Shown here: positions 1 through 48,254 of the stretch, one piece after another | How the letters are laid out: each line of letters begins with the position of its first letter | Position numbering within the stretch: position 1 is the first letter of the stretch | The notes under the pieces: model-generated | What the model was told of the DNA's origin: nothing | What the model saw: the letters and a program-made list of their open reading frames with translations, nothing else | Database searches by the model: none | Position numbers and translations under genes: made by a program | Assembly (NCBI GenBank): GCA_028872875.1 | Contig: JAGWOC010000017.1 | Coordinates: 1-48,254 of the forward strand | DNA length: 48,254 nt | DNA from: Chloroflexota bacterium | Lineage (GTDB): Bacteria > Chloroflexota > Dehalococcoidia > DSTF01 > JACRBR01 | Reading direction: 5' to 3'

Positions 1-299
1 AGCGTCATCGGCGAGACCGAGCCGTTGGTCTGCACGATGATGTAGGTGTTGCCGACGTTGCCGGTGTCGAGGTTGATCTGGCCGCCGCTGGCGGTCTGGA
101 CCGCGGTCAGCGTCGACCCCAGCAGCGTCTGCACGCCAGCCGGTGTCCACGTCGGAGCCGTACCGATGACGGCGGTGGCGACGTTCGCGTTCACCACCCA
201 GACGGTGGCCGGGGCTGCGGAGGCCTGCGGGGCCGCCAGGCTCCCGAATCCGGCGATGCCCAGCGCGAGCGCCGCCACCGCCAATACGATCTTCTTCAA
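1..299 (-). CDS. Secreted protein of unknown function (3' end outside window)
   Basis: Only the N-terminal ~99 residues are in the window; the gene runs off the left edge. The start is a TTG at 299, preceded 7 nt upstream by a strong Shine-Dalgarno (GGGGAGGT, 307-314). The protein opens with a textbook signal peptide: Lys-Lys, then a hydrophobic stretch (IVLAVAALALGIAG), then a small-residue region ending PQASAAPA, a likely signal-peptidase I site near residue 27-29. The mature part is Val/Thr/Asn-rich (TVWVVNANVATAVIG..., TYIIVQTNGSV) and looks like beta-strands of an extracellular domain; I recognise no family. A good promoter lies upstream at 395-423. The opposite-strand reading frame over the same bases is a high-GC shadow. 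Confidence 0.72.
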   Translation of the reverse strand, partial: MKKIVLAVAALALGIAGFGSLAAPQASAAPATVWVVNANVATAVIGTAPTWTPAGVQTLLGSTLTAVQTASGGQINLDTGNVGNTYIIVQTNGSVSPMT

Positions 300-394
300 C
301 GGCGGAACCTCCCCACTGCTCGGGGCACGGCTCATCTCAGGCCGGACGCCAGTGCCCGGCGTGCACGCGGGTACCGTGCATCGGTGCGACCGCG

Positions 395-423
395 ATCATA
401 TGCCCGGGAGCGACGGATTACAA
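395..423 (-). promoter_or_regulatory. Sigma70-type promoter for the secreted-protein gene
   Basis: On the minus strand TTGTAA (423-418), a 17-nt spacer and TATGAT (400-395) fit a sigma70 promoter at 4/6 and 5/6 matches. The start point would be near 388, giving an untranslated leader of about 90 nt before the TTG start at 299. A short CTGAGA element in the leader recalls a TPP riboswitch, but no other TPP core element is present. Confidence 0.55.
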
Positions 424-475
424 GCCATGAAATGTTGACAGAATACTCACGACCTGCCGGCCCGTGACCTCGCCG

Positions 476-1333
476 CTATCGCAGGTGCGGCGCGATCCCT
501 CGCGTTTCGAGCCGCGTCTTGTACACCGACGTCCGCGCCGTGATGAACAGCGTCGAACCGTCCTCGCCCCAGGCGCAGTTCGCCGGCGACTGCGGGCAGT
601 CGATGACGCCGAGCGGAGCACCGTCCGCCGCGAACACCTGCACGCTGCCGGCGCAGACGTAGAGCCGCCCTTCGCGGTCGAGCTTCATCCCGTCCGGCCG
701 CCCCTCTTCCCGCATCTCGGCGAACACCCGCCCGGCGCCCAGCGAGCCGTCCGCCGCCACGTCGAACGCGCGCACGTGGTGGCGTGCGGTGTCCGCGACG
801 TACACCGTGCGCTCGTCGACGGAGAACGCGAGCCCGTTCGGCTTCTCGAAGTCTGTGACGAGCGGCCGCAGCTCGCCCGCCGGCGACAGCGTGAACACGG
901 CGTTGTACGGCAGCTCGCGCTCCGACTCGTCCTTCAGCCCGTAGGGCGGGTCCGTGAAGAAGACGCGCCCGTCCGAGCGCACGACGATGTCGTTCGGGCT
1001 GTTGAGCCGCCTGCCATCGTAATGCGTGGCGATTGGCTCGATGCGCCCGCCCCGCTCGCGCCCGACCCAGCGGCCGTCCTGCATGCACACCAGCAGGCGG
1101 CCTAGCAGGTCGAGCGTCATCCCGACGGGCCCGTCGCCCGCCAGATCGCGGTACGTGCCGAGCGCGCCATCGCGCACCTGGCAGATGCGGCCCCCCGGCG
1201 TGTCGCTGAAGAGCAGGGAGCCGTCCGGGTGCCAGAGCGGCCCCTCGGTGAAGCCGAGGCCCTCGGCGACCAGCTCCCAGGCGTCGGGCGGCGTGATCGC
1301 CGCGAGGCCATCGTCGAAGCGCACGTCCGGCAT
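476..1333 (-). CDS. SMP-30/gluconolactonase/LRE family protein
   Basis: A 285-residue six-bladed beta-propeller protein of the SMP-30 family. Members are Ca/Zn-dependent lactonases acting on sugar lactones or other esters; the substrate here is unknown. Visible family motifs are the first metal-binding Glu in EGPLWHPDG, the SPNDIVVRSDGRVFFTDPP segment, the Asn in the KPNGLAFS segment and the Asp in RPDGMKLD. There is no signal peptide, so the protein is probably cytoplasmic. The ATG at 1333 is chosen because GGGAGGGT lies 3 nt upstream (1337-1344). It sits 16 bp after the Eis-like acetyltransferase gene on the same strand and is probably the second gene of that operon. Confidence 0.88.
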   Translation of the reverse strand: MPDVRFDDGLAAITPPDAWELVAEGLGFTEGPLWHPDGSLLFSDTPGGRICQVRDGALGTYRDLAGDGPVGMTLDLLGRLLVCMQDGRWVGRERGGRIEPIATHYDGRRLNSPNDIVVRSDGRVFFTDPPYGLKDESERELPYNAVFTLSPAGELRPLVTDFEKPNGLAFSVDERTVYVADTARHHVRAFDVAADGSLGAGRVFAEMREEGRPDGMKLDREGRLYVCAGSVQVFAADGAPLGVIDCPQSPANCAWGEDGSTLFITARTSVYKTRLETRGIAPHLR

Positions 1334-1349
1334 GGCACCCTCCCGCGCG

Positions 1350-2579
1350 TCAGAAGTCGTCCGGCGTGAACGGCGCGTAGCTCGTCGCGAAGATGTCCGT
1401 CGCCGCGGCGATCGCGGCGTCGCTCCGCGCGCGTACCTGGCCGACGCGCACCGCGTCCGCGGGCCTCGTGAAGCCGTTATAGATCGGCGCCAGCGCGCGC
1501 GCGTCCATCTCCAGTTCCGGCTCCGCGTCGGTGCGCTCCGCGGAGATGCGCCCCTCGCCGGCCTCGATCCGCCAGGTGCCGGCGTTCCACGGCGCGGCGT
1601 CGTCCGTCAGCGCCAGCGTGATGCCCTTGCCGGAAGCCTGCGGCAGCGCCGGCCGCGCCTCGAGCGCGCGCTGGACGTCGACCAGCCGCAGCATGAGGCC
1701 GTTCCACGCGCCGGCCGGCTCCGCGAAGTGCGCCGGCTCCTGGAACGCCGCCGCGAACGGCTCATCGGTCGACGCCAGCATGACGATACGCGTCGCCAGG
1801 TCGTGGCCCAGCAGGTACGCCAGCAGCGCCGCGTACGCCTCCGCGTCGAGCGCCACCCAGTCGCTGACGCGCAGGGTAGTGTCCGGGACCGGCGATGCCG
1901 CCGCGTGCTGCATCGACGAGCGGTAGACGGCGTATCCCCGCGGCTCGCCGCGCGCGTTCGACCAGATCACCGCGTCCCGCGGGTCGCCGCGCCAGGTCGC
2001 CAGCACCTGCGTCCGCCACCAGCGCTCCGGCCGCACGAGGCCGCCGTTGCGGCGCGCCATGTGCTCCGTGTAGAGCGCCTCGACCTCGCGCCAGCCGCCG
2101 GCGTCGACGCGCCGGTACGTGCCCTTCGGCGCCCCCAGGCGCGGCGCGCTGACTTTCGGCGGGAAGGCATAGCTCACGATGCGGCTCGCGATCTCCCAGC
2201 CGTAGCGCCGGTACAGCGAGTAGTGCGGCGTGTACAGCGCCGAGAGCGGCTGCCCGGCGTCCCGCATCGAGGCGAGGCTGTAGCGCAGCAGCCCGCCGGC
2301 GACGCCGCCGCGGCGCCGCTCCGGCAGCGAGCTGACGGAGGCGACGCCTCCGAGCGGGATGCTCGCGCCGTTGAGGTACATCTCGAACGGGATCACGGTG
2401 AGCCCGGCGACCATCTCTTGCCCGTCGAACGCGCCGAGGCACCAGTCGCGTTCGTACCAGCGCTCGCGCCGGGCGATCGCGTCGTCGTCGTGCGGGCTGC
2501 CGTTGAACGCGTACTCGGCGATGCGCGAGTGCGCGCGCAACTCGTCGTCGCTCCGCAGTCTGCGGTACTCGATGGTCAT
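1350..2579 (-). CDS. Eis-like GNAT N-acetyltransferase
   Basis: 409 residues with the tripartite layout of the Eis family: an N-terminal GNAT domain (about 1-150) with the acetyl-CoA loop RRRGGVAGGLLRYS, a second GNAT-like domain, and a C-terminal SCP2-like domain (about 300-409). Eis enzymes acetylate amines of aminoglycosides or protein lysines, and their C-terminal carboxylate, usually on Phe, serves as general base. This protein also ends in Phe (...TPDDF). The substrate cannot be told from sequence. The ATG at 2579 has no Shine-Dalgarno but has a -10-like TAGGAT ending 6 nt upstream, so the mRNA is probably leaderless. The SMP-30 gene follows 16 bp downstream. Confidence 0.85.
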   Translation of the reverse strand: MTIEYRRLRSDDELRAHSRIAEYAFNGSPHDDDAIARRERWYERDWCLGAFDGQEMVAGLTVIPFEMYLNGASIPLGGVASVSSLPERRRGGVAGGLLRYSLASMRDAGQPLSALYTPHYSLYRRYGWEIASRIVSYAFPPKVSAPRLGAPKGTYRRVDAGGWREVEALYTEHMARRNGGLVRPERWWRTQVLATWRGDPRDAVIWSNARGEPRGYAVYRSSMQHAAASPVPDTTLRVSDWVALDAEAYAALLAYLLGHDLATRIVMLASTDEPFAAAFQEPAHFAEPAGAWNGLMLRLVDVQRALEARPALPQASGKGITLALTDDAAPWNAGTWRIEAGEGRISAERTDAEPELEMDARALAPIYNGFTRPADAVRVGQVRARSDAAIAAATDIFATSYAPFTPDDF

Positions 2580-2585
2580 CGGATG

Positions 2586-2591
2586 ATCCTA
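2586..2591 (-). promoter_or_regulatory. -10 box of a probably leaderless mRNA (Eis-like gene)
   Basis: TAGGAT on the minus strand (2591-2586) is followed by 6 nt and then the ATG at 2579. This puts the expected start point on the A of the start codon. No clear -35 box is visible. The same geometry recurs at rel, the GGDEF/HD-GYP gene and wzx in this window. Confidence 0.5.
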
Positions 2592-2734
2592 CCGGATGCG
2601 GCGCCGGCAACGGAGCGTGGGGCTGGCTCCGGCCCTCCCAGCCCCGGGTCCCACCTCCAACGTCACCACGGGACGCCACGGCTCTGCCGCGCGCAGGCGA
2701 CGCGCCCTGTCCGCGTCCGAGGGTGTGTGGGTGA

Positions 2735-4981
2735 CTACCGGCCGTCCGCGGCCGCCGCGCGCCGGCTGTCGATCTGGCGCGTGACGGCGATGATGCCGCG
2801 CACCGCCTCCAGCTTCGTCATCAGCCGCGTGAGCTGCTGGATGCCGGTCGTCTCGAGTGTCAGGAACACCGATACCGTGCGGTCGCCGTTTTCCTGCGTC
2901 CGCACGCCGACCATGTTCACCTTCTCGTCCGCGATCATCGTCGATACGTCGCGCAGCAGCCCCACGCGGTCCCACGCCTCGATGTGCACCGCCACCGGGT
3001 ACATCTGCCCGCTGCGTCCCCACTCGACGTCGACCAGCCGCTCCTTCTCGTCCTCGTGGAGCACGTTGTAGCAGTCCTCGCGATGGATGGTGACGCCGCG
3101 GCTGCGCGTCACGTAGCCGATGATCCGGTCGCCCGGCACCGGGTTGCAGCAGCGCGCGATCTGCGTCAGGAGGTCGCCCGTGCCAAGCACCTGGACCGTC
3201 GAGCTGTAGATGCGCGGCTGCGGCCCCTGCGTTGCCGGCAGTTCCGGCTCCTCGTCCTTGTGGATCAGTGGTGCCAGCCGCGCCGGGATGTGCGCCGAGG
3301 TCACGCCGCCATAGCCGAGTGCCGCGAGGAAGTCGTCGAGCGTCTCGTACTTGAAGATCTTCAGCACCTCGTCCTGGCACTCGCCCAGCGACAGGCCGAT
3401 GCGCCGCAGCTCCTTGTCGATGATCTCGCGGCCGCGCTCGATGTTCTCCTCGCGCTCCTGGCGCTTGAACCACTGCCGGATCTTCTCCCGCGAGTGGTTG
3501 GTCTTGACGTACCCGAGGTTCGGGTTCAGCCAGTCGCGCGACGGTCCCCGCGAGCTCTTGCCGCCGACGATCTCGACGACGTCGCCTGTCTTGAGCTGAT
3601 AGTTCAACGGCACGAGCCGTGCGTTCACCTTCGCGCCGACGCACTTGTGCCCCAGCTCCGTGTGCACCCGGTACGCGAAGTCGATCGGCGTTGCCCCGGC
3701 GGGCATCTCCTTGATCTCGCCTTTCGGCGTGTACACGAACACCTGGTCGCGGAAGAGGTCGGTCTTCACCGACTCGACGAACTCCTCCGCTTGCGACATG
3801 TCGCGCTGCCATTCCAGCAACTGCCGCAGCCACGACATCCGCTCCTCGTAACGGATGTCGCGCCGGCCGCTGCCATCGCGGCCGCCCTCCTTGTAGCGCC
3901 AGTGCGCCGCCACGCCGTACTCCGCGAGCTGGTGCATGTCGTGGGTCCGGATCTGCACCTCCAGCGGCCGCGCGCCGATCGACATGACGGTCGTGTGCAG
4001 CGACTGGTAGAGGCTCTCTTTCGGGCTGGCGATGTAGTCGTCGAACTGGCCGGGCATCGGGTGCCACAGGCCGTGCACGACGCCCAGCGCGTTGTAGCAG
4101 TCGCTCACCGTGTTGACGACGACGCGCAGCGCCAGCAGGTCGTAGATCTGCTCGAAGCCCTTGTGTTCGGCCGCGTACTTGTCCGCCTTCTGCGCGATGG
4201 AATAGATGTGCTTCGCCCGCCCCTTGACCTCCGCCTCGACCCCCTGCTTCTCCAGCTCCTCGCTCAGGATGCGCTCGACCTGCGCGACGTAGCGCTCGCG
4301 CACGGCGCGCTTCGACTGGATGAGCTTCGCGATCTGCCTGTAGCGTTCCGGGTCGAGATAGCGGAACGCCAGGTCCTCGAGCTCCCACTTGAGCTGCCAG
4401 ATGCCGAGCCGGTTGGCGAGCGGCGCGTAGATCTCCATCGTCTCCTGCGCCGTGCGCAGGCGCTTCTCCGGCGGCTTGGCGTCGAGCGTGCGCATGTTGT
4501 GGAGCCGGTCGGCGAGCTTGATGATGACGACGCGGATATCCTCGGCCATCGCCAGGAACATCTTGCGCAGATTCTCGGCCTGCAGCGCCTTGTCACCCGG
4601 ACGCTCCCCGGGGGCGAGCCAGGCGATCTTCTCCAGCTTCGTCGCGCCGTCGACGAGCTTCGCGACCTCGGGCCCGAAGCGCTTCGCCAGCGCCTGGTTC
4701 GGGACGCCGCAGTCCTCCTGCACGTCGTGCAACAGCGCTGCCGCCACAGCCGCGCCGTCGAGCTGCAAGCCCGCGACGGTCATCGCCGCGTCCAGCGGGT
4801 GCACGATGTACGGGTCTCCGGTCAGACGCATCTGGCCGGCGTGCGCCTCGGCCGCGAAGGCGTACGCCTCCTCGACCAGCCGAACCGAGTCGGGCGGCAG
4901 GTACTCCGAGACCCTGTCGATCAGCGGCCGGACGCTCGGCGCCGTGCGCGCCGCCGCCCGCTTGTGCGTGGCCGTATCCAT
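2735..4981 (-). CDS. rel: Bifunctional (p)ppGpp synthetase/hydrolase Rel
   Basis: 748 residues, the normal length for RelA/SpoT homologues. Order: HD hydrolase domain with intact HPLDAAM and HDVQEDC motifs and the later KLADRLHNMRTL helix; synthetase domain with GRAKHIYSI, DLLALRVVV and the substrate segment SPKESLYQSLHTTV; TGS domain (VYTPKGEIKEMPAGATPIDFA); and a C-terminal ACT domain (PVAVHIEAWDRVGLLRDVS). Both catalytic centres look complete, so it should make and degrade the alarmone. Reading can extend further upstream, but family length, the MDTATHK start at 4981 and a -10 box ending 6 nt before it all support this start. hisS is divergent, 72 bp away, a common neighbour of rel. Confidence 0.95.
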   Translation of the reverse strand: MDTATHKRAAARTAPSVRPLIDRVSEYLPPDSVRLVEEAYAFAAEAHAGQMRLTGDPYIVHPLDAAMTVAGLQLDGAAVAAALLHDVQEDCGVPNQALAKRFGPEVAKLVDGATKLEKIAWLAPGERPGDKALQAENLRKMFLAMAEDIRVVIIKLADRLHNMRTLDAKPPEKRLRTAQETMEIYAPLANRLGIWQLKWELEDLAFRYLDPERYRQIAKLIQSKRAVRERYVAQVERILSEELEKQGVEAEVKGRAKHIYSIAQKADKYAAEHKGFEQIYDLLALRVVVNTVSDCYNALGVVHGLWHPMPGQFDDYIASPKESLYQSLHTTVMSIGARPLEVQIRTHDMHQLAEYGVAAHWRYKEGGRDGSGRRDIRYEERMSWLRQLLEWQRDMSQAEEFVESVKTDLFRDQVFVYTPKGEIKEMPAGATPIDFAYRVHTELGHKCVGAKVNARLVPLNYQLKTGDVVEIVGGKSSRGPSRDWLNPNLGYVKTNHSREKIRQWFKRQEREENIERGREIIDKELRRIGLSLGECQDEVLKIFKYETLDDFLAALGYGGVTSAHIPARLAPLIHKDEEPELPATQGPQPRIYSSTVQVLGTGDLLTQIARCCNPVPGDRIIGYVTRSRGVTIHREDCYNVLHEDEKERLVDVEWGRSGQMYPVAVHIEAWDRVGLLRDVSTMIADEKVNMVGVRTQENGDRTVSVFLTLETTGIQQLTRLMTKLEAVRGIIAVTRQIDSRRAAAADGR

Positions 4982-4987
4982 CAATTG

Positions 4988-4993
4988 AGTATA
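4988..4993 (-). promoter_or_regulatory. -10 box of a probably leaderless rel mRNA
   Basis: TATACT on the minus strand (4993-4988) ends exactly 6 nt before the rel ATG, so transcription should begin on the start codon. No Shine-Dalgarno is present. It lies in the 72-bp gap shared with the divergent hisS promoter. Confidence 0.6.
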
Positions 4994-5034
4994 TACCGTC
5001 GCCTTTCGCGCGATTCCGCGACCGGCGCGGCTGC

Positions 5035-5043
5035 TGCTATCCT
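5035..5043 (+). promoter_or_regulatory. Extended -10 promoter of hisS
   Basis: TGcTATCCT is an extended -10 element ending 10 nt before the hisS ATG. The predicted leader is only about 3-4 nt, so hisS is nearly leaderless too. No convincing -35 box is visible. Confidence 0.5.
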
Positions 5044-5053
5044 GCCCGCACCG

Positions 5054-6343
5054 ATGCCACCCGAGACGCAGCCCGAGCAGCCGCGCAAGTACGCCGCGCC
5101 CCGCGGCACCAGCGACCTCCTCCCCGAGGACTGGCCGTACTGGCGGTACATCCGCGATACCGGCGAGCGGGTCTGCGAGCTGTTCGGCTACCGCCGCATC
5201 GAAACCCCCCTGTTCGAGGACGCGGGCGTTTTCCTCCGCACGGCCGGCGCCGGCACGGACGTGGTCGAGAAGGAGGCCTACATCTTCGAGGACCGGGGCG
5301 GCGACCGCCTCGCCCTCCGGCCCGAGGGTACGGCGGCGGTGATGCGCGCCTACATCGAGCACGGCATGTCGAGCCAGCCGCAGCCGGTGCGGCTGTACTA
5401 CATCGCCCCCAACTTCCGCTATGACCGCCCGCAGGCCGGGCGCTACCGCCAGCACACCCAGCTCGGCGTCGAGGCCGTCGGCGAGGCCGAGCCGCTCATC
5501 GACGCCGAAGTCATCGACCTCCAGGCGACGTTCTACCGCCGCCTCGGCCTGCGGGGCGTCACACTGAAGGTCAACACGATCGGCGACGCCGCCTGCCGCC
5601 CGGCGTACATCGAGGCCCTGCGCGCCTACTACCGCCCGCGCCTCGACGCCGTCTGCGCCGATGACCGGATGCGCTTCGAGAAGAACCCGCTGCGCCTGCT
5701 GGACTGCAAGGAGGAGCGCTGCCAGCCGGCCATCGCCGGCGCGCCGAGGCTCCGCGACTACCTGTGCGACCCCTGCCGCCTGCACTTCGAGCGCCTGCTG
5801 GCATACCTTGCGGCCCTCAGCATCGTCCACACGGTCGATGAGCGGCTCGTGCGCGGCCTCGACTACTACACGCGCAGCGTCTGGGAGTTCCACCCCGCCG
5901 AGGAGGGCGCCCAGAGCAGTATCGGCAGCGGCGGCCGCTACGACGGGCTGGTCGAGCTGCTGGGGGGGGCGCCGACGCCCGGCGTCGGCTTCGGCAGCGG
6001 CATCGAGCGGCTGATCCTCAACCTGAAGCGGCAAGAGGCGGCGGTGCCGCCGGCCCTCGCGCCGGCGCTGTACATCGCCCACCTGACGCCGGAGGCCGCC
6101 ATCGAGGCGCTCCGGCTGGCCGGCGCCGTGCGCGCCGCAGGGGCGGAGGCGATCGTCGGGCCGGAGGGGCGCAGCCTGAAGGCGCAGTTGCGCCACGCCA
6201 ACGCGCACCGGGCCCGCTACGTCGCGATCCTCGGCGCCCGGGAGATTGCGTCGGGCGAGGTCACCCTGCGCGACCTCGAGGATCACAGCGAGCGGCGCCT
6301 GCCGCTGATGGACCTTGCCGGGGCCGTCGCGCCCCACGCCTAG
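5054..6343 (+). CDS. hisS: Histidyl-tRNA synthetase
   Basis: 429 residues, typical for a bacterial class II HisRS. The N-terminal catalytic core contains PRGTSDLLPEDW (motif 1 region), motif 2 (FRYDRPQAGRYRQH), the HisRS-specific LVRGLDYYTRSVWEF segment, motif GGRYDGLVELLGG and motif 3 (GVGFGSGIERL). The C-terminal anticodon-binding domain follows (about 330-429). It charges tRNA-His in the cytoplasm. The ATG at 5054 is the first in frame near the extended -10 box, giving a nearly leaderless transcript. It is divergent from rel, linking translation and stringent response genes. The longer upstream reading frame over rel is a shadow. Confidence 0.96.
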   Translation: MPPETQPEQPRKYAAPRGTSDLLPEDWPYWRYIRDTGERVCELFGYRRIETPLFEDAGVFLRTAGAGTDVVEKEAYIFEDRGGDRLALRPEGTAAVMRAYIEHGMSSQPQPVRLYYIAPNFRYDRPQAGRYRQHTQLGVEAVGEAEPLIDAEVIDLQATFYRRLGLRGVTLKVNTIGDAACRPAYIEALRAYYRPRLDAVCADDRMRFEKNPLRLLDCKEERCQPAIAGAPRLRDYLCDPCRLHFERLLAYLAALSIVHTVDERLVRGLDYYTRSVWEFHPAEEGAQSSIGSGGRYDGLVELLGGAPTPGVGFGSGIERLILNLKRQEAAVPPALAPALYIAHLTPEAAIEALRLAGAVRAAGAEAIVGPEGRSLKAQLRHANAHRARYVAILGAREIASGEVTLRDLEDHSERRLPLMDLAGAVAPHA

Positions 6344-6727
6344 CCCGGGCCGGCACGGAATCCCGCGCAAATGGATCGGATACGAGCGAGAATATTCTTG
6401 TATGTCAAGTAGTGCTGGTTGACAATGGCTCGCTTTCGTGGCATCGTCGTACCAGGCCCCAGACACTTCTCGCCCCCGCACGGAGCGTAGGGGTTGTCCC
6501 GGCAAGCAGGCGCGCCCCGCGGGTGCCACCGCGGAGCGCGCGAACAGCGGAGTCCGATTCAGGCCGGTGCCGCTGCCCCTCCATTGTACCCGTGTGCAAC
6601 GCAGGCCGCAGCTTCCTCATGTCGGACTCCTGGCCGAAAGGAGGTGGCCCGCAGGCAACGACATGCCCGGGCGCGCCGGCTGGCGCGCCGCGGAAGATGA
6701 TTCGCTGTAGCAGTACAGGAGGCTGCC
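6344..6727 (+). promoter_or_regulatory. 384-bp non-coding region with promoter and structured leader of the TasA-like gene
   Basis: No convincing gene. TTGACA (6419-6424) with CATCGT 17 nt downstream is a possible promoter. The TTGACA forms an inverted repeat with TGTCAA (6403-6408), and a perfect AGAATATTCT palindrome sits at 6389-6398. The leader of about 270 nt is structured. CATGTCG (6618-6624) pairs with CGACATG (6659-6665) and encloses a CTCCT/AGGAG hairpin; GGCGCGCC (6670-6677) pairs with GGCGCGCC (6682-6689). A perfect AAAGGAGGTG stands at 6637-6646 with no start codon at normal distance. The true ribosome site for the next gene is AGGAGG at 6717-6722. I could not match the fold to a known riboswitch. 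Confidence 0.45.
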
Positions 6728-7303
6728 ATGAAGCGCATCGCGCTCGCGCTCTTCGCCATCGCCGGGGTCGTCGCCGCCGGCTTCTTCGCGACCAGCGCCT
6801 ACTTCACCGACACGATCAACCAGAACAACTACACATTCACGACGGGCAGCGCCGCCCTCAGGTTCGCGCCGTGCCCGGGGCTCGCCACGGACTGCTCGGG
6901 GGTCACGGCGAGCCTGCACGACTACACGTTCAGCACGTCGCAGCTCACCGGCCCCGGCAAGACCGACAGTAGCTGTCTGGTCATTCAGAACACCGGTGAC
7001 TACCTGCTGCACCTGACGTCGAAGCTCACGGTGGTCTCGGCCAGTCCGGACGGGATGCAGGACGCGTTCCAGGTGAGCGCGGCGGCATCGGCGACGGCGC
7101 TGTGCAATCCAACGGCCTGGTTGTACGCGCCGCAGAGCGCACGGAACGCCGCCGCCGCGGGCGATGTCGTCATCGGCAGTCTCGCGCCCGGCGCCAGGAT
7201 GTACGTCATCCTCGGCAATGCGTGGGACAGCACCGGCAACCAGAACGGGCTGCAGAACGGCACGCTCAAGCTCAACACGTCCGTCACCGGCAAGACGGAT
7301 TAG
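6728..7303 (+). CDS. TasA/camelysin-like protein with SipW-type signal peptide
   Basis: 191 residues. The N-terminus has Lys-Arg, a hydrophobic core (IALALFAIAGVVAAGFF) and then ATSAYFTD, the signature of signal peptides cut by SipW-type peptidases in TasA/camelysin biofilm-fibre proteins. The mature part is an acidic/polar beta-rich domain with four cysteines (PCPGLATDC, SSCLVIQN, ATALCNP) that could form two disulfides, and LVIQNTGDYLLHLTSKLTVV resembles the ordered strands of TasA-like domains. Likely exported and possibly fibre-forming, but this is inferred. AGGAGG lies 5 nt before the ATG. A SipW-like peptidase gene follows after a strong hairpin, supporting an enzyme-substrate pair as in Bacillus tapA-sipW-tasA. 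Confidence 0.78.
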   Translation: MKRIALALFAIAGVVAAGFFATSAYFTDTINQNNYTFTTGSAALRFAPCPGLATDCSGVTASLHDYTFSTSQLTGPGKTDSSCLVIQNTGDYLLHLTSKLTVVSASPDGMQDAFQVSAAASATALCNPTAWLYAPQSARNAAAAGDVVIGSLAPGARMYVILGNAWDSTGNQNGLQNGTLKLNTSVTGKTD

Positions 7304-7308
7304 CGCGA

Positions 7309-7343
7309 CCTTGAGAGGGGGCGCGCCGCGCCCCCTCTCAAGG
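7309..7343 (+). terminator. Perfect 15-bp inverted repeat between the TasA-like gene and sipW
   Basis: CCTTGAGAGGGGGCG pairs perfectly with CGCCCCCTCTCAAGG around a 5-nt loop, starting 6 bp after the TasA-like stop codon. There is no T-run on either side, so it may be a 3'-end stabilising or partial-terminator hairpin that lowers sipW expression relative to its abundant substrate. Confidence 0.65.
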
Positions 7344-7351
7344 CGCTGGTC

Positions 7352-7885
7352 ATGCGCATGATGCAACGGCGGACGGCACGATGGCTGTGGAAGGCGGCGC
7401 TGGCGCTGCTCTGGGGCGTCCTGCTGGGCTTTCTCGCGCTCCTCGTGCTGCCGCGCATCACGCCGTTCCAGATCCTCATCGTCCGCGGCGGCAGCATGGC
7501 GCCGACGATCGGACGGGGCGCCATCGTGATCGTCGATACCCGCGCCCGCACGCCGCGGGTCGGCGACATCGTGTCGTTCCACGAGCCGCCCGGCGTCCTC
7601 GTCACCCACCGGGTCGTCGCGCTGCGCAACGGCGGCTTCATCACGCGCGGCGACGCCAACAAGACCGACGACCCGATCGTCCGCGCACCGGCCGACGTCG
7701 TGGGCACGGAAGACCTCTCGCTGCCGTACCTCGGCTACGTGCTCTACGTGCTGGAACGCCCGCTCGTCTTCGTCCTGCTGCTCGGCGCCACGGGCGGCTA
7801 TCTCGTGCTCGGCGAGCTCGCCGTCATCTGGCGCGAGGTCCGCAGGCTCCGGACGGGCGCGGGCGGGGCGCCGCGCGATGCGTAG
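7352..7885 (+). CDS. sipW: Signal peptidase I, SipW/ER-type (S26B)
   Basis: 177 residues. An N-terminal membrane segment (about 13-35) is followed by the catalytic-serine box GGSMAPTI (Ser48) and VTHRV, where His86 stands in the place of the Lys of ordinary bacterial LepB. This Ser-His dyad is the mark of the ER/archaeal/SipW subgroup. TRGDANKTDDP is the conserved third box. A second membrane segment lies near residues 130-155 (VFVLLLGATGGYLVLGEL). It should cleave the signal peptides of the two flanking proteins, which both carry the ATSAYFT motif. The next gene overlaps its stop by 8 bp. An internal ATG two codons downstream is a possible alternative start. Confidence 0.9.
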   Translation: MRMMQRRTARWLWKAALALLWGVLLGFLALLVLPRITPFQILIVRGGSMAPTIGRGAIVIVDTRARTPRVGDIVSFHEPPGVLVTHRVVALRNGGFITRGDANKTDDPIVRAPADVVGTEDLSLPYLGYVLYVLERPLVFVLLLGATGGYLVLGELAVIWREVRRLRTGAGGAPRDA

Positions 7886-8912
7886 GTGGCTCGCCCTGGC
7901 AATCGCCTCCTGCGCAGCGATGGTGCTGCTGGGCATCCACGCCACGTCTGCGTACTTCACCACGTCCGTGGGCGTCACGTCGTCGTTCGTCGTACGCTTC
8001 CCCGTGACGCCGGACGACCACGCGACGCCGACGCCCGGCGCCTCGCCGGACGATGGTGCGACCCCGTTGGCGACGGTAACGCCGTCGGCCACGCCAACGC
8101 ACGAGTCTGAGCGCACCCCGGCCGCAAGCGCGACGGCCACGATGTACAGCGTGCCGAGCGTGACGCCGACGCCTGCCGAATGCGAGGCCGACGACGCGCG
8201 CCTCGTGTTCGGTGCCGACGTCGTCCGTGCGAGCGGCGATGGCCCGCTCAGCGGCACGATCGCGCTCCGCAACGAAAGCACGCGCTCCAGCGCCGTCTAC
8301 GTCTCGCTCGGCCTGCGCACCGGCGGCGGCGCCGGGTACGTCGACCACGTGTCTTTTGGCAACGGCCAGGTGTGGGCCGTGGACGGGCGGCCATCGTACA
8401 CGCTCTACTTCATCGGCAACATGACGCCGCGTGCCTCGGTGGAGGTGGCCTTCGTGGTCTCCATGAAGCCGTCGTGGCGCAGCGGAGCGGCGGCAGGCGC
8501 CGCGATCGACCTGTCGGTCGCCAGCGCCCGCTGCACGCGGGAGTCATCGGCGCAGGCGTCGGTCGTGCTCGCGCGGATCGCGAAGAGCGCCGGCATCGAG
8601 CCTGGCGCGACGGTGACCGGCACGCCTGCGCCGTCTGTCACGCCGACGCCGACGGTGACCGGAACGCCTGCGCCGTCTGTGACGCCGACGCCTGCGGCGA
8701 CCGGCACGCCTGCGCCGTCTGTCACGCCGACGCCGACTGCAACCGACGCGCCTGCGCCCACGGTGACGCCGACGGCGACCGATACGCCTGCGCCCACTGC
8801 CCGTGCGTCCGTACCCGATTCCACGCCCGCCGCCGCGAGACCCGAGACGCCGACGCCGGCAGCCGATCGTGCCCCGATCGCGAGCGCCGCCCCAACCCCG
8901 TTCCGCGGATAA
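7878..8912 (+). CDS. SipW-type exported protein with Pro/Thr-rich repeats
   Basis: 344 residues. A SipW-type signal peptide (hydrophobic core, then GIHATSAYFTT) is followed by a Thr/Pro-rich spacer (about 45-95), a beta-rich domain of about 130 residues (about 100-230; two cysteines; IALRNESTRSSAVYVSLGL resembles a CARDB/invasion-type strand pattern) and a low-complexity tail built of TGTPAPSVTPTP-like repeats. The tail lacks LPXTG or a membrane anchor. The start overlaps the sipW stop (ATGcgTAG), implying translational coupling and joint production of peptidase and substrate. Function is unknown; a surface stalk or matrix component is likely. The repeat DNA (about 8610-8800) is prone to length change. 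Confidence 0.8.
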   Translation: MRRWLALAIASCAAMVLLGIHATSAYFTTSVGVTSSFVVRFPVTPDDHATPTPGASPDDGATPLATVTPSATPTHESERTPAASATATMYSVPSVTPTPAECEADDARLVFGADVVRASGDGPLSGTIALRNESTRSSAVYVSLGLRTGGGAGYVDHVSFGNGQVWAVDGRPSYTLYFIGNMTPRASVEVAFVVSMKPSWRSGAAAGAAIDLSVASARCTRESSAQASVVLARIAKSAGIEPGATVTGTPAPSVTPTPTVTGTPAPSVTPTPAATGTPAPSVTPTPTATDAPAPTVTPTATDTPAPTARASVPDSTPAAARPETPTPAADRAPIASAAPTPFRG

Positions 8913-8925
8913 TCTCCCTGCGCGG

Positions 8926-8934
8926 TGCTATGCT
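8926..8934 (+). promoter_or_regulatory. Extended -10 element upstream of GNAT gene
   Basis: TGcTATGCT matches the extended -10 pattern also seen before hisS and prfA. The start point would fall near 8941, leaving a leader of about 45 nt before the GNAT gene at 8987. Confidence 0.4.
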
Positions 8935-8986
8935 GCGGTTGTCCGCCAGACCCGCGCCCGGCGCCCGTTGACCGAAGACCGGCACC

Positions 8987-9490
8987 ATGCCCGACATGCT
9001 CGTGCGGCTCTACGACCTGCCTGACCCGGCGCCCTACGACCGGCGGACGGAAGCGGCGGGCGTGCGCGTCCGCCGTCTCGACGCCTGGGACCGCATCCCC
9101 CTGCAGCGCTGGGTCGGCGAGCGCTTCGGAGAGAACTGGGCCTCCGAGGCTGACTTCGCCTTCTCCCACGGTCACCCGATTACCGGCTTCGTGGCGATCA
9201 AGGATGGCCAGATCGTCGGCTTCGCCGTGTACGAGAGCAGCCGCCGCGGCTTCTTCGGCCCGACCGGCGTCCGCGAGGACATGCGCGGCAACGGCACCGG
9301 CGCCGCGCTGCTCTTCCGCTGCCTCGAGGGCCTGCGCGACCTCGGCTACGCCTACGCGATCATCGGCGGCGTCGGGCCGGCGGCGTTCTACGAGAAGGTG
9401 TGCGGGGCGGCGGTCATCCCCGGCAGCGAGCGCTCGGTGTACGGCGAGCTGTACGAGGAGATGCGCGCCCGCGCCCGGCGCCAGGTCTGA
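8987..9490 (+). CDS. GNAT family N-acetyltransferase
   Basis: 167 residues with a single GNAT fold. The acetyl-CoA pyrophosphate loop is RGNGTGAALLFRCLEGLRDLG, in the place of the usual (R/Q)xxGxG/A, and the C-terminal half has the AFYEKVCGA segment common in this superfamily. The substrate is unknown. There is no signal peptide, so it is probably cytoplasmic. The ATG at 8987 or the one three codons later could be the start; neither has a strong Shine-Dalgarno. It is flanked by its own extended -10 element upstream and by the prfA promoter downstream, so it is probably a single-gene transcript. Confidence 0.8.
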   Translation: MPDMLVRLYDLPDPAPYDRRTEAAGVRVRRLDAWDRIPLQRWVGERFGENWASEADFAFSHGHPITGFVAIKDGQIVGFAVYESSRRGFFGPTGVREDMRGNGTGAALLFRCLEGLRDLGYAYAIIGGVGPAAFYEKVCGAAVIPGSERSVYGELYEEMRARARRQV

Positions 9491-9508
9491 CGCGCCGCCC
9501 CGCCGCGA

Positions 9509-9517
9509 TGCTACAAT
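9509..9517 (+). promoter_or_regulatory. Extended -10 promoter of the prfA operon
   Basis: TGcTACAAT is a near-perfect extended -10 element. The start point would be about 9524, immediately before the hairpin at 9529-9554. Confidence 0.55.
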
Positions 9518-9528
9518 GGAGCGAGGAC

Positions 9529-9554
9529 GAAGCCCCCTCGGTGCAGGGGGCTTC
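9529..9554 (+). terminator. 10-bp GC-rich hairpin in the prfA leader
   Basis: GAAGCCCCCT and AGGGGGCTTC are perfectly complementary around a 6-nt loop. The hairpin lies between the prfA -10 box and its ATG (9567), with no T-run after it. It could end transcripts arriving from the GNAT gene, or shape the 5' end of the prfA mRNA. Confidence 0.5.
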
Positions 9555-9566
9555 ATGGTGTGAGAC

Positions 9567-10676
<1,110 letters not shown>

Positions 10677-10680
10677 CGGC

Positions 10681-10965
10681 ATGCCGCAACCGCGCGCCGC
10701 CCGCCACCGGCTCGAGATCGAGTTCTGCACGGCCTGCAAGTTCCAGGGACGCGCCTTCTGGCTCGCGCGCGAGCTCCTCGACCAGCGTCCCGACCTGGCC
10801 GACGAGATCGTCCTCGTCCCGTCGTCCGGCGGCGTCTTCGCCGTCCGCTACGACGGCCGGACGGTCTTCGACTACGCGACGGCCGGGCGCTTCCCCGAGC
10901 CGAAAGAGGTGCGCGAGGCCGTGCTCGCCGCCAGCGGCCGCCCGCCGACGCCGAAGCCCCATTGA
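10681..10965 (+). CDS. SelT/SelW/SelH (Rdx) family thioredoxin-like protein
   Basis: 94 residues. It starts LEIEFCTACKFQGRAFWLARELL, the Rdx pattern of a beta-strand with a CxxC redox motif (here CTAC; Cys instead of selenocysteine) and a helix, and ends with the family's GGVFAVRYDGRTVFD...GRFPEPKEV segment. Rdx proteins are small thiol oxidoreductases of uncertain client. The ATG at 10681 is preferred over upstream in-frame codons because it lies 4 bp after the prfA stop and gives the normal family length. Its TGA overlaps the prmC TTG start (TTGA), so translation of the two is probably coupled. Confidence 0.86.
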   Translation: MPQPRAARHRLEIEFCTACKFQGRAFWLARELLDQRPDLADEIVLVPSSGGVFAVRYDGRTVFDYATAGRFPEPKEVREAVLAASGRPPTPKPH

Positions 10966-11855
10966 GCGGCACGACGCGCGCTGCCACGGCCGCCTTGGCT
11001 CTTTCCGAAGCCACTGAGCAGCTTTGCGCAGCCTCCGTCGCGGATGCGCGGCTCGAGGCGGAGCTGCTGCTCGCGCACGCCTGCGGCATCGACCGCGCCC
11101 ACCTGATCGCCCGGCTGAAGGACCCGCTGAAACCCACAACTATCGCGGCGTTTCGCCGCCTGCTGGCGCGGCGGCTGGCCCACGAGCCGCTCGCCTACAT
11201 CACCGGCTGCCGCGAGTTCTACGGCATCGATATCCTGTGCGGCCCGGCGGCGCTGGTCCCGCGCCCGGAGAGCGAGCTGCTCGTCGACCTGGCGCTCGCG
11301 GAGGTGCGGGCGCGCGGCGCCGCGCTCCGCATCGCCGATGTCGGCACCGGCAGCGGCGCCATCGCCTGTGCGGTCGCGGCGCACGCCGCGGCGGCGCGCG
11401 TCTGCGCGGTCGACGTGTCGTCCGCCGCCCTGGCGCTTGCCTGCCGGAACGTTGAGGCGCTGGGCCTCGGCGGGCGGGTCGACGTCGGGCAGGGCGACCT
11501 GCTCGGCGGGCTCGGCGCGCTCGACGTGGTCGTGGCGAACCTGCCCTACGTCAGCGAATCCGAGTGGTGCGGGCTCCAGCCCGAGGTGCGCGACTTCGAG
11601 CCGCGAGAAGCGCTCGTGGCCGGGATCGCCGGCACGGAGCTGAACGCGCGGTTGCTCGCCCAGGCGCCGGCGCACCTCGCGCGGGGCGGCCTGCTGGCGC
11701 TGGAGATGGGCCCCACGCACGCCAGGGCGCTCAGCGCCGTCGCGCGCACGCACTTTCCCGGCGCTTCTGTGTCGGTTATCAAGGATCTTGGCGGGCACGA
11801 CCGCGTGCTCCTCGTGCGGCAGGGAGAGGAGGCGAGGTGGCGGACAACGACCTGA
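10962..11855 (+). CDS. prmC: Release factor glutamine methyltransferase
   Basis: 297 residues. The N-terminal helical substrate-binding domain (about 1-80) leads to the Rossmann methyltransferase domain with the SAM loop ADVGTGSGAIACAVA and the glutamine-binding motif as NLPYVSE (classically NPPY; Leu in the second place is tolerated in many homologues). YITGCREFYG and LVPRPESELLVD are family landmarks. It N5-methylates the GGQ glutamine of RF1 and RF2, fitting its position two genes after prfA. The start is TTG at 10962 inside the stop of the preceding gene, the only start that gives a full N-terminal domain. Confidence 0.92.
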   Translation: MSGTTRAATAALALSEATEQLCAASVADARLEAELLLAHACGIDRAHLIARLKDPLKPTTIAAFRRLLARRLAHEPLAYITGCREFYGIDILCGPAALVPRPESELLVDLALAEVRARGAALRIADVGTGSGAIACAVAAHAAAARVCAVDVSSAALALACRNVEALGLGGRVDVGQGDLLGGLGALDVVVANLPYVSESEWCGLQPEVRDFEPREALVAGIAGTELNARLLAQAPAHLARGGLLALEMGPTHARALSAVARTHFPGASVSVIKDLGGHDRVLLVRQGEEARWRTTT

Positions 11856-12214
11856 GCGCGGCCGTCGAGGCGCAGGCGCGGGCGCACCTGGCCGGCGACG
11901 CGCCGCGTTTCGCATCGCACATGACGCCCGCCGCGCTCGTCGAGCTGGGGCGCAGCGCGGTCGCCGTACGCGGCGTACGCCCGAAGCGCTACCGCGTTCT
12001 CGACATAACGTCAGACGGTGACGACGGCGCCTCTGCCGTGCGCTACGAGGGCGCCGGCAGCTACGTCGTCCGCCAGCGCTGGCAGCGCACCGCCGCCGGC
12101 TGGAAGGCCGTCGCGGCGGAGCATCCGCCCGAGCTGGTCCGGCGGCCCTGGTGGCGGCGCCTGTTGCCGGGCGGCGCGCCCGCGGAGGCGCCACCGCGGC
12201 GGGAGCTGCGCTGA
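11837..12214 (+). CDS. Small hypothetical protein
   Basis: 125 residues from a GTG at 11837, with GGAG-rich sequence 5-12 nt upstream; it overlaps the prmC 3' end by 19 bp. The sequence starts ADNDLSAAVEAQARAHLAGDAPRFASHMTPAAL and contains YRVLDITSDGD, ASAVRYEGAGSYVVRQRWQRTAAGWKAVAAE. A helix followed by strands around an aromatic 'RQRW...GWKAV' pattern recalls NTF2/SnoaL-like folds, but I cannot assign it firmly. The C-terminus is Arg/Pro-rich. It is the last gene of the prfA operon; a short hairpin with a T-run follows at 12264-12282. Confidence 0.6.
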   Translation: MADNDLSAAVEAQARAHLAGDAPRFASHMTPAALVELGRSAVAVRGVRPKRYRVLDITSDGDDGASAVRYEGAGSYVVRQRWQRTAAGWKAVAAEHPPELVRRPWWRRLLPGGAPAEAPPRRELR

Positions 12215-12263
12215 GCCCGGCGCTGGCCGGCCGGGACCCCGACCGCCCCATCGTCGTAGCGAA

Positions 12264-12282
12264 GGAGCTTCAGCTCCGTTTT
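12264..12282 (+). terminator. Intrinsic terminator of the prfA-prmC operon
   Basis: GGAGC-TTCA-GCTCC followed by G and TTTT is a short intrinsic terminator, 50 bp after the last stop codon of the operon. Confidence 0.6.
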
Positions 12283-12518
12283 CCGCTGTGGCGCCCTGCC
12301 CCGCAACGGACAGGCTCTCGTAGGATGGGGGCTGTGCAGCCCGCGCGGGACTGGGCGCCGACCCTCCGATGCGGGCCCGTCCGGGGCGCCGTCCTGCGCC
12401 CTGCCGTGCTCCGGCCGCCAGCACCCCGGTACCGGGTCGGCGAGAAGGCCGCCCGTCAGGTGCAGAACCCAACCTGCTACCGTCTGCTACCGGCGCTCTC
12501 GCTGCCGATAATTCCGAT
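12283..12518 (+). promoter_or_regulatory. Promoter region of the cyclic-di-GMP gene with a tandem repeat at -35
   Basis: The intergenic stretch 12215-12518 holds the terminator described separately and this control region. CTGCTACCG is repeated in tandem (12474-12482 and 12484-12492, 10-bp period). GATAAT (12507-12512) is a good -10 box and ends exactly 6 nt before the GTG start at 12519. The repeats therefore cover about -45 to -27 of a leaderless transcript, where an activator would replace the -35 contact. CCCGGTACCGGG (12425-12436) is a perfect palindrome. No gene is visible. Confidence 0.55.
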
Positions 12519-14891
12519 GTGAAATGGGAGACCAGCGTCCCTGAGGTGGATCGCGACCAGGTGCGCCGCGCCGTCGTGCTGGCGCGCCTCGGCGGACTTG
12601 CCGTGATGGTGGTCCTCGTCGTCGGCGGCCTCTACATACACCGCGGCGACCTGACGTCGCCTGCCGCCGCCTACCAGTTCGCCACGATCGTGGTCGGCGG
12701 CATCGCCTTCATCGCCCTCTCGACGCTCGCCCGACTCGCCCACGCTGGCGTCATCGAGCGCAGCCTCGACACCGTCCGTAGCCTGACCGACCAGTTGCGC
12801 GAGATCGCCGAGCGGGACCCGCTGACCGGCCTGTTCAACCTCCGCGCCTTCCAGCAGCGCCTCTCCGACGACCTCGCAGCGGCAGCGCGGGAGGGTACGC
12901 CGGTGAGCCTGGTGATCGCGGACCTCGACAACTTCAAGGTGCTCAACGACTCGTTCGGCCACCCGTTCGGCGACGAGGTGCTGCGGCGCACGGCGCGCGT
13001 CTTCGAGCGTCAGGACGGCGCGTGTGCCTGCGCCGCGCGTCTGGGCGGCGACGAGTTCGCGCTCGTGCTTCCCGGCATGACGCGCGATGACGCCGTCGAG
13101 GCGGCCCGCAGGATCCAGCGAGAGCTCGAGGAGGTGCGCGTCGACGCGCGGCAGTCCGCGACCCTCGGCAGCTTCGGCATCGGCACGTTCCCGGAAGACG
13201 GCGACACGGTCCAGTCGCTCTTCGCGGCGGCCGACGGGCGCATGTACAGCGAGAAGCACCGTCGCAAGGCGGAGGCGCTGTCGTCGCTCGCCGGCGCCTC
13301 CCGCAAGTTGTTCGTGGGAGTCGGCCGGGCGATGCGCCCCGACCGGCCCACGGACCAGATCCTCGCGGAGATCGCAGCTTCGGCGCGCGAGCAGTTCGCG
13401 CTCTCGCTGGCCCGCGTGTACGTCGATGGGACGGTCACGCATCCGCCGATCGTCGCCACTGTGGCCACGTCCCCGGAGGTCGAGGCAGCCTGCCGGAGCG
13501 CGGGCCGGCTCGATGCGGCCGGCCTTGCCGCCCTGCTCCCTGGGCATGCCTGGATCATCGATACGCCGATCCCGGGCGAGGTCGACAGCGTCGGCAATCT
13601 GCTGCTCGCGGGCGAGCCGGATACCTCTTCCCGGCCGGACACGCCCGTGGTGCTGGCGCTGGCGGACCTCGTGCAGGCGGTCGTTGCCAACGGGCGCGCG
13701 CACGTCGACGCCGCGCGCGCGGGCCGCGAGCGTGACATCCACGTCGAGTTGGCACAGGTCCTCGCCGGCAGCGGCAGCCTGTACGGGCGTCTCGCCCTCG
13801 TGGTCGAAAAGGTCGCGAAGCTAATTGGCGCCGTCACCGTATCGATCGAGGGCCTTTCACCGGACGATACCGACAGCAACGCCTACAACCTCCTCTCCGG
13901 CGCCCCGCCCGAGATCCTCCACGTCTGGCAGGAGGTGCGCATGACCGAGCAGGGGCGCGCGCTCATCCAGCTCCTCGCCGACGAGGCGCCGTGCGTCCTG
14001 CGCGACCCCGCGAACGACGAGCGCATTCCCGCCGCCGAGCGCGAGCTGATTCGGGACGCATCGATCACCGCGGTCGCCGTCGTGGCGATCCGTTTCGACG
14101 GGCAGGTGCTGGGCATCCTGAGCGGCGCGAGCGAGCAGGGCGAAGCGCAGGCGGCCGGCTGGCTGCCGGTACTGACGTCGATCGCGGACCGTCTGGCGCC
14201 GGTGATGAAGGTCGCGTTGCTGCGGGACGAGCTCGAAGCGTCGTACCGCCAGCTCGAACAGTCGAGCCGCGCCTCCCTCGCCCGTCTCGCCGACGCCGCC
14301 GAGGCGCGCGACCCGCACACCGGGGGCCACCTCCGCCGCATCCGCCGCTACAGCTTCGCCCTCGCCCGCGAGGTGGGGCTGTCCGAGGCTGAGGCAGAGT
14401 CCGTGGCGGCCGCCTCCGCCGTCCACGACCTCGGCAAGCTGCGCCTGCCGGACGAGGTGCTGATGAACCCCGGCAGGCTCGACGCCCATGACTGGGAGCG
14501 CATGATGGAACATCCGGCCGCTGGCGAGCGCCTGATCGGCGAGTCGCCGATGTTCGAGATCGAGCGCTGCGTCGCGCGCTGGCACCACGAGCGCTGGGAT
14601 GGCTCGGGATATCCGGACGGCCTCGTGGGCGAGCGGATCCCGCTGCCCGCGCGGATCGTCGCCGTCGCCGACGCGCTCGACGCCCTCACGACGGTGCGGC
14701 CGTACAAGCCGGCCTGGCCGCTGGCGAAGGCGTTCGCGGAGATCCGGCGCATGGGGGGTTCGCTGTACTGCCCGGTCGTTGTCGGCGCACTCGGCGCCCT
14801 CTGGGAGTCCGGGCGCCTCGCCGAGCTCCACACCCTCGTGTCCCAGGGCGACGGCGCCCTCGATGCCGACGGCGAGCGTCTCGCCGCCTGA
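12519..14891 (+). CDS. GGDEF-GAF-HD-GYP cyclic-di-GMP turnover protein
   Basis: 790 residues. Two membrane segments (about 20-40, 52-75) precede a GGDEF domain (about 100-260) with RLGGDEF at 176-180 and the Mg/GTP segment ADLDNFKVLNDSFGH. The canonical RxxD inhibitory site just upstream is absent (GACACAARLGGDEF). A GAF-like sensor follows (about 410-580), then an HD-GYP domain with EARDPHTGGH, HDLGK (His636-Asp637) and HHERWDGSGYPDG (GYP at 697-699). Both the cyclase and phosphodiesterase centres look intact. The GTG at 12519 is chosen because a GATAAT -10 ends 6 nt upstream. It is the only c-di-GMP gene here, next to matrix genes, and could set when they are made; that link is inferred. 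Confidence 0.93.
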   Translation: MKWETSVPEVDRDQVRRAVVLARLGGLAVMVVLVVGGLYIHRGDLTSPAAAYQFATIVVGGIAFIALSTLARLAHAGVIERSLDTVRSLTDQLREIAERDPLTGLFNLRAFQQRLSDDLAAAAREGTPVSLVIADLDNFKVLNDSFGHPFGDEVLRRTARVFERQDGACACAARLGGDEFALVLPGMTRDDAVEAARRIQRELEEVRVDARQSATLGSFGIGTFPEDGDTVQSLFAAADGRMYSEKHRRKAEALSSLAGASRKLFVGVGRAMRPDRPTDQILAEIAASAREQFALSLARVYVDGTVTHPPIVATVATSPEVEAACRSAGRLDAAGLAALLPGHAWIIDTPIPGEVDSVGNLLLAGEPDTSSRPDTPVVLALADLVQAVVANGRAHVDAARAGRERDIHVELAQVLAGSGSLYGRLALVVEKVAKLIGAVTVSIEGLSPDDTDSNAYNLLSGAPPEILHVWQEVRMTEQGRALIQLLADEAPCVLRDPANDERIPAAERELIRDASITAVAVVAIRFDGQVLGILSGASEQGEAQAAGWLPVLTSIADRLAPVMKVALLRDELEASYRQLEQSSRASLARLADAAEARDPHTGGHLRRIRRYSFALAREVGLSEAEAESVAAASAVHDLGKLRLPDEVLMNPGRLDAHDWERMMEHPAAGERLIGESPMFEIERCVARWHHERWDGSGYPDGLVGERIPLPARIVAVADALDALTTVRPYKPAWPLAKAFAEIRRMGGSLYCPVVVGALGALWESGRLAELHTLVSQGDGALDADGERLAA

Positions 14892-14959
14892 GCGTCCCCG
14901 CCTGGGAGAGCGCGCCGTTCTTCCTGCCGCTCAGAGGTGACGGCAACGGTCCGTTCGCG

Positions 14960-14965
14960 TACGAT
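14960..14965 (+). promoter_or_regulatory. -10 box of a nearly leaderless mRNA (membrane protein gene)
   Basis: TACGAT ends 8 nt before the ATG at 14974, so the leader would be about 1-2 nt. TACGAT is also the -10 hexamer of the wzz unit at 46258-46263. Confidence 0.4.
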
Positions 14966-14973
14966 GGCCCGGC

Positions 14974-15537
14974 ATGGACATGCTGATCGCCGTGCTCAAC
15001 GGGCGCGCGCTGCGCGTTGCGGTCTACCTGCTGGCGGCCGTGCTGTCGTTCGCTGCCGCATGGCAGGCTTCGCCCAGGTCGCGTCGCCGTGACCGGCCGC
15101 TCCTGTCCTTCTGGCTGGCGACCGGGAGCATCCTGGTCGTGCTGGCACTCTCCCGGGAGGTCGACCTCGCGGCCCGGATCGCCGAGATCGGCCGGACGGT
15201 GTTTCGGACGGAGGGCTGGTACGCGTCCCGCCGGCCCGCGCAGGAAGCGGCTGTGCTCGCGACGCTCGCGGGGGCGGGCTCGTTCACGGTGGGCGGTTCC
15301 GTTGCGCTGATCCGCATGCAACGCGGGCGGATCGTGCCGGGGTTTGGCGCGCTCATGGCGCTCGCCACGTTCCTCGTGGTGCGGGCGATCTCGCTGCACG
15401 ACATTGATGCTGTGCTCTACGGCCGCGCCATCAATCATGTGTATATGAACGCCGTGGCCGAGCTCGCGGCGACGCTCCTGATCGCGGTTGCGGCCCTATT
15501 GACGTTGTCTATCCAACGGTCGCGCGCACGCTCGTAG
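14974..15537 (+). CDS. Small integral membrane protein of unknown function
   Basis: 187 residues with four hydrophobic segments (about 13-30, 43-58, 90-112 and 117-133, and a last one at 158-178). Between the second and third lies EVDLAARIAEIGRTVFRTEGWYASRRPAQ. A very similar 'LDLQ..lt..GR..A...GWY..RR..Q' signature is found in a family of small membrane proteins that databases often mislabel 'isopropylmalate isomerase'. I know of no established function. It probably sits in the cytoplasmic membrane. It starts right after a TACGAT -10 box and is transcribed alone; about 800 bp of non-coding DNA follows. Confidence 0.75.
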   Translation: MDMLIAVLNGRALRVAVYLLAAVLSFAAAWQASPRSRRRDRPLLSFWLATGSILVVLALSREVDLAARIAEIGRTVFRTEGWYASRRPAQEAAVLATLAGAGSFTVGGSVALIRMQRGRIVPGFGALMALATFLVVRAISLHDIDAVLYGRAINHVYMNAVAELAATLLIAVAALLTLSIQRSRARS

Positions 15538-16334
15538 GGCGACGCGGTCGAGCAGCGCCACCCTGCGCGCGGTTTCGGCCCCGCGCGGCGCCATGCTGCC
15601 GTTTCCGCCAGCTCCGGGCGCTTGTCAAGCGGTGCTGCCTCGCGTACCATCGCGCCGTCACATCCCGCAGCTTCCATCGCCCATCTCCCAACTTCCGCGG
15701 TGCCGCTTGCATCGATTGCGGTCGCAGGCGGCGTGAGGTTGCCACGCGGAGGCAGGACCGACGTGGGGGGATCGCCGTGTCCGGCGCCCCGTACCGGCCC
15801 GAGTCTCCAGAGGAGCGATGACGTGCCTAGCGGCGCGGAGCAATGACGGCCAGGGAACGCCTCGATTCCGGCATCCACCCCCGCCCCTCTCCGGGAGTTG
15901 TCACCGCTGTTCCCCCCACGACCACGGGCTCCATCGCGACCGAGCGGTACTGGGCCCGCGGGGCGTCGCGTGCCCAGCGCGGCCGTCGGTCGCGAGATGT
16001 GTGGCAGGTTCGGGACGGCGTGCGTAGGTGATTGTGCGCGTGCACGTCAGGGTGTTTGCGAGGCAAACGGGGGCCGCTTGGGCATAGGCGCCCGGCGGAA
16101 CCGCGGCACAAGATGCCTGTGGTCGGGACGCTGCGGCGGTCCTGGGCCGGGGCTGAACAGCGGCAATCTCGCGCCGTTGCGCCTTCGGACGTGGCAGATG
16201 CCGCCGATGTTGAATCCGGGATGCCGTCTTGGCATGGGGTAAAGGGGAGCCGCTCTGAGACACGTGCACCATGAGGGATCGCGCTCGCTGAGCGGGTACC
16301 CGGCCGCGCGCGCCGCGGCGGGGAGGAATACGAC
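15538..16334. other. 797-bp region without a recognisable gene
   Basis: Only short frames with no family resemblance or consistent codon bias are present. Visible structure: a perfect GTTTGC-GAG-GCAAAC hairpin (16054-16068); a lone GTTGAA at about 16211; and a strong Shine-Dalgarno GGGAGGA at 16321-16327 that serves the GH5 gene. A long 5' leader or a regulatory RNA for the GH5 gene is possible. I could not match it to tRNA, 4.5S, 6S, tmRNA, RNase P or known riboswitch cores. Confidence 0.4.
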
Positions 16335-19300
16335 GTGAGAGAACGCCATCAGACGATCAGCCGACTGGTGCTTGCCAGCCTCGCCGCCGTCATCGGCGCG
16401 TGGCTGCTCTCGATGGAGCAGGCCCGGAAGCGCCGTACGCTTACCGCGACCGCGCGCCTCGCGCCCGCGGTAGCGCCCGGCAGCCCGCGCACGCTGCAGG
16501 AGCTGGCGCAGGGCGCACCCGTGCCGCCAGAGGCTGCCCCGCTCGCAGCGACGAGCGCCGGCGCCGCTGGGCCGGCCGCATCACCGGACCGGCGGCTCCG
16601 CCTCCGGCACACGCGGCTGGTGCATCGGGCGGCGACGCGCCTCCCTCGTGCATCCGTCCTGGCCGCCGCGATGCTCGTGGGCATTCCGGTGGTGTTCGCG
16701 CTCGCGCGGACCGGCGGCGCATCCGCCGTCGCCCCGACGCTCGCGGCGGAGGCGATGGACACGCAGGATGGTGTCGTCATCATGGCGCACGCGGCGCACT
16801 TCTCGCCGAACAGCGACGTGACGCTGTACTGGGATCAGTCCGGCCACGCGCCGGTGCACGCGCGCGCGTCCGCGACGGGCGAGGTGCGCACTGCCGTGTC
16901 GCTGCCGCCGGCTGACCACAGCATGGCCGCGATGGATGGCATGCTCAAGCTCACCGCGACCGATGGCACGCGCCTGGCCACGGTCAGCCTGGCGCCGGCC
17001 AGCGGCACGGCCAGCGACGTGCTCGCGGCGACCTCGTCCTCGCGCATCATGGTCAACGGCAGCCCGTACTTCCTCCTCGGCGCGAACTATCCGTGGATCA
17101 GCTACGGCAACGACTTCGGCTCGAACGCGTGGGGCTCGTACGGTGTCAGCGCCGGCGGCAGCTATGCGGCCGACTTCGCCGACATGAAGGCGAAGGGGGT
17201 CCACGTCGCCCGCTGGTGGGTCTTCGCGGATGCCCGTGCGGGCATCAATTTCGCACCGGATGGCACGCCGCTCGGCCTCCAGCCGTCGGTCTACGCCGAC
17301 CTGAACCAGGCGCTCGCGCTCGCCCAGCAGAACAACATCTACCTTGACCTCGTGCTCTTCGACGTCAGCATGCTGGCGCAGCCCTCCTACGTCGCCGGCG
17401 TCCAGATGGGCGGCCACACGGACGCGATTGCCGACCCCGTGAAGCGCGCCGCGCTCGTGAACAACGTGATCCTGCCGCTCGCGAAGACGTACGGGACCAA
17501 TCCCATGATCCTGTCGTGGGAGCTGATGAACGAGCCGGAGTGGGGGATCTCTGACCTGCCGTCGCCGGCCGTCAACAGCAGCTACGCGCCGGTGACGATG
17601 GCGCAGTTCTGGGGTTTCGCCAGCAGCGCCTCGCAGATCATCCACCTCTACACGCAGGACCAGGTCACGATTGGCTCGGCCGCTCTCAAGTGGAACAAGG
17701 TGTGGACCAACGCCTTTGCCGCGAAGAAGGGGCTGCCGGCCCTCAATCTGGACTTCTACCAGACCCACTACTACCAGTGGATGGACTGCTGCACGACGAC
17801 GAACGACCCTGACCTCGGCACGACCACCTGGTCGCCGCTGACGCAGAGCGCCGCCGCGCTGGGACTCGACCGGCCGATCGTGGTGGGCGAGATCCACACG
17901 GCCGCGGGCAGCGCCGGGCAGGAGCTGAATACGGTGCTCGCCAACGGCTACGCCGGCATGTGGGCCTGGAGCTACAAGTGGCAGAACACGTGGGACCAGC
18001 TCCAGATCGATTGGAGCACGTTCACACCGTGGGAAGCCGCGCACGCGGGCATCGTCCGCATTCCGCCGCCCAGTTCGACCCCTCCGTCGCCCACGGCGAC
18101 CAGGGCCGCGCCGTCGGCGACGGCGCCGGCAGCCACGAACACGCCGACGCGTACCGTCGTCGCGCCCACGGCGACCAGGCCCGCACCGTCGGCGACGCCG
18201 CCGGCAGCCACGAACACGCCGACGCGCACCGCGGTCGCGCCGTCGCCGACGGCGGTGACGACGCCGGTGCCCACGGCAACGGCCGCCCCGCCGCCCACCG
18301 CGACATCGACGTCGGCCCCCACGCCCACCAGCACGGCGGGCCCCGCGCCGACGTCGACGGTCGTGGCGACGACGTTCGGGAGGACCACCGCGGCCGGGTT
18401 CAACGACTCGTCGGACTGGGGCTACCTGAACGGCGCGCTCGCGACGTTGCCCCTAGCCGGTGACATCAACAGCCTGTCCGTGTATGTGGGGTCGACGTCG
18501 CGGGGCGCCCACCTCAGGCTCGCCCTGTACAGCGCAGCGAAGAACAGTCCCGGCTCGCTCATCGCGGAGACAGCGCCGGCCCCGGCGCGGCTCGGTTGGA
18601 ACACGCTGCCGACCACGACGACGCCGCTCGTCTCCGCCGGCACGTACTGGATCGTCGCCCAGACCGACGACCCGCTGACGGTCTACCGCATGGCGAATGG
18701 CCTGCTGCCGTCGGACGCCGTTGGCTGGTCGGCGCAGTCATACGGTGCTTTCCCGCGGATCGCGTCGGGATGGCTCGCGTACGCGGCCCAGTCGTTCAGC
18801 ATGTACGGCACGGTGACGTCGGCGCAGGCAACAACGGTCGTGGGATCGCCCACGCCGCCGCCCGTGCAGGTCCCGCCCGGTGAGACGGTGACGCCGGTCA
18901 GCGTCCCGACGTCCACGCCGACGCCCAAGGCGGCACCGACGGCGACGGCCACAGCGCCGGCGACGCCCACCGCCGCGCCCTTCGGCACGTTCGAGCAGAC
19001 CGTCTGCGCGACCAAGCTCGACCCGAGTGGCCAGAGCCAGTGCGGCTCCTCGACGGGCAACAAGTTCGACTACTTCTTCTGTGACCGCTGGATCGGCGGC
19101 TTCTGCGACGACTTCCGCCGCGAGCAGACGACGACCCACCAGATGTTCCCGATGCCGGGCGACCCGTACAGCTTCGATGCGCTGAGCACCACGGGCACCC
19201 AGTACTACCCGGACTCCGGCCCGAGCTCCAACGCGGCGATCCCCTGCTGCATCGACGGCACGGTGCCCATGATGCCCGGGATGTACGGATTCACCGCGTA

Positions 19301-20177
19301 CGAGCACTTCATGACGTCGATGGCCGACTCGAACTTCGGCGAGATCATCCTCCGCCTGCACCAACCGTTCGACTTCGCGGGCCGGACCGGCCACATCCAC
19401 TTCGACGTGGACACGAAGACGAGCGCCCGGCGCTACGTGCGGCTCACCCTCTCGCCGGAGCTCTTCAAACGCGGCACCGACGACCGGCAGAATACCACGG
19501 TCCCGTATCCGCCGGACGCGCTGGACATCTGGTTGAAGGGGGGCCCGTCGGGGCAGAACGTGATCGTCACGAAGTACACGAACGGAAGCTGCGGCGGCGG
19601 CTACTGCCTCGGGAACGTCGCCCTCGTCCCGGACTGGAGCGGATTTCCCACCGGATTCGACAACGTGCGAGATCACGTCGACGTGTACGTCAGCCGCACG
19701 CACCTGAAGGTGGTCGTGAACGGCACCGTCTACCTCGACACCGCGATGCCGGACCTGGGCTTCGACCGGACGTATGTGTACCTGCAGCAGGCGAGCTACA
19801 ACCCGTGCAAGGACGGCACGGGCGGCGCCCCGCCGGAGGTCTGGCCGAACGGCATCCTGAACCAGTGCACCGTCGCGGCGCAGCAGGTGCACTGGGACAA
19901 CTTCGCCTTCGACGGACCGGTGCTGCCGACCAACAGCCTGACGCCGGCCGGGCGCGAGGACGTCGTGTTCAACGCCTACTCGGCGACAAGCTGCACCGTG
20001 AAGGGTGTGCCCGCGCAGAGCGTCGGCCCCACGTCCGACTACGCCTGGATCACGTGGACAGCGCGTCTGCCCGCAGGGACGCCCGTGACCGTTGGTGACA
20101 TCGCGTGCCGGTACAGCTTCGTCGCGGATGGCTCCGACGTGCCTCGCGGCCTGGAGATTGTGACGCCGGGCGGGTAG
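16335..20177 (+). CDS. Multidomain secreted GH5-like glycoside hydrolase
   Basis: 1280 residues from a GTG with GGGAGGA 7 nt upstream. Two N-terminal hydrophobic segments (about 10-28 and 112-130) suggest membrane anchoring or a late signal. A beta-domain (about 140-230) precedes a GH5-like TIM barrel (about 235-575): NGSPYFLLGANYPW opens it, the acid/base is Glu400 in ELMNEPEW and the nucleophile is Glu519 in VVGEIHTA. This fits a beta-mannanase/cellulase-type enzyme on beta-glycans. A Pro/Thr linker, a ~150-residue beta-module (about 678-827) shared with the giant protein at 24698-31546, another linker and a Cys-rich LamG/concanavalin-like domain (about 890-1200) follow. It sits beside the polysaccharide locus and may trim or bind the polymer. 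Confidence 0.87.
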   Translation: MRERHQTISRLVLASLAAVIGAWLLSMEQARKRRTLTATARLAPAVAPGSPRTLQELAQGAPVPPEAAPLAATSAGAAGPAASPDRRLRLRHTRLVHRAATRLPRASVLAAAMLVGIPVVFALARTGGASAVAPTLAAEAMDTQDGVVIMAHAAHFSPNSDVTLYWDQSGHAPVHARASATGEVRTAVSLPPADHSMAAMDGMLKLTATDGTRLATVSLAPASGTASDVLAATSSSRIMVNGSPYFLLGANYPWISYGNDFGSNAWGSYGVSAGGSYAADFADMKAKGVHVARWWVFADARAGINFAPDGTPLGLQPSVYADLNQALALAQQNNIYLDLVLFDVSMLAQPSYVAGVQMGGHTDAIADPVKRAALVNNVILPLAKTYGTNPMILSWELMNEPEWGISDLPSPAVNSSYAPVTMAQFWGFASSASQIIHLYTQDQVTIGSAALKWNKVWTNAFAAKKGLPALNLDFYQTHYYQWMDCCTTTNDPDLGTTTWSPLTQSAAALGLDRPIVVGEIHTAAGSAGQELNTVLANGYAGMWAWSYKWQNTWDQLQIDWSTFTPWEAAHAGIVRIPPPSSTPPSPTATRAAPSATAPAATNTPTRTVVAPTATRPAPSATPPAATNTPTRTAVAPSPTAVTTPVPTATAAPPPTATSTSAPTPTSTAGPAPTSTVVATTFGRTTAAGFNDSSDWGYLNGALATLPLAGDINSLSVYVGSTSRGAHLRLALYSAAKNSPGSLIAETAPAPARLGWNTLPTTTTPLVSAGTYWIVAQTDDPLTVYRMANGLLPSDAVGWSAQSYGAFPRIASGWLAYAAQSFSMYGTVTSAQATTVVGSPTPPPVQVPPGETVTPVSVPTSTPTPKAAPTATATAPATPTAAPFGTFEQTVCATKLDPSGQSQCGSSTGNKFDYFFCDRWIGGFCDDFRREQTTTHQMFPMPGDPYSFDALSTTGTQYYPDSGPSSNAAIPCCIDGTVPMMPGMYGFTAYEHFMTSMADSNFGEIILRLHQPFDFAGRTGHIHFDVDTKTSARRYVRLTLSPELFKRGTDDRQNTTVPYPPDALDIWLKGGPSGQNVIVTKYTNGSCGGGYCLGNVALVPDWSGFPTGFDNVRDHVDVYVSRTHLKVVVNGTVYLDTAMPDLGFDRTYVYLQQASYNPCKDGTGGAPPEVWPNGILNQCTVAAQQVHWDNFAFDGPVLPTNSLTPAGREDVVFNAYSATSCTVKGVPAQSVGPTSDYAWITWTARLPAGTPVTVGDIACRYSFVADGSDVPRGLEIVTPGG
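18361..18818 (+). repeat. Shared beta-module, copy 4 (in the GH5-like protein)
   Basis: This codes for the same module as three segments of the giant gene on the other strand: TTFGRT...NDSSDWGYLNG at the start, LSVYVGS and GTYWIVAQTDD in the middle, AVGWSAQSYGAFP and SFSMYGTV at the end. The match is at protein level; I did not see long DNA identity. Confidence 0.75.
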
Positions 20178-20241
20178 CCGGCAGGCACCACGGTGAGACC
20201 GGCACGGGGATCCCATGGGGTCCCCGTGCGGTCTCTGCCGG
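20178..20241. terminator. Bidirectional terminator between convergent genes
   Basis: GAGACCG-GCACGGGGA pairs with TCCCCGTGC-GGTCTC around a short CCATGGGG-type loop (20195-20235, one bulge), and outer CCGGCA/TGCCGG arms extend the stem. It starts 1 bp after the GH5 stop and lies 50 bp before the 3' end of the converging GT2 gene. Confidence 0.75.
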
Positions 20242-20291
20242 TACCCATGAGACGCGCAGGGACGGCCGCCAGGGACGCAGCGGCCGGCTGA

Positions 20292-21512
20292 CTACGGACG
20301 AGGCGGCGCCTCGGCACCGGAGCCGGCAAGCGGTGCGGGATCGACCCGCTCCGTGCGTTCCCAGCCGCCGGCCTTGCTCGTCGCCGCCCGGGCGTACAGC
20401 CAGAGCTTCCAGAGCATGTAGCGGGGGAGCGCAATCGCGCACTGCGCGAGGTCGCGCGCGCTCGGGCGCATCAGCATCAGCCCGGACAGCAGGTAGGCGG
20501 CGAGCGCCGCCAGCGCGGCGCCAGCGACCACGGCCAACCCGGCAGAGCCCATCAGCAGCGCGGCGGCGAGCAGCGCCGGTACCGCGGCGCCGAGGAGCGA
20601 TACCGGCGGCACGAGCAGCTCGATGGCCGTATCCAACTGGAGCAGCGAGCGCTGGCGCAGGGCCGAGAGCAGCAGTGGCACGCCCTCGCGCCGCGCGGCT
20701 GTGAGCCGCCCCGCCTCCCAGCGGCGATGCTGGCCGGCCGCGTCCCGCAGCGCCGCCGGGCTCTCGCCCGTCACCGTTGCCTCGGGCGCAAACGCGACCC
20801 GTACCCCCTGCCGGACGAGCCGGATGTGCTGCTCGACGTCCTCCGCGAGCCCGGACGCCGTCCAGCCGAGGCGGTCGAGCGCGTGCCGGCTGAAGCACAT
20901 ACCGGAGCCCTTGAGGCCGGCGCTGCCGCCGTACCAGCGCTTGCCGAGCGGGCGCAGCCGGTGGACGAGCGCGAGCGCCAGCTCGCGCACGAGTCGCGTC
21001 GACGACGCTCCCGCGATCCGCATCGTGTAGTACGCCTGGACCACGTCCGCCCCGGCGGCGAGCCGGTCGTTGCACGCGCGGAAGAGGTTCGCCGACACCG
21101 TGCAGTCCGCATCGACGAACACCACCGCGTCATGCCGGGCGTCGAGCCGCTCGATGCCAAACGCCAGCGCACAGCCCTTGCCGACCGCTGTCGTATCGCG
21201 GCGTTCGTACGCGTCGGCGCCCAGGCTGCGGGCGACGGCCGCCGTTGCGTCGTCGCAGTTGTCGGCCACGACCAGCGTGCGCACGAGGCCCGCCGGATAG
21301 TCCGCCTCGCCCAGGCTCCGCAGCAGCGCCGGCAGCGTCCGCGCCTCGTTGTGCGCCGGGACGACCACCGCGAACCGGCGCAGGGCCGTCGCGGGCGCGA
21401 CCGGCCGCGGCCAAGGCACCAGCGCCAGCACCGCGAGCACGCCCAGGTATGCGCTCGCGCCGGCCAGCGGCGCCGCCAGGAGCCAGAGCAGGACCTCGGC
21501 TGCGGTGGTCAT
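20292..21512 (-). CDS. Processive family 2 glycosyltransferase, membrane-bound
   Basis: 406 residues. One N-terminal membrane segment (about 5-30) precedes a GT-A domain with VVVPAHNEARTLP, the nucleotide/metal FVDADC (DxD type), catalytic ED in GLAEDVEQH and the QHRRW motif that marks processive beta-glycosyltransferases (cellulose, hyaluronan and PNAG synthases). Three or more C-terminal membrane segments follow (about 285-370). It probably polymerises or extends a sugar chain at the inner membrane. Its ATG overlaps the stop of the preceding GT4 (ATGA). It is the last gene of unit A; a bidirectional terminator lies beyond. Longer upstream reading is the GT4 gene in another frame. Confidence 0.9.
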   Translation of the reverse strand: MTTAAEVLLWLLAAPLAGASAYLGVLAVLALVPWPRPVAPATALRRFAVVVPAHNEARTLPALLRSLGEADYPAGLVRTLVVADNCDDATAAVARSLGADAYERRDTTAVGKGCALAFGIERLDARHDAVVFVDADCTVSANLFRACNDRLAAGADVVQAYYTMRIAGASSTRLVRELALALVHRLRPLGKRWYGGSAGLKGSGMCFSRHALDRLGWTASGLAEDVEQHIRLVRQGVRVAFAPEATVTGESPAALRDAAGQHRRWEAGRLTAARREGVPLLLSALRQRSLLQLDTAIELLVPPVSLLGAAVPALLAAALLMGSAGLAVVAGAALAALAAYLLSGLMLMRPSARDLAQCAIALPRYMLWKLWLYARAATSKAGGWERTERVDPAPLAGSGAEAPPRP

Positions 21513-22597
21513 GACGATGCCCCGGCCGGCATTGCGGCGCGCGTCGTGCCGGGCGCGATCAGCCCACCGAGGCGCTCGGCGAACTGCTCCACCGTGAAGC
21601 CCGCCTCGACCTGCCGCCGTGCCGCGGCACCCATCGCTCGCGCGCGGTCCGGGCGGGCGAGCAGGTAGTCGATCGCGTCGCCGAGGGACGTCGCATCGCC
21701 GGGCGGGACGTAGATGCCCGTGTCTTCGGGCCAGGCGTGCTCGCCGATGTCGGACAGCGTCCCGTGGCGCATCAGCGGGCCCGAGACGACGCCGCGCTGG
21801 CCCCGCGTGCGGCTGACGACGACGCACTTGCCCATCGCCATCGCCTCGAGGATGGTGATGATGCCGGCCTGGAAGTCCACGTCGAGCAGTGGCACGACGA
21901 CGAAGGGGGCAGACGCGTAGAGGTCGCGTAGCTCGACATAAGAGCGGCGGCGCACCGTCACGTTCGCCGGGACGTCCGCCCCGGAGAAGGTCGCGCGGCG
22001 CGTGGACCAGTGGCTGCCCGCGGCGATGCGCACCTCGACCGCGCGCCCTTCGACGGCGCGCATGAGCGTCAGGTAGTCGCGAAACTCCTGCCCGGCGCTG
22101 GCGATGCAGGCCTCGCCGCCGGGCTGCGGCCGCCAGAATGCCGCATCGACCTGGTAGGGCACGACGGTCAGCTTCCCGTCGCCGAAGCCGAGCGACCGGG
22201 CGCGCCGCGCCTGCGCCTGCGAGTGGACGACGAGGCAGTCAATACGCCCCTGCGGCCGCAGCAGGCGGATGAGGGCGCGCTTCTTGAGCGGCGTCAGGTA
22301 GTGTGCGAGCACCGTCAGGCGCGGCCCCGGACGCGCGCCGCGCAGGAGCAACGCCAGCGGTATGCCGATGTGCTCGCTGTCGCAGTAGACCGCGTCGTAC
22401 GCGCGCGCACGCGCCGCGGCGAGCCGCGCGAGGCCGAAGCCGCTGCGGGCGCGTCCCTCCCCGCCGTCCAGCGCGCCCGCGTGCAGCACATCGGCGCCCA
22501 GCCGCTCGGCCAGCACGTCGAAGTCGCGCCGCGGCGCGTCGGACACGGCGCGGGCATCGATGCGGTCGCCGATGACCAGCAGCGTGCGCACGTTCAT
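21509..22597 (-). CDS. Family 4-type glycosyltransferase
   Basis: 362 residues with a GT-B layout. The N-terminal half (MNVRTLLVIGD..., VYCDSEHIGIPLALLLRG, TVLAHYLTPLKK) is the acceptor side. The C-terminal half has the GT4 pattern: VVPYQVDAAFW, RRRSYVELRDLYASAPFVVVPLLDVDFQAGIITILEAMAMGKCVVVS (the E-x7-E-like nucleotide-sugar motif appears as ITILEAMAMGK) and GIYVPPGDATSLGDAI. There is no membrane segment; it is probably a peripheral cytoplasmic enzyme adding one sugar to the lipid-linked unit. Donor and linkage are unknown. ATGA overlaps on both sides place it firmly in the unit A operon between the SDR and the processive GT2. Confidence 0.84.
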   Translation of the reverse strand: MNVRTLLVIGDRIDARAVSDAPRRDFDVLAERLGADVLHAGALDGGEGRARSGFGLARLAAARARAYDAVYCDSEHIGIPLALLLRGARPGPRLTVLAHYLTPLKKRALIRLLRPQGRIDCLVVHSQAQARRARSLGFGDGKLTVVPYQVDAAFWRPQPGGEACIASAGQEFRDYLTLMRAVEGRAVEVRIAAGSHWSTRRATFSGADVPANVTVRRRSYVELRDLYASAPFVVVPLLDVDFQAGIITILEAMAMGKCVVVSRTRGQRGVVSGPLMRHGTLSDIGEHAWPEDTGIYVPPGDATSLGDAIDYLLARPDRARAMGAAARRQVEAGFTVEQFAERLGGLIAPGTTRAAMPAGASS

Positions 22598-23511
22598 GCT
22601 CGTGTGACTGTGGCCGGCAGGGCGGCCAGCTCGGCGAGGTGCGCCAGAGGGTCCGCGTCGGGCGCGATGCCGAGCGCGCGCATGCGCGAGACGTCCGCGA
22701 CGAAGCGGCTCACCTCGGCGTTGCGTGGCGCTGTCCGCACGACCGCAGCCTTCGACCGGGTCACGTCCAACACGCGCTGCGCCAGCTCCAGGATCGGTGT
22801 GCCCGTCCCGCTGCCGATGTTGGTCGGCGACGCGAGCCCTTGCTCGCCGGCGAGCATCAGCGCGTCGACCACTGTGCCGATCCAGACGAAATCCAGCACC
22901 TGGTCGCCGCCGAAGACCTCCAGCGCCCCGCCGGCCGCCGCCCGGTCGAGCCAGAGCGGGATCACCCTGTCCCGGTCGCCCGGGCCATAGACGTTGGCAA
23001 GGCGGACGATCGCGACGTCGAGGCCGTAACAGTGGGCGAACGTGCGGCAGTACGCCTCGCCCGCGAGCTTGCTTGCGCCGTAGGGATTCTTCGCCCGCAG
23101 CGGGTGGTCCTCGTCGACCGGGACGTACAGCGCCTCTCCGTATACCTCGCGCGAGGACGTGAAGACGACGCGGCCCACGCCGAGATCGACGGCGCAGCGG
23201 AGGACGTTGAACGTGCCGCCCACGTTCGTCGTGAAGCTGTAGTCCGGGTCGTCGAGGGCGCCGATGACGTTCGACTGCGCGGCGAGGTGGAAGATGCGCT
23301 CGCACCCGTCCGCGGCCGCCCTCAGCGTGCTGGCCCCGCGCACGTCGCCCTTGATGAACTCGAGGGCCCCCGCGCCGGAGCGCGCCGCAAGCGCCTCGCG
23401 CGTGCCCCTCCGCAGGTTGTCGAGAACACGCACCTCGTCGCCCCGCGCAAGCAGCCGCGCCACGAGGTGGGAGCCGATGAAGCCGGCGCCGCCGGTGACA
23501 AGGCATCTCAT
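22594..23511 (-). CDS. NAD-dependent nucleotide-sugar epimerase/dehydratase
   Basis: 305 residues, extended SDR family. It has the NAD-binding loop TGGAGFIGSHL, DNLRRGTR, the FHLAAQSNV segment, the serine of TSSREVYGE and the catalytic pair YGASK (Tyr-x3-Lys), with LANVYGPGDRD as substrate loop. This is the pattern of GalE/UDP-glucuronate epimerase/dTDP-glucose 4,6-dehydratase relatives; the exact reaction cannot be told. It is slightly shorter than GalE. It should supply an activated sugar for the neighbouring transferases. Both ends overlap the neighbouring genes by ATGA. Confidence 0.88.
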   Translation of the reverse strand: MRCLVTGGAGFIGSHLVARLLARGDEVRVLDNLRRGTREALAARSGAGALEFIKGDVRGASTLRAAADGCERIFHLAAQSNVIGALDDPDYSFTTNVGGTFNVLRCAVDLGVGRVVFTSSREVYGEALYVPVDEDHPLRAKNPYGASKLAGEAYCRTFAHCYGLDVAIVRLANVYGPGDRDRVIPLWLDRAAAGGALEVFGGDQVLDFVWIGTVVDALMLAGEQGLASPTNIGSGTGTPILELAQRVLDVTRSKAAVVRTAPRNAEVSRFVADVSRMRALGIAPDADPLAHLAELAALPATVTRA

Positions 23512-24701
23512 GTCACGCCGTCCTGCACGGGCCGGTCGGCAGCCGCTGTCACCGCTTCCCGCCCCGCGTCACCCCTGCCGAGTCGCACGAGCAGATCGGC
23601 CAGCGTCGAGGCGCCCGTGGCCATGTTGAAGCGCGCCTCGCCGATGGCGCGGGCCGCCCGCCCCATGCGGAGGCGCAGCGCCGGGTCGCCGGCGAGCCGC
23701 TGCAGCCGGTCGCGGAGCGCCGCGCCGTCGCCGGCGTCGATGAGGAAGCCGCTTTCGCCGTCAGCGACGGCCTCCGCGTGCCCGCCCACGCGCGTCGTCA
23801 CGATCGGCAGCGAGGACGCCATCGCCTCGCCGAGCACCACCGCCAGGCAGTCCCCGCGCGTCGGGAGCACGAAGATGTCCGCGTCACGATAAAGTTGGAG
23901 CAGCTCCGGCGAGTAGGGTGCGAGCCCGCGATGCACGTACACCCCGTCTCCGGACGGCACGTCCGCGCCGGTGACGAGATGGAGCTCGCACGCATCCGAC
24001 AGGTGGCGCCGGTACGTCTCGAGCAGCAGGTCGCCGCCCTTGCGGCGCAGGTCGCCGCCCACGAAGAGCAGCCTCGTGCGCCGCCCACCCTGCCGGGCAC
24101 CCTCGTCCCGCAATGGGAACGCCGACACGTTCACGCCCGGGTGGACGACGGTAACGCGCGATGCCGCGACGCCGTAGTCCTGCACCAGCGAGGCCTTCGC
24201 CCACGCCGACCACGTCGTGTACGCCTGCGCGTCCCGCCAGACGCGCATCAGCAGCGCCCGCTTGAGGCGCTCCATCATCGGATGGCCCACCCTGTGGTCG
24301 TAGGCGGCGGCCAGCGCATCGATGTTGCGCGGCGTCGCGTCGAGCGAAAGGAGCGTCGGGATGCGGCGCATGAAGCCGCCCGCAAAGAGGCTGATCGTCT
24401 GCGTGTGGATAAACAGGGCGTCGAGCGGCTGCTGCCGGTGCGCGCGGGCGATCAGACGACGCGCCCGGATGCTCCCCCGCAACGTCCAGTTCTGCCCGAC
24501 GACGGGCAGGCGGCCGATGCCGGTGCGGGCGTACGGCACCTCGAGCCAGACCGGCTCGAAGTCTTGCCTGCCAGCCAGCGCTGCACGCAGGTTCATGGCG
24601 TAGGCGACATGCCCGAGCGCCTGCTCCATCACGAACCCGATCCGCGGGCGTGGTGCACCCGTCTGGGTGTCCGTACCGCCGTGCCGAACAACCATCGTCA
24701 T
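23508..24701 (-). CDS. Family 4 glycosyltransferase
   Basis: 397 residues. The N-terminal acceptor domain (RIGFVMEQALGHVAYAMNL, FIHTQTISLFAGGFMR, TLLSLDATPRN) is followed by the canonical GT4 donor domain: VVHPGVNVSAFPL, LLFVGGDLRRKGGDLLLE, and the retaining GT4 signature DADIFVLPTRGDCLAVVLGEAMASSLPIV with GG...EAVADGESGFLID. The N-terminus also resembles cytoplasmic mannosyl/glucosyl transferases of plant-sucrose-synthase type. It is probably peripheral on the membrane. The start at 24701 overlaps the giant gene's stop (ATGA), so it is co-translated with that surface protein, an unusual pairing. Confidence 0.9.
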   Translation of the reverse strand: MTMVVRHGGTDTQTGAPRPRIGFVMEQALGHVAYAMNLRAALAGRQDFEPVWLEVPYARTGIGRLPVVGQNWTLRGSIRARRLIARAHRQQPLDALFIHTQTISLFAGGFMRRIPTLLSLDATPRNIDALAAAYDHRVGHPMMERLKRALLMRVWRDAQAYTTWSAWAKASLVQDYGVAASRVTVVHPGVNVSAFPLRDEGARQGGRRTRLLFVGGDLRRKGGDLLLETYRRHLSDACELHLVTGADVPSGDGVYVHRGLAPYSPELLQLYRDADIFVLPTRGDCLAVVLGEAMASSLPIVTTRVGGHAEAVADGESGFLIDAGDGAALRDRLQRLAGDPALRLRMGRAARAIGEARFNMATGASTLADLLVRLGRGDAGREAVTAAADRPVQDGVT

Positions 24702-27700
24702 GCGAGCATGCCTCGCTTGCCCGCGATGTCCGACATCACGGTCGGTGTCGGGCTGCTGCTGTTGTGGTAGTTGATGGTGACGGAGTCGACCGATGGCGTG
24801 ACGGTCACAGAGCTGCTCGTCAGCGTCACCTGGTACTGGATGAAGCGCGCATCGGGACTCGTGATCGCGCTGCCGGTTGCCGTGATGGGCGCCGACCACG
24901 GCGTCCAGCTCGTCCCGTCGGGCGAGGTCCGCGTTTGGAAGCTGGCGCTGGTGCCGGCGGGGAAGCTGCCGGCCCACGACAGCGTGTCGAACGCCCGTGT
25001 TGCCCCGAGGTCGATCGCGCTCGATACGAACGTGCCGGTGGCGGCCGGATACCGGTCGATGCGCACCCAGTTCGCGACCAGCGAGGCGCCGCCGGGCGTG
25101 TAGTCGGACACGTGCACCGCCATCGGCGCCGAGAGGGCCGACGCGCTGCTGGCGACGAGCGTGCCGTCGATGAAGTACTGCACGCCGCCTGGCTGCCAAC
25201 TGATCAGGTAGTTGTGGGGCGCACCGAGGTACGCCGTGCCCAGGTCGACCGTCTGCTCGACGCCGCTCAGCATGGTGCGCGCGAAGAGCGTGTCCGACGT
25301 GCCCATCGTGCTGAAGAGGGCCCAGCTCGACCCTGACGTACCGTTGAGGTCCGTCGCGAAGCCGAAGTGCTCGAACGGCGCCGCGCCGAACGTCATCGTG
25401 CCCTCGAGCGAGCGCCCCGCCCCGAACGTGGCCGCCGAAGCGACGTCCGTGCCGTCCACCGTGAGCGCGCCCGCCGCCTCGGTGGCCGCGCCGCCCGCGC
25501 TCCACGGGGTCGAGGTCCACTTGCTGCCGAGCACCGTGCCGTTGAAGGCGTCGTACAGCTCCGCCGCCAGGCGCACTTCGCCGCCGGCATCCTCGGTGAC
25601 GTTGGTACCTGTGGCGCTTCCGGCGATGAAGTCGGCGTACGTGGTCTGCGTCACGGACGCCTGCGCCGTCGTAAACGTCGCCGTGGCAGAGGACGCGAGG
25701 TTGTGCGCCGCATCGCTCGACGACACGAAGTAGCTGTAGGCCGTGGCAGGTGTGAGCCCGGTCAGCGTCAGGCTGTGCTGCGTGACCAGTGTCGGGTCCG
25801 CGACCGTCAGGCTCGTCGCCGGGGAGACGCCGTAGTGCACGCTGCTGTCCGCGGGCTCGTTTGTCGTCCAGGACACGACGGCGCTCGTGCTCGTCAGCCC
25901 CGACACCTGCACGTTCGAGATCACCGGCGGCGTCGTGTCGATGGTGTACGTCGCGCTGAAGTTCCAGGTGCCGGCGTTGACCGGCGCGAACGCGTAGTCG
26001 ACGCCCTTGATGGTCTGCGTGGTGTAGGCCACCGGCGAGCCGTTCACCTGCACCGACGAGAGCGGCGAGCCGTTGAAGCTGGCCGGCAGCATCACCGAGA
26101 TCGGGTCGCCGCTGCCGCTCGCCGCATAGGTGAACGTCAGCGTGCCGCCTGCCCACGCGACGCCGGAGATCGTCGAGTCATGGCGCATCTGCGTGAACTG
26201 GAGGAAGCGGTCCGAGTTCCAGATCGGGATGCCGCGCGCCTGCGCCGCCGCGAGCGTGTCCGTGAGAAGCGAGACCGCGTCGGTCCGGTAGGCGTGGACA
26301 TTCCCCACGATCGCGCCGTAGAACCCCTGCGGGCTCAGCGCCGCATCGAAGAGCTGGGCGATGTCCGGCCCGATGTTCGCGCCGTCGACCTCGTCCGTCA
26401 CCTCGGTCAGCATGCCGTAGGTCTTCGTCGGCTTGAACTGGTCGTCGAAGATCAGCATCGGCAGCGCCGATCCCGTCATGTACCCGACGGGGTTCGAGCC
26501 GAGCCAGTTCCCCCACGTGTAGTAGTTGTTGTCGAGGTAGATGCCCTGCGCCGTCTCCAGCGCACCCTGCTGGCCCCAGCCGACCCACACCACCCAGTGG
26601 TTGCGTACGGTCTGCGAGATCGGCAGCCCGAAGGCAGCGAGGAAGCCGCTGATCGCGGTCTGCTCGGCAGCGGTCATGTTCGCGACCGTCGGGTTCGTCG
26701 CGTTCGCGGCATCGTCGATGTGGGCGCCCACCGTGTGGCCGCGGGCGCGCCAGGCGTTGACCCAGGCTGGCGTCACGGGGTCCGTGTTCGTCGGGCAGGC
26801 CGTGCAGCCGTCGGTCGTGTAGATGGTGATGTGCCCGCCGTATGACTCGGCGGCCGCCGCCATCTGGTCGATCGTCGTGGCAGGCCCGTCGTCCTGGTCG
26901 TCCGTCGGCAGGTAGACCGCCTTGCTCTGGCCGGGGAGATACCAGAGCCGCGGCAGCGGCTTCTTGTCCTGCGTGAGCTGGATGATCGTGTTCGCGAGCA
27001 GGCGCGACTGCTCGTCGGCCTGCGGCACCGCGAGCTTGGACAGGTCGAGGTATCCCACGAACATGTCCGAGGCACGGATGCCCGTCTGGCCGTCTCGCTC
27101 CAGGCCGGCGTACGCGGGGTTGCCCTGCCGCGTGTAGGCGATGCTCTTCGCCAGGTCGAAGGCGAACGCCGCCGCCTGCCCCGTCCCGCTGTTCGCGATG
27201 GTGAGTGCCGGGAACGAGGTCGCGGTGACGGCGTCGGAGTAGATCGTCGCGGCCGATGTCGCGCCGCTCAACGTATAGTTGTTGGCCGTGCCGTGGAACT
27301 GCATCGTCCCGCCGTAGATGCCGGCGCCGGGCGCCTTCGTGGTGTCGACCTTGATGTAGCCCTCGCTCGTCGTGCTGCCGGCCGTGGTGATGCCGAGTGT
27401 CGTGTTGAGCTGCGGGTCCGGCTTCATGGCGATGAGGTTGCCGCCGCCGGTCACGTACGTGTTGAACATCGACGCCTGAGACGCCGTCAGCGGCATCTCG
27501 GCGAGCAGCACGACATCGAACGACTGCAGGAACGACAGGCTCACCTGCGAGATGTCACGCTGCTGCGTCTCGTTGAACCCCTCGGCCTTCAGGATCTCGG
27601 TCAGGTATGGCCCGAGCTTGTTCGGCGCCGCCGCGTTCACGACGACCAGGATCGGGTTCGCCGGGATCGCCGGATCCGGCGTATTCGTCGGCGTCGGCGA

Positions 27701-30700
27701 TGGTCCAATGGGCGTCGCGGTCGCCGTGGCCGTGGGCGTTGCCGTGGGCGTGCCAGGCGGGCCGATGGCGACGGTGCCGTACATGTCGAACGACACCCCG
27801 GTCTCTTTGGCGAAGCCGCTGATCGTCGCAGGGAAGGCGCCGTACGCCTGCGGCGCCCAGCCGGCGGCTGCGGACGCCGGCAGGCCCGTCGTGTACCGGT
27901 AGACCGTCGAAACATTGTCCGTCTGTGCGAGGATCCAGTACGTCCCTGGCGCCAGCGTCGGGCCGCCGGGGACGGACAGAGTGTTCCACCCCTGGACGGC
28001 GAGCGCCTCGCCCGTCTGGGCAAGGAGCGTGCCGGGGTTGCCCGAGGCGTTGTTCGTGTAGACGGCCATGCGGATGTGCGCGTTCGGCGGCGTCGAGCCG
28101 ACGTAGACCGAGAGGCTCTGGAGCGTACCGCCCGTCGCAAGCGAGCCCGGCGACCCGTTGACGTAGCCGAAGTCCGAGCTGTCATTCACGCCGGTCGATG
28201 CGGTCAGCCCGAACGTCGCCAGCACGGGCGCCGTCGGCGTCGCCGTCGGCGTGCTCGTGACGGTCGGCGTGCTCGTGAGCGTCGGCGTGGCCGTCGGCGT
28301 CAGCGTCGGGCCGCCCGGCGTCACGGTCACGGTGGGCGTCGCTGTCGCCGTCGACGTGGCCGTGCTGGTCGCCGTGTTCGATGGCGTGCTCGTCGGCGGC
28401 GGCGTCGTGCTGACGGTGCCGAACATGTCGAACGCCTGGCCGGACTGCTTCGCGAAGCCACCAATGGTCGAGGGGAAGGGACCGTATGCCTGGGGCGCCC
28501 AACCCACCGCCGCCGACGGCGGCAGCCCGGTCGTGTAGCGGTAGACCGTCCCCACGTTGTCCGTCTGCGCGAGGATCCAGTACGTCCCGGGCGCGAGCGT
28601 CGGGCCGCCGGGGACGGACAGGGTGTTCCACCCCTGGACGGCGAGCGCCTCGCCCGTCTGGGCAAGGAGCGTGCCGGGGTTGCCGGAGGCGTTGTTCGTG
28701 TACACGCCGACGCGGATGTGCGCGTTCGGCGGCGTCGAGCCGACGTAGACCGAGAGGCTCTGGAGCGTGCCGCCCGTCGCCAGCGTGCCCGGCGACCCGT
28801 TGACGTAGCCGAAGTCCGAGGTGTCGTCGATGCCGGTCGATGCGGTCAGGCCGAACGTCGCCAGTGTGCCGCCGCCCACCGTGATCGCCACGCCCGCCCC
28901 GGGCGTTTCGAGGTTGCCGCTGTCGTCGACGGCGCGGCTCTTGATCGTCAGGGAGCCGGTCGCCGGCGGCGTAAAGCTGTACGTCCAGCTCGCGAGGCCC
29001 GTCGCCGGGTGCCAGGTCGTGCCGCCGTCCACCGACACCTCGACGCCGGCGACGACGCCGCCCCCGGCATCCGTCGCCGAGCCGCTGACCGTCAGCGGGA
29101 TCCCGTCCTTGACCGTCGCGCCCTGGGCGGGCGACGTGATGGTCGATGTCGGAGGCGTCGTGTCCGTCGAGGCGGTGGCCGGGACGAGGTTGGACGCGAG
29201 CGTCGCCGGCTGCGCGTGCATGTCGGCGAGGAGGTTGACCGTCGCCTGCTGCATGCGCAGGTCCGTCGGCGTACCGGCCCGGTCGTGGTTTGCGTCGAGG
29301 CCCCACGACCACTGCACCGTGCCGGCGCCGAAGACCAGCGCCCCGCCCGGCGCACGGTAGAGCGTCAGCTTGTGCGTCGCCGTGCCCGGCCCCGAGGGGC
29401 CGCCCGGCATCGGCGTGTACGAGCTTACGCTCTGGGTCGTCGATGACATGTCGATCAGGCCCGCGGGGCGGAAGCCGTTGTCGATGTCCTCGTCCCATTC
29501 GTAGCCCAGCGTGCCCTGGGGCAGCGTGGCCGTGCTGCCCGGGGTGAGCGTGGCGATGCTCGTGTTGCGCCAGAACCGGAGCGCCGAGAACGTCGAGGGC
29601 ACCGTGATGGCGTATGTGCAGCAGTCAACGGTCGAGAGCGTGCCCGTAAGCGCGTTCTCCGGCCGGTTGCCGTCGGCCGGCGGCCCGCCGAGCGGGTCGC
29701 GCCAGGCGCCGGTCCAGGTCGGCGGGTCCATCGGGTCGTGGACGGACGGCTCCTTGAACGCGACGAGCGTGCGGTACGGCGTGGCCGACCCGTCGATGCT
29801 GCTCTCCCAGCGCGTCTTCCACGCCGACTCGTTGCCGCTGAAGAAGGCGAGGTTGACGCCGGCGTTGCGCGCCGCTTCGATGTTGGCGCGCTGGTTCGCG
29901 GACCAGTACTCATCGTGGCCGACGGAGAGGAACACCTTGTGCTGCGTGATCAATGCGCCGTTGCGGTCGCTGTCGACGTCGGTGAAATAGCTGACGTCGT
30001 AGCCGTTCGCCTCCAGCCAGCGCACCATCGGGTACTCGGCGTTGAAGACGAAATCCTGCGGGCCGCCGACGCCGTCGCCCGTGCGGGTGTTCGATGGCCG
30101 GTTGTAGCTCACCTTGGTGGCGCGGCTCGGCGAGCCGACGTACAGGCTCTTGCCGCCGTAGCTGTTGTACGCCTGCCACGTCGCGTCGGAGGTCTGGAAG
30201 AGGATGTCCGAGTGGCTCGCGTCGTCGCGCACGATGAAGACGATCTGGCTGGCGCCGGCCGTGCCGTCGGTGCGCACGAGCTTCGCGAAGTAGATGCCGG
30301 AGACGGCGTCGGCCGGGACCGCCCACGACGCGGAGACGGCCCAGTTGCCGCAGTCATAGAGGCCGGTGGTGGCGTCGGTCAGGCAGGGCGGCTGCGCCTG
30401 GGGCAGCGGGACCGACGGCAGGATCGTCGTGATCTTCCGCGCACCCATGCCGCCGTAGTACCCCATGCGGTAGATGTCGAGCCGGTACGCGGTCGCCGGC
30501 GTGTTGACCTTGAAGCTGATCGTGCTCCCGTGATTGACGCTGATGTCCGTGGCGAACCCCTGGATGCTCGGGTCGCCGGAGCCGCTGACGTCCCACTCGC
30601 TCGGCGGGTTCCCCGGCTTGCTGTTCTCGCAGACGATGGGCTGCGTGATCGGCGCGCTGCAGGGGTTCGCGGCGGTGCTGAATGTGAAGTCCGGCGACGT

Positions 30701-31546
30701 CGCCAGGTTGTTCGAGGCGTCCGCGCTCATGACGGCGAAGTGATACGTCGTGAGCGGCGCGAGCCCCGAGAGTGGCTGCGCGTGCGTCAACTGAAGGGTG
30801 GGGTTGGGTGAGGCGGGCGCGAGCGAGCCGTAGCCCGTCGTCGTGCCGTATGTGACCTGGCTCGTGCTCGGCTCGTCGGTCGTCCACGACACCACGGCGC
30901 TCGTGTCCGTGATGCTCGCGACCTGCACGTTGCTGATCACCGGCGGCGTCGTGTCGGGGGTGACGGCGACGGTGCCGTAGATGTCGAAGGACTGCGATCC
31001 TGACTGCGCCCAGCCGCTGATGGCGGCGGGGAACGCACCGTAGGCCTGCGGTGCCCAGCCGACGGCGTTCCCCGACGGTAGCCCTGACGTGATCCGGTAC
31101 ACCGTCGCAGCGTTGTCCGTCTGCGCCACGATCCAGTACGTCCCGGTGGTGAGCGTCACCCCTGCCGGCACCGCGACGGTGTTCCATCCCGAGACGGCGA
31201 CCGCTTCCGCGGTCTGCGTGATCAGCGTCCCCGGGTTGCCGGAGGCGTTGTTCGTGTACAGGGCAAGGCGGATGTGCGCGCCGGCCGGCGTCGCGCCGAC
31301 GTACACCGACAGGCTGGACAACGTCCCGGCCGTCGACAGGACGCCCGGCGACCCGTTGATGTAGCCGAAGTCAGAACTGTCGTTCACCCCGGTGGGGTTC
31401 GCGTATCCGAAGGTCACCGTGGTGGTGACCGCCCGGCCGGTCTGCGGGTGCCAGAGCGCTCCCACCGCGAACAGCGCGAGGACGGCGGCGGCGAGCGCAG
31501 CACTGTGGAGGATCCGAGGTGTATGCATGTGCGTTACCGCTTTCAT
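24698..31546 (-). CDS. Giant multidomain secreted protein (dimethylformamidase-like, deacetylase-like, FN3/Ig/LamG modules)
   Basis: 2282 residues, in the Wzx operon. A signal peptide (about 10-35) is followed by beta-module copy 1 (about 40-194), FN3 (195-290), and a domain like the N,N-dimethylformamidase beta-subunit C-terminus (about 292-785: YNSYGGKSLY, SYNRPSNTR, VGHDEYWS, NLAFFSGNES, TGAWRDP, LGYEWDED). Then come an Ig-like domain (800-890), module copies 2 and 3 (about 894-1045, 1108-1257) joined by Pro/Thr linkers, a class I amidotransferase-like flavodoxin fold (about 1290-1530), a polysaccharide-deacetylase-like barrel (about 1538-1800: LPTDDQDDG, VGAHIDD, TVRNHW), FN3, LamG-like and a last beta-domain. 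No LPXTG, membrane anchor or S-layer motif was seen. The Met at 31546 is preferred; one at 31528 is also possible. Role inferred: surface or matrix protein acting on the exopolysaccharide. Confidence 0.85.
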   Translation of the reverse strand: MKAVTHMHTPRILHSAALAAAVLALFAVGALWHPQTGRAVTTTVTFGYANPTGVNDSSDFGYINGSPGVLSTAGTLSSLSVYVGATPAGAHIRLALYTNNASGNPGTLITQTAEAVAVSGWNTVAVPAGVTLTTGTYWIVAQTDNAATVYRITSGLPSGNAVGWAPQAYGAFPAAISGWAQSGSQSFDIYGTVAVTPDTTPPVISNVQVASITDTSAVVSWTTDEPSTSQVTYGTTTGYGSLAPASPNPTLQLTHAQPLSGLAPLTTYHFAVMSADASNNLATSPDFTFSTAANPCSAPITQPIVCENSKPGNPPSEWDVSGSGDPSIQGFATDISVNHGSTISFKVNTPATAYRLDIYRMGYYGGMGARKITTILPSVPLPQAQPPCLTDATTGLYDCGNWAVSASWAVPADAVSGIYFAKLVRTDGTAGASQIVFIVRDDASHSDILFQTSDATWQAYNSYGGKSLYVGSPSRATKVSYNRPSNTRTGDGVGGPQDFVFNAEYPMVRWLEANGYDVSYFTDVDSDRNGALITQHKVFLSVGHDEYWSANQRANIEAARNAGVNLAFFSGNESAWKTRWESSIDGSATPYRTLVAFKEPSVHDPMDPPTWTGAWRDPLGGPPADGNRPENALTGTLSTVDCCTYAITVPSTFSALRFWRNTSIATLTPGSTATLPQGTLGYEWDEDIDNGFRPAGLIDMSSTTQSVSSYTPMPGGPSGPGTATHKLTLYRAPGGALVFGAGTVQWSWGLDANHDRAGTPTDLRMQQATVNLLADMHAQPATLASNLVPATASTDTTPPTSTITSPAQGATVKDGIPLTVSGSATDAGGGVVAGVEVSVDGGTTWHPATGLASWTYSFTPPATGSLTIKSRAVDDSGNLETPGAGVAITVGGGTLATFGLTASTGIDDTSDFGYVNGSPGTLATGGTLQSLSVYVGSTPPNAHIRVGVYTNNASGNPGTLLAQTGEALAVQGWNTLSVPGGPTLAPGTYWILAQTDNVGTVYRYTTGLPPSAAVGWAPQAYGPFPSTIGGFAKQSGQAFDMFGTVSTTPPPTSTPSNTATSTATSTATATPTVTVTPGGPTLTPTATPTLTSTPTVTSTPTATPTAPVLATFGLTASTGVNDSSDFGYVNGSPGSLATGGTLQSLSVYVGSTPPNAHIRMAVYTNNASGNPGTLLAQTGEALAVQGWNTLSVPGGPTLAPGTYWILAQTDNVSTVYRYTTGLPASAAAGWAPQAYGAFPATISGFAKETGVSFDMYGTVAIGPPGTPTATPTATATATPIGPSPTPTNTPDPAIPANPILVVVNAAAPNKLGPYLTEILKAEGFNETQQRDISQVSLSFLQSFDVVLLAEMPLTASQASMFNTYVTGGGNLIAMKPDPQLNTTLGITTAGSTTSEGYIKVDTTKAPGAGIYGGTMQFHGTANNYTLSGATSAATIYSDAVTATSFPALTIANSGTGQAAAFAFDLAKSIAYTRQGNPAYAGLERDGQTGIRASDMFVGYLDLSKLAVPQADEQSRLLANTIIQLTQDKKPLPRLWYLPGQSKAVYLPTDDQDDGPATTIDQMAAAAESYGGHITIYTTDGCTACPTNTDPVTPAWVNAWRARGHTVGAHIDDAANATNPTVANMTAAEQTAISGFLAAFGLPISQTVRNHWVVWVGWGQQGALETAQGIYLDNNYYTWGNWLGSNPVGYMTGSALPMLIFDDQFKPTKTYGMLTEVTDEVDGANIGPDIAQLFDAALSPQGFYGAIVGNVHAYRTDAVSLLTDTLAAAQARGIPIWNSDRFLQFTQMRHDSTISGVAWAGGTLTFTYAASGSGDPISVMLPASFNGSPLSSVQVNGSPVAYTTQTIKGVDYAFAPVNAGTWNFSATYTIDTTPPVISNVQVSGLTSTSAVVSWTTNEPADSSVHYGVSPATSLTVADPTLVTQHSLTLTGLTPATAYSYFVSSSDAAHNLASSATATFTTAQASVTQTTYADFIAGSATGTNVTEDAGGEVRLAAELYDAFNGTVLGSKWTSTPWSAGGAATEAAGALTVDGTDVASAATFGAGRSLEGTMTFGAAPFEHFGFATDLNGTSGSSWALFSTMGTSDTLFARTMLSGVEQTVDLGTAYLGAPHNYLISWQPGGVQYFIDGTLVASSASALSAPMAVHVSDYTPGGASLVANWVRIDRYPAATGTFVSSAIDLGATRAFDTLSWAGSFPAGTSASFQTRTSPDGTSWTPWSAPITATGSAITSPDARFIQYQVTLTSSSVTVTPSVDSVTINYHNSSSPTPTVMSDIAGKRGMLA
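27771..28222 (-). repeat. Direct repeat, beta-module copy 3 (giant gene)
   Basis: This is one of two closely matching 452-bp direct repeats in the giant gene; its partner is 28413-28864, period 642 bp. Long runs are identical base for base, for example the segments around 28003-28050 and 28631-28680. That implies recent duplication or gene conversion, or a local assembly hazard. It codes for the ~150-residue module starting LATFGLTASTG and ending FDMYGTV. Confidence 0.85.
28413..28864 (-). repeat. Direct repeat, beta-module copy 2 (giant gene)
   Basis: Partner of the repeat at 27771-28222, same length. Between the two lies a Thr/Pro-rich linker made of degenerate TPT/TATST units, itself repetitive at DNA level (about 28225-28400). 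Confidence 0.85.
30960..31425 (-). repeat. Shared beta-module, copy 1 (giant gene, N-terminal)
   Basis: This codes for TFGYANPTGVNDSSDFGYING through FDIYGTV. It is clearly homologous to copies 2 and 3 and to the GH5-protein copy, but more diverged in DNA, so it is an older duplicate. Confidence 0.78.
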
Positions 31547-31592
31547 CAGTGTCCCGTTGTGGCGATCTTCATCGAATGTGTCGCGGCCAGGA

Positions 31593-33134
31593 TCATGCGA
31601 CCGCACCGCCCTTCGCGCGGATGAGGCCGGGCAGCTCGCGCAGCTCGCTGATCCTCACCGCGCCGAACGCCAGCGCGGCTACGCCATAGCTCAGCCCGCC
31701 CGCGGCGATGATCGGGATCAGGCCGTACGGGGTGGCGAGCCACATCGCGAGCACCATCGGCACCCCGGCCGCGAGCCCGCGGGCGCAGACGAGCGCGTTC
31801 GCCCAGCCGAAGGTGTCCTTCCGGAGGAGCCAGAACGCCCCCGCCACGACACTCGCCTCGGTGATCACGGTCGTGATCGCCGCGCCCACCGCACCGTTTC
31901 CGTTGAGGTGCTGGAAGTAGGGGATGGCGACCAGGTTGAGGAGCGGGTTGAGGATCGCGGCGCCCACGCTGACCACGAGCCACGCCTTCTCGCGGTTGCG
32001 AGCGATGAGGACCGTCACGGCGATCATGCTGATCGCCACGAGCGGCACGTGCAGCGACAGAATCTGCAGCAGCACGATCGAGTGGTCGAACGCCGGCGCG
32101 TACCGGAAGAAATGAATCGTTGGTGCAGCGCCGACCAGCAGGAAGAGGGCGATCGGTAACGTGAGCAGGACGGCGATCTCGAGGGCGCGCCCGGCCGCCC
32201 GGTCGGAGCGCGTGTCGATGGCGCGCGAGAGGCTCGGCAGGAGCGCGGTCGTCAGGGCGAACGGGATGAACGCGGGAATGCCCACGAAGCGGTACGCGGC
32301 GCCATACCAGCCAACGACGTGGTCGTTGCTGAACAGCGACAGCATCGTCACGTCGATGCCGCCGTAAATGGTCGTCGCGATGCCCCATGCCAGGAACGGT
32401 GCGCTCCCCATGAACAGGGTGCGCCAAAGGGGCAGGTCGATGCGTGTCGAGAGCCCGGCCACGCGCCAGAAGTAGCCCGTCAACACGAGCATCGACACCA
32501 CGCCCGCCCCGAAGACGACGAGCGCCCACACGTCGAGCCCCGCTCCCAGGAATGCGAGTGAGCCGACGCCGAAGATGACAATCAGCACTTTTTCGACCAC
32601 GCCCATCATCGAGAGCACCGTCATGCGCTCGAGCCCCTGGAGTGACGCGGCGACGATCGAGCTGCACGCCGACGCGGAGGTCCAGGCCATCGCGATGTAC
32701 ACGACGACCCGCGTCGAGGCGGGATACCCGAGAGCCTGCAGCATCACCGTCGACGCCGCGAACGCGACGACGATGATCGGCAGTCGTGCCACGAGCGCGT
32801 TAAAGGCGAGGTGCGGCGCCCTCTCCGGCTCGCGGGCGATCGCGCGCGTCAGCCAGATAGGCGTGCCGAAGCCGATGAACGCCCCGAACACGCTCGTGAA
32901 CCCCCAGGCGAACGTCAGCTTGCCGAGATTCGCATCGCCCAGGTAGCGTGGCAGCGCGAACACGATGATCGAGGTGGCAAGCCAGGTGAGCACCTGGCCC
33001 GACAGCAGCGCGAGCACGTTCTGCACGATGCGCGCCGTGCGGTAGGGGCCGGCCGCTGCGTCAGCACGCGGCGGCGCTTCCGCAAGGCGCAGGGAAGCGT
33101 CGGGCACGGCCACGGCGACAGCCTGGTCAACCAT
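31593..33134 (-). CDS. wzx: Wzx-type polysaccharide flippase (MOP superfamily)
   Basis: 513 residues with about 14 hydrophobic segments throughout, the layout of oligosaccharide flippases. The first helix region is QNVLALLSGQVLTWLATSIIVFALPRYLG, and GFGTPIWLTRAIAREPERAP and SSIVAASLQGLERM are typical of the Wzx/RfbX/PST family. It should move the lipid-linked repeat unit across the membrane. The ATG at 33134 has no Shine-Dalgarno, but a -10-like TAGCCT ends 7 nt upstream, so a leaderless start is likely; the frame can extend to about 33272, but that would place the regulatory repeat array inside the gene. It is the first gene of unit A, followed by the giant surface-protein gene 46 bp downstream. 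Confidence 0.9.
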   Translation of the reverse strand: MVDQAVAVAVPDASLRLAEAPPRADAAAGPYRTARIVQNVLALLSGQVLTWLATSIIVFALPRYLGDANLGKLTFAWGFTSVFGAFIGFGTPIWLTRAIAREPERAPHLAFNALVARLPIIVVAFAASTVMLQALGYPASTRVVVYIAMAWTSASACSSIVAASLQGLERMTVLSMMGVVEKVLIVIFGVGSLAFLGAGLDVWALVVFGAGVVSMLVLTGYFWRVAGLSTRIDLPLWRTLFMGSAPFLAWGIATTIYGGIDVTMLSLFSNDHVVGWYGAAYRFVGIPAFIPFALTTALLPSLSRAIDTRSDRAAGRALEIAVLLTLPIALFLLVGAAPTIHFFRYAPAFDHSIVLLQILSLHVPLVAISMIAVTVLIARNREKAWLVVSVGAAILNPLLNLVAIPYFQHLNGNGAVGAAITTVITEASVVAGAFWLLRKDTFGWANALVCARGLAAGVPMVLAMWLATPYGLIPIIAAGGLSYGVAALAFGAVRISELRELPGLIRAKGGAVA

Positions 33135-33141
33135 TGGGATC

Positions 33142-33196
33142 AGGCTACGTGATGCCTGTTGAGAAGCCGTCGATGGTGTGTTCAAGGCGGGTCGAG
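33142..33196 (-). promoter_or_regulatory. Array A: four 11-bp-spaced GTTGAG-like repeats plus -10 box of the wzx unit
   Basis: Read on the plus strand the hexamers are GTTGAG (33158), GTCGAT (33169), GTTCAA (33180) and GTCGAG (33191), each exactly 11 bp apart. On the gene strand the array ends 10 bp before TAGCCT (33147-33142), itself 7 nt before the wzx ATG. It is the weakest of the three main arrays in sequence but has the same geometry as arrays B and C. Confidence 0.65.
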
Positions 33197-33299
33197 AAGG
33201 GGGTTCACGATTGACGCCGACGGTGCCAGCCATGTCATGATGCGAGTATTCTTCTGCTTGGTCATGCCTCACCTCGCGGGCCCGGGCAGGGGGTGGCGC

Positions 33300-34445
33300 C
33301 TAGTGCACCAGCTCCCAGACCCGGTCGATGACGTACGACTGCTGCTCGTCGGTCATCGCCGGGAAGAGCGGCAGCGCGATCGTCCGCGCGGCGAGACGCT
33401 CCGCCTCCGGCAGGCGCGTGAGCCCGAATCGCTTGACGAAGTAGGGCTCAAGGTGCACGGCCATGCAGCCGCGCCGGGTCGTGATCCCCTGCTCCTTCAG
33501 CCGCCGCATGGCGTCGGCACGGTTGACCGGCGAGGCGTCCGTCAGGACGATGCAGTACGACTGGTACGTGTGGAGGAATCCGGCGTGGCTGCCAGGCACC
33601 TGCACGCTCTCGACCGCCGCGAACGCGCGGTCGTAGGCCGCCGCGAGCTCCCTTCGGCGGGCGATCAGGGCGTCGAGCCGGTCCATCTGCGCCAGGCCGA
33701 TCGCCGCGTGCACATCGCTCATCCGGAAGTTGAATCCGGCCTCCGGGTATTCTTCGATGAGCACGTCCTCCGCGTGATGCCGCGCGAGGTCCGACGCCGA
33801 GGCGGCGTGGGAGCGCATGAGCCGCGCGCGCTCCGCCAGCCGCTCGGAGTCGGTGACGAGCATCCCGCCCTCGGCGGTCGTGATCGTCTTTCGCGGGTGG
33901 AAGCTGAAGCACGTGACCTCGCTGATCGCGCCGACGTGCTTGCCGTTGATGCGGGCGCCGAGGGCGGGCGCCGCGTCTTCGACCACGTGCAGACGGTGCA
34001 ACTCCGCGATCTGGCCGATGGCGTGCAGGTCGGCTGCGAGCCCGAACTGGTCGACGGGCAGGATGGCGCGCGTACGACGGTTGATCGCCGCCTCCGCCTT
34101 CGCGGGATCGATGTTCCAGGTGTCGCGCTCGACGTCCACGACGCGCGGGATGCCGCCGGCGTGGATGATCGCGTTCGCCGATGCGACGAACGTGAAGCTC
34201 GGCATGATCACTTCGTCGCCGGGCTGGAGCGCCAGCGCCTCGAGCGCGAGTTGCAGCGCCGTCGTGCAACTGGTCGTGGCGACGGCGTGCGCCGCCCCGC
34301 AGTACGCCGCGACGCGCTCTTCGAACGCGGCCACGCGCGCACCCTGGACGAGCCAGCCAGACCGCAGCACGTCGAGGACGGCCTGCTCTTCCTCGGGTCC
34401 CAGCACCGGCTCGGTCAGCGGGACCTGGATCGTTACGGCGTGCAC
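33300..34445 (-). CDS. DegT/DnrJ/EryC1 family aminotransferase (second)
   Basis: 381 residues, PLP-dependent sugar aminotransferase. Visible: SGWLVQGARVAAFEE, the ATTSCTTALQLALEAL cofactor loop, DEVIMPSFTFVASANAI, VEDAAPALGA and the Schiff-base lysine in SFHPRKTITTAEGGM (the His-Pro-Arg-Lys form seen in the PseC/LegC-like branch). It transfers an amino group from glutamate to a keto-sugar nucleotide. Two GTG starts exist (34463 and 34445); the second has GGAGGGAGG just upstream and overlaps the SDR stop by 13 bp. It is the last gene of unit B. It differs clearly from the other DegT protein at 36450-37571, so two amino groups or two sugars may be made. Confidence 0.9.
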   Translation of the reverse strand: MHAVTIQVPLTEPVLGPEEEQAVLDVLRSGWLVQGARVAAFEERVAAYCGAAHAVATTSCTTALQLALEALALQPGDEVIMPSFTFVASANAIIHAGGIPRVVDVERDTWNIDPAKAEAAINRRTRAILPVDQFGLAADLHAIGQIAELHRLHVVEDAAPALGARINGKHVGAISEVTCFSFHPRKTITTAEGGMLVTDSERLAERARLMRSHAASASDLARHHAEDVLIEEYPEAGFNFRMSDVHAAIGLAQMDRLDALIARRRELAAAYDRAFAAVESVQVPGSHAGFLHTYQSYCIVLTDASPVNRADAMRRLKEQGITTRRGCMAVHLEPYFVKRFGLTRLPEAERLAARTIALPLFPAMTDEQQSYVIDRVWELVH

Positions 34446-35404
34446 AACGCCTCCCTCCGCCACTCGATGACGGCGCGGAGCCCCGCGTCGAGGTCGGTCT
34501 TCGGCTCGTAGCCGAGCGCCGCGCGCACGCGGTCGAGCGATGCGCGCCGGCGGCGTACGGGGTTCACCTTGCGCTCCGGTTCGTGGCTAGGCGCCAGGTC
34601 CTGACGCCCGAACAGCCGTAGCAGCGTGTCGCACAGCTCGCGCAGCGTCGTTTCCGTCCCGGTGCCGACGTTCAACACGACATCCGTCGCGTCGGACTGC
34701 GCCGCCAGGATGTTCGCGCGAGCGACGTCTCCGACGTACACAAGGTCCATCGACTGCGTGCCGTCGCCGAAGATCACCGGCGCCTCGCCGGCGTCGATGC
34801 GGTCCAGCCAGCGCGCGAGCACCTCGGTATACACCCCGTAAATGTCCATCCGCGGCCCGTAGATGTTGAAGTAGCGCAACGCGACGTACCGAAGTCCATA
34901 CATCTCCGCGTAGGCGCGGAAGATCTGCTCGTTCGCGATCTTCGCGGCGCCGTACAGCGTGCGGTTGTTGAACGGGTGCGCCTCGTCCATCGGCAGGTAG
35001 CTCGGCTCGCCGTACACCGACGCGCTGGAAGCGGCGACGAGCTTGCGGACGTGGTGCCGCACCGCGGATTCCAGCACGTTCTGCGTGCCGTTGATCATCA
35101 CCTGTACCGCGCGCAGCGGCTCTTCCGCGCACTGCGTGATGCGGAGCGCTGCCTGGTGGAATACCACATCGCAGCCCTCGGTCAGGCGGTCGACCAGCGC
35201 CTCGTCGCGGATGTCGCCGTCCACCACCTCGACCCGGCCGGTCGAGACCGCGCCGGACAGGTTCTCGTGCCGTCCGCGCACGAAATCATCGATGACCGCC
35301 ACGTGCGCGGCGCCCGCTGCCAGCGCCTGGTCGACGATGTGCGATCCGACGAACCCCGCGCCTCCCGTCACCAGGATCTTTGCGCCGTCCAGGTCCACCC
35401 TCAT
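34433..35404 (-). CDS. NAD-dependent nucleotide-sugar epimerase/dehydratase
   Basis: 323 residues, extended SDR. It has TGGAGFVGSHIVDQAL, DDFVRGRHENL, FHQAALRITQC, the SSASVYGEP serine box and YGAAK (Tyr-x3-Lys), with YFNIYGPRMD. It is closer to the UDP-glucose/UDP-GlcNAc 4-epimerase branch (WbpP/Gne-like) than to 4,6-dehydratases, but the substrate is not certain. In unit B it lies between the formyltransferase and a DegT aminotransferase, so it probably prepares the keto- or epimerised sugar for amination. The start at 35404 overlaps the formyltransferase stop by ATGA. Confidence 0.88.
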   Translation of the reverse strand: MRVDLDGAKILVTGGAGFVGSHIVDQALAAGAAHVAVIDDFVRGRHENLSGAVSTGRVEVVDGDIRDEALVDRLTEGCDVVFHQAALRITQCAEEPLRAVQVMINGTQNVLESAVRHHVRKLVAASSASVYGEPSYLPMDEAHPFNNRTLYGAAKIANEQIFRAYAEMYGLRYVALRYFNIYGPRMDIYGVYTEVLARWLDRIDAGEAPVIFGDGTQSMDLVYVGDVARANILAAQSDATDVVLNVGTGTETTLRELCDTLLRLFGRQDLAPSHEPERKVNPVRRRRASLDRVRAALGYEPKTDLDAGLRAVIEWRREALCTP

Positions 35405-36453
35405 GCGTGCACTCCCCTCGCTGCTCCCTGTTCGACGCGGGCCTGCAGCCGCGCAAGATCCTCTTCGACTGAGGCCAGCCGCCGGTACAGCTCCTGAAAC
35501 GTGGGCCCGAGCGTGATGCGTACGGAGCGGATCAGCTCGCCCGCCCTGCACGGCGCCGCGTCTTCCGCCTGCACCTCCAGCAGCATCAGCGAGCCGCTGC
35601 CGCACAGCACCTCAACCCCCCCGCCGGGGTGCAGCTTCGCGACGCGCCCGGCGATGCGGCCCTCGTAGACCGGCGCCGGCGTGAGCGCCCGCGCCGCCCA
35701 CACGCGCAGCGGACGCCCGTCCAGGTAGGTGTATGCGCCGGGATACGGCCGCGTCAGCGCGCGCACGAGCGCCGCGATGTGCTCGCTCGGCAGCCGCCAG
35801 TCGATCAGCCCGTCGTCTGGTGTGCGGGCGCAGGCGTAGGTCGCCAGCGCCTCGTCCTGCGCGACGAGGGGCGCCGTGCCCGCGACGATCGCCGGCAGGT
35901 GTTCGAGCACGAGCGCGGCCGATGCCTGCCTGACCTGCTCGTAGAGGTCCGCGGCGGTGTCGCACGGGCCGACCGCGATCTCGCGTTGCGCGACGACCTC
36001 TCCGGCGTCGACGTCTTCGTTCAACCGCCAAAGCGTCACGCCTGCTGCCGGCTCGCGGTTGATCACGGCCCAGTTCGTCGGCGCGAAGCCGCGGTAGCGC
36101 GGCAGCAGCGAGTCGTGTACGCCGAAGCACCCCAGGCGCGGCGCGTGGATCACGCGCGGCGGCAGGATGGTCCTCCAGCCCAGCACGAGCACGAGGTCGG
36201 GGGCGAGCGCGATGAGCTGCTCGATGTCAGCGGGCGAGAGGCGCTTGGCGATCGTACAGGCCACGCCGGCGCGCGCCGCGAGCGCGCTGATCTCGCGGTC
36301 GAAGCGCCGCGGCTCGTGCGCGTCCTCCTCGAGCGCGAAGACGCGCTCGATGCGCTCCCCCCGTGCCAGCAGACGATCGAGCAACTCGAACCCGTGGGCG
36401 CGGCCGCCGATGAAGACGATGCGGGCGCCGGTGGCGTCTGGTGCCGCGCTCAT
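35401..36453 (-). CDS. Formyltransferase-family protein, probable sugar N-formyltransferase
   Basis: 350 residues of the Fmt/ArnA-N-like fold that uses N10-formyl-tetrahydrofolate. Catalytic His and Asp are present: GVHDSLLPRYRGFAPTNWAVIN and NEDVDAGEVVAQ. The Asn found two residues before the His in ArnA, Fmt and PurN (N-x-H) is Gly here (G-V-H), a substitution also seen in some sugar-formyltransferase relatives. The C-terminal part (about 210-300) has the usual beta-barrel. It ends in a predicted coiled coil (LYRRLASVEEDLARLQARVEQ). Its place after a dehydrogenase and an aminotransferase supports formylation of an amino sugar rather than Met-tRNA. It overlaps both neighbours by ATGA. Confidence 0.82.
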   Translation of the reverse strand: MSAAPDATGARIVFIGGRAHGFELLDRLLARGERIERVFALEEDAHEPRRFDREISALAARAGVACTIAKRLSPADIEQLIALAPDLVLVLGWRTILPPRVIHAPRLGCFGVHDSLLPRYRGFAPTNWAVINREPAAGVTLWRLNEDVDAGEVVAQREIAVGPCDTAADLYEQVRQASAALVLEHLPAIVAGTAPLVAQDEALATYACARTPDDGLIDWRLPSEHIAALVRALTRPYPGAYTYLDGRPLRVWAARALTPAPVYEGRIAGRVAKLHPGGGVEVLCGSGSLMLLEVQAEDAAPCRAGELIRSVRITLGPTFQELYRRLASVEEDLARLQARVEQGAARGVHA

Positions 36454-37571
36454 CTGATGGCTTCGGCGCGGACGGGAAGCGCCGCCTCCAGGGCCGATGC
36501 CACGGCCCGAACCTGCTCGCGCGTGATCTCCGGAAACATCGGCAGCGAGAGGATCCGCGGGGCGATGCTCTCCGTCACCGGTAGCGCACCTTCGAGCCCC
36601 AACCGCACGTACGCGCGCTGCTGGTGTACCGGCACGGGATAGTGGATCCCGGTGCGCACCCCGCGCTCGTCGAGGGCGGCGCGCACGCGCTCGCGTTCAT
36701 CGACCTCCACCACGTACAGGTGGTAGACATGCTCGCGGCCGTCCGGGGCCGAAGGAAGGCGCAGTGGAAGACCCGCGAGCGCCTCGCCGTACCAGGCGGC
36801 GGCCTGGCGGCGCTGCTGGTTCCACGTGTCGAGGTGCGGGAGCTGCACGCGTACCGCGGCCGCGAGGATCTCCGACAGGCGGAGGTTCCAGCCGGGCTCG
36901 TCGTGCACGTACCGGCGCGCCTCGCCGTGACTGCGCAGGCGCCGCGCCCGCGCGGCGAGCGCCGCGTCGTCCGTGACGACGATGCCGCCCTCCCCAACCG
37001 TCCCCAGGTTCTTCGCCGGGTAGAAGCTGAAGCAGGCCGCGTCGCCGAGCGCGCCGGTCCGCCGGCCGTCGTAACGCGCCCCGTGCGCCTGGCAGGCGTC
37101 CTCGATGACGCGCAGCCCGTGCGTCCGCGCGATTGCAGCGATGCGTCCCATGTCGCACGGCAGCCCGTACAGGTGCACGGGGATGATGGCGCGCGTGCGC
37201 GGCGTGATCGCCGCTTCGATCGTTGTGGGATCAAGCGTGTACGTGCCGCGCTCGACATCCACCAGCACCGGCGTGGCGCCCACGGCGCTGATCGCCTCGA
37301 CGGTCGCGATGAAGGTGTGGGAGACGGTGATCACCTCGTCGCCGGGCCCGATGTCCATCGCCAGCAGCGCCAGTTGCAGCGCGGCCGTGCCGCTGTTGAC
37401 GGCTACGGCGTGCGCGGCGCCGCAGTACGCCGCGAACTCCGCTTCCAGCGCCTCGGCCTCCGGGCCCATGACGAAGACGCCGCGGTCGAGCACGCGTTCG
37501 TATGCCGCGAGCAGCTCTGCGCGCAGCGGCTGGAGGCGCGCCTGCATGTCGACGAAGGGCACGTCAGCCAT
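36450..37571 (-). CDS. DegT/DnrJ/EryC1 family aminotransferase (first)
   Basis: 373 residues. It opens with VPFVDMQARLQPLRAEL, typical of WlbE/QdtB/FdtB-like sugar aminotransferases. It has FVMGPEAEALEAEFA, AVNSGTAALQLALLA, VSHTFIATVEAI, EDACQAHGARY and the PLP lysine in SFYPAKNLGTVGEGG. Such enzymes aminate a 3-keto sugar nucleotide, and the Gfo/Idh dehydrogenase coded just upstream (8-bp overlap) would produce the 3-keto group, as in the WlbA-WlbE pair. The formyltransferase downstream would then cap the new amine. The sugar itself is not determinable here. Confidence 0.92.
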   Translation of the reverse strand: MADVPFVDMQARLQPLRAELLAAYERVLDRGVFVMGPEAEALEAEFAAYCGAAHAVAVNSGTAALQLALLAMDIGPGDEVITVSHTFIATVEAISAVGATPVLVDVERGTYTLDPTTIEAAITPRTRAIIPVHLYGLPCDMGRIAAIARTHGLRVIEDACQAHGARYDGRRTGALGDAACFSFYPAKNLGTVGEGGIVVTDDAALAARARRLRSHGEARRYVHDEPGWNLRLSEILAAAVRVQLPHLDTWNQQRRQAAAWYGEALAGLPLRLPSAPDGREHVYHLYVVEVDERERVRAALDERGVRTGIHYPVPVHQQRAYVRLGLEGALPVTESIAPRILSLPMFPEITREQVRAVASALEAALPVRAEAIR

Positions 37572-38634
37572 CGAGCCGCTCCATCGCGCCGCCCTTCTGC
37601 AGCGAGCGCTCCGCGGCGGCGAGGATGCGCACCGTGCGCAGTCCGGCCTGCCCGTCCGTCACCGGCGTGCCACCGCCCCGGATCGATTCGATGAAGTGCG
37701 CGCATTCCGTCCTGAGCGCTTCGGTCTGGTCGAGCATCGGCGCGTGCATGTCGCCGAGCCGGTACGCGACGAGCGCTTCCCTGCGTGCCTCATCGGCGTG
37801 CCCGTTCCAGCGCACGCCGCGGTCGTAGACCTTGATTTTCTCCGTGGGCTCGAGGTCGTCGTACAGGATCATGCGCCGGTCGCCGCCGACCAGCACCTGG
37901 CGCACCTTCACCGGGGAGAGCCAGTTCACGTGGAAGTGCGCGATCAGGTCGCCCTCGAATCGCAGCGTCAGGTACGCGACGTCGGCCATGCCGCCCGGCA
38001 GGTGCGTGACACCGATCGCGCTGACCTGCGTCGGCCGTGCCGGGAGCAGGTAGTCCATGATCGCGAGGTCGTGTGCCGCGAGGTCCCAGACGACGTTCAC
38101 GTCGTGCTGCACGAGCCCCAGGTTCACGCGCACCGAATCGTAGTAGTACAGTTCGCCGATCTCGCCGCTGTCGATGAGATCCTTCATCCGCCGGACCGCG
38201 CCGGTGTACACGAACGTGTGGTCCACCATCAGCACGCGCCGCTGCCGCTGTGCCAGCTCGACCAGTTCCTCGGCGTCTTCGACCGACGTCGTAAGCGGCT
38301 TCTCGACCAGCACGTGCTTCCCGGCGAGCAGCGCGCGCTTCGCCAGCGTCGCATGCGTCTGGACGGGCGTCGCGATCGCCACGGCGTCGATGCTCGCGTC
38401 CCGCAGCACGTCCGCGAAGTCGGCGACCGCACGGACGCTCGGATGCCGCGCCTGCATCGCTTGCCGCCGCGTTTCCGACTGGTCGCAGATGGCGAGCATG
38501 CGGCAGCCCGGAGTGTCGAAGAAGTTGCGGACGAGGTTCGGCCCCCAGTAGCCGCAGCCGAGCACCGCCACGCCGACCGGCGGCGCGGTTGCGGCCGTGG
38601 GCGGCTGCGGCGAGAGCAGCGTCGTGGAATGCAA
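37564..38634 (-). CDS. Gfo/Idh/MocA family sugar dehydrogenase
   Basis: 356 residues. The Rossmann loop VAVLGCGYWGPNLVRNF, then CDQSETRRQAM, VAIATPVQTHATLAKRALLAGKHVLVEKPLT (with the catalytic-lysine EKP motif) and the later DLAAHDLAIMDYLL (His of the active site) are all visible. It resembles WlbA/WbpB-type UDP-sugar 3-dehydrogenases. The TTG at 38634 is chosen because AGGGGG lies 5 nt upstream; a GTG at 38673 also fits the frame but has no Shine-Dalgarno and lies too near the -10 box. It is the first gene of unit B, directly downstream of repeat array B. Confidence 0.9.
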   Translation of the reverse strand: MHSTTLLSPQPPTAATAPPVGVAVLGCGYWGPNLVRNFFDTPGCRMLAICDQSETRRQAMQARHPSVRAVADFADVLRDASIDAVAIATPVQTHATLAKRALLAGKHVLVEKPLTTSVEDAEELVELAQRQRRVLMVDHTFVYTGAVRRMKDLIDSGEIGELYYYDSVRVNLGLVQHDVNVVWDLAAHDLAIMDYLLPARPTQVSAIGVTHLPGGMADVAYLTLRFEGDLIAHFHVNWLSPVKVRQVLVGGDRRMILYDDLEPTEKIKVYDRGVRWNGHADEARREALVAYRLGDMHAPMLDQTEALRTECAHFIESIRGGGTPVTDGQAGLRTVRILAAAERSLQKGGAMERLDG

Positions 38635-38677
38635 GCTTGCCCCCTGGGGGCGACGCCTCACGGACGTGCCCACTCGT

Positions 38678-38732
38678 ACGCTACGTCACAGATGTTGAGC
38701 CGCGGTTGACCCCCTGTGGAGCCCCCGTTGAG
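38678..38732 (-). promoter_or_regulatory. Array B: four 11-bp-spaced GTTGAG repeats plus -10 box of the amino-sugar unit
   Basis: Plus-strand hexamers are GTTGAG (38694), GTTGAC (38705), GTGGAG (38716) and GTTGAG (38727), spaced exactly 11 bp. On the gene strand the last copy is 10 bp before TAGCGT (38683-38678). About 60 bp further out, a perfect CGTTGATCAACG palindrome (38792-38803) carries the same half-site and falls in the same 11-bp register. Confidence 0.75.
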
Positions 38733-38842
38733 AAGGGCGTGCGCGGCGAAGCACGACGATGTGCCGCTGTGGTGCGCCGCAACCCGGCCTTCGTTGATCA
38801 ACGCGCGGGGAGCGCTGTTGTTTCCACGCCCGGGGCGCCGGC

Positions 38843-39862
38843 TCACCGCGCTGGCGCGGGGGCGGGCTGATCGCGCCCCTGTCCCTCTCGCTCGAGCGCG
38901 CGCCACCACGCCGCCCGCCCGCCGAGCTCGGAGCAGACCGCATCCCAGTACAGCAGGTTGAACATCGCGCTGCATGCGGCCAGCGCGGCGCGGCGGGACC
39001 CCACGAAGTCTGCCACCCGGATGGCGCCGCTGCCTCCGACGCGTACCGCGAGCATCGCGGCGCGCCTGCCGATGGCGATGCGGGCAGCCGCGCGAAGCAG
39101 GCGGTGGCGGCCGAAGCGATACTCCCTCGCGACGTTGCCGAGGATCTGGCTGCGGCCCTTGTCACGCCACATGACGACGTCGTAGTGGCCGTACAGCGGC
39201 GCGATGCGCAGCCAGCCGTCGAAGCTCCGCGGCGTGTCGTGGACGACTTCGGCGTCCGGTACGAAACGGAACGGGAGGCCGAGGTCCTGGAGCCGGAACG
39301 CCAGCTCCATGTCCTCGGCACGCGCGAACGACGGGTCGAAGAGCCCCGCCCGCACGAGCGCATCGCGTGGCACCGACGCGTTGGCCGTGTAGAACTGGCG
39401 CGGCGTCGGCGCCCAGCGGCCTGCGAGCATGTCGTCGTACTGCTTCCGCAGCATCCGCGACTCCCACTCTGCCCAGACCGGCTGGCGTCCGGCGTCGGGC
39501 GGCGGCAGCATCGTCCCGATGACGGCCGCCGGTGCCTCCTCCTGCGCGCGCAGATGCTTGCCGAGCAACTCCCGCGGCGGGATCACGTCGTCATCGATGA
39601 ACACCACGATGGCGCCCGCCGCGCAGCGGATGCCAGCGTTGCGCGCGGCGCCCGGGCCCTGGTTCTCCTGGCGCAGCGCGCGCAGCGCGTAGGGCCGGGG
39701 AACGGAGAGCGCGTCGGGCGTGGCGTCGTGCGACCCGTCGTCGATCACGATGACCTCGAACCGCGCGCGGTCGAGGTCCTGGTCTTCCAGCGCGTCGAGG
39801 GTCCTCCGCAGGTAGGGAGCGCGGTCGTACGTCGGGATGACGACGGAGATATCGAGGCTCAC
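38843..39862 (-). CDS. Family 2 glycosyltransferase
   Basis: 339 residues, GT-A fold. It has [34 protein letters not shown], the PGAARNAGI box, the metal-binding FIDDDVIPP and [13 protein letters not shown] (catalytic ED). A C-terminal helical/hydrophobic region lies at about 240-310 with no clear multi-pass membrane part. It is probably a monofunctional sugar transferase of the repeat unit; donor unknown. Its ATG overlaps the acyltransferase stop (ATGA). It is the last gene of unit C; about 110 bp separates its stop from array B. Confidence 0.88.
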
Positions 39863-40446
39863 AGCGTCCGCACCGGCGTGGCCGGTACCCCCGCGACCAT
39901 CGTGCGCGCGGGCACGTCCTTCGTCACCACGGCGCCCGCCGCGACGACGGCGCCGCGGCCCACCCGCACGCCCTTGAGGATGATCGCCCGCGCGCCGATC
40001 CAGGCGTCATCCTCGATCACGATCGGCTTCGAAGCGCCGAGCCGTGCGTGGTCCAGGGGGTCGTGGTAGTCGTTGTCCATGATCAGGACGTAGTTGCCGA
40101 TCAGGCAGTTGCGTCCGATGGTGACGCTGGCGTGCGCGGAGATCGAGCAGCCGTAGTTCAGGAAGCTGCCATCGCCGATCGTCAGCGGCCCGCTCACGGA
40201 GACCAGCTCGATCGGCACGGTGCGGCCATCGAGCCGCACGCGGCTCCCCAGCTCGATGCGGTGGCCGTTCTCGACGAAGACGCGGCCGCGCAGGCGCGTG
40301 CTCCACGGTGCGCGATCGCAAGACCGGAGGGCGATCTGCGCGCGCAGCACTGCCAGCATCGTGGTTGGCGAACGCAGCGCGCGCAGCGCGCGCTCCGTGT
40401 TGCTGCGCTGTGTCACCGTCTGGTCGTGCGTCCGGGCGCCGATCAC
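39859..40446 (-). CDS. Hexapeptide-repeat (left-handed beta-helix) acyltransferase
   Basis: 195 residues. Several hexapeptide turns are visible ([72 protein letters not shown]), with the catalytic His of the NDYHDP segment, the pattern of O-acetyltransferases of the CysE/LacA/NodL group. It probably adds an acetyl group to a sugar of the polymer or its precursor. ATGA overlaps on both sides tie it to unit C. N-acetylation of an amino sugar is the main alternative. Confidence 0.88.
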
Positions 40447-41810
40447 GCGTGCACCCCTGCGAGCACGAGGTCGCCGGCCGGGCGCCAGACCGTCTCCTCA
40501 GCACCGTGCAGCACATGGTCGGCGAACTCCACGCCCTGCATGATCGAATGGTCCATGTTGCCGATCTCGTAGAGCCAGGCGCCGAACCGCCCGCGCGAAA
40601 AGATGCCCCTGTCCATGAGCCGCGGCTGGATCGCCGACAGCGCCCGGTCGCGTCCGAGCGTCGGTACCGGGTACGCCATCGGCACGTCGATCAGTGTGCG
40701 GTCCACGATGAGGTCGCGGTCCTCCTCCGCCAGGATGCGCGTCGCGACGAGCCCGTCGATCGTGTCGTCGATGATCTTCGCCGGATCGACCGGCTTGTAC
40801 GCCGAGCGCGATGTCTCCGTGACGAGGCAGAAGTGCCCGGGCGGCGCCATGTGCGGCGAGTACCGCGAGAGGTACGTGACGCGGTAGAACGGCGCGTCTT
40901 CCTCCGGGAAATACACCCAGCACTTGTCCGTTGGCTCCTCGCGCCGCACGCCGATGCCCACGAACAGCCCGCTGTTCCAGCAGAGGTCCTGCGCCGCCTC
41001 GCGCACGTCATCCGGCGCACCGGTCAGGATGCGCACGAGCTGTGTCAGCGGCATCGTGCTGAGCAGCACGTCGTACGATGTCTCCGTGCCGTCGGCGAAG
41101 CGCACGACGCGTGCCGTAGCGTCCACGGCCACCGCCCGCTTGTCCAGCGACAGGTGGTCGTCCACGTAGGGGTGGAAGCGCTCGTAGAGGCCGCCTGTGC
41201 CGCCGTAGAGCGGGAACTTGAACGAGTTGTTCGGGCCCCACGATGCATCGTCCTCGCCCAGGATGACGTTGCGCAGCACCGACTCCAGGCTGACGACGCT
41301 CACCCGGTCCGCGATCCAGTCCTTGCTCATCATCTCCGCCGGGTGCGCCCACACCTTGAAGTTGTACGGGCGCATGAAGAGGCGCGTGATGCCCTCGCCG
41401 AAGGTAGCGAGCATCCACTCGCCGAAGTTGCGGGCGTCGGCGGCGGCACCGCGGCTGGCAGCGAGGCCGAGCAGGCACTCCAGCACCGACTCGCGTTCGA
41501 GCGCTCGCAGGTTGTTCTGGAACGGGTACGGCACCCAGCGCTGCTGCATCCAGATCCAGCTCTCCCGCTCGATCCGCGTGTAGTCGTTGCCCAGCAGGCG
41601 GTCGACCAGCTCGTGAAAGTACGGGTACCGCGAGAACATCACGTGCCCGCCCGTGTCGTACACGAAGCCATCCGGCGACGTCACGCTCGCGGCGAGGCCG
41701 CCCACGTGGTCCGACGCCTCGTAGATGTGCCAGTCGTCGTGGCCCAGCTCGCGCAGGCGGTACCCGGCGCCGAGGCCGGTGGGGCCGGCCCCGAGGATGA
41801 CGATTTTCAC
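40443..41810 (-). CDS. FAD-dependent UDP-galactopyranose-mutase-like oxidoreductase
   Basis: 455 residues. The N-terminal FAD loop is [16 protein letters not shown], then [27 protein letters not shown] and, near the C-terminus, [27 protein letters not shown]. The protein falls in the protoporphyrinogen-oxidase/UDP-galactopyranose-mutase superfamily. In capsule loci such members most likely interconvert a hexopyranose and hexofuranose nucleotide sugar, but other flavin amine-oxidase-like roles are possible. The start is GTG at 41810, overlapping the preceding GT2 stop (GTGA); the longer frame upstream is that GT2 gene out of phase. Confidence 0.84.
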
Positions 41811-42772
41811 GTGCCGGCTCCTTTCGCCTGGACGTAGAGCCGCTGCGCGCTGTCCACGCGGAAGCGCATGCTGCGCCGGATGCCGACGAAGTACGCGCGC
41901 AGGTACGCGAGGTTCGACGGTTTGCGGCGGACGGGGTTGAGGAGCTCCCGCAGGGAGAGCTTCGCCAGGCGCTGCACGAGCAGGCGCAGCGCCGTCAGGT
42001 CGCCGCAGCGCACGTGCTTCCAGTAGAACGCGCCGTCGCCGATGCCGTACGCCTCGAGCGTGCGCTCCCACGGCTCGCCGCGCTGCCGCCTGCCGTAGTG
42101 GTCGACCTTGGGCTCCGGTGACAGGCGCACGAGCGCACCTGCGCGATAGGCCCGGTACTCGAAGTCGTAGTCCTGCGACGACCGCAGCGGCCCGCCGCCG
42201 CCGAGCGCCTCATCGAACCCGCCGAGGCGGCCCGCGAGCCCGCGGCGCAGCGCGAAGTTCGCGCCCATGCCAATGATCTCGAGCTCGTGCCCGCGGCCGA
42301 TGATCCGCGGCGCCGGGAACGCCAGCACGGGGATCACGTCGTCGCCGGCGTCGTAGTCCGCCGGCGCGAGCGTCTGCCCGTACAGCATCTCGATCCGCGG
42401 GTTCGCCGCGAAGACGTCGAGGATCGCGCGCAGCCAGTCCGGCCGCGCGACGCAGTCGTCGTCGGTGAACGCGACGAGGTCAGCCCGCGCCTCCGCGATG
42501 CCGCGGTTGTAGGCCGCCGACAACCCGCGCACCTCGCTGTGGACGTAGCGGAAGCGCGGGTCTCCCGCGAAGCGCTCGCATGCCCGCCGCGTCTCGTCGC
42601 CGGCGCTCTGGTCGACGACGATCAGCTCCAGGTCGCGGTGCTCGCCGTCGAGCACGGACGCGACAGCGCTGGCGATCATGTCGGGCCGGTCCACCGTACA
42701 GATCACGGCGCTGATCGCCGGTGGTGGCGTGCCTGGCTCGCTGGGTGTCAGCATGGCGTTTGACCTCGTCAT
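41807..42772 (-). CDS. Family 2 glycosyltransferase
   Basis: 321 residues. It has ISAVICTVDRPDMIASAVASVL, LIVVDQSAGDETR, RGLSAAYNRGIAEA, the metal-binding AFTDDDCVARPDW and GANFALRR...LGGFDEALG with SQDYDFEYR as acceptor/catalytic segment. No clear membrane segment; a C-terminal Arg-rich helix may contact the membrane. It is probably a rhamnosyl- or similar transferase, but the donor is unknown. Its ATG overlaps the O-antigen ligase/polymerase stop and its stop overlaps the UGM-like start, so all are in one operon (unit C). Confidence 0.88.
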   Translation of the reverse strand: MTRSNAMLTPSEPGTPPPAISAVICTVDRPDMIASAVASVLDGEHRDLELIVVDQSAGDETRRACERFAGDPRFRYVHSEVRGLSAAYNRGIAEARADLVAFTDDDCVARPDWLRAILDVFAANPRIEMLYGQTLAPADYDAGDDVIPVLAFPAPRIIGRGHELEIIGMGANFALRRGLAGRLGGFDEALGGGGPLRSSQDYDFEYRAYRAGALVRLSPEPKVDHYGRRQRGEPWERTLEAYGIGDGAFYWKHVRCGDLTALRLLVQRLAKLSLRELLNPVRRKPSNLAYLRAYFVGIRRSMRFRVDSAQRLYVQAKGAGT

Positions 42773-44244
42773 TTCGCCGCGGCGGGCGCGCGTCCGGAGC
42801 CCGGCACCAGCGCGTCGAGCGCGCCGATCATGCCAAGGACCACGCCGAAGAACAGCAGCGCCCGCGCCGTCGCCAGCCCCAGGTCGACGTACGCGAACGT
42901 CGCGAACATCAGCACCATCGCTCCCAGCGCGAAGGCGACGGGTTTCAGCGAGTCGGAGCGCAGCCTCGCCATGAGCTGCATCGCCCGCATCATCGCCGCC
43001 GCGAACAGCGACAGCAGGGCGATGAACGCCAGCACGCCGGCCTTCATCCATAACCAGAAGACGCTGTTGTGCGCGGCGTAGTGCCAGAGCGGCCAGAAGC
43101 TCAGGTCGGGCATCGGGATGAAGAACGTGTACGGCCTCCCGAACCCGAGGCCGGTCAGCGGCTGGTTCCTGATGTTGATTTGCAGGTTCAGCGTCTCCTT
43201 CGTGCGGTAGCTGTCCGACGAGTTGTCACGCGCGGAGTACTTGTCTTCCGTCCCGGTGATCGCCCGGAACGACCGTGCCGGCTGTCCCAGCCCGCCCGGG
43301 TCGTTCCACGTCAGGGCCAGCATCAGGCCCAGGCCGAGGATCGCGATCGGCACCGCGATCAGGAACAGCCGGAAGTTGTCGCGCACCAGCACCACGCAGA
43401 GCAGCACGAGGCCCGCGTCGAGCGCCACGATGCCAGCGCGTCGCCGCATCACGAACAGCGCGAAGATCGGCAGCACGACGAGCGGCGCGCTCTTCAGCTC
43501 CGCCAGGCCGTTGCGCGACCAGACGAGGCGCGCGAAGACGAGGATGATACCCGCTGCGCAGAACAGCGCATCCTCATGCGGGAACGCCAGGTCCTGGTTG
43601 ACCGCCCCCAACTGGCCGCGTACCTGCGTGTAGTAGTGCAAGATGGCGAACGCAGCCATGATGTTGACCGCGACCACAAAGAGCGTGACCAGGCGCCGCA
43701 CGTCCGCCCGCGTCCGCAGGAAGTGCGTTGCCAGCAGCGACATCACGGGCAGGTAGAAGAGGCCGCGCGTCTCCGCGCGCATCGCCTGCAGGTTCGCCCC
43801 GTGCGCCAGCCCGACGCCGATCCCGAGCAGCACCGTCAGCATCAGCATGCTGATCGGCAGGAACAGCGATCCGGTGCGCAGCGTCACTGCGTCGTCGAAC
43901 ACCAGCCGGATGACCAGCCCGAGCGTCGTGAACGCGAGGACGAGCTCGAGCGGCGTCAGATACATACCGTAGGCCGGGTAGGTGTCGTTCAGCCGGAACG
44001 TGGCCCCGAACGGCATCACACCCGTGCCGGCGATCGCGAAGAAGACGATCACGTAGAAGCCGGCGCGCGGCTGCGCCGTCACGAAGATCAGCGTGCCGAG
44101 CAGCGCCACCAGCAGCAGGGCCGGCGCCGGACCGACGGCCAGCAGCACGCCGGCCACCAGCGCGGCGCCGGTCGTGCCCACGGCCAGGGGAAACACCGGG
44201 TCGCGCGCGGGTCCGGGCAGCGTCCGGGCGTCTGCGTATGCCAT
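42769..44244 (-). CDS. wzy: O-antigen ligase/Wzy polymerase-like membrane protein
   Basis: 491 residues with about 11-13 hydrophobic segments. It has the hallmark of the O-antigen ligase/Wzy superfamily, a long periplasmic loop with FWPLWHYAAHNSVFWLWMKAG (conserved His-Asn-Ser near the end of the loop), and GLGFGRP before it. The enzyme polymerises or ligates lipid-linked repeat units outside the membrane. The ATG at 44244 is one base upstream of the stop of the small ORF at 44245-44388. It is flanked by Wzz, BY-kinase and GT genes. Choice between polymerase and ligase is not possible from sequence; the presence of Wzz and Wzx favours polymerase. Confidence 0.87.
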   Translation of the reverse strand: MAYADARTLPGPARDPVFPLAVGTTGAALVAGVLLAVGPAPALLLVALLGTLIFVTAQPRAGFYVIVFFAIAGTGVMPFGATFRLNDTYPAYGMYLTPLELVLAFTTLGLVIRLVFDDAVTLRTGSLFLPISMLMLTVLLGIGVGLAHGANLQAMRAETRGLFYLPVMSLLATHFLRTRADVRRLVTLFVVAVNIMAAFAILHYYTQVRGQLGAVNQDLAFPHEDALFCAAGIILVFARLVWSRNGLAELKSAPLVVLPIFALFVMRRRAGIVALDAGLVLLCVVLVRDNFRLFLIAVPIAILGLGLMLALTWNDPGGLGQPARSFRAITGTEDKYSARDNSSDSYRTKETLNLQINIRNQPLTGLGFGRPYTFFIPMPDLSFWPLWHYAAHNSVFWLWMKAGVLAFIALLSLFAAAMMRAMQLMARLRSDSLKPVAFALGAMVLMFATFAYVDLGLATARALLFFGVVLGMIGALDALVPGSGRAPAAAK

Positions 44245-44388
44245 CTACCAGATCCCGCCCGAGAAGTAGTAGACGCCGGTCAGGACGGCTGCCGCGCAGG
44301 CCACGAGCAGGTAGGTGCGCCAGTCGAAGGACCGGCTGGACTGCCCGGCGACCGCGGCCAACGCGAGGAAGACGGCCAGCACTGCCAT
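44245..44388 (-). CDS. 47-residue double-membrane-segment protein
   Basis: This small frame fills the gap between the BY-kinase stop (8 bp away) and the wzy ATG (directly adjacent). The protein has two hydrophobic segments (MAVLAVFLALAAVAG; TYLLVACAAAVLTGVYYF) joined by a short polar loop with RSFDWR, and ends GGIW. It has no known relative that I recognise. The tight fit between genes and the hydrophobic pattern support a real gene; a modulator of Wzy or the kinase-Wzz pair is a plausible guess only. The ribosome-binding site is weak, so expression may be by coupling to the kinase. Confidence 0.6.
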   Translation of the reverse strand: MAVLAVFLALAAVAGQSSRSFDWRTYLLVACAAAVLTGVYYFSGGIW

Positions 44389-44395
44389 GACGCTG

Positions 44396-45160
44396 CTACT
44401 CGATGGCGAAGCGTGACACGCCGAGGAGCCGCGCGACCCAGCCCGGCAGCCACACCCGCGTCCCGTTCAGCACGACGCCGCGCACCGGCACCTCTCCCGC
44501 CGCCTTCAGCGCGTTCGCCGCGTCCTGGATGTGCGTCTGCCCGGCGCGCGCCACGAGCACCAGGCTCTCCGCCTGCTTCACGATCACCGCCGCGTGCGGC
44601 GACGTGAGCAGCGGCGGCGCGTCGATGATGATCGTCTGGTAGCCCTCGTGCAGCGTCGTCATCAGCTCCTGGAAACGCCGCGACCGGATCAGGGGCCCCG
44701 GGTTCGCCGTCGGCCGTCCGCCCGGCAAGAGCCAGACGTTGGGGATCCGCGTCGGCTGGATGCACGTTTCGATCGCGATGTCCGACGAGAGGTAGTCGCT
44801 GAGCCCGCCCCGGCCCTCGAGCCGGAAGTCCTCGAGCAGCCGCGGCCGCAGCATGTCCGTCTCGAGGATGAGCACGTCCGTGCCGAGGTTCCGCGCCGCC
44901 GCCGCCGCGATCCCGATCGCCACGGACGACTTGCCCTCGCCAGCGGCGGCGCTCGACACCGCGATCGACTGGCTCGCGCCGGCGCGTGCCGCGTCGAGGC
45001 AGCGCGCCGCGATCTGCTTGAACCGTTCCTCGACCACGCCGAAGATCGGCGCCGTCATCGCCGCTTCTTCCACGGCGCCGACAGCGGGGGACCAGTTCAC
45101 GCCCCACTCGTAGCCCTCGCGGGCCACGGCCCAGGGCCGGATGTTAAGCATGGTTGCCAT
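44396..45160 (-). CDS. BY-kinase/CpsD-CapB-like ATPase
   Basis: 254 residues. Walker A is SSAAAGEGKSSVA; Walker A' is LILETDMLRPRL (usually ID-x-D-x-R-x-P, so the first Asp is Glu here); Walker B is TIIIDAPPLL. This is the bacterial tyrosine kinase/ParA-like fold that pairs with Wzz to control chain length. The C-terminus ends LLGVSRFAIE without the usual Tyr cluster, so autophosphorylation of a tail seems unlikely. It is coded directly after Wzz (28-bp gap). Kinase activity is possible but not certain; a phosphorylation-independent ATPase partner for Wzz is the alternative. Confidence 0.85.
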   Translation of the reverse strand: MATMLNIRPWAVAREGYEWGVNWSPAVGAVEEAAMTAPIFGVVEERFKQIAARCLDAARAGASQSIAVSSAAAGEGKSSVAIGIAAAAARNLGTDVLILETDMLRPRLLEDFRLEGRGGLSDYLSSDIAIETCIQPTRIPNVWLLPGGRPTANPGPLIRSRRFQELMTTLHEGYQTIIIDAPPLLTSPHAAVIVKQAESLVLVARAGQTHIQDAANALKAAGEVPVRGVVLNGTRVWLPGWVARLLGVSRFAIE

Positions 45161-45188
45161 GTGTGTACCCCACCGAGGTGTCCTCGCC

Positions 45189-46184
45189 CTACCGCTGCAA
45201 CGACACGCCCAGCGCCGTTACGGCCAGGCGGAAAAAGTGCTTTGGCCAGCCGCGCTTCTTCACGGCGCTGACGTCAGGCACGGTGCCGAGCAGGATCAGC
45301 CCCGGCAGCGCTTGCAGGTCCTCCGCGACGCGGATGCTGTTGTCCGTCCGCAGCAGGAACGCGTACACCGCCGCCGAGAGGCTCACCGCCAGCAGCAGCC
45401 CGGCCACCGGGAACAGCGCCTGCTTGCGCAGGCTCACCTTCACCGGCGCCTTCGGCAGGTTCGCCGGGTCGACGACCCTGATCGATTGCTGCAGCGCCTC
45501 CAGGGTCGAGCCGCTGCTGAGCGTCACCTGGTAGAGGTTGCTCTGCGTCGCGTTGTACGTGTTCTGCGCCTGCTGCATCGCTCCCTGCAGGGCCAGGTAC
45601 TGCGGGTCCGTCGCGCTCGCCGCGGTTACCGGGTGCTGCGCGACGTACGCCGATAGCGCGTCGCGCGCCGTCTGCAGCGTCTTCTGTTGCGTTGTCAGTT
45701 GCGCCGTGTAGAAGTTCGCCGCCGTCTTCGCCTGCTGCGTCGTGTTCGCCAGGTAGTCCGCCTGGTACTGGCTGACGATCGCCTGGACGACCGCCTGCGC
45801 GCGTGCCGCGCTGGCCGACGTGTGCTCGATGATCAGGCTGTAGTAGCCGTTGGCGAACACGGTCGTGCCGTTCCGCACGCTCAGCGCGGTCGCCGGCACG
45901 CCGGAGGCCGTCAGCGCCTTCGCGACCGCCTTGGCGAACGCGTCCGTCGCCAGCTCCTCGTTGAGCACGTTTGCCTGGTTCTGCGCCGGCGTCAGGTACT
46001 GGCTGCCCTGCGACTGCGCGTCGGGGAGGAAGATCGGCGGTTGCACCCAGATCGTCGACCTGGACGCGTAGTCCTGGTTGCGGGTGGCGACGGCCAGCAG
46101 GACCGCCAGCGGCAGGATCACGATGAACGGGATCAGCAGCAGGTACTTGTGCCGCGCCAGGATGATCAGCGGTTTCGTCGCCAC
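45189..46184 (-). CDS. wzz: Wzz/CapA-type chain-length determinant
   Basis: 331 residues from a GTG. A first membrane segment (about 14-33: YLLLIPFIVILPLAVLLAVA) is followed by an extracellular region with the Wzz-type DYASRSTIWVQPP start, a long coiled-coil-rich part (about 150-240), then PANLPKAPVKVSLRKQALFPVAGLLLAVSLSAAVYAFLL, the Pro-rich motif plus second membrane segment of polysaccharide co-polymerases, and a cytoplasmic tail. It regulates polymer length with the kinase coded downstream. Its start region repeats that of a five-codon ORF just upstream (46189-46206). It is the first gene of unit C after array C. Confidence 0.88.
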   Translation of the reverse strand: MATKPLIILARHKYLLLIPFIVILPLAVLLAVATRNQDYASRSTIWVQPPIFLPDAQSQGSQYLTPAQNQANVLNEELATDAFAKAVAKALTASGVPATALSVRNGTTVFANGYYSLIIEHTSASAARAQAVVQAIVSQYQADYLANTTQQAKTAANFYTAQLTTQQKTLQTARDALSAYVAQHPVTAASATDPQYLALQGAMQQAQNTYNATQSNLYQVTLSSGSTLEALQQSIRVVDPANLPKAPVKVSLRKQALFPVAGLLLAVSLSAAVYAFLLRTDNSIRVAEDLQALPGLILLGTVPDVSAVKKRGWPKHFFRLAVTALGVSLQR

Positions 46185-46188
46185 GCGC

Positions 46189-46206
46189 TCACGCTTTCGT
46201 CGCCAT
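46189..46206 (-). CDS. Five-codon upstream ORF (leader) before wzz
   Basis: ATG-GCG-ACG-AAA-GCG-TGA codes for MATKA and ends 4 nt before the wzz GTG, whose own start is GTG-GCG-ACG-AAA. The two therefore repeat the same 12 bases apart from the first letter, 22 bp apart. AAGAAGG lies about 8 nt before the ATG and is a better ribosome site than any before the GTG. This suggests translational coupling or a small tandem duplication at the gene start. Confidence 0.5.
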   Translation of the reverse strand: MATKA

Positions 46207-46257
46207 CAACGGCCCTTCTTCGCCACTACAACGCGGCAGTGCCGAAGATGTCTCACG

Positions 46258-46312
46258 ATCGTAGCGGCCGCCTGTTGACGGCCAGTTGAGGCAGCGTAGA
46301 GAACGTGTTGAA
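46258..46312 (-). promoter_or_regulatory. Array C: four 11-bp-spaced GTTGAG-like repeats plus -10 box of the wzz unit
   Basis: Plus-strand hexamers are GTTGAC (46274), GTTGAG (46285), GTAGAG (46296) and GTTGAA (46307), exactly 11 bp apart. On the gene strand the last copy ends 10 bp before TACGAT (46263-46258). The leader to the five-codon ORF is about 50 nt. Confidence 0.75.
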
Positions 46313-46352
46313 CGGGACTCCTGTCCACTCCCGCGCGCGGTTGCCGCCGCCA

Positions 46353-47324
46353 TCAGACGTCGAACCCGCCGAAGCGGCGGCGGTACCGCTGCCGGCCCAC
46401 CAGTGTCAGGTAGAGCGCCCGCGCGCAGGTCGTGTAGAACACGCGGTCGGCGAGGACCGACGGGGATCGCCCCGGCAGCGACGCCAGCCCCCGCCAGGCG
46501 CGCCATGGCCGGCCGTAGCCCAGGTCGCCCCACAGCGTGTAGAAGAGCGCGTGCCGCCGCGCCGGCGCGAGCAGCGGCAGCAGCTCCGCCCGCTGCCGCT
46601 CGTCGAGCAGCGCCACGTTCTTGTCGATGACGCGCCGCAGCTCGTCGACGGCCTGCCGTGGCCGCACCGCCTGGATGCTCATGTTCGCGGCGTGGATCCG
46701 GTAGGCGTAGAGCGGCGCCGCCACGTAGCCGACGTCGTACCGGCTGCTGAGCCGCAGCCAGAGGTCCCAGTCGTTCGCGTGCGGGAACGACGCGTCGTAC
46801 CAGCCAAGCGCCTCGTGGCACGCCCGCCGGACGAGCGTGCCGGAGGCCGGGACCGTGTTCTCGAACAGCAGCTCCCTGAACGCGTCGAGCCCGTCTACGA
46901 CCGTATCGGCCGGCCGCGGCGTCGTGACGTGGAACGGCGTCCCGTCGGCGCGCACGAGCTGATAGGCCGAGTAGACCAGCCCGACGCCGGTATTGGCCTC
47001 GAACATGGCGACCTGCCGTTCGACGCCGTCGGGCGCGACAGCGAAGTCGTCCGCGGACAGCAGGCCGACGAACTCTCCCGACGCCATACTCAGCCCGTCG
47101 TTGTACGATGCGATGTGCCCCTGGTTCGTCGCGTGGCGCACCACGCGCACCCGCGGCTCCTCGCGATACCGCGCCAGCACCTCCGCCGTATTGTCGGTCG
47201 ATGCGTCGTCCACGACGATGATGTCGAGCGCGCGAAAGGTCTGGCCCAGCAGACTGTCCACGGCTTGCCGGACGTACCGTCCGTAGTTGTAAGACGGGAT
47301 CACGAAGGTTACGCTTGTGGTCAC
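46353..47324 (-). CDS. Family 2 glycosyltransferase
   Basis: 323 residues from a GTG at 47324; upstream in-frame codons lack family resemblance. GT-A motifs: SVTFVIPSYNYGRYVRQAVDSLL, IIVVDDASTDNT, the GHIASYNDGLSMASGEFVGLLSADDFAV metal-binding stretch and PHANDWDLWLRLS. It resembles transferases that start or extend O-antigen/EPS chains. The C-terminal third is Arg-rich with PWRAWRGLASLPGR and no clear membrane segment. It is the only gene of unit D, with a TATACT -10 box at 47404-47399 and repeat array D upstream; about 40 bp separate its 3' end from array C. Confidence 0.87.
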   Translation of the reverse strand: MTTSVTFVIPSYNYGRYVRQAVDSLLGQTFRALDIIVVDDASTDNTAEVLARYREEPRVRVVRHATNQGHIASYNDGLSMASGEFVGLLSADDFAVAPDGVERQVAMFEANTGVGLVYSAYQLVRADGTPFHVTTPRPADTVVDGLDAFRELLFENTVPASGTLVRRACHEALGWYDASFPHANDWDLWLRLSSRYDVGYVAAPLYAYRIHAANMSIQAVRPRQAVDELRRVIDKNVALLDERQRAELLPLLAPARRHALFYTLWGDLGYGRPWRAWRGLASLPGRSPSVLADRVFYTTCARALYLTLVGRQRYRRRFGGFDV

Positions 47325-47398
47325 CGATGCAGGGCTCCCGCATCTCTTCGCGGACGGTCCCGCACCGGCGGATTCGCGAGGCAGGCGCGGGTTGTGCC

Positions 47399-47454
47399 AG
47401 TATACGTTTCGATGCGCCGCTCGCATGTTGAGTCAGGGTGGAGAAGCCGATGAG
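47399..47454 (-). promoter_or_regulatory. Array D: three 11-bp-spaced GTTGAG-like repeats and TATACT -10
   Basis: Plus-strand GTTGAG (47427), GTGGAG (47438) and GATGAG (47449) keep the 11-bp spacing. The best -10 box, TATACT (47404-47399), lies 22 bp from the array instead of 10, about one helical turn further. The array also sits upstream of the divergent plus-strand GT4 gene, so it may serve either gene. Confidence 0.5.
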
Positions 47455-47523
47455 CCGGACACCAATGCAAAGGGTCGGCGCTGCTGCCATCGCCCGGCGG
47501 CGCCATGCCCAGGCAGCCCCCCG

Positions 47524-48254
47524 GTGAGCAAGCCTCGCGTCCTGTATGTGCCGATGCTGTTCCAGGCGGAGCGCTGGAACGGCATCATGGAGCACCTGCG
47601 CCTCCTCATCGATGGCCTGGGCGGCGAGATCACGCCCCTCCTCGTCACGCGCCCGGACGACGGTGAACAGACGGCGCTCCTCGCTGCAGCGACCGGCGTC
47701 GAGACGTGCCCGCTTCGCGCCGGGCGCAGCGCCGGCGAGCTGCGCCGCCTCTGCCGCGAGCGCCGCATCGACATCGTGCACATTCAGACGCCGGTCGCCG
47801 GTGGCATGCCGCGTCTCGCCGTTGGCGCTCGCGTCAGTGGCGCGCGCGTCGTCGTCACGTTTCAGCAGACACAGTTGGACCCTCTGAGGGGCCCCCGCCG
47901 CCTGCTCACTTCCATCACGCAGCGTCATGTGGTGGACAGGTGCATCGCGGTGTCGGAGTCCGTCGCGGACTCACTCGTGACGTTGAGCGGGTTCGACCGA
48001 TTCCGAATCGACATCGTGCACAATGCTGTCGCACCGTATGAGGAGGCGTCCGGTGTGCAAGGGAAGGCCATCGAGCTCGACGACTCTGCGGTCTGGGCGG
48101 GGTACTTCGGCCGCCTCGCGGAAGAGAAGGATGTTGCCTGCCTGCTTCGAGCGCTGGCGATCGCCTCCCGGCAGGAGCGCCGGCTCAAGGTGCTCATCGT
48201 TGGCGACGGCTACGAGCGGGACCGCCTGCTGGCGCTGACGGCTCAGCTCGGTCT
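47524..48254 (+). CDS. Family 4 glycosyltransferase (3' end outside window)
   Basis: About 243 residues are visible from a GTG at 47524; the frame is open to the right edge. The N-terminal domain opens KPRVLYVPMLFQAERWNGIMEHLRLLIDGLGG and contains DIVHIQTPVAGGMPRLA and VVVTFQQTQLDP, typical of GT4 acceptor sides. The donor domain begins IDIVHNAVAPYEE, then WAGYFGRLAEEKDVACLLRAL and KVLIVGDGYERDRL, the standard GT4 pattern. The rest, including the E-x7-E box, lies beyond the window. It is the only plus-strand gene of the capsule locus here, divergent from the GT2 of unit D across a 199-bp gap carrying array D. No strong Shine-Dalgarno is visible. Confidence 0.84.
   Translation, partial: MSKPRVLYVPMLFQAERWNGIMEHLRLLIDGLGGEITPLLVTRPDDGEQTALLAAATGVETCPLRAGRSAGELRRLCRERRIDIVHIQTPVAGGMPRLAVGARVSGARVVVTFQQTQLDPLRGPRRLLTSITQRHVVDRCIAVSESVADSLVTLSGFDRFRIDIVHNAVAPYEEASGVQGKAIELDDSAVWAGYFGRLAEEKDVACLLRALAIASRQERRLKVLIVGDGYERDRLLALTAQLG

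Follow-up and report, generated by a model that had tools for sequence, protein, structure and literature searches.

A 2282-residue protein of a Chloroflexota polysaccharide operon that joins a dimethylformamidase-type unit to an Agd3-like unit

The window, a stretch of 48,254 nucleotides from a Chloroflexota bacterium (contig JAGWOC010000017.1), carries on its minus strand a gene for a 2282-residue multidomain protein (Table 1). Open-frame analysis places the start at the ATG at 31546, with an in-frame GTG at 31606 as the alternative. The stop of the wzx flippase gene lies 46 bp upstream, and the stop of the gene itself shares the 4 bp ATGA (24701-24698) with the start ATG of the GT4 glycosyltransferase gene. 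By eye, the N terminus is hydrophobic and resembles a signal peptide (MHTPRILHSAALAAAVLALFAVGALWHPQTGRA). The protein is real and not a chance frame: it has an open frame and Pfam domains, and its catalytic-type columns show little or no variation over 45 and 72 relatives. The preliminary description of this DNA had given the extent of the gene, without its strand, its position between wzx and the overlapping GT4 gene, and the motifs VGHDEYWS, SYNRPSNTR, TGAWRDP, TDD, HIDD, and RNHW; all are confirmed. The three β-module copies it had named are encoded by a 300-nt repeat in three copies, and of its FN3/Ig/LamG modules, a Big_7 domain and two fn3/PAP_N repeats are found with Pfam, whereas the LamG/GH16-like match is weak.

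Table 1. Positions in the window of the gene, its encoded domains and residues, and the neighbouring genes
Feature	Position	Strand	Basis
Whole gene, 2282-residue multidomain protein, predicted to be secreted	24698-31546	-	open frame; signal-peptide-like start
β-module copy 1, residues 42-195	30962-31423	-	repeat family D1 (repeat frame 30911-31210); sequence inspection
FN3/PAP_N-like domain 1, residues ~198-290	30677-30955	-	fn3 and Pur_ac_phosph_N, two stretches each
DMFase-type amidase unit (Ig-like + DMFA2_C), residues 298-754	29285-30655	-	PF20254; profile match 6lvb/8huy; AF2
Tyr460 and Tyr469, predicted iron ligands	30140-30169	-	profile alignment to 6lvb; PMC7686228
His544 and Glu546 (predicted iron ligand), in GHDEYW	29909-29917	-	alignment to parDMFase
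Asn572	29831-29833	-	alignment to parDMFase
Big_7 Ig-like domain, residues 799-868	28943-29152	-	PF17957 E 4.6e-10
β-module copy 2, residues 895-1047	28406-28864	-	repeat family D1
Thr-Pro-rich linkers beside β-module copy 3	28223-28405 and 27668-27769		
β-module copy 3, residues 1109-1259	27770-28222	-	repeat family D1
GATase1/ThuA-fold domain, CBM87-like, no cysteine, residues 1294-1533	26948-27667	-	fold matches; CBM87 position in Agd3
Deacetylase-like barrel, residues 1534-1793	26168-26947	-	conserved residues; CE4-type fold matches
C-terminal β domain of Agd3-like unit, residues 1794-1869	25940-26167	-	AF2 secondary structure; whole unit matches 6nwz
FN3/PAP_N domain 2, residues 1870-1960	25667-25939	-	PF16656 E 6.7e-14
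LamG/GH16-fold-like region (weak)	24761-25645	-	PF00722 E 0.0013, under cut-off; same place in Dyadobacter homologue
GT4 glycosyltransferase, downstream neighbour	23508-24701	-	ATGA overlap
wzx flippase, upstream neighbour	31593-33272	-	PF01943 E 1.1e-24
DegT aminotransferase 1	33300-34463	-	PF01041; 43% identity to R. phaseoli cassette protein
NAD epimerase/dehydratase	34433-35605	-	PF01370; 53% identity to R. phaseoli
Formyltransferase (ArnA/Fmt-like), slot of rhizobial acyltransferase	35401-36453	-	PF00551, PF02911; ArnA E 1.9e-46
DegT aminotransferase 2 (QdtB/WbpE-like)	36450-37571	-	50% identity to R. phaseoli
Gfo/Idh/MocA oxidoreductase	37564-38673	-	55% identity to R. phaseoli
Hexapeptide acyltransferase	39859-40446	-	PF00132

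A domain of the N,N-dimethylformamidase (DMFase) beta-subunit family had been claimed for this protein, and the PF20254 (DMFA2_C) match bears this out (E 2.8e-100, 336.8 bits against a cut-off of 27; Pfam). In the enzyme from Paracoccus, parDMFase, iron is held by two tyrosines and a glutamate, H519 is essential, and N547 is an active-site residue (PMC7686228). A profile alignment with parDMFase (6lvb) places Y460, Y469, E546, and H544 of the window protein on Y399, Y440, E521, and H519, and N572 on N547. The Y/Y/H/E/N set is complete in 44 of 45 relatives. The AF2 model of the unit (pLDDT 82.8) overlays with 8huy (Z 28.8) and 6lvb (Z 27.5) over ~395 residues, and it shares with the large subunit of the Paracoccus enzyme an Ig-like domain and the domain III fold. 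Differences are that DMFase proper, an α2β2 enzyme whose small 15-kDa subunit is needed for activity (PMC7686228), has a pentraxin domain II within its Ig domain and that the window unit, unlike 6LVB, belongs to a 2282-residue, putatively secreted multidomain protein of a polysaccharide operon. The model, residues 28-457 of which span 3-738 of 6lvb, has no insertion of pentraxin size separating its Ig part from domain III. The top structural match, 8HUY, is an N-acetyl-(R)-β-phenylalanine acylase, a free-standing enzyme with a small-molecule substrate; it is 19% identical to the window unit, and its HxEY motif and QAY region align. It shows that hydrolysis of N-acetyl amides is within the reach of this fold. 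Z scores of 27-29 to both enzymes indicate that the family includes N-acyl hydrolases.

The “amidotransferase” and “deacetylase” parts of the protein constitute one unit, for which a search of genome contigs found 178 relatives. Neither part has a Pfam match, and phmmer of the unit alone against the PDB and a profile search gave nothing useful; matches came from fold comparison alone. The best Foldseek match of the model (pLDDT 90) is Agd3 (6nwz; rank 1, E 2.5e-15, whole unit), a fungal exopolysaccharide deacetylase in which the GATase1-fold domain, CBM87, is a carbohydrate binder (PMC7229062). Agd3 (CE18/CBM87) is the only PDB entry among the matches listed that spans the whole unit, and both proteins adopt the three-domain fold of CBM87, CE barrel, and β domain. 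Superposition on 6nwz (VIA Z 17.4, 481 aligned) has an rmsd of 9.6, which means that the relative domain positions differ from those of Agd3. In addition, the window family, unlike Agd3, lies outside Pel/GAG-type clusters and has a DMFase-type domain as its fusion or pairing partner.

The GATase1-fold domain resembles ThuA/GATase1-like proteins (Z 17-18), so the class I amidotransferase-like fold of the preliminary description stands as a fold but probably not as an enzyme. A class I glutamine amidotransferase was considered and rejected on the Cys-His-Glu triad: residues 1294-1533 contain no cysteine, and no cysteine is invariant in 72 relatives. Given this absence and the likeness to CBM87 of Agd3, the domain probably serves in binding, attached to the deacetylase, rather than as a separate enzyme.

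The deacetylase-like barrel, also claimed before, matches the CE4-type barrels 3rxz, 3qbu, and 8t0j (Z 16-18.5), and D1550, H1609, R1648, H1650, and H1751, putative metal or catalytic residues, are invariant in 72 relatives. The HxxxH metal motif of CE4/CE18 type (CM2 of CE18), which Agd3 has, is missing from the family barrel; the consensus at this site is GxHxNTxC, and the window barrel, which diverges from its own relatives near the DD and H motifs, reads GAHIDDA. With CE4/NodB-type deacetylases (PgdA, 3QBU; ArnD, 8T0J), the fold is shared at Z 16-18 and the positions of the DD, first metal His, Arg, and C-terminal His motifs can be matched, whereas the second metal His of HxxxH and PF01522 are lacking. 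PF01522 (Polysacc_deac_1, CE4) is absent from the window domain and gives no more than weak matches in 2 of 72 members, the best at E 0.0014. When profiles of the barrel and of CE4 enzymes were compared, the match was not significant (E 0.15); in its one aligned stretch, the conserved GxExGxH coincides with the first His in the CE4 motif. Pfam Agd3_CE (PF25115) matched none of the 72 members at E 0.1 and none of the 24 genomes with the Agd3-like family, a search in which the controls gave no match either.

The DMFase-type and Agd3-like units are a recurring couple across unrelated bacteria. They are fused in 34 of 79 loci and neighbouring genes in another 15, in several phyla; fusions occur in either order, and the DMFA tree requires 11 arrangement changes. 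A Dyadobacter homologue has the domain order of the window protein plus a Por_Secre_tail (T9SS tail), which supports secretion.

The location in a polysaccharide operon is borne out, and the link to such operons recurs in other lineages. In its amino-sugar cassette, the window agrees with rhizobia in gene order, with orthologues of 43-55% identity (R. phaseoli). In Rhizobium, the DMFA2_C gene adjoins acylT-Gfo/Idh-DegT-acylT-epimerase-DegT-Wzx-Wza, and on pSymB of S. meliloti a single Agd3-like gene adjoins the same amino-sugar/Wzx cassette; in rhizobia, each unit sits singly beside it. Chloroflexota, Alpha- and Gammaproteobacteria, and Cyanobacteria all have the cassette next to one unit or the other. 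Within 10 kb, 9 of the 79 loci have a Gfo/Idh gene, although genomes of 2.7-10.7 Mb nearly always contain a single copy. These context links are associations, and no polysaccharide cassette adjoins the copies of Bacteroidota and some of those of Chloroflexota. A flippase suspected by eye beside the DMFA2_C gene of one relative, G004, had no Pfam match and no BLAST match to the window wzx. CobW metallochaperone genes are absent from the other 79 loci, the link being rhizobial only; in rhizobia, CobW-type GTPase genes follow the DMFA2_C genes, which fits a metalloenzyme.

The best reading, to which we give an even chance, is that of a secreted de-N-acylase acting on the polysaccharide of its own operon. 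The protein would be a two-enzyme polysaccharide editor borne on Ig/FN3/β-modules, acting outside the membrane on the operon's product after Wzx-dependent export. The DMFase-type domain would be an amidase with a predicted Fe(III) site of two tyrosines and one glutamate and a catalytic His, and the Agd3-like unit would combine its GATase-fold carbohydrate-binding domain, which may hold the polysaccharide chain, with a CE4-type deacetylase barrel and a β domain. Both sites may work on the same polymer, hydrolysing N-acyl (acetyl or formyl) groups from its amino sugars.

The preliminary description had proposed, more narrowly, the removal of formyl groups from N-formyl sugars, the DMFase-like domain being a deformylase dedicated to the amino sugars that the operon's formyltransferase helps to make. 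The presence of that enzyme in the window cassette agrees with this proposal, as does the preference of parDMFase, which cleaves formamides and does not use dimethylacetamide or acetamide. However, when co-occurrence was checked on 79 related loci, no formyltransferase-like ORF lay nearby (best E 0.22), and orthologous rhizobial cassettes with DMFA2_C carry a hexapeptide acyltransferase in the slot of the formyltransferase. The formyl-specific link is therefore unsupported, and with an N-acetyl hydrolase (8huy) as a relative, a dedicated deformylase is very unlikely.

A secreted protein that removes acyl groups from foreign glycans or glycoconjugates as a means of nutrition or competition, and that lies in polysaccharide operons in some lineages only, would account for the T9SS tail of the Dyadobacter homologue, the MacB/FtsX permeases flanking Bacteroidota copies, and the amylase, GH63-type hydrolase, and sugar uptake genes adjoining a fused copy in Anaerolineales (L025). 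Such a scavenger is unlikely, however, for a gene translationally coupled within a synthesis operon, whose cassette recurs beside either unit in the four groups named above. Alternatively, the numerous Ig/FN3/LamG-like modules, the non-canonical metal motif of the barrel, and the binding role of the GATase-fold domain in Agd3 itself would suit a surface adhesin or scaffold with non-catalytic carbohydrate binders in place of enzymes. Inactive domains would not be expected to retain the iron ligands, His, and Asn in full across nearly all relatives, or to keep D/H/R/H/H invariant at five positions of the barrel, and we consider an adhesin quite improbable.

The known role of DMFase-type enzymes is to degrade small amides, and the known polysaccharide de-N-acetylases are CE4/CE18 enzymes. 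In the literature accessible without subscription, nothing was found that joins dimethylformamidase with exopolysaccharide or glycosyltransferase. Returning to the secreted de-N-acylase, the pairing of the two units in many bacteria suggests an unrecognised route of trimming acyl groups from surface polysaccharides. More tentatively, and with somewhat less than an even chance, the couple may be a widespread, undescribed editing module that pairs a mononuclear-iron DMFase-family amidase with an Agd3-like deacetylase from a new, Pfam-dark family, both acting on N-acyl amino sugars within one exopolysaccharide, which would be the first role of DMFase-type iron chemistry in cell-surface biogenesis. 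If so, iron-dependent chemistry would be added to capsule and exopolysaccharide tailoring. A recurrent couple that occurs in putatively exported proteins of many phyla and shares loci with one amino-sugar cassette provides a concrete functional hypothesis for proteins annotated “DUF4082 / N,N-dimethylformamidase beta subunit domain”, which number in the hundreds.

The DMFA-DAC gene starts 46 bp beyond the end of the upstream wzx gene, and its stop codon shares ATGA with the start codon of the GT4 gene; the placement, length, and 4-bp overlap reported in the preliminary description are correct. The window protein contains the dimethylformamidase-family domain DMFA2_C (PF20254; Pfam, E = 2.8e-100), as well as Big_7, two fn3/PAP_N domains, a weakly matched GH16/LamG-like region, and the three β-module copies described previously (~150 residues each), which correspond to a 300-nt repeat family of 66–80% identity. 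Judged by eye, the N terminus looks like a secretory signal. The genome assembly comprises 234 contigs; a 93% identical contig of another Chloroflexi bin carries the gene end followed by the same GT genes.

Features of the window outside and including the polysaccharide operon
Feature	Position	Strand	Remark
DMFA-DAC gene	24698-31546	-	open frame, 2282 aa
GGDEF + HD-GYP + GAF protein	12369-14891	+	near polysaccharide operon
Several long open frames, left part of window	2589-12251	-	no Pfam match
Several long open frames, left part of window	16581-20216	-	no Pfam match

The DMFase unit (residues 298–754) supports the dimethylformamidase-like assignment made earlier. A profile built from nine relatives matches Paracoccus DMFase (PDB 6lvb, E = 4e-46) and N-acetyl-(R)-β-phenylalanine acylase (PDB 8huy, E = 7e-51). 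In Paracoccus DMFase, iron is bound by Y399, Y440, and E521, H519 is essential, and N547 lies in the active site (PMC7686228); in the profile alignment, these residues correspond to Y460, Y469, E546, H544, and N572 of the window protein. The set is complete in 44 of 45 relatives, the second Tyr being uncertain in the remaining one due to a local gap. The AlphaFold2 model (pLDDT 82.8) superimposes on 8huy and 6lvb over ~395 residues with Z scores of 27.5–28.8, the next match having a Z of 8. The predicted active site is thus very likely to be intact. Because the unit lacks the pentraxin insertion seen in true DMFase, it belongs to the superfamily without being a DMFase proper.

Residues 1294–1869, the DAC unit, have no Pfam match, but 178 relatives were found by scanning genome contigs. 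The model (pLDDT 90, pTM 0.93) shows three domains: one of GATase1/ThuA type, a CE4-type barrel, and a β domain. Its top Foldseek match is Agd3 (6nwz, E = 2.5e-15), which alone among the entries listed covers the full unit; taken singly, the domains resemble ThuA/GATase1-like proteins and CE4 deacetylases (Z = 16–18.5). Agd3 deacetylates exopolysaccharide; its binding domain has a GATase fold, and its catalytic residues are D377, D378, H510, H514, R613, and H668 (PMC7229062). The DD pair, a single His, the Arg, and the C-terminal His of Agd3 have counterparts in the DAC family; the HxxxH motif does not, and the Pfam Agd3_CE model matches no family member. D1550, H1609, R1648, H1650, and H1751 are invariant across 72 aligned sequences, the window included, and H1650 may substitute for the missing HxxxH ligand. 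The window barrel diverges from its relatives at the DD and HxxxH-equivalent positions. The deacetylase-like barrel proposed earlier is upheld in its CE4-type fold and five invariant residues, but lacks the HxxxH motif. The GATase-fold part contains no cysteine and is therefore not an amidotransferase.

Of 79 loci that encode a DAC unit, 34 fuse it to DMFA2_C and 15 have DMFA2_C in an adjoining gene; many of the remaining 30 lie on truncated contigs. By contrast, of 60 genomes searched for relatives, with the window's own genome counted among the rows, only 7 have any DMFA2_C. Fusions in both domain orders and the split form all occur, and the DMFA2_C tree requires 11 changes of arrangement, the fused groups not being single clades. 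A Dyadobacter fused protein has the domain order of the window protein with a T9SS tail. Repeated rearrangement with linkage kept is strong evidence for a joint function. Bacteroidota bins and Pelotalea (L082, L093, L100, L024) carry two or three tandem DAC paralogues, with no DMFA2_C in the stretch read beside them.

The window order is hexapeptide acyltransferase, GT2, Gfo/Idh, DegT, formyltransferase, epimerase, DegT, wzx, DMFA-DAC, and GT4. Rhizobial plasmids carry acyltransferase, Gfo/Idh, DegT, acyltransferase, epimerase, DegT, Wzx, and Wza, followed by a DMFA2_C protein, and on Sinorhizobium meliloti pSymB a stand-alone DAC gene adjoins the same cassette. Four cassette enzymes of R. phaseoli are 43–55% identical to those of the window. 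A cassette-type Gfo/Idh lies within 10 kb of DAC in 9 of the 79 loci (Gamma- and Betaproteobacteria, Cyanobacteria); genomes of 2.7–10.7 Mb almost always have a single copy of this gene, and such placement by chance has a frequency of ~1% or less per genome. The second window DegT resembles QdtB/WbpE-type 3-aminotransferases, so the polymer, judging from this enzyme family, probably carries N-acylated 3-amino sugars.

CobW-type GTPase genes adjoin rhizobial DMFA2_C genes, a lineage-specific arrangement compatible with a metalloenzyme. Three Rhizobium plasmids (L009, L103, L104) carry two giant DMFA2_C/DUF4082 genes in tandem, followed by a C39-type ABC exporter, and CobW-family (PF02492) genes were confirmed beside them in L009 and L104; CobW and the exporter suggest metal delivery and type I secretion. 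On a 66-kb mobilizable Paenarthrobacter plasmid (L102), a DMFA2_C/DUF4082 gene neighbors a ZIP metal transporter, a multicopper oxidase-domain protein, and metal-responsive regulators.

The proposed mechanism is one in which Wzx flips the repeat units, polymerization follows, and the DMFA-DAC protein would be exported, hold the chain by its GATase-fold and LamG-like modules, and remove acyl groups at two different putative metal sites to give free amines, as Agd3 does on galactosaminogalactan. The preliminary description had proposed removal of formyl groups specifically. In rhizobial cassettes, a hexapeptide acyltransferase occupies the slot of the window formyltransferase, and no formyltransferase-like ORF lies near any of the 79 DAC loci (0/79 in the co-occurrence check); the formyl-specific reading is therefore weak, and general de-N-acylation fits better. 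DMFase favors formamides, whereas the closest fold match of the DMFase unit is an N-acetyl hydrolase, so the unit may act on either acyl group. Homologues in Bacteroidota, and some in Chloroflexota, sit in non-polysaccharide contexts, so a broader scavenging role is also possible. In Anaerolineales, a 4030-residue fused DMFA2_C-DAC protein (L025, 6668–18760) is encoded beside an α-amylase, a GH63-type hydrolase, and a sugar ABC transporter.

Elsewhere in the window, the GGDEF/HD-GYP/GAF protein could possibly place the polysaccharide locus under c-di-GMP control.
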